Shown here: positions 1 through 64,000 of the stretch, piece by piece | Layout of the letters: each line of letters opens with the position of its first letter | Position numbering within the stretch: the first letter of the stretch is position 1 | Assembly (NCBI GenBank): GCA_023078555.1 | Contig: CM041203.1 | Coordinates: 329,481-393,480 of the forward strand | Source: Ulva prolifera | Lineage: Eukaryota > Chlorophyta > Ulvophyceae > Ulvales > Ulvaceae | Reading direction: 5' to 3' | Length of the DNA stretch: 64,000 nucleotides | Program-made: the position numbers and the translations under genes | The notes under the pieces: model-generated | Told to the model about the DNA's origin: nothing | Database searches by the model: none | The model's input: the letters and a program-made list of their open reading frames with translations, nothing else

Positions 1-950
1 AACAACTAGAATCATTCTGGCCTAACGCAGCATCAGCTGTACATTCGATAGGATCCCTCACCTGAAGAGCGGCTTGCTCCGCTCAGGTGTGACGAGAATT
101 CCTGAAGCAAATTATCTGCCTGTGCACGCCACTCTTTTGCTGCACCAGCACCTGCATCAATGGCTCCATGGGCAGCCTTGAGCTGTGCATCAAGTGCACC
201 ACACAACCTGATTTGCTGCCGCATCTTCGCTTCAGCTAGAGCCCCTTTAGTACGCTTCAGCTGCTCCGCATCCTCGCAGGCCGTATGCTGAGCTGTTAGC
301 AGCTCGACTGCCATCTGCATGTCGATAACACTATGCGATCCATCTTGCTTTGCGGCATTGTGCAAACACTTTTGGCGCAGCTGAATGAGCTGTGTATCGA
401 AGCATATACTAATCACCTGATGCATACAAAGAAGTGACTTGCTGTTGCTCTGAGGCGCCATTGCAGCTAATGGTGCAGCCAGGGCAGATGCGATTGCGCT
501 GTGCATGTTCGCAACCGCTGGGGACCTCGAGTGTAGAACCTGCAAATCATGCCTCTGCTCAGATTACAAACCAGGTTTGCCTCGACCTCGCCAAAGATAT
601 GACATTACCTGCGGATAGTTCATGATTTTCTGGGGGGCAGCTGCTTGATTTTTGGCTTGATGTTGAAACACCGCACTGATACCTCCAAGTGTGTGCTCGT
701 GGGAAAGAACAGGCTGGAATTGGTCATGGGGCACAACAGGATAGTTGCAGCTGTAGTGATCGTAGGATCTGCCCTTTATAGAACGTATCTTGGCACCGAA
801 GCGGCGCCAGAAGGCCTCCTCCTTCACAAGTCTTTGGGTACGCATTCTCACCAGGCCAGAAGAATATAATCCCAGATCAACATCATACCTTCTCGTAGCA
901 TGTCATTTTCAAATATCACAGAATCTTTTACTTCATGCTTGCGTGTTGAG
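1..950 (-). CDS. Partial gene: BSD-like motif plus coiled coil (3' end beyond window)
   Basis: Minus-strand gene cut by the left edge. One exon lies at about 851-750 and reads RLVKEEAFWRRFGAKI, which resembles the end of a BSD domain (the hallmark FW pair after an acidic stretch). The next exon begins at 539, after a TTTGCAG acceptor, and reads to about 62, where CTTCAG|GTGAGG is a good donor, so the gene probably continues out of the window; an in-frame stop near 33 is the alternative end. The 539-62 exon encodes an Ala/Gln/Leu-rich helical stretch with heptad-like spacing (QLIQLRQKCL, then AEAKMRQQIRL), suggesting a coiled coil. BSD domains occur in TFIIH p62, BSDC1 and SYAP1-like proteins, but two exons do not allow a choice. 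N-terminal exons between 860 and 1240 could not be fixed. Confidence 0.4.
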
Positions 951-3223
951 GAGTGGACCAACGCTCACGCAATCGCATACAGACGGGAACGCTTGCTGCG
1001 ATGCGAGAAGTCGGGTGAATTTGCTCGCACGCAATCGGAGAAGAATCAGATTCAGAGAAAAGAAATATAGTCCTTCACAAATGCGATGGCACATGGCCAA
1101 TCCGGATCTGTGAACTAGTTTGTGCAGCTGCCACAAGACGCACACCGTGGAGCATGTGCACACCGAGCCTGCAGGTGCCACATCACGGCCATTGACCACG
1201 GAGCAGGCTATGCCCATAGGCCTGGACGCTGCGATCATACCACTTCATTGCTGGTCCTTGACGCGCTGAGCACTAAAGTGAGCTCGGCCTTTCAGGCTGG
1301 ACATATTTCGCACATGTGGACACGACTGCCTTCACTAATGGTGACATCTGGACGTGGGGGGCGATATCTCCTTAACAAAGTAATATCCACTGAGTTAGGA
1401 GGTGGATCACTGTACTCGACGCTTCTTCTATTGACTGAAACGTCAGAAACGCCGGAACATTCGCAGTCGGGGACAGGGCGCTGTCTGTCCCTTGCCTATC
1501 TTTGCATCCCATGTGAACCTGAGATGATACACAAACTTTTATGGATTTATGTTACAAAGGACAGAGGCTGGGCATGCAACTGGTTCTCGGAATCCACTCG
1601 CAAACCCACTCGTTCATTCATTCATGGCACTCGGCCGGGCACGAGCTCGCGCCACAGCCCTACCGGCAATGCCTGCCACAGATTGAAGCGCCATCCGGAG
1701 CACATAAGTATTTGTATGGATGCTTGTATGCATGTTTGACATAGCCATAGAAAAGGTCCTGCACCGCCCGGGTTCCGTGCACTGCCGACATGCAGTGCAT
1801 AAAATCTGACGGAGATGCACGGTCATGTAAGATACGCGGCGTCTGCAAAATTCGCTCGCTCAAACTGCGCTTTCGGTGTACATGTGATCGAGTTCACACC
1901 TCCGGCATACGCACGGGTAAAGAAGAGTACGGCGTACTCGAGCATGGTACACAGACGCTCACAACATGTGGCATTGCACGGCCTTGATTACAAGAAGGTT
2001 GAGTGCTCCGAACGATCAGCAACACTAATCACGATCCGATGTTAAAGTTGTGTGCATCGAAGCCCCTGCGCGCGATATCATACCGCAAATGCTTTCGTGT
2101 CGTTGAAAGGGAGGGTCGCTTGTAGAGCGGCCGGAAGCTCGACCAGACGTCCCTTACATCTGAAACTTTGTACTGATGTATTAATGCACATGATGTTGAC
2201 ACAATATTCTTTGTTTATACGGAGTTTGCAGAACAATCACAGAAAGTTGCAGACGCCTGATTTGTTTTGTCCCCTTGCCTTTAACACGTACACTCCTCCC
2301 ACCTGGGCACCCTGCCCCCAAATCATATAAAAAGTAACATGGCTGTCAGTATGGGAGATGGAATCCTGGCGGTGCGTTGATGCAGCCTTGCTCTGCTTAA
2401 CACGAACGCGCTGTGTGGAAATGAACCGGTCACATGCAGTACTGTCAGGTATCTCTAGATACGCACTTTCCCCTCGCCGTGCAGTCCTTTCATATGCAGC
2501 CAGAGCGATGCGGGGCCGGACACAACAGGGATGTGTCGTATCACCATGGCACAACAGGAAATAATCCGTTGAAGCCAATGTCGCGGAACCACAGCCTAGC
2601 AGAGAATAGATTAAGTCAGCAACATTGCTACTCCTGCAGCTGTCACACAAGAAGCTATCGAGATCTTATGTCAAAACTTCACCATTGACTCTAGTTTACT
2701 CCCGCCACGCAAGCAACCTGAACTTATGACAGCACTCGATGTGCTCTGGTACTGCACACAGGCGAATCCAGCGGCCGTGTTGTTGCACTTTGTTCTTCAC
2801 ATGAGTGTCTACAGCTGACGTGAATTTCTCGGTGGTGTACGCTGGAATAACCCGCGATACGATCACGGAAAGACCAGTAAATGCGAAACTGAGCAACTTG
2901 AATGCATTGAATGCACCAGGTGTGCAAGTCTGTTGACATCACCACGCTAATGGCGGTCACACCCATACATCGATCACATCACACAGCCAACTGCCGCTCC
3001 ATATCGAGTAAATCTGCTTGAAGGATCCTCCAGGAAGATTGCACGCAGAGCTGGTGGCGGCCCAAGACACAGAAAAATATATGATGTCGATCAAGACAGC
3101 AACATGCAAACACCGTCAAGATAGAATTAGATACGCCCTCGGCGTACTAAGAGTAATGAATGAGCTCGAACCCGCGTATTTGTTCTTGTTCCTTAAGATG
3201 TTGCATCCATTGCCTCACTCCCC
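951..3223. other. Intergenic stretch, no gene recognised
   Basis: About 2.3 kb without a recognisable gene. Open frames on both strands (for example 1122-1739 + and 2237-2650 -) have no family signature. A minus-strand frame at 2896-2696 has a hydrophobic N-terminus and a plausible protein look, but no partner exon could be joined to it. One copy of a dispersed repeat shared with 51.2-51.8 kb lies at about 1548-1640. Confidence 0.5.
1548..1640 (+). repeat. Dispersed repeat H, copy 1
   Basis: Contains GTTACAAAGGACAGAGGC followed about 20 bp later by TCTCGGAATCCACTCGCAAA and the words CCCACTCGTTCATT. The same order of words occurs inverted at about 51205-51345 and 51716-51800. It looks like an old dispersed repeat (SINE-like size). 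No terminal repeats or target duplication were resolved, so its class is open. Confidence 0.6.
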
Positions 3224-4056
3224 TCACTGAATCGTCCCTTTCTGGACTCTCATCCAATGACCCAGACCTGTTGGAAATGCACCTTGACCTGCCTTGACGA
3301 CATACGGCTCATTTTCAGCACACCAGCCCTTGAAATCCTTGAATGCCTTTGATTGCTGGTGTATATCATGCAAATGAGACTTGTTGCAATACCTGTACAG
3401 CAGCATCGTAATCGCATCACCCAGCTGCAGTCTGTTGCGTGACCATAGATGCATAAGAAAAAAAAACATGTGTTACAGGGACAAAGGCGACGACGCAGGA
3501 AGCACCGCGAAAATCGAGCAGCTCAAGAACAGATTCACCAACCAGCACAATGCACCCACTCCCAGCACCATCAGCAATGTGTGTACGAACCTTTCATAAA
3601 CAAAAAATGTATTTTCCTTACCTTCTACTTCTAGCAGCTCATACGCCATCAATGACGGCTCATTGTCGAAAACGTGTTGGGCAAGTATTGCCCACTGGTC
3701 CAACCAATGCTGCCGTACTTCAGGCTTCAGCACAACAGTGATACCGAGTATAAAGGGTCTCTGCAGAAATTTGAAGTGATATTGAACGTCTCGTGCCGCT
3801 CTGTGCACAGGTGGATCGAATTGCATTCATGATCAGTGAGTCGCGTCAGCTCACACACCGAACATTGTGCATCTACATCATCTTGTACGATACCAAAGCC
3901 AGTGCTCGACGTAATCTGCTTCCCGCCAAGCTTGGACTGCCGGTCAAGTGCGCCAGCTGGTATGAAGTACGCGCCTGTCAACACTCCTACCGCGGTCGCA
4001 ACGCAGTACACTAAAATTGCCTTCGCTGCTAAAAGCCTTGTGTAGCTCCCGCGCAT
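3224..4056 (-). CDS. Membrane-anchored antibiotic biosynthesis monooxygenase (ABM)-domain protein
   Basis: Three exons on the minus strand. Exon 1 starts at ATG 4056 and encodes a short N-terminus followed by one hydrophobic segment (AKAILVYCVATAVGVLTGAY), a signal anchor or transmembrane helix. Exon 2 (about 3798/3800 to 3591) and exon 3 (3392 to the stop at 3224) form an ABM ferredoxin-like fold: FILGITVVLKPE (strand 1), YELLEVEGKENTFFVYER (strands 2-3), then NKSHLHDIHQQSKAFKDF (the usual helix after ERY). The exon 2/3 junction is well supported: donor AAAG|GTTCGT at 3590 and acceptor CTGTACAG at 3393 keep frame and rebuild the ERY motif. The exon 1/2 junction has two nearly equal choices (donors at 3854-3858). 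ABM proteins include heme-degrading and quinol-oxidising enzymes and proteins with no known activity; the substrate cannot be told here. Confidence 0.65.
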
Positions 4057-4617
4057 GGCATCAGACCTTATATGCTTTGAGATTACTGCCAACAAGTCCA
4101 GTCAAGAGTGCGCTGCAGTTTTGTACACCGGCACCGGCGTCTGAACGGCCGTGTACTGCACTGGGATTCACTGGGATTCACCGATATAGCTGCATATGCT
4201 GTTAAATCATTCATCGGCCACGCACAGGATCGAGGTACCGGCCGGGTTGAAAGCGCAGATGGAGCGTGTCTACAGGGGACATTTCGTTGACATCCGGTTT
4301 GCTCAGCCCGGACGCTGGGTCGATGAGGCAATCTTGCAGACTTGCTCTGCATCAAATCAAACACGCTACTTTCATTTGCCGATTGATCTTGTCCAGCCTT
4401 CCTGCCTTGTCATTGTCAAAGGGCAAGTCATTGAAAGTGTTAGTGTCGGCCTTGCTGTTGCGTAACCTCGATAGATCCACACGATCAGCGCTTCTTGAGA
4501 CAGCAAATACCTTACGACTCGAAGTAAGCAGCCTGCAGGCTATTATTTGGTGTGCCTGTATATCGCAAGGCCTACCTGCCAGTTGGCAGCGGGAGACTGG
4601 GCCGTGCGTCAGAGAAG

Positions 4618-5773
4618 ATGCGTGAATGGTCATTCCCTGCAGGCTCCCTTTTTGGGATTCCCTTAAGGATACACTGTACGCACTGTGCTCGTGTTCCCAT
4701 GTCCTTCACTGGCATTACGTTGAAGTATCGTTCATGCACCTGTTTCATCGCTTTCCTTTGGGCACCTCAGATGGATGGCGCTGACAGCTTGAACTTACCT
4801 GCAGATCTACTTCCTGTGCTTTTGGTCTTTCAATGCTTATTCTATACACTAGAAGCTGAGTCAGACCATGGCAAGGCATTGGCCTTCGCAGCTCTCGTTT
4901 ACGGTCCTATTCTTTTCCTCACCGTGCTGGTTCACGAGTTTGGGCACTCCTTAGCAGCCAGGTCTGTGGGTGGAAATGCTCATACCATATTGTTATGGCC
5001 TTTGGGGGGTCTGGCATACTGCAGCCATGATGCCGGACCAAAGGCGGACCTATGGGTGACATTTGCTGGGCCACTTACACATGTACCACAAATTGGCTTT
5101 TGGGTACTGATCGCTTGGCTTCTCGACATTGGCGCTGGCATCCAAACGCATGGAGGCAACTTTCGGTATGCATGACCATTGTGTTGTTTTGATATCATCT
5201 GGCAGCGATAAGGTGCTTCAGCCAACCCAAATGCGTTTTGCAGGCCATCAGATTTTTGGTCGTCCGTTGCATGGAATGCAATCTGGGTGCGAGACTAAGT
5301 TCCCTGTGTGCCAGCTTGAAAGCACACCATGTGCCAGTCTGTTTATGTATGGTATGCTGAGGGCTTGTTGACCCGCCGTACCTCACTCTGCTGTCAATGT
5401 GCAGCTGAATGTGACGCTCATGGTCTTCAACCTTTGTGTACCAGCGTATCCTCTTGATGGTGGCCGCATCTTCGCCGATTTAATGTTGATAGCCGGCATC
5501 CCGACCGCAACTGCAGCCAAAATTGTGATTGCTGTGGCAGTGGTCGTTGCAGCTGGCATGATCATTGTTGGTGGCCTTCGCATATTCCTTGGGCCGCTTG
5601 CTGTTTTCATTGGCATTTTTATTCTTTGGAGTACATATGGACTGTGGAAGGACCTTGAAGCGGATCGCATCGAGCAGCATCCTTTATTCAAGAAGGGTTC
5701 ATCTCAGGAAGGTACAACCATGTACAGTGTCGAGACTGTATCAGAAGCACCCCGGGGCCCAACACGAGTATAG
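4618..5773 (+). CDS. M50 family intramembrane zinc metalloprotease (S2P-like)
   Basis: Multi-pass membrane protease of the site-2-protease clan. Exon 1 (4618-4675) encodes MREWSFPAGSLFGIPLRIH, the usual N-terminus of compact M50 proteases. Donor T|GTACGC at 4676 and acceptor TGCAG at 4804 keep frame and join it to a first hydrophobic helix. Exon 2 (4805 to about 5165) carries the zinc-binding HEFGH motif (about 4930-4950) inside a membrane helix and a GPLTH turn. Exon 3 (from about 5405) carries the second motif NLCVPAYPLDGGR, in which the Asp is the third zinc ligand, then two more hydrophobic segments and a polar tail ending at 5773. No PDZ or CBS domain is seen. The exon 2/3 junction is unresolved: the obvious GTATGC donor (5166) and TGCAG acceptor (5404) do not keep frame together, so there may be a small unseen exon, a non-canonical site or a sequence error. 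The gene converges with SRP72. Confidence 0.8.
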
Positions 5774-5998
5774 AGGGCGCTGAGTGAACTGTGTACGCTT
5801 ACATAATGTTTGAAACCACTGTAGAATTACGAATCGGCGTATTGGTACAATAGCCATCAGTCACACTAATCTGCAACATCATAGGTTGAGTGCCAGCCAC
5901 TGTGTGAACAGTTGACTGTTGTACGATACAACTGTGTGATTTAACTCATGCCACGATGATGGTATGCTGGATTTGAAACCTCAGTGTTGCAGCAGGAT

Positions 5999-8900
5999 TT
6001 ATCGTTTACCCTTCCGCTTGCCTTTAGCATGTCTGGGCGGGCCTTTGAGAACATTCGATTGCTTGGCTCGTGCATCCAGGTCCTCCATGGTAATGTGAGA
6101 TTTGTCTAATGAGTCATCGACCGTTCCCATCCCCTATAGACAGCTCAGTTTGATCGCTTCAAGCAGGGGTCAGCTGCAGCATGCACGTTGACATGCACAT
6201 ACACAAAGCCATGTTCTATGCTCGTTTTCGTTAACGAAAGCAGTTGTCTTCTTCAAGGAAGACTGCATTTCTTCAGATGATATATTCGCTGATGACAGTG
6301 GCATTTGAGAGCCTTTCACACCTGTGCCCCCTTTGACACCGCTTGACTAGCCTTCCGTTTGCGGCGCTTCTTGTTTGCGGCACGCTCATGCCAAGGCAGC
6401 CATCTCTCTGGATCAGGAGGCAGACCGGGATTTTCTGGATCAAAATTCTTTGGATAGCGTGCCACGCGTTTACGTTTTGGCTGTGGCCTGCCAGCTCTAC
6501 CTTGTGCTGAGCCTGCAATCCTGCATACCGCCAACAAACGCTTCTGGATCCTGACCATCATACCTTTATTGTGCTGTCACGATGTCAAGTACAGGCGTAC
6601 GCATGCAAGCAATGCGTTTTGAGATCACGGACGAGATCCGGAACAGCTGCAAAAGTGGTGGCCTTCAAAATGGAGCAATCTGAAATCAAACTTGAAAGCA
6701 GCTGTGACGGCAGTGGCAGATCAAGCAGCAAGACATGCTTCACCTTACGTAGGGTCCAAGAAGCACTGATGAGCCCTTTGAGACAATGCTTGATATCTCA
6801 AGCTCCTCTGCCTGCTTCTCATTGACCAAATTCGTGATATGGCTGGGTGAAACACCACCAACAAACTCTCTTGCGGCGTTTGGATCAACAGCCGCAAGTA
6901 TTCGGGCCATACGTGCTTGCTCTGCAAAATTCCCTTGTAACGGCCCGCCATCCTGCAGCCTAGCTGATGTCAAGCAGCCTGGATGCTGGATGTAACTTGG
7001 TGCGGTAGATAAGCTGCACATGGCAGCAAGTTGCAGATGCAGACCTTCAGGGATCTGAGACTCTCCAGGGCTGCCTGCAGTTTTCCGTTGCGCAGTAGCA
7101 ATGCTGCCTGTTGCTGATAACAGGCTGCAAGAGCCAGACTCCTCTCAGAGCCTACGGCCTGGCTGGTCCACCAGTCTATTGCAGCTTTCAATTCTGTTTG
7201 GGCCTCGTCATCTGCTTGTGGCAGTGCTAGTCGATCACGCACACATGCACGCGTTGCAAGAACAGCAGGTGCATGGCTGACATTGGCAGAAAGTCTTGGA
7301 TGTCCAAGCAGCTCCAGAGCCGCTTCCAGTTTTGGTGGCTGTGTGCTGCAGGCAATGTGTGCGCCCATAAGTACAGCACGTGTGGCATCTACACCTGGAT
7401 GTGCCTGCATCCAGGCTTCCACAACTCTGATACCTTGATCTGAACTCCGTAGCAAGCCAGCTGCCCCAGCAGTAAGCAGGGCTGCATCTTGTGAGTCCGG
7501 CTCACCCTCAAGAAGGGAATTTGCTGTAGCACAAGTCTGAGGAATGGCCATATTGGCAGCTGCTGCGCGGTTCCCAGCGATGGAGGCAACGACCAGCAAA
7601 GCGAGGGCATAGTTGTGCCTGACAGACGTCTGCGCAGCTTGTGGTAGCCGCTGTGCCAGCGCTGCTGTGACCGATCCACTTCGAGAGTCAATAAATGGTG
7701 TCAAATGGCGTCTGGCTTCCTGCACAGGGCAACCACATGAAGATAATTTAGTCGGCGCTTGATGTGATCGTTCAAACAGACACAGAGTTGGAAGCCAGCA
7801 CACACAACACCCTCTGAAGCACAAGTGTGTGTGTTATGATCATGTCCCGACTTGTTTCTGCAACAATTCATATCTGCTGAGGGTGGCAGCTTGTTGCTGG
7901 TTACGGATCCCATACCGACTAAACAAAAGCAATGTGGGATCAGCATCAGCACCAATAGCAAATTAGTGGCTGTGGCATCGGACAATTCAAGTGGGGACGC
8001 GCTTTGATGGCAGAATCTGACTTCATTGCGCGTAGGCACAGCATATTGTTGGTGGCAACAACTTGCAGGGCTGCGCCCACTTGTTGGCGCAGAAGGGCTG
8101 AGAAGGCACTGAACGCCTTATCAATTTCACCTTGCAGCAGTGAAACGTATGCAGCCTGTGCGCGTACAGGGCCTAGCTCCTCATCAATCTCCTGCACAAG
8201 ATAGCCATCTGCAGGTACCGGAGTACATAAGGCCGCTCAATATTGAGGTGTGGATTGTTGAAGTACAGGTTGGGTAGCACGTGGAGTCAACAGCCTTGAC
8301 GGTCATCAAGCTGATTCGATGGTTGTCATGGTGAATAAGTTTGGCCATGATTCAAGAGCTCGCTGCAGCTATTGAATTGATATCATCGAAGCCCTTCAGT
8401 CTGTTATACCTGGGGCAGGTCATTTGGACCAGATCAAATAAAATAAAATGGATCTGCACCCCTTGAGAAGCGCTCTCTTCGATTAGGGTTTCGTTCCCTT
8501 TAGTTTCTGCCAGGAGCAGCAGCTTTGAAGCTCTGTCAAGCTCGCCATCCAGGACTTCTGCGCACGCCATGTTGTATGCTAATTCTAGACTGTCTCTGTC
8601 CTTCACCCGGAGCTGTTGCAGTGTGCTCGGGACTAGAGCGGACTGGCCAGACAGCAAAAGAGAACCAATCATGTTGGTGGCCTGCAAGGCATGCACTCAC
8701 AATGCAGAGACAGCAATTGATCAGGCACGTGTAAGTCTACCAGTGCAACAGGGTCACGGCAGGACGAGGCCATGCATGTGTGATCTCGAGATGAGCAAGA
8801 TGCAAGTACCACTGCACCAGACGCTGTGGTCCTTGAGGAGAGTGCAATTCATCAAGTGCATCTCCGATGCCATGCAGAATCCCTACATGAAGGACACTCA

Positions 8901-9623
8901 AAGAATGATCAACATACAATCAGCATAGTCAACGCAGTGACACCAATGACCAGTCGAGCGCGGCCCATACATAAGCACTTATCAAACGGATGCGATCAGG
9001 GAGTAGCAAGGACATGTTGAGGTCATACCAGTTCGACTGCACTTTGTTTGTCTGACATAACTTTCGGCATCAACCTGCGATATACTTCACAAGCCTTCGC
9101 GGTTCTGCCAGCTCGTATGTGCACCATAGCGGCCAGCTGTTGCGAGCCTTCATCATCCACTCCACTCAGCATATCTGACGCACCGTCAAGGTGTCCACAC
9201 TTGTATAGACAGTATGCATGCTCCAACGTACATTCTGTTTTCAGAGCGCTCTTTGACTCGACCAGGTGCAGGGCTTCGTCAAAACGACCAATCATGAGCA
9301 ATGCGAAAAGCTTGACTTTGAGGGCATCTTTGTCATCTTTCACGAGTTCCAGAACTGCACGATGCCACTTTTTGGACCTATCTCAGCGCGTGGTGGAAGT
9401 GCTCATCGTGAATACCCTGGACGTGCCAGGCATGAAAGATCTGAGACACACCCGCATCACATGATAACGGAAGATAGAGCCACGCACCTCCATCCACAAG
9501 CTTCAATGTTCTCTTGTAGTCACCATCTTCTAGAGCTTCTGAGATTTTGATGAATGCATCCTCTGTGCTGCCGCCGCGATCTGCTGGAGCTGGACCACAC
9601 GGTCCTCTCTTACGCGCCACCAT
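5999..9623 (-). CDS. SRP72: Signal recognition particle subunit SRP72
   Basis: SRP72 binds SRP68 and 7SL RNA in the cytosolic particle that directs ribosomes to the ER. On the minus strand, exon 1 (9623-9488) begins MVARKRGPCGPAPADRGG; donor G|GTGCGT and acceptor GTGCAG (9355) keep frame into exon 2 (9354-9029) with TPR helices (AYCLYKCGHLDGA). Further exons: from 8681 (ELAYNMACAEVLDGELDRA), from 8191 (EIDEELGPVRAQAAYV, the SRP72 TPR linker), from 7719 (a long helical repeat block), about 6961-6790 (MARILAAVDPNAAREF), about 6500-6320 and a last exon to the stop at 5999. The diagnostic feature is the C-terminal RNA-binding region: YPKNFDPENPGLPPDPERWL followed by basic residues, the conserved SRP72 signature. 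The tail is Lys/Arg-rich (KGPPRHAKGKRKGKR). Exact ends of some middle exons, notably at about 8022, were not settled. Confidence 0.92.
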
Positions 9624-9918
9624 GTTCCGTTTCGTAGCCGATCAAATACTTCTTGCGACCACGTTATGTATCGTTCATATCACATCCAACGACCGCTTCC
9701 TGAATCCGCTGAGGTCACAGGAACAAATCCGTCTCCAGCTCATGCTGCAGGAAGATGATCGACAATCCAGATAAAATGCCCCGATATCCACTACATATCC
9801 TCTGTGCTGATATACATGTACTTCTCTGCCTCCCAGTGCGTCGCAACGTTTCGTTCAGACGGTCACCCTCATAGCCATCGACACAATCAGCATGCATCAA
9901 TGACTATGCCAACAATCG
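9624..9918. other. SRP72 upstream region
   Basis: About 300 bp between the SRP72 start and the hammerhead element. It should hold the SRP72 promoter. I see no clear TATA box, CpG cluster or other gene in it. Confidence 0.4.
9910..9918 (+). repeat. 9-bp target duplication of hammerhead element, left copy
   Basis: CAACAATCG at 9910-9918 matches CAACAATCG at 38361-38369. The two flank the hammerhead-bearing element once the 28-kb gypsy insertion is set aside. Confidence 0.75.
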
Positions 9919-9956
9919 TCTTATCTCATTATCTTATCTCGTGTCGGTTTTCTGGG

Positions 9957-9961
9957 CTCTG
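9957..9961 (+). repeat. Target duplication CTCTG, left side of outer Ty3/gypsy element
   Basis: CTCTG here and at 38160-38164. The uninterrupted relative at 52 kb has a single CTCTG at the same point, which confirms the duplication. Confidence 0.9.
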
Positions 9962-10241
9962 TGAACTGTCTGCCATCGGGAAGGTTCCCGTACCCACTGT
10001 CCATATGTGGCTACCCGGGTGCAGCCTGCACCGGAGCCTAGCTTTATGCAGTAGTACTGCCCTGTCCTGCCCAGGGGTGTCGCCCAGTACATGAGCTACA
10101 GTTATGCCTCAGGGGAGTGTGTCTCGTACGTGTGTTCCCGAATCCCGCGTGTAACTGAAGAAGCCCGAAGACCGTGCACCCGTGTCTGTATCTCTGTGTC
10201 TCTGAGTGTCTGTCTCTGTCTTGTCCCGTCCCGACAGCTCA
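9962..10241 (+). repeat. 5' LTR of outer Ty3/gypsy element
   Basis: 280 bp, begins TGAACTGTCTGCC and ends CGACAGCTCA; pairs with 37881-38159. Confidence 0.92.
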
Positions 10242-10258
10242 TTTGGTATCGATGATCA
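10242..10258 (+). promoter_or_regulatory. Primer binding site of outer Ty3/gypsy element
   Basis: TTTGGTATCGATGATC directly after the LTR resembles the initiator-tRNA-Met complement (TGGTATC...) used by many Ty1 and Ty3 elements. The same word follows the 5' LTR of the chromovirus (30621) and of copia A (19153). Confidence 0.75.
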
Positions 10259-10754
10259 TCAAGATCCCTTGTCAATAGTAGTATATTCCAGAGGACCTCC
10301 GGGAGGTTCTGAGCCGACTTCGTGCGTTCGTCGAAGCGCGCCCGAGGACGACGCTACCGAGTGCGCTTGGTATTCCCCGCGACCAGCTTCTCCAGGTGCT
10401 AGAGACGCCCATGTCTGACCAACAGCAAATCATAGATGCATTGTAGCAGCAAGTCACAGACCTGTCTGCACAACTGTCAACACTTGCACAGCAGATTCCT
10501 GCTATGTCCGCGCAGTCCGGATCCGTCGACCTGCACCCGCGGCTAGCGCCCCTATGGCTGCTCCGCCAACCTTGAATGCGAACTGGATTCGCGATGTAGA
10601 AAAGTTCAATGGCGAAGGCTACGAAGCCGCTAGAGAATTCATTCGCAGTTCGCGTAGCGCTCTGGTCTATACGCCTGCGGGCATAGATGCGCACAAGCTG
10701 TGTCGCTTAGTAACAAACTTTTCGGTCCAGCCTCGGTGTGGTACGTGCAGTACT

Positions 10755-10965
10755 CTACCACCAAACCAAACCACTCCCTCGATGAGTTCATTGAGGATTT
10801 CAAATCGCGCTTTGTTAGTGGGCGCAAAGCCCAAGCCGCCTTGCGCGAATCCTTGTATGACGCCACCAAACCAAACCACTCCCTCGATGAGTTCATTGAG
10901 GACTTCAAATCGCGCTTTGTTAGTGGGCGCAAAGCCCAAGCCGCCTTGCGCGAATCCTTGTATGA
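10755..10965 (+). repeat. 105-bp tandem duplication inside the gag-like region
   Basis: Two adjacent units of 105 bp (35 codons) that are almost identical; each encodes KPNHSLDEFIEDFKSRFVSG and what follows. The unit length is a multiple of three. It lies in the gag-like part of the outer Ty3/gypsy element. Confidence 0.85.
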
Positions 10966-12210
10966 CGTTAGCAAGTACACCGGGTCATTCGACGACCAGC
11001 ACCGTCGCATGTGTGAGTTACTGTCTAACCTTGAAGACCCTCCCAAGGAGGTCGACAAGATCTCGTTGTTGCGACAAATCATACGCGATCCAAGCGTCAA
11101 ACTCGAGCTGGACCGTGGTGGTCCGGCAACGCTCGAGGACGCCTACGCTGCTGCGGTGAACGCACTAACCGATGTCCGCAGCTCGCGTGGCCCAGCTCCT
11201 GGGCGTGGCACCACACCAAACAGACCGCCGGGCCGTGGCAATATTACATTAATGGCCATGGCCGGCCTCCTCATCTTGGCCGTTGCGCGCCTGCTCGTCA
11301 CCAGCGCCCATTCAGCAGCTACAACGCTCGCCCCGCATTCTCACCCCGCCCGTCCTTCAACTACATGCATGGCACAGCGTACCAGCCACAACCACATGTC
11401 ATGCATAACCCTCCTCATCACTTGCACGCAGCTTCAGCTGCCACAGCTGCTACTGCTATGGCTGCACAAAAGACTGCTGCGCCACCTTACATGCACCCTG
11501 TCGCTGCACCTACGGAGCAGCAATTCTATATCGAAGAACTGCGCATCGCTCGGCTGGACGCAGCTGAGCTTCAGCGTTGCATGGAACAGAATCTGTGCAT
11601 TCGATGCCGTCAGCCGGGGCATCGCGCCAGCGAGTGCCCCAACTTCCCACCTGGATCATCCACGCATGATGCAAATTTTCGCAACAACGGTGCGCCGTGC
11701 GTCGCTGAGCATGGCCTCCGCGCCCATGAAACCCATGCACATCCCGTCATGTGATTCTCGACCTATGCACTCGATGACAGCCCACGAGCTGCCCGTACCG
11801 GCGCATGTGCCGGGCATGGCCCCCGCGCCCACATCAGTCATGTCAAATTCGAAGCAACCTGAAGCTGCTCCCGTGGTCCACGAGCCGCGTGCATGTCGCC
11901 TGTCGTACTGTTGTGAAAGTGCCTCGTAGCGCACAAGGCAGGTGCACATGCGAATGCACGCACGGGGTGACACGTGGCAGTCGCCAGCCCGCGAATGAGA
12001 AGACACATTCCAGATCTCTGTATAGGTCGAACAAGGTCATGGTTCAAGTATCTGACTCAGATACTGACCATGCAGGTGTGATCCCAGATCTCAGGCGTCA
12101 TGTGCTAAGTACTCCGCACACATACTTAACATTTCGCCCAACTTAACTTACGGGATGACGCTTCCACTCGCGCTTGCATTCGAACACGTTCCCGATTCCA
12201 CAGTACACAG

Positions 12211-12281
12211 TGTCATAAATCAGTGTCAAGGTACACCTGCAATGCATGACGCGCAAGTCTGCGCATGGGTATGGTGGCCAA
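12211..12281 (+). repeat. Truncated LTR fragment of family D
   Basis: 71 bp beginning TGTCATAAATCAGTGTC. It matches the first 71 bp of the solo LTR at 13068-13442 with two differences and runs straight into the copia LTR at 12282. It marks an older D insertion into the outer gypsy element. Confidence 0.85.
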
Positions 12282-12626
12282 TGTCACAATGCATGAGCCT
12301 GCGGGCAGCAGTGTGGTGACAGGTGCACCCATGCACGGATGATCCGCGGATCCAGTGCAGGGGTAAGCCGCCAGCGGGATTGTCCCGGTGTAGCGAGGGA
12401 GATCCTTCGAGGATCTCCCGCCGTAACCTGGAGTGTTCAGTGTGCATATAAGGATGTGCACACTGTGATCTGTAACCATTCTTCTTACTGTTTCACGGTA
12501 TTGGCATCTTCCCTTAGCGTTTCTCGGTTCTACCTCTGTGCGATTTGGTATGGAACGATGGCTGCCCTGACATGACCTAAACTAAGACTGCGCGTCTGAC
12601 CTGACAAAGATAGAGCATTTCTGACA
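12282..12626 (+). repeat. Copia-family LTR, left end of the tandem array
   Basis: 345 bp, TGTCACAATGCATGAGCC...TTTCTGACA. It is a relative of the LTRs at 18806, 29816, 31342 and 32303 (inverted). The flanks GCCAA and GTATG do not form a target duplication. Confidence 0.9.
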
Positions 12627-13067
12627 GTATGCGTATCCCAGGGATGACAAGCTGCGGAAGCTGTCCCCGCGGGGTATTCTTGCATACTGGGTCGGGGCTG
12701 GGCTGCCCAGCGTGTGCAGCGTGTGTACGCCCAGGATGTTCCTGGGGGTAGGGTTATTGTATTGTGCCAGGTCATGAGCAACGTGGATCAGATGATCCGC
12801 CACGTACGTAAGTACGATGCGTCCGCTGTTGTGGACAAGAGGGAGCCTGCGGAGTTTGCGAACTCCTACACGGTTGTCTTCGAGGGGGATAATGACGGTG
12901 AACGTGTGACTGATAGTGATGTGCCTCCTTTCATGGATGATCACACGTATGACGGGGGAGTGTTGCGCCGTCTGCGTGACCAGCTTCACACCCCGGCTGG
13001 TCATGGTAGGATTCCTATCATGGATATGACCTTCCGGCAGGACGACGCCCTGCCCAGTCCTGACGTG

Positions 13068-13442
13068 TGTCATAAATCAGTGTCTAGGTACACCTGCAAT
13101 GCATGACGCGCAAGTCTGCGCATGGGTATGGTGGCCAAGGGCCCAACCCGTGTTATGTTAGGATAGTATGCATGAGCATACTTGGGGCGCTCCGTGAGCG
13201 GCTCGCCCCGGGCCATTGTCATTGGGCCACGGTAGACATGCACGAATGGTCGCATATAGTCGTATGCGTCCAAGTCTGAAGTAACCTTTCTCTTACATCT
13301 TCCATAGGTTCCTGCACTGTCTTGCATCCAGTGCAGTATTCTCCCTGATCTGTGTAGTGACCTTTCGTACGACCTGGCGGCTCTCCAGGTATAGGCACTA
13401 CTAACCTCCTAATGCACACATAATAGGTTCTCGTTTATAACA
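13068..13442 (+). repeat. Solo LTR, family D
   Basis: 375 bp from TGTCATAAATCAG to GTTTATAACA, flanked by the perfect duplication ACGTG (13063-13067 and 13443-13447), within copia remnant C. Alignment to copia A confirms that the flanking sequence was originally continuous. No internal part is present. Confidence 0.88.
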
Positions 13443-13515
13443 ACGTGTATTCTCCACGGTTTGGAGCTGGCTCCTCGGCGGAGGTAATCCGGCGTGACCC
13501 TGCTCGGGCCACACC

Positions 13516-16500
13516 TGTTGAATTGTCGGGTAGCGCAGGGAGCTGGGCACCCTAGCGAGCGTACAGAAACGACAGGAGAGAAAGACAGGGGTAACAATGC
13601 AGCACACGATGGAATGACTGGAACAGAAGCGCCCCAATCGACCAAAGGTAATTGTGTCGATCACAGCAAAACACTTGGAATATATGTGCCCAGGCCCATC
13701 CCTGCTTTGTGCTGTCCTCGCTACTGATAGCTCTGTGGAACTGTGGAATCGCGCTGCTCGTTGATCTCTGTGCGGATCAGGGTGCAGCATCCCGCGAGAT
13801 CTGGCGATCTTCTGCGGGCACTGGGATTTGGCATGTATCATCCTCCGTCAATCCAATGCAGCAAGATCGTGATGCATGGATACGCAGACGTAGACTGGCC
13901 GGCATGGTCTTTGACGCTGCACCCTTGGCTTGCGCAAGCGCAGACCAGGGGTATGCATGCGCCGCATGCATGACGTGTCATGTACTGAGCTGGCACTTCG
14001 CACTGCCAAAAGGCTGTGGTATAAGGTGGCATGATACATGGGATTGGTATGCGAGATTATACATATTGAGGAATGCTAGTGGCACTTATGGGCATGTGGA
14101 AGTACGCACATGTAGATGTATGCATGCAGCTCATGTGCACAGCTGTGACGTGGTACAGGCTGGCATTCTGTGGTATTCTTTGGTATACTTTCGCCTGGCT
14201 CAAGTTTGCAAGGCACTAGCCTGAGATACATACACATGTATCCACAGTTGGTGCATGCATATCTGGAATATGTGTGCTTCTCACTACAAGAACGACTTGA
14301 CCAGGGACAGGCACCCGGAGGGCAGTTTGGTGAGCTCTCCCGGGTGATCGAGCGCGACTTCAGCGCCACTCGAATAGCTATATTGAGAGTACCGTAGTAG
14401 CCGATCGTGAGATATGTTGTTCATATGTGTATCTGCGGGTGTCCGGTACGGGCCTGCGCGTTCTTGGAGATGCATGTGGATCGTCAGGAGCGTGTGTTCG
14501 TGAGTGCATGCCACCTGCTTCGGTCTCCGATGTTCGTGATTAGCATGCGTCGGCGTTGTCCATCGACGTAGAGACAATTTACGTACCCATGTGCGTTCTG
14601 TATGCCTGGCACGAGTGCGTTGGCGGCATCGTGAGACTCTGCTTAGCATGGGGACACGCAGGTGAGCTGGTTCCCAGATCCGTCACCGCCTACGAATCAC
14701 CAGATTCTTCGTACCCAATGACAGTCAAGTCTATCCTGCTGTTGGTGTCTGTCAATTTCGCGTGATCAGACGTGGAAGTCGCTGTCTTCACCGGTTGTAA
14801 GTATCGTTCAGTCCATCTCGTGGCTGGTAGGATGATAAACCTGGGCGTCAATAACGCTCGTACAGACTGCACATAGTCAAATATCTGCATATTAGTGGCT
14901 TCCGAGGAGCCACTGGTGTATCACATGGCGCTTGGCCCCTCATGCGACGCGCGATTCCAGGCTGAGGTGCTTACTGCCTTCCTTTCGTCACCTTTGATAA
15001 CGCGTATATCGGTCTACACTGCGCCCATGGACACACGACAGATCGTTGTTGTTCACATGTGTGTCGTCTCGCCGTCGTTGAATGTCGAGTCGGGCGCGTT
15101 CTGGCGAGGCCGACTTGGCTCGAGCTTTCCCATGACGCACATCAGGCATGTCCCTCGCTCGCCGAGTCTCCGCTCGCGCCAGAAACGGCGTACATCTTAG
15201 TAATGTAACTAAAGTGTGATGTTTGTGCTCTTCTGCGTCTCTTTACCGTCTTCTGTTGACGGATCGCGTTGCCCGGAAGTCGTTGTCGCGGGTGGGGTTT
15301 TACTCTGTCCGTGGTAATTCGGCTTCTGGGTAATGCCGACGGGGAGCGTAAATCATACAGGATGCACCATTTCATCGTTGAGCGTCGCATACATGCATCA
15401 TTAAGTATTGGTATGATCACAGACAAATTACAGCTCGTGTCGCGCCGATCACCCATCGCCGCTGCGCCGTGGTAGTATGCCACCAATCGCCTACCGGGAA
15501 TCCCCATCAGCTCTACAACTTTGTCACATCACATATCACCGCCCTGGCGCAATGGTTGCCGCTCTGCACAAGCTCTGGTATTCGAGGGCCGGCATCCGGC
15601 AAACAGGCCTGCGCTTTGCAGGCGGATCAGCATGAAACGTAAATCAGGCAGAGACAAATATGGGCGAAATTCTCTCTTCTTCTGCTTGACTCCTAATACG
15701 ACCAGCAGACGGTTGCTTGTGTTCAAAGCCGTTGTTGTCGTGCCGTATCCAGCTGTTGCCCGCAAATGGGATGCTTTCAGAGGCATAGCAGTCACCACGA
15801 CGTGCCATCGTGCTCATCATAGTGCACAACTGCTGAAAATTGCATCACAGGCGGGAGCAATCCTCACCTTCAGCTTGTGGTGGCAGGCCAATGGTGGCTG
15901 CATCTGCTACCTCACAGGCTTCTCATTTGCCAGACTGCTCATGCAGCCGTTGCCCTGCACCAATCCTCATGTCTTGAAGCAGCCGTACACTGTCAGCCTC
16001 ATGTCAGCGCCAGGGTTGACTGCGTGCAACACATCTTTTGCAGAAGCATACCTAGTATGGCGGGCCAGCTTCAGGTTGTCAGCCAGACTGTAGTGTACTG
16101 AAGCAGAAGCTAATCATTCGTGAAGGCACCTGTACCCATCAGCACGTGTCCATGCAAGAGCTAAACATGGCTTCTGCTTGGTGCTCCTGTCTCGAGGAGA
16201 CACCTGTCGAAGTTCGGGACATTGCTGAGGCGTTTGTGACACCTGTTGCTGAGTAAGGCATACCTGCGGTGAAGTGTCAACTTCGTCATGTTGCATTAAG
16301 AAGGCAGTACATCTGCATGCTTGACTCCCCTGCACACTCGAACTCGCTGTCATATGTTTTCTGGTCCATCCGGTAGATTGCACAGGAGCGGTCTCCGCTC
16401 CTACATGCAATTTAACATGACCAGACAAATGGGCAACTTCGTACCCCCCAAATAGACATCTCCTGAAGATAACGTTATGCGACTCGATGTTGAATAGAGG

Positions 16501-17172
16501 CGTCCCATCGATTGGCATATTTCCTGTCGAGCTTAGGCGTACTCGTCTTGACCAATGATCGCTGCGGCACTGGGGTACGACGACAACGCTCTTGAGTTTA
16601 CGTCTACAGAGACAAAGAGACAGGATGAAAGCAGCTGTCACTGGTATCAATGGCCATGGTGGTGGCCACACTCTTCGCGGGGCTCGAATATCCGAAGTTG
16701 CAGCGTGGAAAACATGTATGTGCACGAATTCGATACAATTTGCCTGGCCGAGACATGAGACAACTCTCCGTGTGTCGAGATAGCTTCAATGCTCCACGTG
16801 CGCGGCATCTACTGGTAGTGTCAATGGCGTGCGTAAATGGCGTGCACCACCACGGCCCCGCGAGGTGGCATGTTATGTGAACTTGAACTTATTCCGGCGT
16901 TCGGATGCTCGCCGTCGCACATTGAAAGACCCGGAGCAGGAAAGCATGCTGTTCCGGGCGATGGCACCCGACCAAACCACGCGCGACTGCCCGGAAGATG
17001 AGAAATTCCGACTCCCGGGCACGCAGACGCGAGCTGCGTGACGCTCAACCCGGAACTCTCAACCAGGAGACCGTAGCCACCAGTGTCCCTGGTCAGCCCG
17101 CTCGCCCGGGAGCCTGTCCCTGGTCAAGTCATTCTTGTAGTGTCTGAGCAGACAGATTTGGCCATTACAACA
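13516..17172. mobile_element. Element F: 3.66-kb TG...CA insertion with no recognised gene
   Basis: Starts TGTTGAATTGTCGGG and ends GGCCATTACAACA, flanked by a perfect ACACC duplication (13511-13515 and 17173-17177). Copia A shows a single ACACC at the same point, so the borders are exact. No pair of internal LTRs was found by eye. Only short terminal inversion is seen (TGTTG/CAACA). The longest frames (13652-14224 and 15521-16093 on +, 16725-16114 on -) have no family signature. It may be a very long solo LTR, a large non-autonomous LTR derivative, or a DNA element with short termini. Confidence 0.8.
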
Positions 17173-17260
17173 ACACCGGAGGTAGCAAGGGCAGCTTTGC
17201 ATCGCACGCGTGTGACTTCTAGAGCTGCGGCTTACCCTGATGTCCTTGTCCCCCCTCGTG

Positions 17261-18060
17261 TGTTGTGAGATATCTCTCACACTAGCGCATGCTGGCACAA
17301 TTAACACCTTTTCTTATATGCGTAGCGACATGTCCAACCATGTGGACGGTCGCACATGCATAGCTTTCGAATTACCGATCGAGTTGTACACTGTGTGATC
17401 ACACGTACGCTCGGTGGGCTTACGTGCTTGCACTCGTCACGTGTGACTGCACGCGTCCACCAGCCTTACGTGCACACTGCATCAGCACTGTGTACAGCCT
17501 TCTCCCGGCACAATGTGTCCCGTCATAGGCTTATTATGGCTTTATGCGGCTAGCCGAATCGTTACTGCATATGTTACGTCTTACTGTGTGCATTACCGCC
17601 GTTACACAGGGTCCGCCCGGCGGGCTCCAGGGTTGGCATGCACGATAATATATGCACAACTACCCAGAGCTGCCCACGAATTACGTGCGCAGCCTTGCTT
17701 ACACTCATCTCAGGCTCGGTGAGCCACAATTTAAGATCTCCCGCACTAATGCGGGATCTGGGATCAGTGTGGCAGTTATGCGGCACGATTCGGCGAGGCC
17801 AGCTTTGACAGGGGGATTGACCTGGGCGCACACACCCCGGTATTTATACCGAGCGCTTGCTGGGACCAGACACGCTTGACAGTAGTCTGGTTGGGGCGCC
17901 ATCCATTTCTGCACTGGCACGTCGCATCCTTGCATGTGAGTGTACACCTGCTCTGCTTGTGCCTATACAGCCCTCGTGCTGCGGCAATCTTGACCCATCA
18001 CTGCTTCTTCTTACTGCCATCCAGCTCTGTTGCCCAAGACCAGACCAATAGGTCTCAACA
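17261..18060. repeat. Solo LTR, family G
   Basis: 800 bp, TGTTGTGAGATATCTC to ATAGGTCTCAACA, flanked by the perfect duplication TCGTG (17256-17260 and 18061-18065), inside copia remnant C. A TATA-like GGTATTTATACC lies near 17838. The ends are of the TGTTG...CAACA type common in Ty1/copia LTRs. No copy of it was seen elsewhere in the window. Confidence 0.82.
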
Positions 18061-18805
18061 TCGTGTGCGCAGCCAAGTACATCACCGTGAGGCTGTGCCC
18101 TCACGCACTGTCGAGTATGTTGTCACTCGACACGTTGTTTTGCACGACCCCGGTGTAGAAGCTGCCTTCCCCGTTCAGCTGTCGGCCAGCTCTTCCGGCA
18201 TGGATGAGGATGATGGCCGGCATCTATGATGATGACGATGAACAGAGGATGGACTACACCATGACAGCTGATGAGGAGGCTGCGGCCCATCAGAATCTGG
18301 AGGCTTAGCGGGTCCGTTCCGGGAGTAATTCGGCCGAGGCCTCAGCGTCTAACACGGGAGCAGTTGCTCAGCCCCTGCGAGGAGCTGAGTCGCCGAGGCC
18401 CTTCTGGGAGGATGAGCCTGATGAGGTGGAGACCGGGTCCGAATTAGGGGGAGAGGCCCCGGACCCCTCAGCCGCTGTCGGGGTTGATTTGCCTAATGAG
18501 GTGAGGGCCATTCCAACTGCCTTACCTCGTATTAAAATCAATCCTCTTGTACGTAGACGCCTTGTTCCATTGGCTGCGGATGTAGCAGCTGTACATATGC
18601 ATGAGCCTGCGGGCTCTGACATTGCTAGTAGTGAAACAGTTGTAGCTGCTATTGAAGCTTCGGTTTGCAATCAGGACACATCAGCCGCGGCTGACCGTGG
18701 AGTGTCCTGTGCAGGCCTGAAGCATCAGCATGTGGAGTCTGGCGAGCAGCAGAGCGCTCAGCATCGTGGGTCGTGCAGAGCAGCTGCCGCCAGGAAGCAG
18801 AAGAC

Positions 18806-19152
18806 TGTCACAATGCATGCGCCTGCGGGCAGCAGCGTGGTGACAGGTGCACCCATGCACGATCGGTCTGCGGATCAGGTGCAGGGGTAAGCCGCCAGTA
18901 GGATTGTCCCGGAGTAGTGAGGGAGATCCTGCGAGGATCTCCCGCCGTAATCTTGACTATTCAGTGTGCATATATGGCTGTGCATACAAAGAGCTGTAAC
19001 CATTCTTCTCAATGTTTCACGGTACTAGCAGTATCCGATCACTCCCTCGCATTCCTCGGTTCTACCTCTGTGCGCAGAAGGTATGGAATGCTGGTTACTT
19101 AACCTGACTCAAGATTGCGCGTCTGACCTGCAGATAGAGAGCATTTCTGACA
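18806..19152 (+). repeat. 5' LTR of copia A (shared with remnant C)
   Basis: TGTCACAATGCATGCGCC...TTTCTGACA, immediately followed by the primer site at 19153. Confidence 0.9.
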
Positions 19153-19168
19153 TGGTATCGGTGAATGT
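19153..19168 (+). promoter_or_regulatory. Primer binding site of copia A
   Basis: TGGTATCGGTGAATG directly after the LTR; initiator-tRNA-Met type. Confidence 0.75.
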
Positions 19169-20824
19169 TTGCGTTATGTCTTTTATGGTATTGTTCAGGA
19201 AGCCGTCGGCCAAAGTCTATGCGCAGACACGGCAGGCATTCCACTGTTCTGCCGGCGCTCAGACCGCGGTCACAAGCGCAGGCATCGTTAAGCGATCTCG
19301 TAGCATATTGTTATTAGATACAATTCGAGAAGCTTGTTTTTCAATGATCAGCGCTGGGAAAAGCGAATGAGTTCGCTTATTTTCTCAACCTGTCGGCTTG
19401 CGAGCCATCCCATTGGTTAGTTGCCGGACGCAACAAACTACCGACCGTCCTACTGCAGGATGTCTAACCTCGATCTCTCTAACGCCAGCTCTCCTCGCGA
19501 GGAAAGGCAGGACGAGGCTGATCAGCAGCCAATCGTCGACGGGGACGCTGACCAGCAGCTCCCTGAAGGAGAACAGCCCGCGGGCATGTTACTTCGTGGC
19601 GGGCGAGTTATCCGACCACGTCCCTCTTCCCAGACTGGGCAGAGTAGTCAGTAGGTGCCCTTTTCCTCTCATGTTGTGAACGATCACGGTCACACTGAGT
19701 CTCTCATCACACTCGAAACGTTGACCGAAGCGCTGCGTGCATCTCGGGGACGTAACGAGCCTGATTTGTCAAAAGGAAAACTGCCTGAATGGAATCATAA
19801 GACCGAAAGCTTCGTTGCATACGAGCAGAAAGTCTTCCTGTGGTTGGGTCAATTCGAGCTAGACCATCTGTTGCATCACGCACCGTCCGCGGACGAACAG
19901 CGTGTCCACGCTAGAGCAAGGACTCAAGTCCTTATGTTTTTGCCTAACGCGGATAGGACCACTGTCTATCGCATGTCACACCTGTGTGAAGCATGGGCCT
20001 ACCTGACTGCAAAGTATAGGCCTAGCACTGAAGCCGAGATCCACAGACTGTGGAGTCGCTTGAACTCATTGTCACAGAAAAATAGAGATGTTGGGTCTTA
20101 CTGTGGTGATGTGATGAGTGTGTACACTCAACTGGAGGCACTAGGTGCCGATGTGGGCCAGCGATGGCTTCGTTTAAATTTTTTAGAAGTGGGGGAGGAG
20201 TTCAACGCTGTGCGCGGCGAAGTTCTACACTCCTCCCCTCATGTTATCATTGCACGTTTGACTAAGCATGCTGATTTGCTCAAGCAGCAGCGGCTGCAGG
20301 CTAGGTCTGGGGCGCCTGCGGGTAAACCAGGCCAAGGCTGGCGCAATCAGCAGCGAGGCGAAGGTCCTGCAGTTGCCGCGCTCGACGCTGGCAAGGCTCC
20401 TCGCGAGGAGACCAGGACCAGACACGTGTAGAAGTGTGTTGTATGTCCCCGGTTTCGGAGATATGGCTACTGGTGTAGAGGATGCGTCCAAATACCAGGA
20501 GCTGGATGAGGATAAGTGTCGTGTCTGCTTTCAAAATGTGTTCCATCAAGAAGCCTGTTCTTGAGGGTCATCCTGTCAATAGAGGAGTTGTCTGCATGGT
20601 CTGACCAAAGCAGTCCGACCTCCGTTGTGGAGGATCAACGGCAGTGGTTTCATGTGGCCGCTGCGGCGATCGACCTGAAGCGCCCCAATGCTGGGGGAGC
20701 TGAGGTCCCACATGATGCTTACTTGCTGGAACCTGCATTCCTTGCTCATTTGTCGTTTCACCAGTCGACTTGGGTCTTGAAGCGGATGCAGTCAAATAGT
20801 GATTTTTATGGTGATTTGAATTTG

Positions 20825-20829
20825 AAAGT
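20825..20829 (+). repeat. Target duplication AAAGT, left side of copia B
   Basis: AAAGT at 20825-20829 and 26000-26004. Confidence 0.9.
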
Positions 20830-21249
20830 TGTGGGAAGCAGAGCTTCCCTGGTGCAAGCGTGTCGTAGCTGTGATAACGCGAGTGCAGCAGATCACATGC
20901 ATTTGGCTGTGAGTATGCGGGCAGACCGTAGGTCGGCTGTCCAGTGCACAGAATATAGGACGTAGCTGTCAATTCCAGGTCATCTTTGACTGGCAATTGA
21001 CAGGTGAGAATGCTTTGCTGTTTGTGTGTGTCTGTCGTCTGACAATAGCAGAGATCAGTGTGCTGAGCGTGAAACGTGGTGCAGGAGTCTGTACTGTATG
21101 ACTAGTGATCATAGCAGCTAACAGAGCTCATATTGCCACAGGTGAGACACACGGCATAGTTATTCTGTAAGATCTTTGACTGGCAATTGACAGGAGTCTG
21201 TACTGTATGACTAGTGATCATAGCAGCTAACAGAGCTCATATTGCCACA
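20830..21249 (+). repeat. 5' LTR of copia B, with internal duplications
   Basis: 420 bp. Two modules occur twice inside the LTR: CTTTGACTGGCAATTGACAG (near 20984 and 21175) and a 57-bp block starting GGAGTCTGTACTGTATGACT (near 21092 and 21193). The same architecture is seen in the 3' LTR. Confidence 0.95.
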
Positions 21250-24200
21250 GATTATGGGTCCATTGGCGTGAGACGACTGCGCACACACCCGTCATCGAGC
21301 CGTCACTGGTCGATGATCTCTGAGCTGACTGGTCAGGGAAAAGCTAACACAGGACGTAGTTGTCTGTGGAACAATCGCAGGACGTAATTGTCTGTGGATT
21401 TGGTGACTCAATTTGGTTACTATGGCTGACGGGATATCGATCTACGAAAGTCGAGGTGCTAACACGCGAAGGAAACTTCCACCACTGGTTCGGACAGATG
21501 GAGTAAATCTTGGTCCTGAAAAATCTGGACGACGTGATGTATGAGGAACCAAGGCAAGCAGCTGATGAAGCTGAACAAGCAGCCGTGGAGGCTGCGCTCA
21601 CCCGTGATAGGAAGGTGAGGGCATACCTGAAGATGCACACTAAGGGTGCATTACAGGCGATCGTGACGCGTGCGCGGACTGCGAAGGCAGCATGGGACGC
21701 GCTGCACGATGACTACAGAGGAGGAATAGCCGTCCGAAGGCCGCAGATGCTGCGTAACGCGACAGAGCTGCAGCAAGGCGACGACTCTGTACAGCGGTAC
21801 ATAGACCGTGTGAAGGAAATCAGAGACGATTTCGTTGAGGCAGACATGGAGACATCAATGCCAGCGTTGATCAACTAGTTTGTGAAGGGGCTTAGGCCCG
21901 CCCTGGCGAATGTTGTGGGAGTACAACTGGGGGTGGCGATGAGTCAAGGCGCGGGTCTGGACCAGCTGTGTAATCAGCTGAGGGACCTGGCGGCGATCCT
22001 GCCCGACAGGGGTGCAGCTGCGCGAGCGGCTGCAGCAGTGGCGAAGAGGGAGTGGAACAAGGCTCGCGGGCCACTGAAGTGCCATTACTGCGGCAAGGAG
22101 GGGCACAAACATTTTGAGTGCACCAAGAAGCAGGACGATCTGGCTGCTGGCAAGAAGCTGCAGTGGGCCAACCGGAGGGATGACGGCGGAGATGGCAGCA
22201 AGGAGGGTGCAGGGTGCGCGCTGTGCGTCAGGACCGCGCGCGTGGCCATGGCGACGGTGAAGGTTCCGTCAAACCGATCGAACTATGTGCACTTCGACAC
22301 AGGGGCGACGCATAATTACGTTTCAGACCTCAGTATGCTTCATGACAAGCGTTCCACGCCAGTGGAGGTCGTGAAGATGGGAGGAAATGAAGAGCACGTG
22401 GTGGCCTGTGCGGGCACAGTGGTGCTCAGCGCTCCTGACGGCCAGGTGAAGCTGCTGGAGGCTCTGTGCGTGCCCACCATGCATATGAACCTGATGTCTG
22501 GCGCTTGCGTGACGGACCAGGGGGGTTCATATCACGGGAAGAGACAGACGCCGGAGGTGAAGGACGCTGATGACACAGTGCTGCTACGGGGTACCAAGCA
22601 AGATGGGTTGTACCTCATGGACTGTCACGTGATTCCTACAGACGTGCCAATGCCGACTGCTTTCGCAAACGTGGCAGTGGATGCTGAGGTGTGGCACAGA
22701 AGGTTCGGGCATGTCGGGATGGACAATCTCTACAAGGTGGAGAAGGCGGCAGATGGCATGGGCCGGGTGAACTGGCCAGAGAAGCATGCGCCGTTGTGTG
22801 AGATCTGTCCAAGAGCCAAGCAGTGCGAGGAGCACTATGCACGGTCCTCGTCCAGGGCTGAGAAGCCGATGGAGCTGTTCCACAGTGATGTGATGGGACC
22901 GTTTCCCGTTGCGGGGTTCCGTGATGAGCGGTATGCAGTCACGCTCCTGGACGACTACAGCAGCTACGCAGAAGTGATTTGTGTGAAGAACAAGTCGGAT
23001 GTGGCGGCAGCGGTGATTGAACGGCTGACCGAATGGGAGCGGCAGACAGAGCACAAGCTAAAGGTGCTGCGTACTGAACATGGTACAGAGTACATGGGTG
23101 TGCTGAAACGGTGGTGCCGGCGGAACGGGGTGGTGCGGCAACTGAGTGCGCCGCGCACGCCGAAGCAGAACGGGCGAGCAGAGCGGTACAACAGGACAGT
23201 GCTGGAGCGCATGCGAGCAATGCTGCTCGACGCGATGATACTAAAGTGTTTCTGGACTTTTGGTCTGGACACTGCGGCGTACACGCGCAACAGAATTCCT
23301 GTCAAGGGACAGGTGGTGACGCCGTATGAGAAGCTCTGGGGGGTGCGCCCGGACATCTCGCATCTGCGGGTGTTCGGCTGCAAGGCGACGCTGTTCGTGC
23401 CATCGAAGCTGAGGGACAAGCTGGATGCAGTCAGCGAGGAGGTCATCTTCGTGGGCCACGCGAGGCACTCGAAGGCATACAGGCTGGTGCAGCACGTGAA
23501 CGGCGAAGTCAAGCTGAAGGAGAGTGCTAACGTGTCCTTCCAAGAGGACAAAGTCATGCCAGCAATGGAGACGTGCGCGTCGGCGAGACAGGACGCTGCG
23601 CCGGTGTATCATGATCTCTTGCTGGAGGTTCCAGAGCAGCAGCCAGAAGAGGATGATGCAATGCTGGATGACGAGGCTGTGGCGTGGTCGCTGAATGACG
23701 ACGCAGAGGACCCAGATGAGGACTGGGTGAATGAGGCAGATGATACCTACACGGCCATGGAGGCTGAGGACGCAGATGCTGATGATGACGGCAGCGATTT
23801 GGACCCGGACGCAGAGCCGGGGGGTGCGCCAGATGCGGAAGCCGGTGGTGAGGACCAGGCTGCGCCGGGCCGCTACCCGCAGCGTGTTGCCGTATCAAGC
23901 ACATTTGTTTATGGCAAAGGGTGAGCAGCCGGCGGAGGACTTGCTGGTGCCGCCCCGGTCGTACAAAGAGGCGATGAAAAGGCCAGATGCTGCTGAGTGG
24001 CAGCAAGCGAAGAACGACGAGTATGCGTCGATTCTGGCCAAGGGGGTGTTTGAAGTTTGTGAATTACCCCCAGGAGAGAGAGCACTGCCGGCGAAGGGCG
24101 TGTGCGACCTGAAGTTTGATGCCAAGGGCAACCTGGAGCGGTACAAGTATCGTTTGGTGGTGCTGGGGAATCTTCAGGGGAAAGACGATGTGGGAGAAGT

Positions 24201-25579
24201 GTTTGCGCCCACAGCGCAGAGTGCAACATTCAGGATGATGCTCGCTATGAAGGCAGCTAATCCGCGGCTGAAGCTCCGGCAGGTGGACGTGAAGTGTGCA
24301 TTCCTTCACTGCGACCTTGACGAGGTGGTGTATGTCCGCCTACCTGAGGAGTTCGGTGGAGGAGTCTGGAAGCTTCGCAAGGCGCTGTACGGACTGAAGC
24401 AGGCTCCGAGAGCCTGGAATGAAACTCTCACCAAGGCGATGATGTCAGAAGGATTCACGGTGTCAGAGAATGACCCATGTCTGTTCATCAGAGGTGAAGG
24501 CAGGAGCAAATCATATGTGCTGGTGAACGTAGATGATTCTGCGATCCTTGCAGAAGAAGGTGAACAGAAGAAGATTCTGGAGATGCTGGGAAAGCATTTT
24601 GAGGTGAAGGATCTGGGACCGCTGCATTTCTTTCTGGGGCAAGAAGTTGAAGAAGTGGCTGGAGCAGGTCTGCTATTGAAGCAGCCTCAGTATGCTAAGA
24701 ATGTGCTACAGAGGGCCAGCAAGTGGGATTGCAAGCCAAAGGCGACTCCGATGGAGACCAGGCACATGATGACGAAGACCACAGGAGCGGAGCTGAAGGA
24801 TGATGACCCAAGGAAGGTGGCGTACGGAGAGACAGTGGGTGCATTGCTGTACCTGTCCACTCATACGAGACCACATCTGGCGTATCCAGTGGGAGTGCTG
24901 AGTCGATTCATGGCAAAGCCGACAGATGTGCATTTCCAGGCAATGAAGAGAGTTCTGAGGTACTTGAGAGCTACATGGAATCATGGGCTGATGTTCAGAT
25001 TCGATCCAGAAGACAAGATGAAAGGGGTGAAGACCTTCACAGAAGCAGACTTCAAGGAGCTCGGGGTAATCAGGGATGAGGCATTGAAGCTGTATTCTGA
25101 TGCAGATCTGGCTGGGGATCTCGAAAATCGAAAGAGTACATCAGGTATGATGTTGATGATGCATGGGTGCCCAGTGATGTGGAGTGCCAAGTTGCAGACA
25201 GTGGTGGCCACGTCCGCAGCAGATGCTGAGTATATGTCAGCAGCCATGGCAGTGAAAGAAGCACTGTGGATGAGGAAGTTGCTGGGTGACATCTATGGTC
25301 GTGTTGAGCGGATGACTGTTTATTGTGACAATCAGAGTGCTTTGCATCTGATGAAGCAGAGGATTGCTGGTGCTCCAGGAAGGAGCAAGCACATAGACAT
25401 CCAGCATCACTTCATTAGGAACAGATTTATGCGACAGGAGATTGATGTCCAGTTTGTGCCAACAGCGGAGCAGAAGGCTGATATGCTGACCAAGGCTTTG
25501 GCTGGTCCAGCGCTAGGAAAGGCAGTACACGTGGCTGGTTTCTTGGTGGAATCTCCAAGCGACAGCGCTTGAGGGGGTG

Positions 25580-25999
25580 TGTGGGAAGCAGAGCTTCCCT
25601 GGTGCAAGCGTGTCGTAGCTGTGATAACGCGAGTGCAGCAGATCACATGCATTTGGCTGTGAGTATGCGGGCAGACCGTAGGTCGGCTGTCCAGTGCACA
25701 GAATATAGGACGTAGCTGTCAATTCCAGGTCATCTTTGACTGGCAATTGACAGGTGAGAATGCTTTGCTGTTTGTGTGTGTCTGTCGTCTGACAATAGCA
25801 GAGATCAGTGTGCTGAGCGTGAAACGTGGTGCAGGAGTCTGTACTGTATGACTAGTGATCATAGCAGCTAACAGAGCTCATATTGCCACAGGTGAGACAC
25901 GCGGCATAGTTATTCTGTAAGATCTTTGACTGGCAATTGACAGGAGTCTGTACTGTATGACTAGTGATCATAGCAGCTAACAGAGCTCATATTGCCACA
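25580..25999 (+). repeat. 3' LTR of copia B
   Basis: 420 bp. It matches the 5' LTR at all but one position by eye, is preceded by GAGGGGGTG (polypurine tract) and followed by AAAGT. Confidence 0.95.
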
Positions 26000-28900
26000 A
26001 AAGTTGACCCCGAGCCAATGGGGAATCGCTGTCACGGCTGCAGAATTGGCAAAGTGCCTGCGGGCAGAATCTCAGCCAATAATCGTGAGCTCTTAGGCCA
26101 GGCGAAATATCCTGGCGAGCGATTGCATGCTGATTTGGCTGGTCCCATCACTCCAGTTGGGATCGGCGGTGTGGAATATGTTTTGTTTGTGATGTGCGCC
26201 TTCACCCGTTATACTTTCATTGTCGGTTTGCGTAAAATGAGTGAGGCTGCGGCCATGATCTCTTACATCATTGAGCGCATTCGGGTGAATGTGGTGAAGC
26301 CAGGTGAACCGGGTGTGCGCATCCTTCACACCGACAAAGGGGGAGAGTTCATGGTTGAGGCCTTAAAGCTCTACCTCCAGCGTCGTGGCATCACTCACCG
26401 CACCACCCCCACAGCTGATCATCGCTGTAATGGCATGATCGAGCGGAGGATCGGTATTGCCTTCGAGGCAGTCCGGGCTGTACTGCTTGCGAGCGGTCTC
26501 CCTCTGTTCCTGTGGATTGAATGTCTTGCCAGTGTCATCCATGGTCACAATCTCACGCCGTGCTCGGCGCTGTACCATGACAAACTGGCAATAACGATGA
26601 AGGCCCAGAAAGCTCAGCGTGATTCCAATACAGCTGCGGATGTACAGCAGGCTGAGCAGGGTAAGAAACGCATGACAAAAGCCGAACGTACTAAGTTGAG
26701 GGAGGAGGAGAAGCGCAAGTGGGAGTTGCTCACAATGACAGAACTGGATGAGTTTTTTTACCAGGTCTTGTGACAGGGATATCATTCCCTACATGTCTTT
26801 TTTCAGAGATACCTCCGTTGAGGTGTTCCAGGATTTGGTGAAGCAGCAGCGTCCATGGGGGGTTGAGGTGTATGCGCATCCTAGGGATGACAAGCTGCGG
26901 AAATTTTCCGCGCGGGGTATGGTCGCATACTGGGTTGGTGCTGGGCTGGGGCCCAGCATGCAGCGTGTGTACGCCCAGGACGTTCCTGGGGGTAGGGTTG
27001 TGGTGGTGCGACAGATCATGTGCACCACGGATCAGATGATCCGGCACGTACGCAAGTACGATGCGTCCGCTGTTGTGGACAAAAGGGAGCCTGCGGAGTT
27101 GCAAATTCCTTTCAGGTTGTCTTTGAGCAGGATAATGTGGGTGTCCGCGTGACAGACACTGATGTCCCCTCATTCCTGGCTGACTCCACACATGACGGGG
27201 GAGTGTTGCGCCGTCTGCGTGAATTCTCGCACGCCCCCCCAGGTCATGGTGGGGTCCCTATCATGGACATGACGTTCAGACAGGACTCACTGCCTGATGA
27301 GGCAGTGTACTCTCCGCGTTTCGGCGCAGGCTCCTCTGCTGAGGTGCTCCGGCGTGACCCTGCGCGGGACACACCGGAGGTGGCCAGGCACACCATGCAT
27401 CGCACGCGTGCGATTGCTCGTGCAGCTGCCCACCCTGACGTTGACGTTCCTTCTCGGGTCCCAGGCCAGGCGCGCCTATCTGGGGCCCCTCCAGCACGCA
27501 CTGTCGAGTATGTGGTGACTCGCAATACGCAGCTCCATGACCCTGGCATCGAGACTGCATTCGTTCTGCCTATGCCTCCGCCGTCGTCTGATGATCCAAT
27601 GGACGAAGATGATGATGACGACAGCCCTGGCATCTATGACGAGGACGATGCAGATGAGATGGAGGAGTACACCATCAGCGATGATGAACGGGCTGCGGCT
27701 CATCAGAATCGCGAGGCTGAGCGGGTCCGATCAGGGAGTAATTCGGCTGCGGCCTCAGCATCTGGCGCGGGAGCAGTAGCTAAGCCCCTGCGAGGGGCTG
27801 AGGGGCTGAGACCTTCCTGGGAGGATGAGCCAGATGAAATTGAGATGGAGTCCGGATCCGAATTAGGGGGAGAGATCCAGGCTGCCCCCTCTGCCGCTGT
27901 TGGGGTTGATTTGCCTGATGAGGTAAGAGCCATTCCAGCTGCTATTCCCCGCATTAAAATCAATGCTCTTGTACGCAGACGCCTTGTTCCTTTGGCTGTG
28001 GATGTAGCTGCTGTGCATGAGCCCGCGGGCTCTGATCTTGCTAGTAGTGACACAGTAGTAGCTGACATCAAGTCTCCAGGGTGCAATCAGGACACATCAG
28101 CCGCGGCTGACTGTGGAGTGTCCGGTGCGGGCCTGAAGCATCAGCATTTGGAGTCTGGTGAGCAGCAGAGTGCTCAGCGTCGTGGGTCGCGCAGAGCAGC
28201 TGCCGCCAGGAAGCAGCAGCTGCCGCCAGGAAGCAGAAGCCGTCCGACCCTGATATGCCTTCTATGAGGGAAGGACTCGCGGGTCCAGACAGGGATGCTT
28301 GGCTGCGTGCCATGCAGGAGGAGGTGGAAGCATTGGGTGAGCACGGGACTTTTATGTTGTGCTATCTGCCTGCGGGTAAGAAAGCTATCTCGGGCAAGTG
28401 GGTGTTCAAGATCAAGCGCGGACCTGCTGGTGAGATTCAGCGTTACAAGGCACGATATGTAGCTCGTGGTTTTTCTCAGGTAGAAGGAGTTGATTTCTTT
28501 GAGACCTGGTCTCCTGTCGGTAGTTACGCGACACTGTGTGTGTTGCTGTCTATTGCTGCTCAGGAGGATCTGGAGATTAGACATATAGATATTCAGTGTG
28601 CTTTTCTGAATGGTGAGCTGGAAGAGGAAGTTTTCGTTGAACAGCCCCCGCTCTTCACAGACGGGACAGCACGTGTATGGAAATTGCATAAGACTCTGTA
28701 TGGCCTGAAGCAAGCCGCTCGCGAGTGGGATAAAGCTTTAGTAAAGGTCTTGGTTGAACTGGGATTTGTATGCGCACAAAGTGATCCTGGACTGTATGTC
28801 AAAAAACCAAACGATGCTTTGTTTTTCTGTGGGTAGATGACTTATTCATTTTCAGTTGCTCCGCGGGGCTGCAGGAAATCATCAGTGTCATTCTCACAAA

Positions 28901-29815
28901 ATTTGAAGGTAGAGACCTAGGTGACCTGTCCTGGGCACTTGGCACTGAGATCACGCGTGATCGAAAGGCCAAAAAAATCACAATGACACAACGTACCAAA
29001 ATCCAGAACCTGCTGGACAAGTACAGTATGTCTGACTGTCGTAAACCTCCCACTCCCTTAGTGCCGCGGCAACAACTAAGGAGTGCGAAAGAGCATCCTG
29101 ACCTGGAGAAAGCCAGTGCTGCTGAGTATTCCAGGTCCATGAGTGCTGTAGGGAGCATCCAGTATATTGCAGGAGTGACACGACCTGACCTGAGCTATGT
29201 GGCACTTGCCCTGGCCCGGCACATGTCTAGTAGTCTGAAGGAACATTGGTCTGCCGTGCAACATGTTTTGAGGTACCTACAGTCCACGAAGAATTTCGGA
29301 ATAAAATTTATAGGCTCTGAGGGACACGGGTGTTTGCTAGAAGCTTTCTCAGATGCAGACTTTGCGAATTCTGCAGATCTGAAAAGTGTATCGAGTATGA
29401 TTGTTCGGGTGTATGGGAGTTGTGTTCTCTGGCATTCGAAGAAGCAGAGTATAGTGGCTGGGGATACAACAGAGACTGAGCTCATTGCGATGAGTGCAAC
29501 AGCCAACGAGTTGATGTGGATGAAGCAGTTGCTTCTCGATGGGAAACTGGTCCCATATAAGCCGACTCTGTGGGGTGACAATAAGAGTGCCAACATTTTG
29601 GCTGTGAATGCTGTGTCCACTGACAGATCCAAGCACATTCGTGTGCGGCACTTGCGAGTGCGGGAATATGTCCAGATGGATGAACTTAAGGTGGAATGGG
29701 TTGGCACAGTTGATCTGTTAGCGGATGTGTTTACAGAAGTGCTGCCCGGACCTGCTTTGCAAGAAGTTCGTAATAAACTCCAGCTAGTGGAAACGTAGTA
29801 GGGTTTGTGGGGGAG

Positions 29816-30162
29816 TGTCACAATGCATGAGCCTGCGGGCAGCAGTGTGGTGACAGGTGCACCCATGCACGATCGATCTGCGGATCCAGTGCAGGGGTAA
29901 GCCGCCAGCGGGATTGTCCCGGTGTAGCGAGGGAGATCCTGCAAGGGTCTCCCGCCGTAACCTTGAGTGTTCAGTGTGCATATAAGGATGTGCACACTAT
30001 GATCTGTAACCAGTCTCTCTACTGTTTCACGGTATTAGCATCTCCCCTCTTAGCGTTCCTCGGTTCTACCTCTGTGCGCAGCAGGTATGGAACGCTGTCT
30101 GTCATGACATTACCTGCATGAAGACTGCGCGTCTGACCTGCACAACTGTAGCATTTCTGACA
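29816..30162 (+). repeat. 3' LTR of copia A
   Basis: 347 bp, TGTCACAATGCATGAGCC...TTTCTGACA, preceded by a G-rich tract. The right flank is the integrase-like piece of the outer Ty3/gypsy element. Confidence 0.9.
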
Positions 30163-30387
30163 CCGTGGGGGAACGGTCCGGCAAAAGCCTTCAACAAGGA
30201 GATCATCAACAAACTGCGTGCTCGTTGCGCAGATCCGTCGCAGTCCCACCTTTGGGATCAAGCCCTTCCTCACCTCGTCTATGCCTACAACAACACGCCG
30301 CACTCGGCGCATCACTACTCCCCGTTCTACTTAGTCCACGGATTCCATCCGTCGTCTCTAGAAGCCCTATTCTTGCCGTCCCAAGAC

Positions 30388-30620
30388 TGTCATGCACAGT
30401 GTTACATGACACGTGTCACGGTCAAGCAAGCTAGGCAAAGTGGTGGCTAGCGGGGGTCAAGTGTCATCCCTTACGGTGACCTGGCGTAAGCCGTGTCATC
30501 GGGTGTCACGCCCGTGGGCTGTGCGATGCGGGTCACAGCCAGCGCGGACATTAGCTTTATATGTCCGCGTGTGACTTTAAGGACCGTGGCTTATTCTTGC
30601 TCTTTTTGCTGTGTGTTACA
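30388..30620 (+). repeat. 5' LTR of chromovirus
   Basis: 233 bp, TGTCATGCACAGTG...GTGTGTTACA; it contains a TATA-like GCTTTATATGTCC near 30554. Confidence 0.95.
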
Positions 30621-31341
30621 TTTGGTATCGGTGACTGTTTCTGACCTATTCTGTCCTATATACTTGGTTCGTCGCGTTCCCGCTCCGAACATTTTCGATC
30701 AAACTATGCCTCCCAAGGATTCTCACGCGCTCTTGAAGCGTCTACATTCCGAGGTGGATGCCTCGACGTCTCGACAAAACGACACGGAAGAATTGTCTGA
30801 GTTGTCCGCCGGCGTCAAGGATCTTACCGCACAAGTGTCAAAACTCTCCAAGCGCTTCGAGAGCATCGGATCGATGGAAGAGCGCATGGCTTTGCTTGAA
30901 GCTAATCTAGCTTCTACTCTCGAGCTTGTTGAGAAGCTCGTGATCGCCAAGGGTGAGGTTTGCTGTTCTCCTTTGCGATCAATGGTTGCCACGGGCACAC
31001 AAACCCATTCCAAACCAACGTATCGTGACGTTGTTGTTAACAATGTACATGCACATTCGGGATGTGCCAACTCGAGCAATAGTGGCTCGCATGCTCGTTC
31101 GCACGGGGCTCGGTCTCCGGTGCGGCGAGGCATATTAACTGTCAAAGAGTGCATGACATCTATTGACGTCTTTTATGGTAATTCGGATAAAAAGGCTGAT
31201 GTTGTCGATGCATCCGAGCTTATTCGATTCAATGCTTGGTTCGATGCTGCACAATGGAAGCTGTCCGCAGCTTGCCTCTCCGAACGACAACAAGTAGCTG
31301 TCATCTGTCAACGCCTCCAAGGGCCTATGCTTGCGGCATAT

Positions 31342-31690
31342 TGTCACAATGCATGAGCCTGCGGGCAGCAGTGTGGTGACAGGTGCACCCATGCACGGAC
31401 GATCCGCGGATCCAGTGCAAGGGTCAGCCGCCAGCCGAGATTGTCTCGATGTAGTGAGAGAGATCCCGCGAGGGTTTCCCGCCGTAACCTTGTGTGTTCA
31501 GTGTGCATATAAGCATGTGCACACTGAGATCTGTAACCATTTCTCCTTACTGTTTCCCGGTGCTAGCACTCTCCTTATAGCGTTCCTCGGTTCTACCTGT
31601 GTGCGCAGCAGGTATGGAACGCTGGCTGCCCTGACCTGACCTGTACGAAAGACTGCGCGTCTGACCTGACGAAGGATAGACTTTCTGACA
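31342..31690 (+). repeat. Solo LTR of the copia A family in the chromovirus gag
   Basis: 349 bp, TGTCACAATGCATGAGCC...CTTTCTGACA, flanked by CATAT (31337-31341 and 31691-31695). It is in the same orientation as copia A. Confidence 0.93.
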
Positions 31691-32302
31691 CATATATGCT
31701 GCACATCAAACATCTTGACGATCCTGCATGTATGTCGGATCTCAAGGTACAACTTCAAGCTCTGTTTGCTGATAGTGCTGTGCAATTCACAGACAAGGCA
31801 CTTGAGATGAAATTCTCAGCCAAGTCACTGGTAGCAGACATCAAGTCATTCCAAACATACATTCGGAATTCTTCGCTGGCATCCAGTGTAGATCAAAATG
31901 AATTTGTGTATACAAAGCTCAGGCAAGAAATGACTGCTGTACGAGCCAACATTCTGATGCATGCTGCATCAGAGTATCAGCTTCAGCTGGATCATGCTGC
32001 ATCATTTGATGTATACGTTCAGCAGGCTCTCAACATAGCACACCGTGTGCAGGCAAGTCCAAAACGCGAGGCTAGTCCCTTGCGGCAGGCGCCGCCTGAC
32101 AAGCGTGTCAAGGCAGCAGCAGACAAGTCGCCCAAGTCCAAGTTTCAAAGAATGGCTGATTTGACAGAAGCTGATTTATTGAAACAATGGTACCGTTGCC
32201 CTAAATGTGGTTGGGTGATGGAGGGAGGTGTCCATTCAAAGGGGCATGTCTGTGACCCTGCGGCGTTGTCGGGTCGCGTACAAGGACTGCGTAGGGACTT
32301 GC

Positions 32303-32654
32303 TGTCAGAAAAGCACTTCATCTTGTCAGGTCAGACGCGCAGTCTCAGTTGAGATCAGGTCAGGAGGCCAGTGTTCCACACCTGCTGCGCACAGAGGTAG
32401 AACCGAGGAACACTGTAAGAGGGAGATGCTAATACCGTGAGACAGTAAAGAAGAAAAGGTTACAGATCTCAGTGTGCACAGGCTTATATGCACACTGAAC
32501 ACACAAGGTCACGACGGGAAACCCTCGCGGGATCTCTCTCACTACATCGAGACAATCTCGGCTGGCGGCTTACCCCTGCACTGGATCCGCGGATCGTCCG
32601 TGCATGGGTGCACCTGTCACCACACTGCTGCCCGCAGGCTCATGCATTGTGACA
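32303..32654 (-). repeat. Second copia-family solo LTR, inverted, in the chromovirus gag
   Basis: 352 bp, inverted relative to 31342-31690 and flanked by CTTGC (32298-32302 and 32655-32659). Confidence 0.93.
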
Positions 32655-35600
32655 CTTGCGCAACAACAAAAATCCAAACAGGAATGTTAGAATTTCTGAC
32701 AAGGTTTCGAAGTGAAACGCGAATGCTGCGCAGGCAATCCCTGAGATTGATGCTACACGGTTTCTGCAATGTAACAAGAAGTGCTCGGTGGCTGTACACT
32801 GTGCTTCTACCGGTTGCATTTCGTCTGATGTTGCGAAATCAAACGAAACCAATTTGCTCTTGTGTCTGGATGTACCGATGGTGGTTTTGGAAGTCTCTCG
32901 CTATCTTGACATCAAGTCGATTAGCCCATCTACAACGGATGCGTACCTTGTGCTGCCTCGGGTGACAAATGCGCCCTGGTTTCCACTGACAAAACGTATG
33001 GTTCTGGTGGGGTGTCATCGGTTGTCATCGATGTGTGCCACCGTGATGGACACGAGTGACGACATTATGTGCCAAATCTGGTATGATCCGTGCAGAGCAA
33101 GCCCTGGTTCCTTGCCACGGAATGGCTTGCCAAGTCAATTGCAAGCCCTGAGTCAGCCACAAAACGGCTCGCGCCTGACTTTCGTTTTTGACGGCAAAGT
33201 CGCGGGAGTTGGGTGCTCCGTTCTCTGGGATTCTGGTGCAGCACACTCGTTCATCAGCAAAGATTTTGTGCGTCTGCACAAATTGCGTACTATTACTGGT
33301 TGCACTGATGTGCAATTGGCTAATGGGTCAGTCCTACGCTCGTCCGAGATTGTGACGTTAAAGCTGCGTCTGCAAGCCCACTCGTCTGCATGTCGCTTTA
33401 TAGTAATTGACATGGTGCCGGGTTTCGACGTCGTGTTAGGCGATGACTGGTCTCACAACAATCAAGTGGTGGCCAACTATGGCTGCGCCACGTCAGGCGT
33501 TGCAGCTCACCTTTGGTTGCGTAAGTCGAGGTGCTCGCTGTTCCCGGGAGGTGTGCCTTGTCCGTCGGATGTGTCTGAGGATGGGCCTATCTCTGCGCGT
33601 ACGGCGGCGCGCCTACTCATGGCGCCTCGGTTTGGTGCTGCATCTCCGTTTGTGGTACTGCTTCGCAAACAAGATGAGGCTCCTCCGCCTCCTCCTCCCC
33701 GGCGGAGCGAGCGGTTGGCTCAGCTTCTCTCTGATTATGAGGATGTTTTCTCTGCTCCAAGTCTCCTGCAGCATGATGCTTCGTCTTTGGGGGACATTAC
33801 GCCAGAATGTATCCCTACAATACCGGGATCCATACCTGTCAACAGGCCGCCTTCCGGCTGGCGGGTAAGGAAAAGGCAGAAATTGAACGGCAAGTCAACG
33901 TTTGTCTTGACAATGGTTGGGTTGAGCTTTCTAGCTCTGCATACGGCGCTCCTGTGCTGTTTGTACCTAAGCCTGATGGAACGTTGCGTATGTGCATTGA
34001 CTATCGGCCGTTGAACAAAATCACAGTCAAGAACAAATTTCCAATGCCGCGCATTGATGATTTGATTGAAAATCTCAATGGCGCTACGTATCTCAGCACG
34101 CTGGACCTGGCCGCCGGGTACCATCAGCTCAAGTTGAAAGAGTCTGATGTCCCCAAAACGGCGTTTAACACGCATTTTGGCAAGTTCGAATGGCGCGTGA
34201 TGCCGTTTGGTCTGACAAACGCTCCTGCTGTGTTTCAACACGCAATGAATCGAGTATTTGGAGCGCACCTCAACAAATGTGTGTGCGTTTATCTCGATGA
34301 CATTTTGATTTTCTCGCGCTCTGAGGAAGAACATTTCCGACATCTGGAAATGGTGCTACAGCTTCTTCGAGAACATAAGCTCTTTGCCAAAATGAGAAAG
34401 TGTGAATTCTTCAAGCCTGAGCTCAAATACCTGGGTCACATCGTGTCTTCTGCGGGGCTGCGCCCTGATCCTGCCAAGGTGGACACGGTGGCCTCCTCGC
34501 CTGTACCCAAGTCCGTAGCCGACGTTAGGCAGTTCTTGGGGTTGGCCAATTACTTCCGCAAGTACATCAGAGGGTATGCGGCCATGGCTTCGCCTCTAAC
34601 GGATTTGTTGAAGGGCTTGACAAAACAAGAACGTGCGGGTAAGCGCAGCCGCTTCCGACGTGTCAGTCCGTCCGACATGCAAGCTATGCATGCTGCCTTT
34701 GCTTCTCGTTGGACAGACTTGTGCACGGCGGCGTTTGGTCGCATCAAGCAGGCGTTGATTTCGGCGCCCGTTTTGGTCCTTCCTGATCCTTCTAAGCACT
34801 TCACTCTGGTGAGTGACGCCTGTTCCAAGCCTCCAGCCGTGGGAGCCGTCCTCATGCAGGAGGGACATCCTATTGCCTATTACTCTCGCAAACTGTCCGG
34901 CCCTGAATTGAATTATTCGGTGTCTGACATAGAGATGTTGGCTGTTATATGCGCGCTGAAGGAATGGCGCTGCTACCTTGAAGGTGCCAAGTTCACGATC
35001 GTGACTGATCATCAGCCCAACACCTATCTCGACGTTGCTTCCAGTGCTCACACGCTCAAACGCCGGGCACGTTGGTTGGATGTAGCGTGCGGCTATGATT
35101 ATGTGTGGTGTTATCGGCCGGGGCGTATCAATGTGGCGGATCCGGTGTCCCGGGCGCCTCAGCATTTTTCGCTCATATTGTCTTCCACCACATCCGCGAC
35201 CACAGATAGCCCCTCTGCGCATAGGGTGCTACGTACTGTGTGTTGCGCTCTCTTTGCGGTCAAATTGACTAGGGCTGCCCGTCGCGCCGATGATGATGCT
35301 CGGGACGCTGAGCCGGCCGGCACGGACCGGAGTGTGCAGGGTCTGCACGCTCGTGACGGGGGGGATGACACGCCTCCGGGTTCCCAACCTCCAAATGACA
35401 CTGCAGCTACTTTTGAGGCTGACATGGCTTATCCGGCCGGGTCCGCGGACGATGAGGCCTCTGTCCAAAGCTTCATTGTACAAAACTTTGTCCAACGTTT
35501 CAAGAGGGGTTACGCAGAGGGGAAGGTGTCGCCCCACATGCCTAATTACCCTAGGTTGCGACAAGACAAGTTCGGGTTGTTTTGGACTCCCGATGAACAA

Positions 35601-37031
35601 ATCGTAGTGCCTGATTACGACAATTTACGGTTCGAAATGTTTGAGTCCGTACACAGCCATCCCTTCTCCGGTCACTGGGGCCTCAGTAGGACCCAGATCA
35701 AGGCGAGGCAATTGTTCTTCTGGCCCAGCTTGGCTGCAGATCTCAAGCGCTGGTGCGAGAAGTGTGACTCCTGCCAACGGGTCAAGGCTGACCGGCAAAA
35801 ACCAAAGGGTAAACTACACCCCTTGCAGATTCCCGAGCGTAGATGGGAATCGGTCTCAATGGACCTTATCACAGATCTCCCTGTTACTACGCAAGGGCAT
35901 GACGCGATATTTGTAGTTGTGGACCGCCTGTCAAAGATGGTACATATTGAACCTATCAGCAAGATAATCTCTGCTCAAGGACTGGCTGCAGTGTATACGG
36001 ATCGAGTGTTCCGGTATCACGGTGTGCCACAAAACATTGTCTCAGACAGAGATACACGCTTTACGAGCCTTTTCTGGCGTGAGCTTGCCAAACGTTTGGG
36101 AACAACGCTGTCCATGTCTACTGCATACCATCCGCAAACGGACGGGCAGACCGAGCGTATCAACTCGGTACTCGAGGACACCTTGCGTCACTTTGTTGGC
36201 CCTTATCAACACGACTGGGATAAGTTGCTGGCTCCTGCGGAGTTTGCTTTGAACAATTCGTGGCATCACAGCATCCGCAACACACCCTTTATGTTGAACT
36301 ATGGGCAACATCCCGACGACCCAACGGTGGCCAAATTGCGGAGCTTGAATCCTGCAATTTCCCAATTCGTGGGACGCTGGTCTGAGCAGTTGTCTCGCGC
36401 CAAACTGTGCTTGGAAGCGGCTCAACAACGGATGAAACGTTATGCTGATCGAAAACGTTCCCCGGCACCGGCTTTCCGGCCCGGGGATCTTGTCCTGCTT
36501 AACGTGAAGAACTTCCGGCTCCAGTCGGGTCTGTGCCGTAAGCTGGCTCCTCGCTATGTTGGTCCGTTCAAAGTCCTCGAGGCTGTGGGTAGCACCAAAC
36601 TGGCATACCGGTTAGAGCTGCCTGTGGGCCTGAAAATCCATCCTGTTTTCCACGTGAGTGCTCTCAAACCCTACAAGCACTTCCCAGACAATTACACGCC
36701 TCCTCCGTTGCCAACCTTAATTGATGGCCAGCTAGAATACGAGGTAGATTGTATTTCTAACACTCGCAAAGAGGGCAAGTCGAGGGAGTACTTGGTGCAT
36801 TGGCTGGGCTACAATGAGTGCACCTGGGAGAATGTCAAAAATCTCACAAATTGTCCGGAGCTTCTTCAAGAGTTCTGGCACAGCAAGGGCATCGCGTGTC
36901 CACACGCGATCCCTTTCAAATAAAGCTATATTGTTAGCTTTAAGGCCATGGATGTGTTTGTTCCTAGACACGGCCAGTCATTCTTATGATTGGTCTGCTC
37001 GGGACGAACAGACTTCCCTCCGGGGGAGCTC

Positions 37032-37264
37032 TGTCATGCACAGTGTTACATGACACGTGTCATGGTCAAGCAAGCTAGGCAAAGTGGTGGCTAGCGGGGG
37101 TCAAGTGTCATCCCTTACGGTGACCTGGCGTAAGCCGTGTCATCGGGTGTCACGCCCGTGGGCTGTGCGATGCGGGTCACAGCCAGCGCGGACATTAGCT
37201 TTATATGTCCGCGTGTGCCTTTAAGGACCGTGGCTTATTCTTGCTCTTTTTGCTGTGTGTTACA
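37032..37264 (+). repeat. 3' LTR of chromovirus
   Basis: 233 bp, two differences from the 5' LTR by eye; a purine run (CCGGGGGAGCTC) lies just upstream. Confidence 0.95.
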
Positions 37265-37880
37265 AAGACCTGCCATTCCCGACCTCCGGCAATGCCTCTG
37301 CCGTTTCTGAGTTCCGGCGATTCCACGCCGACGCGTTATCGCGAGCCCACGCTGCCTTAGAAGAAGATGCTGAGCGCCGCCATGCGCGATCAACCCCAAA
37401 ACCCTCTCGATTGCCTGCTTTTAAAGCTGGTGATTTTGTACTTGTATCTATTGAGCACTTGCCACGTGATGTTTTGCAGACAAAGTTTGAACCCCGATTC
37501 TTAGGACCCTTCAAGATTGTTTCTATGCCCAGACCTTATGTCTATGTAGTTGACTTTAGTGCTAAGTTCCCGCATGCTAGTAATCTAGTGAATGCCGACT
37601 TGCTGCGACCTTATGTGCAGCCGTCTTCAACCGGCCCATAGAGACTCTCGTTTCGCGCGCACGTGCGCGAGGGCGTCCACCTGCTCAAGGACGACCCAGC
37701 TTCCAGTACCGCGTCAGATCCAAAGATCTGGACTCCCACTACGACGTCTGGCTCACTGAGAAGGAGCTCCTCATGAAGCATCCCAACTTGGCTCCTTCCC
37801 TCATTGCTGCCTACGATGCTCGGCACCCAGTCTAGTCGGCACGTTCAGCGAGCGCTGCTCATAGCGCAAGGGGGAGAGGA

Positions 37881-38159
37881 TGAAATGTCTGCCATCGGGA
37901 TGGTTCCCGTAGCCACTGACCATATGTGGCTACCGGGGTGCAGCCTGCACCGGAGCCTGGCTTTATGCAGTAGTACTGCCCTGTCCTGCCCAGGGGTGCC
38001 GCCCAGTACATGAGCTACAATTATGCCTCAGTGGAGTGTGTCTCGTACGTGTGTTCCCGAATCCCGCGTGTAACTGAAGAAGCCCGAAGACCGTGCACCC
38101 GTGCTGTACCCCTGTGTCTCTGAGTGTCTGTCTCTGTCTTGTCCCGTCCCGACAGCTCA
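37881..38159 (+). repeat. 3' LTR of outer Ty3/gypsy element
   Basis: 279 bp, begins TGAAATGTCTGCC and ends GACAGCTCA. It is preceded by the purine tract GGGGGAGAGGA and followed by CTCTG (38160-38164). Confidence 0.92.
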
Positions 38160-38252
38160 CTCTGGACGTTTTTTTCCAGTCTCAGTCAGTCTCGCTCTAG
38201 AGGACTGAATATTAGGGAACTTGCGAGCTTGTTCGGTGTTGGTTGCTTGACT

Positions 38253-38310
38253 CACGTAGGCGTCTGATGACGCCCTTTGTCAAGGCCGAAACATTTTATG
38301 CCGGTCCGTG
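38253..38310 (+). ncRNA. Hammerhead ribozyme, copy 1 (type I, slightly degraded)
   Basis: 58 nt. Stem I: CACG (38253-38256) pairs with CGTG (38307-38310), and GGCGT (38259-38263) pairs with ATGCC (38298-38302, one G-U pair); the internal loop is TA against GGTC. Core box CTGATGA at 38264-38270. Stem II: GCC (38272-38274) pairs with GGC (38284-38286) around CTTTGTCAA, with C facing C at the base. Second core box GAAA at 38288-38291, then a very short stem III. Compared with the 52-kb copy, the stem II closing pair and part of stem III are weakened, so activity may be low. Confidence 0.8.
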
Positions 38311-38360
38311 ATGTTTATTTAATACAGCATCAACCAGTGAACTTTCAACCTCAGTTAGCA

Positions 38361-38778
38361 CAACAATCGCTTGCACCACGACCCTGCCGAGATGAACTGC
38401 TACGGCATTTCCTGTTGGCACAAGATGTGTTCCTCAACCTCGCAATGTACGGCATTCAACATCACTAATCGGAACATGCCGTGATACAGTGTTGGTAGGT
38501 GTTGATCAATGAATGAATTAGATGATGAATTGTATCTTGAATCATTGCATAGCTATTCTGGGCCCCCTGCATGTGGACAGCTCAGGAGCCGTACATGTGT
38601 GGCGTAGCTGAGAACCATCGACGCGCGCAAGACCTTCGTCAGCAAGTAGCAGTGCTACTCTCATGGCCTGCGGTGAAGTGAGGAGTGTCTCAATGTCTCG
38701 CGTGAAATTTGTACGATTGTGACCAATTGTCAGTGATTTGCTGTTAGTGGGATGAGTGCATGGCAGCAGCAGCGAGAC
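38361..38778. other. Short intergenic stretch
   Basis: Begins with the right-hand CAACAATCG duplication (38361-38369). No gene, repeat or regulatory motif recognised in the remainder. It probably holds the 3' end of the coiled-coil gene to its right. Confidence 0.4.
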
Positions 38779-41058
38779 TCATGTATTAACACTTTGCCAA
38801 GGTCCTTGCCTATGCATTCCTTCACCGATCAATCGCATCGCCTGTGTGTTGAGACTATCCATCACTGACACGAGCTGTTGCCGCAGCCGTGCTGATGCTG
38901 CTGCATCAGTGTTTTCAGAATCACGCACAGCCTCAATGACCTGCTTGTACAGCTTGTACTGATTCAAGTAATCTTTTTCCAGTGCCCTTCGTTCTTGCCT
39001 TGCCTGCTTACTGCATGCGTTCTCGGCTGTTCGTGTGACTCCAGCTGTGGCACACCTGCATCAACCCGCATGCCATTATCTGCTGCGAAACCGACAAGAG
39101 CAACTCTGTTACAGCAAATCAAGCTGAGCATGTACCTACAAGGAGTGCCTCAGAACACAAGCATGCTTTGGCACATCTGAATATCGAGCAAGACCATCAT
39201 TGCATTCGCAGAATCCCGAGACAGACACACCTTGCAATTCTGCTAGAAGTGCTATCATCTCGAGCATCGTCAATCGCATCTCCCTTCCGACGTCTGACAT
39301 GTGTTTTTATTGCGACCTGATTTCTGGCTTTAATGGATGTCGCCGCTGCTGCTTCTTGTGCACATATTGTCAACGAAGGAGCTAGAAGTTTCTTGCGTGA
39401 ACCAAAATTTGGTGGTGGCACACTCTCCCTGCTTCCGTCACGGCCCACTCTCCTCGACTGTCCGACCTTGGAACCGTGTTTTGCATCAGGGTTTACCTAA
39501 AGTGCATTGCAGAAGCCAGTCAGAAGTAGTCTTGGCTGCCGCCTGTACACGGAAGCAGCATTCTGTGCATTACACGCTCCGGCTCATGCTTGGGAGCCCA
39601 CCTGTGCAAGATGCACGTGCAGCTGGTTGTGCAGCGTCAATATGCTGTGCAACGTTTCCTGGACACCTTCCTTATCTTTTCGTTCAGCCTCCAAACAATC
39701 CTGCATGACCTTGATGTCGTGCTCTCTAGCCTGCAGCTGTTCAGTGGCATGGTTGGCTTGGGCACATGCTTCTTGCAACTGCTGGGCCAGGGTGCTATCG
39801 TGCAGAGACATGCAGCCTTCCCTAGCCGCCGACGAAGGCACCTTTTCAGCCTGTTTGCAGCATGTTAAGCCTATCTGGCGTTGTGCATCTGCAAGCTGGG
39901 ATCCTAGATCACAAATACGACGTTGTGATGCCTTGGAGTCCTCAGCACTCCGAAATTTTATACACCGTAGCTGCGCACGTAGTTCTCGCAGCTCCTCTAT
40001 GCGATCATGTAATTGTGCGTTCGTGGAGTCCAGTTGCTCCTGCTGGTTTGCAGCTTCACGTGCTTTCTCCTACGTGGCACAAGATGGATTGGCACACCTG
40101 CCAACTCGAGCGCTCCATCAAGAGCAACATAATCACTGTTGCACAGCTGGTGAGGTGCTCTGCTCAGAAGGTGCTTCTTTTGTATCATGCAGGGAATATG
40201 CGTGGGTGTGAAGTTGGCGGACAGCATCCTATCTCACCTCCATCATTGATTGTTGCGCTGAATGCTGCTGACTCATCACATCTTTCATCTGCTGCATAGT
40301 ATGTCGGACATCCACTGCCTGGACTGCTTGCATCTGCAGCGCTTGTGCTTGTTTTCCTGCAGCGTCCAGATCGGCCAGCGCAATGGCCAGCTTTGTTTCC
40401 AGGTCCTTGATTTTCGTAGCCTGATGCTGGCACTGTTTCAATCTATCACTCGCCAAGTTTTCGTATTCGCACAGTTGCCCGGTGATCCTGTCTTTCAGTG
40501 CCTGCAGCGACCTGGACACCAAACAATTCTTGCCGGTCCTTCCTGCTGCCTTGGGTGCGACCAGCACAAATGCGGCACAGGGCCACACTTCAACCTATCT
40601 TCAGCCTCATTCACCTGCTGTTCAGAAGCTTGGAGTTGAGATCTCAAATGCTGCTGAGTGGACATCGACGTCTGCAGCTCACCCTGAGTGCCGATAAAGC
40701 AGTCGCGAAGCTGGCGGCATTCCTCATCAATCAACCTTAGACGGTTCTGTTGGTCAACCTTTTCGCGCAATAGTTCTCGTACAGCTTCCTGTGCCTTCTT
40801 GTTCTCTTTTTGCAAGGTCTCGACATGGGAAGATTGTCTCTCCTCAAGGGTCCTGTTTCTGTCCATCAGCATGCTTTTCTCCGTGTGTGCCCTCGCCAGA
40901 TCCCCTTTGACCACAGTCACTTCATGTTCCACTCGTGTTTTACATTGTTCGCATGTGGCCAACTGGCCTTCCAGAGACTGAGCTTTCCGTTGCAAGCTCA
41001 CCAACGCAGCCCGAAAGGCATCGCTGGGACCATTACCCGAGCCCGATACGAGTGGCAT
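38779..41058 (-). CDS. Long coiled-coil protein, family not recognised
   Basis: Minus-strand multi-exon gene starting at ATG 41058 (MPLVSGSGNGPSDAFRAAL). Exon 1 to about 40610 is almost wholly heptad-patterned (AQSLEGQLATCEQCKTRVEH, then REKVDQQNRLRLIDEECRQL). Following exons continue the pattern: about 40545-40235 (QLCEYENLASDRLKQCQHQA), about 40070-39600 (LAQQLQEACAQANHATEQLQ), a Ser/basic stretch near 39440-39230, and about 39000-38779 (LEKDYLNQYKLYKQVIEAV), which ends the visible frame. A donor-like GTGAAGG near 38830 means it could run further. Estimated at 700-800 residues. Proteins of this build are often golgin, centrosomal or basal-body components; nothing seen distinguishes these. 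Intron ends were not fixed. It is divergent from TRAPPC8, 576 bp away. Confidence 0.7.
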
Positions 41059-41633
41059 GATTCCACTTTAGCGCGTTCGTAATTCCAACCACAGGCTCGG
41101 GGCAACACTCAGCAAGGGCAGGGGCGCTAGCTGCACTACCTAACCATGAACACCTTACACACGCCTCTCTCACTAAGTGGAACTATACCTGCAACACGTA
41201 GCTCAGAGGCAGACCTCATGCGGGCGTGGCTGTACGCAACGCTGCAGCGCTGCCTGAGTGATGCATCTTTCACGTCGAGGGACACGCGCTGAGCAGCGCC
41301 TGGTACAGCCTCAACGACCACTCTGTGCATTTCAATGATAGGCTGTCCTGGTCGCCTATCATGTACCAGCAGGTCTAGCGCAGCAAGTCGCACAGCTCCC
41401 GTCGGTGAAATGGTGTCTTCATTCATGGCACACTTTAGCCACGTACTCCGGCAATACGCTGCAGCGCGCTGCATTGACATGGATCAGCTGAGGTGCCGTC
41501 GAGATGCGCCATGATCGCAATGGCGCCGCAATTACAGCCGTGAGCTCCAGCCTTGCGAGCTCTGATCTAATGATCTATACGCCGTTCTGTGTACTCGCCA
41601 TGCTCTGTAATATGTGACTCATATCGCGTGAAC
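41059..41633. other. Divergent intergenic region between coiled-coil gene and TRAPPC8
   Basis: 575 bp that should hold both promoters. A minus-strand frame at 41480-41136 has a protein-like composition (GAVRLAALDLLVHDRRPGQ) and could be an upstream exon of the coiled-coil gene or a small separate gene. No clear core promoter motif was seen. Confidence 0.35.
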
Positions 41634-44600
41634 ATGTCGGAAAGCGCATCATTCTGCGGACTTGTCAAATCTAGGTTCACACCTGTCATTGCTGTAGAAG
41701 CTTCTCCAGAGGTCCAAAGGACGTGTGGTAAGAATGGCCTGACGCTCGTGGACTTGCTTCGGGCGTGCAGCGAAGGTGCAGGCGTTGGTAGCCAAGGTGA
41801 CCATCATTGAATAGTTCATATCAGCATGGATGTGCATATCAGCATGCCGTCAGATCTCCACCCGCGAGTGATCGTGGCTTTGCCTTAAGATGCTGTTGTG
41901 AGCTTTTCACGAACACCTGCGGTCCATTAGCTCCATGCTGATGAACGAGCAGCCAACATGTTGCAGGCTTCCCGTTTCGTGTGGAAAAGGGGACAATTCG
42001 CGTGGAGGGTGCGTTCAATGTCAGATTCTATGATGCCGGGACGTTGCGCCCCACACCGGTGCCACGAGCCAACGAACACCTGCATCAGACCTGGATGCCG
42101 AGGCTCATGCGTCACCATGGGGATCTCATGGAGAATTTGGCATCGTCAAGCATTTTGGAAGCTGTGTTGAACCGCACAGAAACGTCCCAGGTCACCCCAT
42201 GGTTTACAGAATATACACATGAGGTAAGTCGCAAATATCCCACGTCAAAGTCACATGCAATGGGATCTGTGTGTATGAATGCGCTTTGTCACGTCAAATC
42301 TCGGTCTCTTCATTCCACACTTGTTGCAGTTCATCCGGACGACTCTATTCCAAAGCCATGAAACAGTTGACCAACCTCTAGCAATCATCTACGCCATCAA
42401 TATTCACTCCCCTGAGTACATAGCATCTGCTCTGAGTCTCCTCCGCCCACACCTCCACCCACGTGTGGATGACTTCTCAATTCCTCCGGCCATGGCAAGT
42501 GCCGCAGCGGTGCCATTTTGGGATCCTGACTTCCCGCGACACTTTGTCCTCGTTGCTGATGCACGAGACGGAGGACTGGCCAGCGATGAAATCAATTCCA
42601 AGGCTGACTTGCTAGTCAAAGCTGTGAACTCTGCTATCGCAGGAGGTAGTTCACCTCGGGTGTCCATGCTGACCCTGAACAGCGGCGCGGGGGGCAAAGA
42701 TGAAGCTGGCGCTACCGTAGACTGGGCCAGGCACATGAACAGTACACTTCCCAGTAAAGCAGATAGTACAGAAACCGTTGTTCCTTCAGCTGGGGAGCCA
42801 TTGGAGCGGCCAGCTGTAGCGACTGAGCATGGTGATGCTCGAGGGTGCTGGCTCAGCATGCGGAATCTTGATGACACCCGCACTCTCATTAATGCTGTCA
42901 TCCGTGTGCTCTCCATCTTTATACTGCTGAATGTTGACTAGTTCACATTGATGAAGGAGTCTGGGGAAAGGAACTGAGCTACTTGTGCGCAGTCCTTGCC
43001 ACATAATCATGGTGCTCAGAATGCATGTGTCCTTCTGTCATGGTCAAGATGCGTGTGCTCTTGTTGCATGTACAAGTCGCACAGTAGCTGTTCGCCCTGA
43101 AATAAGCTTGGAACCTGCTGTGGTGCCTCAGACGCTTGGTTCTGCAGAGCAAGGTACTACTGAGAATGTCAACCCGCAGACATGCATGCAGGAGACACGC
43201 TCTGTAATTCAATGGAGCAGCGCATGAGTGCTATTCGCGGGACAGTGCAGCAGCACAGGGGTGGGATTCTGCGGAGCTTCACGAAAGCCGTAGGCCTGTC
43301 CAGCCGTATTGCCCGTGCAAGCAAAGGAGGCCCAGCAGGTGGTGCCGAGCCCACCTTTGGCTACGATTCACCAGAATGCCAGCTGCGGCTGCTCGGCGAC
43401 ATGTACTTTATGATAGGGCAGTATCAGGATGCAGAAGGCTGCTTTGCTGACGCGGCTTCGGAATTCAAGTCTCAAAAAGCTGTTCGACACTGGGCCGCAG
43501 CTCTGGAGGCCTTGGCACTGAGTCGTTTTATGCAGATGGCAGTTCAAGGCTCCATGGCAATGGAACTGTGGCGGTGCGCATCCACCCCGGAAGCATGTCT
43601 ATGCACAAATGACACCTTGTAGGAATTGCCTTTATGCCGCCGCCGCTATCCCCTTTGAATGCCCACGCAATACAGAATTCCATTGCAGGCCAATGGATGA
43701 CGCTTTCAGGGCTTATGCAAGCATTCAGCAAGCCACGTCTAGCCGCATGCCAGGCTCTGCTGTCTTGACAGCACGCTGCGGCCTGTTCTTTGGTGGGCTC
43801 ATGGCTGCTGTTGGGCAGATGGAGGATGCATATGCATGCTACACCCGCGCATCCAACTTTGCAGAGCCCGTCCTGGGTGCCATGCTGCTGGAGCAGGCTG
43901 CCCTTTGCCAGGCTCGCATGGCACCTGCACGCCTACGCAAAGCTGTGCAGTATCTTACCCTGGCTGGAGTACGCTACCAGCATCAGGGACTGCCAGGCCT
44001 TGCGATTGTGTCATTTCGAGCAGTAGCCAGTCACCTGAATTCTCGCTGGCCAGCTGCATCCAGCACTGTGTCTGGTGCCGGCGCGATGGCCTGCCAGGAC
44101 ATGGCGAGGTGGCGAGACGCGGCGTTATACCTGTGTGCAGCGTTGTCGAACCCCACGGCGGTGATTGCAGCTGAGGATGCGGATGGATTTCATTCGTTGC
44201 TGCTGCAGCTTAGGCGAGTGCTTTGTAATGCACGTGATGTTGCAGAGGATCTCCTGCGGGACCCGATGGTATTGGCCCTGAGGGTGCCGCAAGTGGATGA
44301 CTCAGACGTCCCCATGCAGCTGCGCGGCGTTCAGGTATGCGGGCCGCTTCTGTAGTAACACTTATGTTCTGTAATGACACGTGTACACCACAATCTGTCC
44401 AAGGCCAGTGAAGCGGGAGCAGGCAATGCCACTTCAGGGTCTACACTGCTCCACGTTGTGAGTGGCTCTTGTAGGCTGCACCCCGCACGTTGTCGCTGCT
44501 GGCCTATGGCAAGATGTCTCTCTAACGCGTTAGCGGTACATTGGGGCTGCAACGCAGGTTTGCATGCACGGGGATAAGCCGTTTGAAAGTGAAGACGCAA

Positions 44601-47489
44601 ATTTGCACTGGAAGGTGATGGGAGAAGCAGCCGCGCAGAAGCCAAAGCACAAGAGCTTGTTGAGCAGGCCAAAGAGCAAGCACCAGTTCACCATCATGTT
44701 TGCAGATGAACCGCTCCACGTGCATGTCACCATCAGCAATCCACTGCCCGTTGATGTCAGAATTCAGAATTTGCGTCTGGCCTGTTCATCTGTGGAGAAA
44801 GACAATGACAGTACCACGGAAGGGGGCACATTCCCCAGCACGGTCCTGGTGCCAACAGATCTGAGGGACCTCTGCCACAAGTCGGATCAGAGTGCAGATC
44901 TGCTCGTGGCAGAGCCACAGACATTTACACTGGGCGCTAAACGAACTGAGACGCGCGTGCTGCTTGTGCGGCCCACCCATGCTGCTTGGATCTACATTGG
45001 GGGGGTTCGGTGGCAGATCAAGCCAGCTGCAGATATGGCTGCTGCGTCCCACAGCAGCCATGATGGCGTGAAAGATCCACAGTCTCTGCAAGACTTTGAT
45101 CCATCAGATCCTCCAGTTGAGGCTGCATGCATGTTCAAGCCAAGTGTGAAGAGGCTGCGTTATGGCACATCGGAGGAGAGTCGCTTGGCTGGCCAGCGTA
45201 TGCGTGGCATGATGATTGGCGCTGCAGCTCGCAGTGCAGACGCAGCACAACCTCCACGCCTGCACTTCACAGAACGGACATGCCTTGCCTTTAGGGTGCT
45301 GCCACCTGGCCCTCTCGTGATGTTGCGGCCGGCAGAGAGTGTGGGGAGTCTGTCAGTGGAGCCAGTGCCCCGAGAGATTCCAACAAAGGTGTTTGCGTCT
45401 TGGCCATGCCACAAGCGGCCTGTAATGATGCCTGCATCGCTTCTGCACGGCGAGCTTTTGCCACTGGCATTTGTTCTATCGCGTGCACCTGGCTCTTCGC
45501 TACGCAATGTTCGGCTACTGACCACCAATCCTGACATCTCGCTCCAGCCTGAGGTTGACGCTGGTATGTTTTTTGGTCATGACATGTGCAGTTGAGCGTG
45601 CCGCATATCCCGAGTTGTTGCAGTTTTCATGAACACCTATCGCCTGGGTCCCAGGGCCAATACTATCGTAATATGCTTTAGAACCAGTTCTGGCTCTCAT
45701 GTGGTTCTGATGTAGTGCAAGACAATAGCGATCCTGACATTCTTGATGAGCCCAAGCTGTCATTCACCAGGTACATGGCATTTGATGGGGGTCTGGTCCA
45801 TATGTTCTAACGGCAACGTAGCATAGTTCACTGTCATTCATTGCAGGTTGCATTAAATATGGAAATTTTCACAGGATTGTTTGCAGGCAGTGTATCAGGC
45901 TTGTCAGGGCACGAGATGCTGATACACACTGAACGATTCTGGAAACCCACCGCTACCGTACGGCATGTACTGTCAAAATATGAGAGTGACCTGCCGTTGC
46001 AGTCCTTCCCAGTAGACACAGACTCGCTGCAGTGGATGCCTGGAAAGGACTCGATGGAGCATGCAGCACTGTCAATCTGGATGCATCCTCGGAGGCAAGG
46101 TGGGTCAACAAATCTGGCTAGGCTGGATGCTCCTGTTCGTAGTCTTCTGTGTTGCCAAGTAGCATCTCTATGCTGTATCTGAGCGGCTGCAGCGATAGGA
46201 GTAGACACAATTCACCTGCATCCAAATGTGGCTCAGCGTGCTGAGCTTGTTTGTTTGCCGATATCAGACAGGCAGATTTGTGACAGCCTGGTCTCCAGTT
46301 CAGCTATTATCAGGCATCTTCGCAGCATGCCCTACTTTGACATGTCAACCTTACTTTATTCAGCAACCACCCAGCAGTCATGGCAGGCAGTTGACGGTGG
46401 GTGCCAGGTGCAGGTGAGCAATACCTGCGTCTGATGCTGGCATATGAAGATGACCAGGGGGCGTTCCGCATGACGACTTTTGCAGACTCGGTGCATGTTC
46501 GCCCTGCTGTAGTTCATCGTCCTGGCCGCATGCAACCTGTCTTTGGCTCATTGGACCTCTGGACGCTCTCGGTAAAAGTTCATGCAAGTCAAACAATTCT
46601 CGGCCTCTCATCAGTCTTCACACTGCACTTGAAAGATGTCATGTTGCAGTCGCAGGAATGGGAATGCGTGGCTGCAATGGCAAATGATGAGGATCAGCCT
46701 CTGGGCGAGACTACAGTGCGTGTCGATGGGGTCGAGAGCACACCTCTGGACGCAGTGGTGCAGCCAGGTGGTGTTTGTGTGTCACTGCGGCTGCGGCGCA
46801 AGCCAGCGCCTGATGAGGCCAACGCATCGCCTAAAGCGGACCAGTTGCGGCTGCTCATACAATGGGAGCTCCGGAGTGCACATGCATGCCCACATGTCGG
46901 TCTTTTCCGGTGCCAGGGATTGCGGCCGCTAGAGCTCGTGCGGGATTGCGCAGTGAGGATGCGTGTCGAGGCTGATGGCATCGCACCGGGCATGGAGGCT
47001 GTTGTGCTCGACAGTTCAGATGATGGGGGTGGCCATAGAGATGTGCCAGTTGTTCTGCGGTTGTACAATGGGGGCGCGTGTGCTGTCTCACTCTGCATTG
47101 AGTGCGGGGACGTTGCACTCCAGAAACGGGAGTGTGGGGGGGAGCTTGTCGGGCAGGGAGGTAGCGGCAGTACCCACGCGCTGCAGCAGGCAATGCGGCA
47201 TCTGTGGCTTGGTCCAATGCGCCGCCATATCAAGCGACTTGGTCCGCTGGAGGAGCTCACTCTTCATGCGTGTGTGCGTTTGCTGGGGTACGGCCCTGCG
47301 GTTGTGCAAGATTATATTTGCACATGGGAAGCACCGGGGTCTTCCGGTGTCCGCGGAGTGGTTGTTGGAGAGGCGCTGCAGTTTGTTGTGCTGCCTCAGG
47401 AGGAATGCAAACGCACCACCAGCACACAGAAATTGCAGAACTTCGCTGCCGACTGTAGGGATTGTGACACCTGCCACAAGCTGGGGTGA
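41634..47489 (+). CDS. TRAPPC8: TRAPP complex subunit 8 (Trs85 homologue)
   Basis: TRAPPC8 is the subunit specific to TRAPPIII, a Rab1/Ypt1 exchange factor in ER-Golgi traffic and autophagy. Exon 1 starts at ATG 41634 (SRFTPVIAVEASPEVQR). Exon 2, about 41967-42223, ends VTPWFTEYTHE and joins in frame (donor GAG|GTAAGT) to exon 3, 42330-42903 (FIRTTLFQSHETVDQPLA), the conserved TRAPPC8 N-terminal signature. Exon 4, 43192-43573, carries the TPR block (LLGDMYFMIGQYQDAEGCF). Exon 5, 43689-44334, continues it (GAMLLEQAALCQARM). Exon 6, 44558-45563, begins the beta-sandwich region (DEPLHVHVTISNPLPVDVRI). Small exons follow near 45722-45770 and 45847-46099. A last long exon from about 46412 gives the C-terminal beta domain and the stop at 47489. 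Phases agree for exons 2-6. The junctions around 45.7-46.4 kb are not settled. Total length of about 1300-1400 residues fits the family. Confidence 0.88.
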
Positions 47490-48367
47490 GGTAGATCTAT
47501 GTGATATTCAGGCGGGCAATTATTTGGGCACCGATTGCGGCCTTGGTGATGAGCGTGTGCCCGAATGAGTTCTTGCCCAGCCTGCATGTAGAATGAAGGT
47601 GCAAAATTGGTGTGATGGATCAGGAGCTACTTGGGTAATGCACGCTGTTTGTTACGTGAAGACACATGCCCCAACATGAGCATGACTCACACAACCGCAG
47701 TTGGTTTTCCAGCTACGCGTGCGGTTGGACTGCATCCCTGCACGATCCCTGCGGAGCTACCTTCCCTCCGTAATCGTCCATGCAGCACATGTTTCAAGAT
47801 GCGCAGACCCGATGCTCCTGGGCCTTGAAGCACAGCAAAGCCCAACCATAGGATCAGTCATGCTTCGATGAATACCAGATTTCATAATTCAACTCTCGCC
47901 ACTCGCACGCCTCTAGAAGTTGCGTCTCTCGCAGCCACTTTAGCAGAACACGTCCGCCCCCCTAAAAGTCCCACCACGCACCTCTGCCGCCTGCCGCGGC
48001 GGCGCAGCTGCTCTTATGTGCTTGCCGGTGCCGGCGACGTTGGTGTTCATGGCGTCGCCTTTTGAACGTGTCCTTTGATTATAAATGCAAGACAACTTCG
48101 ACCTGTCTCGCCTAAAAACGCCTGTTTTCAAGAGGTCGTATGCTGGATACAACGCTGGCTTTTCCATCAAGGACAGCGGGATCACCACTGGAACCTTGTT
48201 AAGCTGGGACATGACATGACGGGCCACACGAGAGCTGAAAACGTTGTGATTGTCAGTGCAGAATGGCTGCGTGGCACAGCTCGTTAGCGCCGCACCAGTC
48301 ACCAAACCCACGGACTATAAGCGTCGGCCGAACTCAGCATACTCTCCAGAGACACGTCATTGGCACA
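47490..48367. other. Intergenic region TRAPPC8-TRM13
   Basis: About 880 bp. No gene recognised; frames here are short and lack family signatures. It should hold the TRAPPC8 3' UTR and the TRM13 promoter. Confidence 0.5.
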
Positions 48368-50298
48368 ATGAACTGTTCACCGACCATGTATAGATTTTTG
48401 TCTATCACTGCCTCTGGAGTGGCATGTACTTCGGGTCAGCCTGAAAGGGACGTTGCAACCTTGCAGTGTCTAGACCGCGTCCGTTGCCCTTTCGATCCAA
48501 CACAGTAGGTCCCTGGCCCATGTCATCCTCTATTACACAAAGGCAGGACCTGCCTCGTCAGTGGCAATTCTCCAATATGATGTGACTCCCGTCCAGGAAC
48601 GCCCAGGCAACACAACAAAATGTGGATGCAGTGATTGCAAGGCAAGTGAGGTAGAGCAGCACTTACGCAAATGCCCGTCTCGAAAACAGAATCGCAGAAG
48701 AAATCAGAAGGCATACATTCAGCCAGATTGTAACATGTCTGCCGTTGCTCTAGACCAGTCCACTAACGAACCTGCAAAGCCAGCACCACTGAACACCACC
48801 GAAAGCCGCACAGCATATGCTGCTGCAATAGGTGACGAACGCCTCAGACAGCTGGTGAACAAGATGCGCTCGATAGCTCAGAAGGTGTGCTTCTGTGTCT
48901 GAACGAACTAATGCTTGCGTGGTACCGGATCCAGTGCAGGGCACCACAACCGCCTGCTTGCGTGCAGTGCATAAATTCATCGAGTGTTACTATTGGGTGC
49001 ACGATTTCCAGATCAACATTTCCAAGCCACTCAGGGTTTCCGCCTTCTGCCCGGATTCATGCAGAAGCCAACTAGATCCAGTCGCCGAGCATCAAGCAAG
49101 CATACCGATGAATCCAAAACATGCGACTCAGCATGCGTCAATCATTGGAAACCTGGAGCAGCTTGGTGTGGCTCACATCGTGCCCTCTATTGTACTCAAT
49201 CAAGTATGTGCCAATGGAGTTGTTGCTAAGTGTGCAGTAGTGTGCACTTCATACATTCACTGGCACGCAGGACTGATGGAGGATCCCGAGCAAACCACAT
49301 TTGTAGACCTCGGAGCTGGAAAAGGCTTCATGTCATTGATGCTTGTAAGGGCAACCCCAGCTCGAAATTTGATTCTGAATGATAACCGAACATTCCGTCT
49401 CAAAGCAGATAGGATACTCAGGAGGATGGCGAAAGAGAAGACCAAGCATGTGCAGTTCCTGCGGTGTCGAGCAGACTTGAAGGACTTCTCAATCGGCGGA
49501 GCTCTCGCGGAATTGCAAGACATGGCAAGCAAGACTCAAAGCGTCACAACGCAAGAATTCGATCGTGTGTACGTCCCGAAACAAGTCGTTGGTATAGGCA
49601 AACATCTTTGTGGGGTGGCAACAGACTGGGCACTAAAGAGCCTTTTCAATCAGTCGGGATTTGTCCTCAAGGGATTCTGTCTGGCGCCTTGTTGTCATCA
49701 GCGATGCCAATGGGACGAGTATGTGGGCCAAGATGAGCTCATGAAGCTGGGGCTGCGTCAGAGGGAGGTGGAGCTGATGTTCTGGATGGGAAGTGCGTCG
49801 CCACGATGATGTCGTGTGACCATACCTGTTACGCAGTGCAGCGTTTCATACGAAAATATATAGCAATATCTTGCCGTGTCTTGCATTGCGTATATCAAAG
49901 ATGTAGATGCATGTAGTGCGCTCTGTTGCGCACTCAGCAATGATCACATGCTTGGCTGAACAATGGGAACGCTCTTTGCATTTTGTGCCTAATGTGTAGT
50001 ATCTGTAGGGTGGGCATTTTGTGGCCATGAAGCTGCTGAGGCACCTGATAATAGTGATGGGGATCCTTCACATGTGGGCGACAACGTTGAAGGTGCATGC
50101 CATGAAGCCACGCAGCTGAGCCGCAAAGAGAAGGTCGAGGCGGGACTGCTCAGTAAGGTTCTCCTGGATTACGGCAGGCTTGCGTGGATCCGCGAACAGT
50201 CTCACAGCCTCAATATCGGTGACCTTGTGACATATGTGGACAAGTCAATCAGTGGGGAGAATCGATTGTTGGCTGTTTCACTGGACGGATCAGAATGA
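48368..50298 (+). CDS. TRM13: tRNA (Nm4) 2'-O-methyltransferase TRM13
   Basis: TRM13 methylates the 2'-OH of residue 4 in the acceptor stem of certain tRNAs. Five exons with agreeing phases: 48368-48504, 48632-48884, 49012-49165, 49271-49792, 50009-50298. The CHHC zinc finger is split by intron 1: CPFDPT ends exon 1 as CA|, and the first base of exon 2 completes His, giving C-x5-H-x9-H-x3-C ending EVEQHLRKC. Exon 3 has KHATQHASIIGNLEQL. Exon 4 has the SAM-binding FVDLGAGKGF and the diagnostic VGIGKHLCGVATDWAL and CCHQRCQWDEYVG. Exon 5 restores WAFCGHEA and ends NRLLAVSLDGSE. The usual N-terminal CCCH finger is poorly preserved: the aligned region (MYRFLSITASGVACTSGQ) lacks most of its Cys residues, or an upstream exon was missed. 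Intron 4 uses a GTGCGT donor. Confidence 0.92.
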
Positions 50299-51204
50299 TA
50301 GGCCTTCAAGCTGTATCTGCTCTCCAAAACATGCAATTGCACAGTCGAGGATCCCGTATGAGACGTTTAGAGGGTGGATTCAGTTGCAAGCATGATCTAG
50401 CGATAACTTTGTGGATTGGTTGAAGTCTGAAAGATTATCTCTCAACAGATGGTAACATGGTCTGCCTTACGGGATGAGCAGGTAACATTCACTGCCTGAG
50501 ATACGAAAGGCCTGTGCTACGCACCATTTCAGACTTGATCTGTGCCACTGTTGCTCTGTCGCGTGTCTGTGGCAAATCAGCTGCTCATCCTGAGACTGAG
50601 GCAGCGGTCACCTTGGGCATAGTGTGTATGTCCTGATCGAGAACGCTGCATTTGGCTGGTTACACAATTCAAATGGAAAATGAAACATACCATTCTGACA
50701 CACAGTGTCCTCAGCCAACGAAGGCATTCTTACTCAGCATGTGTTTATATTGCGGAGGCGTACCTTTGTAGGCGTGAAGTGGCCTAGCCATGGTCTCAAC
50801 TATGACTGTGCAGCTGTGCCTCCGTGGCTGCATAGGTGCAGCTCAAAGACTGCCGAGCACGCAATCACAAATGACAAATTCCTTGCAGGTGAGCCCCTGC
50901 GTCCATGTTCAACAGGAAGATGATTGACTGCTCGTCGTTTCTGAAGCGCTAGTTACACACAGCTCCACATGTAAACAGCTGCATCTGCCATATTCCTGCA
51001 CTTTGAGATGCACAGCCTACACAATAGATTTGGGCTGTTTGTGTGCTTGCTCGTCGTCCTGGCGGTGCTGCCGGCCCCTCCGGCTTGGTCCTTGTAACAC
51101 CTCTTTCGGTCCCGCCTGCATCTTTCGGTCCTGGATCTCGGAGTTGTCAATATCCAAATGGATACGGCTATGTAACCATCCATACATACGTACAGGGCTG
51201 TGGT

Positions 51205-51345
51205 GCGCGCGCATGCCCGGCCTAGTGCCATGAACGAGTGAGTGGGTTTCCGAGTGGATTCCTAGCAATGGCCCGATGCCTCTGTCCTTTGTAACTATAT
51301 ACATACATACACTTGCCCGGCCTCTGTCCTTTGTAACTACATACA
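51205..51345 (-). repeat. Dispersed repeat H, copy 2
   Basis: Inverse relative of 1548-1640. The word CCTCTGTCCTTTGTAACTA occurs twice within it (near 51280 and 51324), a short local duplication of the repeat head. Confidence 0.6.
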
Positions 51346-51715
51346 TGCACCGCTTCGCGGCTTCGCGATGCTCACGGCTTCAGCGGTTCCGCATCCTGCT
51401 GCACTGCTGCGTACAGCCACTTCTTCCGGCTGCTGCATACAGGTTCCCTGTGTGGAAGTTATGATCCCATGCTCATGCGCTACGATACCCCGCTCTCTGA
51501 GCATTGGCGCTGTGTGAGGAGATGGTTTCCTGCTGGCTGTAAGCCAGCGCTGTTTGCTGCAACGGCTTTGATGATCATGCGACGGTAGGCTGTGTGGTTG
51601 CTGACTGGCTGCTTCCTTGTGAATCTGGATGCCTGCGTTTTCTCTGATTGTGCAGACGCTTTTGTAGTTTCTCCTGTGCAGTGCATTTGCCCATAGTGGG
51701 CGTGCACGGAACTGG

Positions 51716-51800
51716 TGAATGAGAGAGTGGATTTGCAAGTGGAATCCGAGAAACGGCTCGATGCCCGGCCTCTGTTTTTTGTAACTACATACAGACACAG
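51716..51800 (-). repeat. Dispersed repeat H, copy 3
   Basis: Inverse relative with CCCGGCCTCTGTTTTTTGTA at its head and GGATTTGCAAGTGGAATCCG in its body. Confidence 0.55.
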
Positions 51801-52040
51801 CCTTAACAATAGAAGTATGTTTCAGCCATTTTTATTTCCGAAGCGGTTCTGTCCCGGAGAACTTCAGCAATCACACGACGGTGATAACGCTTCAAGCCGA
51901 ATTCGAAATATCGTCAGCAGTTGAGTTTGCTGAGAGCCGCCTGAGGGATTGTTATGTACAACCGGTATGCTTCAAGCCAGCAGATGGATCTGCGCGCCAT
52001 GTACACACGTAGCCAATTGCAATTGCAAGCCACAGCATAT

Positions 52041-52274
52041 GTACTGAGGTAGAAAGTTGACTGGTTGATGCTGTATTACATGAACATCACGGACCGGCGT
52101 AACATGTTTCGGCCTTACCAAAGGACCTCATCAGACGCCAACGTGAGTCAATCAACTAACACCGAACCAGCTCGCAAGTTCCCTAATATTCAGTCCTCTA
52201 GAGTGAGACTGACTGAGACTGGAAGAAACGTCCAGAGCCCAGAAAACCGACACGAGATAAGATAACGAGATAAG
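52041..52274 (-). mobile_element. Hammerhead-bearing short element (E), copy 2, uninterrupted
   Basis: 234 bp, inverse to copy 1 and matching it along its full length (roughly 85-90% by eye). It begins (minus strand) CTTATCTCGTTATCTTATC and ends near ACTTTCTACCTCAGT. It contains a complete hammerhead ribozyme and no long frame. The flanks GCACAT and GCATAT may be a decayed target duplication, but this is weak. Confidence 0.8.
52088..52145 (-). ncRNA. Hammerhead ribozyme, copy 2 (type I, intact core)
   Basis: 58 nt on the minus strand. Stem I: CACG pairs with CGTG and GGCGT with ACGCC, separated by an internal loop (TT against GGTC), the place where natural type I hammerheads make the loop contact with stem II. 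Core box CTGATGA is followed by stem II GGTC/GGCC (with the usual G-C closing pair) around CTTTGGTAA. Second core box GAAA. Stem III is the palindrome ACATGT (2 bp with a 2-nt loop as a monomer, 6 bp as a dimer). The predicted cleavage triplet is GUU, just before ACGCC. Every invariant core position I can check is present. Tiny palindromic stem III is typical of hammerheads in Penelope-like elements and some SINE-like repeats, which cut best as dimers. Confidence 0.88.
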
Positions 52275-52329
52275 GCACATCACGCCGCCCGCAAATGTGC
52301 AGTTATGTTTCGCGTCGAAAGGGGCCCAG

Positions 52330-52405
52330 CAGCGACCTCCTTATCGGGACCCCCCGCGGATGGGTCACAGCGTCATGCTTCGTACTTGGCGAACCGAGCA
52401 TGACG
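52330..52405 (+). repeat. Inverted repeat arm 1 with an internal hairpin
   Basis: GACCTCCTTATCGGGACC...CATGACGG. It contains GTCATGCT ... AGCATGAC, an 8-bp perfect stem with a 15-nt loop. About 88% identical by eye to the reverse complement of 53655-53735. Confidence 0.75.
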
Positions 52406-53654
52406 GTGTCTCTGTCGGGCCAACAGCGCGCAGGCAACAACAGGCTGGGGCCCCATGGGGGCGCCTTTGCCATGGCTGCAATCACAAGCAAGTAATACGT
52501 TGCTCATAGCGGATGTGACGTTGCATAGTTGACTAGATGAAGGCTGTGTTGCCGTGCTATTTGCAGCGGCATGTGCTGTCTCATCTTCCAGGCTGCGTAT
52601 GCTCTTCAACAGAGCTGTGAGATACTGTAGACGCACTCAAGCATGATTGAATTATTATCGGCCCAATGTTTAGCGAATAGCTGCGAACGAGCGGCAGTAT
52701 CTCGATATAGTTGCGCTAGTGCTACCAGCAGAAGGTTGCCTTTCCTCAAGCCGGACAGCATCGGTAGATATATGACATCGAATTATGCCTTCATACATGT
52801 TATCCTTGCTGCATCACACGGGGTCGTTGTATACCGATTGCCGCAGCCTGCGAGATACTCCAGCCGCGAGATTGTACATGCTTCATTTAACATGAGACCA
52901 CATATACATGGCCTCTGAAACATCATGAACTTTGTTACCATTGCTGCTCTTTTATTCGCTGATATCATGGGTGATGTCCGCTGGTGACCACGTCTATGTC
53001 TTTATCTTGTTCGAGGTACTGACACGGGCAACAATGGCTCATGCCAACTATTCGCTGCAATGGCCGATGAGACTATGAAGTTGGCAAGCAAAATCTCTGC
53101 CATACCACGGCTGCATTAGCGCTTGCTGAGCTGCGTAGAAGCGAAAACGAGCCTTTGTCAAGCAATCAATCTTTGTCCTGCAGCACACGCCGGCCAGAAA
53201 GTGCAACAAGCGTAGACGTAATGCTGCATGCCGCTTGGTTCAATGCCTCCACAGATGAGTCTAGCGAAGTAGTAGCAAGCAATCGTCCCGTGATGATAAG
53301 TGCAATGGATGGTAAGCATCGACGACGCTGCGGGGCTGCACTGTACGTGTGCGGTCCCTGAAAAGCCCGAGCACACGCAACGCTCAAAATGATGCATCGA
53401 TAACTAGCTGTCCAAATTACCCCGAACTGGCTACAGGATATCATTGTGTTTGAAAGCGGGCCGTTCCAGGCTGCAGGCTCCGCCGCTGCGGGCTCGGGGT
53501 TGCATTTGCTCGACCAATGCAGTCGCGCGGCACTGATAACATCCACATAGCAGTACGAATCGTTTGTGGCGCGTGTGACTTCAATTATTTCTATCGCGCA
53601 CAGCCACAGCGCCAGGGCCACCGCGACGGCAAGTCGAAACTGCGCGCGAGGCCC

Positions 53655-53735
53655 TGCCGTCATGCTCGGTTCGCCAAGCACGCAGCATGACGCCGTGACC
53701 CAGCCGCGGGGGTCTCGATAAGGAGGTCGGCCCAG
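53655..53735 (-). repeat. Inverted repeat arm 2 with an internal hairpin
   Basis: Reverse complement reads GACCTCCTTATCGAGACC...CATGACGG and keeps the GTCATGCT/AGCATGAC hairpin. Confidence 0.75.
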
Positions 53736-54049
53736 CAGCCTGCCAGCAGCCCCCAATCGCACCCAGACCACCAGGCTGCCAAATGTGGGCAATGCATGCA
53801 GAGGCACGCAAATGCACCTCCGCGGCACCTCTAGCTCGTGCGGAAGCAGCCGCACGACAAAATAGTCCAACTGCCCAAGAAACGCAGGAAAAGAGATAAA
53901 TCCTAGATAAGATAAGATAAATCCTAGATGGCAATGTCCGTGGCAGGAGGACAGCTAAACACAACAAACTTATCAGTGACAATGACAGACAATCACAGTA
54001 GACTAGTACTACAACACAGCTGCATGAGAGACACACAGCCACTACATCA

Positions 54050-55640
54050 CACATCCGCCAAAAGGCGCAGAAACAGGTCCCTGCCCACGTAGAAGTCATC
54101 CTCCACGATGCCAGGGTGGAAGGCCAGAATTGCTCTGCGCGTGCGCGCAACTGAAAAGCCGAGATGCGACGCGTCGAGCCCAATGGCGAGGAAGCCGGCA
54201 GGGTGGAGACACCGGTTTTCACCCAAACTCGGGGTGTTGGAATCTCGCATGGGGCGTGCGTCACGGGACACCACTCACCACACCGCCACGCCATGCACTC
54301 CACGAGATCAGTGTTGACAACTGGAATGCAGATTCGCGAAGCACGCAAAAAAGCTGCCGGTGAATGCATTCGATTTGTGAGACTGAGTGCACAGCAACTT
54401 TCAGCACAGAAAATGGTGAAGCACACGCATAGTCGGGCTCGATAGCACAGGCAGAATAGCTGTTGGAGCTGGTGTGCAAGGATTGAGGCTCAGATTCGAA
54501 CAGGAGATCACTTGAGGTATATGTGAAGTGCTGATCGGGCGGATTCTGGTCGAGCTGCATGTTGGTTGTTTGGCCTTGAGGCTGCGAATTTTCACAACAC
54601 AACATCAGTGGTAATGCACTCTGGGGTATCACAGTGGCCTGCCGCAAACATCCTTGCACTGAGAATTGAAAAAGTCAGTTTTGGGGCATATTTGGAGGTG
54701 GACAGCACCACACATGGATCCCACCTGCCACATAATTTACATGTGCTACTCCTACAAGTGCCAGGCAAGCCAGCAAGCTGCTGGAATTGGGGGCTGGCAT
54801 GGCGGGCTCGCTCGGCCTCACTCTGCTGAGTCATGCCAAACCTGGATGTGAACACAACGAGTTTGGCAGAAAACCAGAGGAGAAGACCGTCTAGGGTGGC
54901 GGAGGTGTTGTCGCGAAGCCGCGCACACATACCCATCACCCATGCACGGAAATAGACACGGCCGGTGCGGACCACGGAGGGAAAGAAGGTGACGCGCGGA
55001 GGCGGGAGGTGCTGTAGGTGGGCGGCGAAATTCTTCGGGCGGAAGACTGTGCACAGCTGTGACGATACGTCACAAGGCATAGACATGCATGATCTAGAGT
55101 ATTCTAGAAGCTTCTAAAATGTCCCGTCAGCACACAAGCTTGTGGCTGGCAGCACGGGACGCTGTCAACAGTGGTCGCCAGACCGTCTTTCGTCAGCAGG
55201 GCGGGCCATCGAGAAGCACGAGCCTAGAGATATCTAGAAGGAATACGTATGTCAGCCAAGCTTGGCTTACACTATGGGAGCCTCTGGTGTGCACGGGGAA
55301 CAGTGGGCTGAGCTCAGCACGCTGTGGCAGCTGCAGGTGTCGTACACAGGCTGTATTATAGTACATAAGCAGCTGAACCTTAAAGGGTAGACGTCAGATC
55401 TCTTCTTCTATGTCACTTAACAGACGTTTCAAAGAGCAGGTGGATGTCGGTGGTGTCGAGGATGATCCGGTGCTCCAGGATGTCGATGATGCCAGCGGGG
55501 TACGCGGCGAGGACGGCGATTTTCACGGCGGTGTACAAATCAAGCTCCTCAAGTCAAACGACGACAACCCCATCATCGACGTATCTGAAACCTGCAATGT
55601 GTTGGGTCACCTGCGGCCCAAGGCAGCATTTGTCAACAAC
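54050..55640 (-). CDS. Putative minus-strand gene with GC3-rich exons, family unknown
   Basis: Three minus-strand blocks look coding but were not joined with confidence. About 55590-55410: LDLYTAVKIAVLAAYPAGII followed by DILEHRIILDTTDIHLLFET, with nearly every codon ending in C or G. About 55070-54815: TVFRPKNFAAHLQHLPPPRV, then RTGRVYFRAWVMGMCARL, also GC3-rich. About 54270-54050: NRCLHPAGFLAIGLDASHLG, ending GRDLFLRLLADV before a stop. The codon bias differs from SRP72, TRM13 and KATNIP nearby, which suggests either high expression or a different origin. I do not recognise the family. Plus-strand frames in the same place (for example 55410-55760) have the wrong codon pattern and look like shadows. 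Confidence 0.35.
55102..55114. promoter_or_regulatory. Heat-shock-element-like motif
   Basis: TTCTAGAAGCTTC is three alternating nTTCn/nGAAn units, the minimal heat-shock-factor site. It lies just upstream of a minus-strand frame starting at 55086. If the GC3-rich blocks are one gene it would instead fall in an intron. Confidence 0.4.
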
Positions 55641-55953
55641 GCATGCATGCACGAGTCGAAACCGTCAGCCACATGGCACCAATTGCCGAGATTATTAGCC
55701 ATGGGTCATGCGATACAGTTCCTATCAAACTTTGCTGCGAATTCTTGGCAGAACATCTGATCACAACACAGCATGCTCCGCACATCGTTTCTTCAGTTAT
55801 CGCCATTTGTCACCTGCAGCTGCAATGCGTGGAGAACGCACACAGAAGCGGCCCAGGACGAATGTTGCCAGCATGGTATCCAGCGACGATTACAATTTGA
55901 TGTGAATGCATCGAGGTGGGGCTTGCATTCGCACGGATCCCTCTTCATTCTCG

Positions 55954-58900
55954 ATGAAGAACATAGGTTCCGACGAGCTGTCGCTGGCTCAGCTTGCGGT
56001 AAGCATTACATGGCTTCGCTTAGTTCCTTGCCGAAATGACAGACACATTTTTTTCAAGCTTCGAGAAATGGTTGTGCATGATAAATGCTAAGCTTGCGCC
56101 AGAATTGATGGGCATGTCTGGTCTCTGCAGATACAAGAATAAGACGCATTCCATTTAAGGTCTTAAACGAATCCAAGCTGACTCATAATGAAAACACTTT
56201 TGCACTATGCAGGGTAAACAAAGGCCACGATTGGACGATCTGCAGAACAATCGGTAAGCCCGTTTTCTGACCTCCAGAGATGCGATAGTTCTACACTGTA
56301 GCAAACCATGGCTCTAATGACATCGATCACGTGACACTTGCGTCATCTATGTTGTATGATGCTGTCTAACTGCAGATTCCACGGTAGTCTGGGCCAGACC
56401 TTCAGAGGGAGCAATAGCGCACGCGGACACAAAGACAGCGAGCCGCTCGACAGCGATGGCAACGCACAAGCGCCTGAACCAAGCCTCGAACATTCTACGT
56501 GTAAAAATGTGAGCAATGCTATCCCGTCTCACGGTGGAGGTGCGATGCCTTCGCGGCTTTGGAGTATCAGTGACCCAAGGGTTGAACTGACGCTCGCTCT
56601 GGTCGCCCGAAATCCGTGCAACATGAAACGTCAGGCACCAAAAACTTCCCACTTTGTTTCATGTCGCAGTTCTGAGCTTGACAACGCAAGACATCGACTT
56701 TCTGCGGTCTAGTGTGCTGGAGATGAGATCTTCATTTGCTACATTCCAACAGGACCCAAGGCAGACAGTCGAGCCTCTTCATTCAGTTCACCATTCTAGT
56801 GACTCTTACAGTGAGCTTGACTCTGAGGAGATCCCGGAAGACATCCATGGGGACAGCACTTGCCAGCAGAGCAGTGGGGATGGTCTAGGTGCAGTGGACA
56901 CAGCCGTCCGCCGTCGCATTTCCCGGCCTTTGTCCTCAAAGCAAGCTGCTTCACCTGCTTGTGTGGCTCCACGCATTCCAGAGTCGAAGAAGCCGGTGCT
57001 TGTCGCGTCTGCAGTGGATAGCGTCGCAGCTGGTGATTCACAGGCGCAGCATACAGTCGCTGCAGTGATGCAGCTAGACAGTGGGCCCCGTGCAGTCGCA
57101 CATGCAATTGCCGGGCTGGGAGAGGGAGAAGGCATCATGCAGAGACTGTCCAAGCAGGCACAGGCTATGGAAGGCAAGAGCGCAGCCGTCCTCGATAGCA
57201 TCCTCGAAACACTGAGCCAGGCCAGGCATGAAGGAGTCAATCTTACTTCGTTGTTCGAGGCACTCATTAGCAACGCCACGACCCCCGTTATGGATGCTGT
57301 GTCCATACCTGCTTCACCACAGGGCTTGACAGACTGTACTCGAAACACAAAGAAAGCAGCAATGCGATTACCTAGGGGCCTGTTACCTGATGTTCTCACA
57401 AAGGCAGTCCCGCATGATCATAAGAATGAGATTATTCTTCGACTGCTTGGCTCACATGACGACACTTCTTGTGTGGTGCGGCTCAAGTGCATTGAGGTTT
57501 TGGACCAGTGCTCCCAGAGGTATGGTTCCGATCGCTATTTCTATCTTGGACGCAGTGCTTCCGCTTTAGATATTTCGATTTTAAGTTCAGTTTCCGAGGG
57601 CTGATGCTTACAGACTGCCAAGGTCCTGTACTCAGCATTCTTTGCTGGAAATAGCGAGCAATTCGCACAGGCAGTCTAACTGAGGTACTGCCACAGTGAC
57701 TACAAAGTGCAATGCAGGATTGAACTACTACAGCATCATGTTGCAGTACAGGGCTGCCTTCAAGCTGAGTCATCGGATCCAGCATTACTGTTGAGCGATC
57801 CCACACAAGCTCAATTAAACACACAGTCTTGGAAAGCCAGGTTGCCTCATGCCAGTGCAGGACGGTCAGCTACTTCCACAGTTTCACATACTGGTCACCT
57901 GGAGATCATTATCACCCCGCCCGAGAACTCGCAGTGTATTCCTACCGCTTTACGAGTGTACAACTACAATGGTGATGCTGGAAGGCTAGCACAAGGAGCC
58001 AAATGGATGGCAGTATTTAGATGCAGCCGCATGGTTTGGCATGGCGTGTTGCAGCAAGGCACAGGCGACGTGGATGCTGACTGCTCAGTCACAATCCAGC
58101 TTTCAGGGCGCCCCAATGCGCATGGACTGCTCTGCCAGAAGCCAAGCAGCCTTCGGGACTTGCCAATGACTCCAGAAACTGCGTTCGCTCAGCCTAAAAG
58201 CGCCGGCGTCCCGCGTAGCACGCCATCTTTGGCACCAGACATCACAGCCCTGTCTGATGCCATGCTGCTTGCAGAGCTTGCCCGCCGTGGACTTGTGCCC
58301 ATGCCACAGGCCTCCACTCAGGGTGGAGCTACTGAGCCACCTCATCCATTGCTTGCAAACAGACATAAGCAAGCAGCAGGTGCAGACTCGCTGGGTGCCC
58401 TGGATCACAGCATTCCATATGCAAATTGTGCAGATGCTTTAGAAGCGGTCGCGACATGTGTGCTTGATGCACATCCAGAAACTGCTGCTGCCGTCGGCAA
58501 ATTCCCCGAAGACTACCCACAACCTCAGATTGTAGCTGCTGGCCCTGAATGGGTGAGTAGACCTGCTGTGCGAAGATCATCAGATACAGCCAACATGGCT
58601 CAAGAACTTGTGCTCAGTGCAGACGCTAACCTCACAATGCCGCCGATGCCAGCAATTTCAGTGCCTGATGCTAACAGCATTCTCAGCCCAAACCTCGAAC
58701 TCAGCCCGACATCAAATCGCCCATCGAGAAGTTTGAGCCTCGAGAGTCCACAAGACACTGATGGCATATGTCTTGTGGATGCGGACATCTGTCTAGCCGA
58801 CGCAGTGCGGCAGAAAGCTGAGAGTGTCACTGGATGCTTAGTTTCAGATCGTACAAACTCAGGTGCTGTTGACACAGCTGCAGATGATGGCGGGGGCCTT

Positions 58901-61900
58901 TTCGGTGGTCGAGTCGGGAGTGCGCGTCACAGGGCTGCTGATGCTGACACCAGGCCAATTCGGCTCGGCGGTGTTTTGGCTGAACTGCCACAGCAAGCAA
59001 GATCCAGTATTCCAGGAGATGCAAATGCTGCACCGTTGAGCTTGCAGCCAGAGCCAATGATGCTTATGCTGTCAGATGCAGACAGTTCTCGGGGTCAGCC
59101 CAAATCCCCATTTGCATCTCATACAGCAGCACTTGATACAGCAACAACAGATGTGCTGGACGTTGATGTGCTGGGAGACTGCGCTGGCCGTATACGACCT
59201 CCAATACCACCACCAGCAAGAAGGAGATCGGCCAAGGGGCCGCCCTTGCCACCCTCACGCACCGCCAATCCAGATGCCGAAAATGCATATGGCAAAGCGT
59301 CCCAGCCGATCGCAGGACGCCGGGGGCCACCTGTTGATCTCAATCAGTCGCTGGACTCCTTGACTTTCTTCCAGCGCCACAATCGCAGTCGCTTGACAGA
59401 ACCTGCACTTCCCGGGCTACCAGAGCAAGGGGCAGAGGAGTATAATGAGACAACAGCAGCAGTCAAGACTGTAGATTCGCCTGTATTACCTGTCCTGTCA
59501 GGAGGCCGAGGGGGGGGCTCAACTTCCGCAAAGAATAGTCAGCGAGAAGCAATGAAGCACCTGCCGTCGGCCCCCGAGGCTGCCGTGAAGGCGTCCGTGA
59601 CAGCGTCTTCCGCGTGGAGTGTTCAGCATGAAGGTCTATCGTTCCTGATGGAGATGGGGGAGTCTGCAGAAGCCTTCTCGGTGTCCATGGATGTTGCAGA
59701 TGCTGTGGCGGTCTCTGGTGCGCCCAAAGGAGAGCAACCTCAGTGGCCTGACCCTAACTTCCGTGTGCCAGTCGAGCCAAGCGGGCGTCACCTTGTGCTC
59801 CGTCTATTCTCAACATGGGGAGACATGCACTACATCGGGCTGTCAGCCATTGAGGTGTTTGATCACAAGGGCACCCTTGTGTCGCTGAGCGATCGCACTT
59901 CGCAGGTTACAGCAGACCCACATTCTGTGAATGTGCTTCCTGAGTACAGTGGTGATCCCCGTGTCCCTTCCAATCTCTTTGATGGAGTGAATTGCACCAG
60001 CTCCGATCTGCATCAGTGGTTGGCGCCATATTCTCCTGGCAAAGTTCATAGTGTGCATATCGACCTTGGCAGCGAGGTCTCCCTGGGCATGTTGAGGGTG
60101 TGGAACTACAACAAGAGCCGCATTCACTCGCAGCGAGGTGTCAGATCCATGGAGGCTTGGCTGGGAGACTGCTGCATCTTTCAGGGGGAGATCTCCCAGG
60201 CACCAGGAGCAGTGCACGGTGCACCGCAGTGCGCTGAATGCATTGTGTTCACTTGCAGCGCAGCTGCATTAGATGAAATCGAGCGGCATGATTGTGTGTA
60301 TGAGCAGCCTGCAGAGAGTTATGAGGTGGATGTCGCACCATTGGCGCTGCAGGCAGGGGCACCCGAGATTGAGCTTGTGCCGGGAACTTCACCTCTCTGT
60401 TCTCTACATTTGATGACTCGCCCATACACTGCAGCTGTGGTGCCTAAGCCACCGCCAACATCTCCCAGGGGGATCATGTGTCGCACTGTTGTGATCGAGG
60501 TGCTATCAACATGGGGAGACGTAGACTTCGTCGGTCTCACAGCTGTGCGGGTCCTCGATGGATCAGGGCAACCAATTGAGCTTTCAGCCAGTGCTGTACA
60601 CACAGATCCACGTGATCTGAACACCATTGCAGGACATTCAGGGGATGATCGCACACCAGACAAGCTGGTGGATCCGGTTTGTGTCACAACCGATGACCGC
60701 CACATGTGGCTGGCGCCATGTGCACATAGCAGTGGGCGGGTCTGCACTGTGACTCTGCATGTTGCGTCCGAGCCCCGCCTAGTTTCAGGGGTGATGCTGT
60801 GGAATTATAACAAAGACCCGGAAGGCACCTTGCGCGGTGTGGGGAGTGTGCGCGTCACTGCGGACGATGAGCTGGTGACGCCATCATGTGGTGTCACAGT
60901 GCCCAAGGCTCCTGCGTCAGATGCCCTCGATTTCGGATACATGATTCCTCTGCCATGTGTGTGGACAGGGATGCCTGCCGCACTGATGTCAGGGCCCCCC
61001 CTGCAGTCTGGGCTGATTGCGGCAATGCGCGACCCTGCTGCAGCGTTTTTGGTACTTTCCTGCCAGCTTGGTGAACATGTCGACAGCAATGCGGATGTTC
61101 TTGTGGAAGCTAGTTCATGCCTGTTTGCATTCTTATGGATGGTGTCTGGGATTTGCACAATGGCGGGTCATGCCTTAGTCGAGGTCAGGTGCAGGCGTTC
61201 ATGGCGGCAAACAAGCATGCCCACCATAGCAAGACAGTTCGTCAGGACTGCCTTACACCTCTGCTGCCCAGCGGCTTTGTGTTGAAGCTGGTCATTTGGA
61301 GCACATGGGGAGACCCCTTCTACGTGGGATTGACTGGCTTGGAGGTATATGACGCAAGCATTGGAATGGTAGAGATTTCGCCTGATCGGGTGAATGCAAC
61401 ACCTTTTAGTAGTGTGGCTGTGTTGCCAAACATGGCAGGCGACGCACGTACTCCGGACAAGCTGGTGTGGCTCTCTGGCTTTGGTCTGTGTTTCTCTGCT
61501 GGCGGCGAGTCGATGTAGCTTTTTTCGGGGGCACTCAGCGCAACAGCACTTGTGTGCAGGTAAGTAATGACAGGAGTGGAGCCTCATCACAGTCGTGGCT
61601 TGCACCACGGCCAAAGTGTGCACTTCATGAGGCAAGGCCTAACATTGTCATAGTCATGCTGCCACATGCTGTGGCTCTGTCCAAACTAAGATTTTGGAAT
61701 TACTGTAAGAGCCCTGAAAGGGGCGTTTGTGATATGGATGTGCTCCTCGATGATTGTCTCATCTTTTCTGGCTACCTCAAGAAGGCATCCGGCGACTTGT
61801 GTCATCAGGCTGTAATGTTCACGAACTCCCCTTCAGAGATTGCCGCAGAGGCACATAGTGTGACTTGCTGTGCCAGCGATGTCTACCCAACGCGAGTGAC

Positions 61901-61997
61901 TCTGATAGATGAGAAGAAGGTTCGTCGCAGAGGGGAAACATTGCTGGGAAATCTAGCTGTTCCAACAGATCGGCCTTCCACGGCTGTAGTCTCCTAG
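55954..61997 (+). CDS. KATNIP: Katanin-interacting protein KATNIP (KIAA0556 homologue)
   Basis: KATNIP binds katanin and microtubules and acts at ciliary basal bodies. Proposed exon 1, 55954-55998 (MKNIGSDELSLAQLA), exon 2, 56213-56253 (GKQRPRLDDLQNN), and exon 3 from 56376 agree in phase; a further exon from about 56671 continues to about 57520. A very long exon spans about 57710-61090. The KATNIP repeat recurs. A weak copy lies around 57420-58100 (EIILRLLGSHDDTS, ALRVYNYNGDAG). Clear copies start near 59785 (LVLRLFSTWGDMHYIGLSAI), 60485 (VVIEVLSTWGDVDFVGLTAV) and 61275 (LKLVIWSTWGDPFYVGLTGL). Each has a later WNYNK or FWNYCK strand motif. Between the weak first and second copies, about 550 residues are low-complexity, Pro/Ser/Ala-rich and probably disordered. 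The end is GNLAVPTDRPSTAVVS, stop 61997. Exon ends at 56.65, 57.5-57.7 and 61.1-61.6 kb are approximate. Confidence 0.88.
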
Positions 61998-64000
61998 AAG
62001 CATCTGCCGTGCTCTGTGCAAGTCTCATGATTAAAGAGCTGCTGGGTGATCACGCGGCTTGATTTACAAAGTATGATCTTCATTGTATTGGTCAAGGCAT
62101 GTGCAAATTTCCAATCGTAGGCCTCCTCCAGTGCTAGATGTCCTTGAAAGAAACATGCGAGCGTAATTGTAATTTTGGCCTGTTTGTCTGCTGCTTCTTG
62201 CAGCATATTGCTAACAGCCAATGGATGCGCATGTTTTAATCATGATAATGGATGCGATGGCCTCTTGAGATTACGTTGTGGCCACAAGCAGCCGAATCTA
62301 AATACAAACAGCGCCACTTGAGTGATGTGCGTGGGTGACGTAGGGGTGCTGAATTACAGTTAAGCACGGATTAAACCAGAGATTACAGAAAACTATGCTG
62401 TTGTAATTAAGTGTTAATTTGAAAATGTGTGATTGACTCAAAGCCGATTATTATTAATTTTGTCTTGCGATTACAGTGTACATCATAATTAAATGGAGAA
62501 CCGAATGCATCCATGCCGACCAGCTGTACATGCGATGTAGAGGGCATGCCTGTCGCTGGTGCTGCTGGCAATGACGCTGTTGCAAAGTCATGTGTGCCAT
62601 GCTTCTGTATCACTCCATTCGGTAGCAATCGGGCCCTTGCTCCGTGCATGCACTGCTGGTGGATCCGGACTTGTTTCCATACGCTGATGCAGTTCACTCT
62701 GATGTGTAGTTGGACAGACTGTATTTGTCTGTGTTTGTGTAATTTAAGTCTACTTTACTTCACTGTTCAGCTGTCACCATGAGTAGGTGCAGCCGTATTA
62801 TCTCTGTGTACAGCCAGCATGCAGTGTGTTGTGCACCCAGTCTAATAGTGGAGCTGTTATCATGCCAGCATGGCCGGCATGATCCAAAAGAACGGCCTTT
62901 TCTTGGATAACTTCCAAGCAGGACACATTGCTTTGTGAGGGTTCCCCAGCTTTTGTTGCAGTCCTGTGATATGACCGCTTTACCACTGGACTGCAACATT
63001 GTACCCATTATGCTGTTCTGCAGTGCCCAGCATCTGTGTCATTGACGAGAACAGTGCCCGGCGGTGAAGAAGTCTTCAGTAGAGCTTATACTACACTGCT
63101 GGCAGTGTTGCATCTATAGCAGGCATTGTCACACAGCTTGATACACTCCTGGCGAGCACAGCTGCACCACTCAGCTTGCTGCACAGCACCCCCGCTGGCA
63201 CGTTGACACAGGCAGTGTGCGATATGTAGCAATGGCCAGTGTCTGTGTCGATTGAACTCGCGAATGCTGCGAAGCTGACAGGCCTTAAAGGTAGTTACAG
63301 GAAATAATTAACTGCTTAATTAAGTGTTAATTAGACACCGAAAAAGCTCATTAATTGAATGTAAACGATGTTAATTTCGATATTTTTGTTTACAGATAAT
63401 TCACAGTGTAATTATATTTTGTAATTAAGTGTTAATCTGAGATCTGGAGAATGTAATCAGCAGCCCTACGTGGGTCTCGTCTTCATGCACCACAAAACGA
63501 TGCTGGTATTGTTTCCAGTGAGTATCCAGACATACCAACTTTGACACACTCGTAGCCCAGATCTTGCACTGATTGTCAGTCAAAGTGCCGCTTATCCCTT
63601 GTTTCAGCATTCCTGAAACAGACCGTGGTACTCGCCTCTTCTGCGTCAGGACTTGCCACAATTGTCCAGGTGCCTCTTACATGGTGACAGCAGCAATCAA
63701 TGGCCTATTCTCATCCAGACATGACCATGTCAACAGCTGTAGCATGTAGGCTTCGGCAGGCGCCGAGACAGAACACGCCTACTCCACCGGGGCATGTGCT
63801 AGACACATGCTCGCCGTTCACCGCACCTGGCTTGCCAACACCTAGGCACAAGTCGGCTCATCTGTGCCTTTCAAATGAAGCATTCAGTGCCGTCCTTGTC
63901 TACCAACCAGCTGGGGCCTGGGGTTGTGGCAAGCGTGCTAGATGATCCCAGGGCGCGTGCTGAAGGCCCCACACGATATTGTCTGCACAAGTGCCAGGTG
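61998..64000. other. Intergenic right end with AT-rich blocks
   Basis: 2 kb without a recognised gene. AT-rich blocks lie at 62340-62500 and 63295-63435, each carrying AATTAAGTGTTAAT-type words. A plus-strand frame at 63700-63945 and minus-strand frames at 63661-63425 and 62986-62798 are open, but no family or splice partner supports them. Confidence 0.45.
62404..62418. repeat. AATTAAGTGTTAATT motif, copy 1
   Basis: Near-palindrome ATTAA-GTG-TTAAT. Further copies lie at about 63324-63338 and 63422-63435, all in AT-rich blocks of the otherwise GC-moderate right end. Confidence 0.55.

Follow-up and report, generated by a model that had tools for sequence, protein, structure and literature searches.

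A short sequence with the appearance of a hammerhead ribozyme (HHR) lies on the minus strand of the window, by which is meant the whole 64,000-nucleotide stretch of the Ulva prolifera genome analysed here. The question raised by this locus is what kind of element such a motif belongs to. The original prediction saw a dispersed short element without a gene of its own, possibly SINE-like. According to the evidence described below, the motif is probably a dimer-type HHR in the 3' UTR of an autonomous Chlamys-like Penelope-like element (PLE) of a photosynthetic eukaryote, with an N-terminal GIY-YIG endonuclease (EN+). What can be read from the DNA sequence itself is the motif, its place, the coding capacity, the 5'-truncated insertions with flank repeats, and the pairing of stem I across two lineages.

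The hammerhead motif in the window

The motif occupies positions 52147-52088 (minus strand, 60 nt, CTCACGTTGGCGTCTGATGAGGTCCTTTGGTAAGGCCGAAACATGTTACGCCGGTCCGTG) and was given 88.1 bits by model R1, which was built from copies of the element, the window copy among them. Type I HHRs are marked by CUGANGA and GAAA boxes, three stems, a UH cleavage site and an open-ended stem I. The rule-based scan placed the core boxes CTGATGA at 52128-52134 and GAAA at 52107-52110 (minus strand, as are all the parts given here). Stem I consists of 5 + 4 pairs around an internal loop: its inner 5' strand GGCGT (52135-52139) faces ACGCC (52100-52096), and its outer 5' strand CACG (52142-52145) faces CGTG (52091-52088). 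U.G pairs may partially close this loop in the window copy. Stem II (GGTC/GGCC, 52111-52127) has 4 pairs, one of them G.U, and a 9-nt loop. Stem III is formed by 2 pairs, C-G and A-U, both within the palindrome ACATGT (52102-52107), and the cut is predicted between 52101 and 52100 (GUU^ACGCC). With the boxes, the three stems and the UH site all found, the presence of a minimal type I HHR with a palindromic two-pair stem III is confirmed at the sequence level. The original prediction therefore holds for both core boxes, the two-part stem I, stem II and the minimal stem III of the Penelope type. The palindrome would give two pairs in a monomer and six pairs where two RNAs meet. A lone RNA with a two-pair stem III is expected to be a poor ribozyme; when the majority HHR sequence was folded alone, the lowest-energy fold was not the HHR.

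In 479 Mb of Markov sequence with the composition of the window, the rule-based scan gave 18 matches under loose limits (stem I at least 4, stem II at least 3 and stem III at least 2 bp), or 0.0024 per 64 kb, and 2 matches under strict limits of 5/4/2, which the window copy passes, or 0.00027 per 64 kb. When 287 kb of DNA was scanned (some loci overlapping), every match was a copy of the PLE. The core pattern CTGANGAN{6,30}CGAAACATGTH was present at 68 places in the genome, some with a broken stem II, versus 1 for the reversed pattern. Zero matches to the HHR pattern were found in viral and prokaryote contigs, and zero to a 118-nt 3'-end query in phages; among 30 stretches of viral contigs that fit a pattern, none encodes a relative.

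The HHR models of Rfam may be better suited to longer stems III. They gave no HHR match on the whole 64-kb window; on a 141-nt stretch, HH9 scored 14.7 bits (E 0.32), and over ten sources 8 matches were obtained, all far under the gathering threshold (best 21.5 versus 48.5 bits). The covariance-model check suggested with the original prediction was thus negative. A chance match within a structured 3' UTR could be argued from this result, from the about 3.3 loose or 0.4 strict matches expected per 88.9 Mb, and from the small number of independent covariation events described below. Such a coincidence is nevertheless very improbable, given that PLEs are known to carry HHRs (PMC6155905), that the motif sits in a PLE 3' UTR, and that the pairing of stem I is kept across lineages.

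A decayed Penelope-like element at the locus

Searches (blast) with long copies of the element indicate that the window HHR belongs to a PLE copy that lies in pieces from 55643 to 52043 on the minus strand. Remnants of the reverse transcriptase (RT) were detected by tblastn at 54050-55643 as three broken pieces with gaps between them, corresponding to residues 806-891, 858-963 and 932-996 of protein P0001. The end of the RT region and the first part of the 3' UTR follow at 53780-54215 (minus strand, blast), and the 3' end with the HHR and part of the 3' UTR lies at 52043-52299 (minus strand), ending in ...CCTCAGT. Between them, within the PLE 3' UTR, is a later insertion of 1,480 bp (52300-53779) with the 8-bp repeat CACATTTG on both sides. 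Subterminal inverted repeats were seen in this insertion by eye, and it looks like a DNA transposon with an 8-bp target duplication. The apparent want of a gene in the window PLE is therefore due to decay and nested insertion. That the element has no gene of its own, as originally proposed, is contradicted both by the RT remnants at 55643-54050 and by the three places in the genome with an open GIY-YIG/RT frame.

Two further pieces of the element are present in the window. A second copy of the PLE 3' end, truncated on its 5' side, is found at 38160-38362 (plus strand), with an HHR at 38251-38310 in which one pair is broken in stem II and one in stem III. A fragment of the 3' UTR without the HHR was found by blast at 9920-9961 (plus strand).

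Other features of the window were noted by eye. Long LTR-retrotransposon frames, Copia-like and Gypsy-like, lie at 21882-25572 and 33807-36923. A frame of 1,192 aa at 57707-61285 resembles KATNIP, a ciliary protein, which suggests a flagellated host. Chlorophyll-binding protein genes gave 38 matches, mostly single exons, which indicates that the host is a photosynthetic eukaryote.

The encoded protein

The PLE frame runs without stops at three places in the genome, L010, L020 and L029 (residues 1-996, 1-996 and 1-994). L010 and L020, each encoding 996 aa, are 92% alike across 3.9 kb. A GIY-YIG domain was detected at residues 93-174 (Pfam, E 8e-8), and a search of the genome for this domain returned four places (L010, L020, L029 and L030), each of them a member of this PLE family. 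Five database relatives of the protein were found with 33-92% identity, and 3 of these 5 carry a precomputed GIY-YIG annotation. In an alignment of 7 sequences, 2 from the window's genome and the 5 relatives, the cysteines C440 and C442 (CxC) and the motifs FDVKNM, MGGxxSP and RYxDD are invariant. The domain order in the aligned relatives is endonuclease, CxC, RT, with the first part absent from P0006. No invariant cysteine occurs in the 7 sequences within residues 80-200, the approximate place of a CCHH motif; this would fit Chlamys, whose endonuclease is not known to have that motif.

The fold model of the protein is of moderate confidence (pLDDT 71.5, pTM 0.46). In a comparison with the PDB, telomerase catalytic subunits rank first, in line with a PLE RT, at TM-scores that are low (0.25-0.46); a sequence search of the PDB gave one match, with E 0.44. 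A predicted telomerase-like RT together with a GIY-YIG endonuclease points to membership in the PLEs. Chlamys and other N-terminal EN+ PLEs have an N-terminal GIY-YIG, a CxC motif and an RT, in addition to an insertion-in-fingers domain and their own place in the RT tree. The N-terminal GIY-YIG, the CxC motif and the RT were all found in the PLE frame. A second frame of 226 aa, partly proline-rich, overlaps the start of the 996-aa frame at positions 1049-1729 of L020, and is possibly an ORF1.

Copies of the element across the genome

The genome of the window (88.9 Mb in 44 contigs) was searched at the DNA level; 40 of 186 candidates were scored, and at least 41 matches were obtained. When 23 copies were oriented by their HHR, their 5' ends proved to lie at many different positions, from -195 to beyond -3,299; two of these copies, both in L027, represent one duplication, and the window break at 52299 is due to the later insertion. 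Short copies of 195-505 nt make up about half of the 23, as might be expected if they constituted an independent non-autonomous retrozyme or SINE with an HHR, moved by the PLE machinery. No common 5' end can be seen, however. The breaks fall at scattered positions, the short copies align collinearly with the long ones, and Tandem Repeats Finder detected no 150-450 bp unit in the window. An independent family of this kind is therefore very unlikely, and the short copies are 5'-truncated forms of the autonomous PLE. Accordingly, the element of the original prediction is indeed dispersed, but it is not a short non-autonomous one, and a SINE-like nature was not supported.

A common 3' end is shared by 21 copies in two variants, ...CTCAGTTAGTACA and ...CTCAGTACA. 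Insertions truncated at the 5' side and sharing one 3' end are a mark of PLEs. By raw count, 14 of the 19 copies with both junctions visible have flank repeats of 7-20 nt, and the flank repeats begin with CA in 12 of these 14; in L025 the flank repeat does not adjoin the 5' break. In L020, the HHR starts 386 nt past the stop codon. The distance from the predicted cut site to the 3' end is about 58-65 nt in the genomic copies.

Full 5' ends were recognized in L029 and L030 (40 of 45 candidates scored), and neither of these two was preceded by an HHR or a sense copy of the 3' end in that set. Pseudo-LTRs of PLEs are reported to arise where another copy adjoins a full-length one in tandem (PMC8969392). 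L029 carries about 39 nt of the 3' end in inverted orientation ahead of its 5' end. Inverted repeats of the final 30-40 PLE nucleotides were also noted beside the ends of the element in L029 (264-293 and 4752-4784), as was a direct repeat of the same part beside its end in L020 (5139-5210), a 3' extension. Such end repeats resemble the 3' extensions and inverted pseudo-LTRs known from PLEs. In L027, two HHRs 3,370 bp apart were considered as a pair of pseudo-LTRs and rejected: the unit, with Copia frames inside it, is duplicated in tandem. At 979-7720 of this locus, a unit of about 3,370 bp, comprising a fragment of a Copia polyprotein and an HHR-bearing PLE end, is duplicated in tandem with 99.97% identity.

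Conservation and covariation of the ribozyme

Both HHR boxes are kept in 34 of 42 aligned copies, which comprise the best matches together with L029, L030 and the second window copy; the other 8 have lost one core box. The majority of the young family keeps all required HHR positions. No covariation was found among 20 distinct rows of the young family (alignment A2), as expected because the family is young.

An older PLE lineage was reached through an RT remnant with 60-62% identity. In its representative L058, the HHR core is kept at the same place, and in this lineage stem I is GACAT/GTGTC in place of GGCGT/ATGCC, remaining paired through a change from G-C to A-U; the cut site is GUC instead of GUU. 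The innermost G-C of outer stem I is broken in this lineage. Variation in single copies was also observed: L075 and L081 have G.U at the changed stem I pair, L067 has GGTC/GACC as stem II, and L068 has U-A for C-G in stem I plus an A-C mismatch in that stem. GAAA is lost in L059, and stem II is damaged in L030. Model R1 gave zero matches on L031, L060, L063 and L064. No similarity is seen in L060, in L063 the similarity stops ahead of the HHR site, and the stretch of L064 ends just short of a core-pattern match at C2:10201298. In L068 (G000 C9:3778373-3778449), the HHR differs in stem I and the loop of its stem II is longer, and this copy may form a third PLE lineage with L083-L085.

For a wider comparison, 20 short pieces were chosen for differing from the majority or resembling L058, and R1 matched all 20. 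Adding 11 rows from the older loci and the window gave the 31 rows of alignments A3 (fitted to the model) and A4 (plain MAFFT). The proportion of paired cells is 93.4% (A3) and 92.3% (A4) in inner stem I, 79.4% and 73.1% in outer stem I, 87.1% and 85.5% in stem II, and 88.7% in stem III. The covariation score beats 500 of 500 shuffles in A3 and 497 of 500 in A4, a score inflated by kinship among the rows. Two-sided cells number 17 versus 7.4 in shuffles (A3) and 16 versus 8.0 (A4). With the partner slid by +2, they number 13 versus 17 (A3) and 15 versus 16 (A4), and paired cells are far fewer. Pairs with two-sided change are no more numerous than in shuffles (4 versus 2.9 in A3, 3 versus 3.4 in A4), the observed number being reached by 135 of 500 and 384 of 500 shuffles, respectively. 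The independent two-sided events are few, namely one lineage-wide switch from G-C to A-U and those in single copies. Paired changes that keep the stems, which the original prediction had named as a check, thus occur to some extent between lineages and are absent within the young family.

In all 4 older copies compared, the HHR is by raw count more identical than the preceding 3' UTR is on average: 50/60 versus 224/370 in L058, 51/60 versus 264/365 in L059, 58/60 versus 266/370 in L057, and 55/60 versus 338/382 in L030. Elsewhere in the 3' UTR, the best 60-nt stretches reach 48/60 (L058) and 50/60 (L059), and therefore the HHR is not the sole conserved part.

These observations bear on whether the motif is an inherited relic, an ancestral ribozyme now without cleavage or importance. 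The about equal conservation of the rest of the 3' UTR, the loss of a core box in 8 of 42 copies, and the weakness expected of a monomer with a two-pair stem III are in keeping with a relic, as is the report that HHR-dead mutants of the Anolis PLE PAc still insert in vitro, the HHR not being required there (PMC11167929). On the other hand, stem I was re-paired in the second lineage, and the young-family majority keeps every required position. A relic is on balance unlikely, and a ribozyme retained by an autonomous PLE is preferred.

Proposed mechanism

In the retained-ribozyme scheme, the element's own protein would bind the element RNA near its 3' end, the target DNA would be nicked at sites starting with CA, and reverse transcription would begin just 3' of the ribozyme. 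Two element RNAs, joined via the palindrome ACAUGU, would complete stem III and so permit HHR cleavage. Both full 5' ends are without an HHR-bearing pseudo-LTR, so that cleavage may need two RNAs pairing via ACAUGU, perhaps with help from the protein. HHRs of newt and axolotl are reported to cleave far better as dimers (PMC6155905, PMC7229834). In PAc, the HHR is reported to cleave solely with the element protein, and reverse transcription to begin at an internal position of the RNA beyond the cut (PMC11167929). From the PAc data, the dimer-favoured HHRs, and insertions that end past the cut, we infer a protein- and dimer-assisted ribozyme beside the start of reverse transcription. Because the genomic copies run past the cut site, cleaved RNA would not be the usual template. 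The role of cleavage is more likely to be the processing of read-through, dimeric or tandem transcripts than the making of a priming end.

Relation to known ribozyme-bearing elements

HHRs are characteristic of canonical PLEs. Like the canonical EN+ PLEs Penelope/Poseidon and Anolis PAc, the element described here has a minimal type I HHR close to where the inserted unit ends, together with a GIY-YIG endonuclease and a telomerase-like RT. The canonical elements differ in having a C-terminal GIY-YIG and HHRs in pseudo-LTRs, whereas here the GIY-YIG is N-terminal and the HHR was found in the 3' UTR only. In PAc, the HHR cut at +26 and the start of reverse transcription at +111-118 place the start 85-92 nt past the cut (PMC11167929), compared to the ends of copies here at about 58-65 nt past it. 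Animal and plant retrozymes also carry an HHR in a dispersed retroelement, but are described as short tandem or LTR units with no gene of their own, unlike the present element with its RT and endonuclease (PMC7229834). The terminons and Athena PLEs are described as giant and telomeric (PMC12477314); the element here is dispersed and has a GIY-YIG endonuclease.

With Chlamys, the element shares the N-terminal GIY-YIG, the CxC motif and a photosynthetic host, in addition to an inverted piece of the 3' end ahead of one 5' end. The N-terminal EN+ PLEs (Chlamys/Naiad) of Craig et al. 2021 reportedly lack canonical HHRs; in this respect the element, with an HHR in its 3' UTR, differs. That branch is said to have been described by these authors later than a 2017 review. 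The review itself states that HHRs were present in every PLE sequence known at that time (PMC6155905), and Chlamys elements are reported from Ectocarpus (PMC12477816). A description of an HHR in N-terminal EN+ PLEs was not found in the literature searched, a body that leaves the key papers of the branch outside its reach. The want of an HHR in N-terminal EN+ PLEs is a reported absence, not a defining trait of the domain order. PLE HHRs are already known; what appears new is an HHR in an N-terminal EN+ element, from a branch reported to be without them.

These findings imply that HHRs may be older or commoner among PLEs than believed. If the deep N-terminal EN+ branch has HHRs, then either the ribozyme dates back to the origin of the PLEs, or it arose repeatedly at a similar place, which would be just ahead of the insertion ends. 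A bolder and still rather doubtful idea is that HHRs go back to the common ancestor of every PLE, those of the deep N-terminal EN+ branch as well, and that here, without pseudo-LTRs, two element RNAs joined by the protein would pair via ACAUGU and cut each other, making the ribozyme an RNA-dimer sensor in the retrotransposition complex. Having open frames, a single HHR copy and numerous similar insertions, the element would offer a simple system for studying the purpose of the cleavage.
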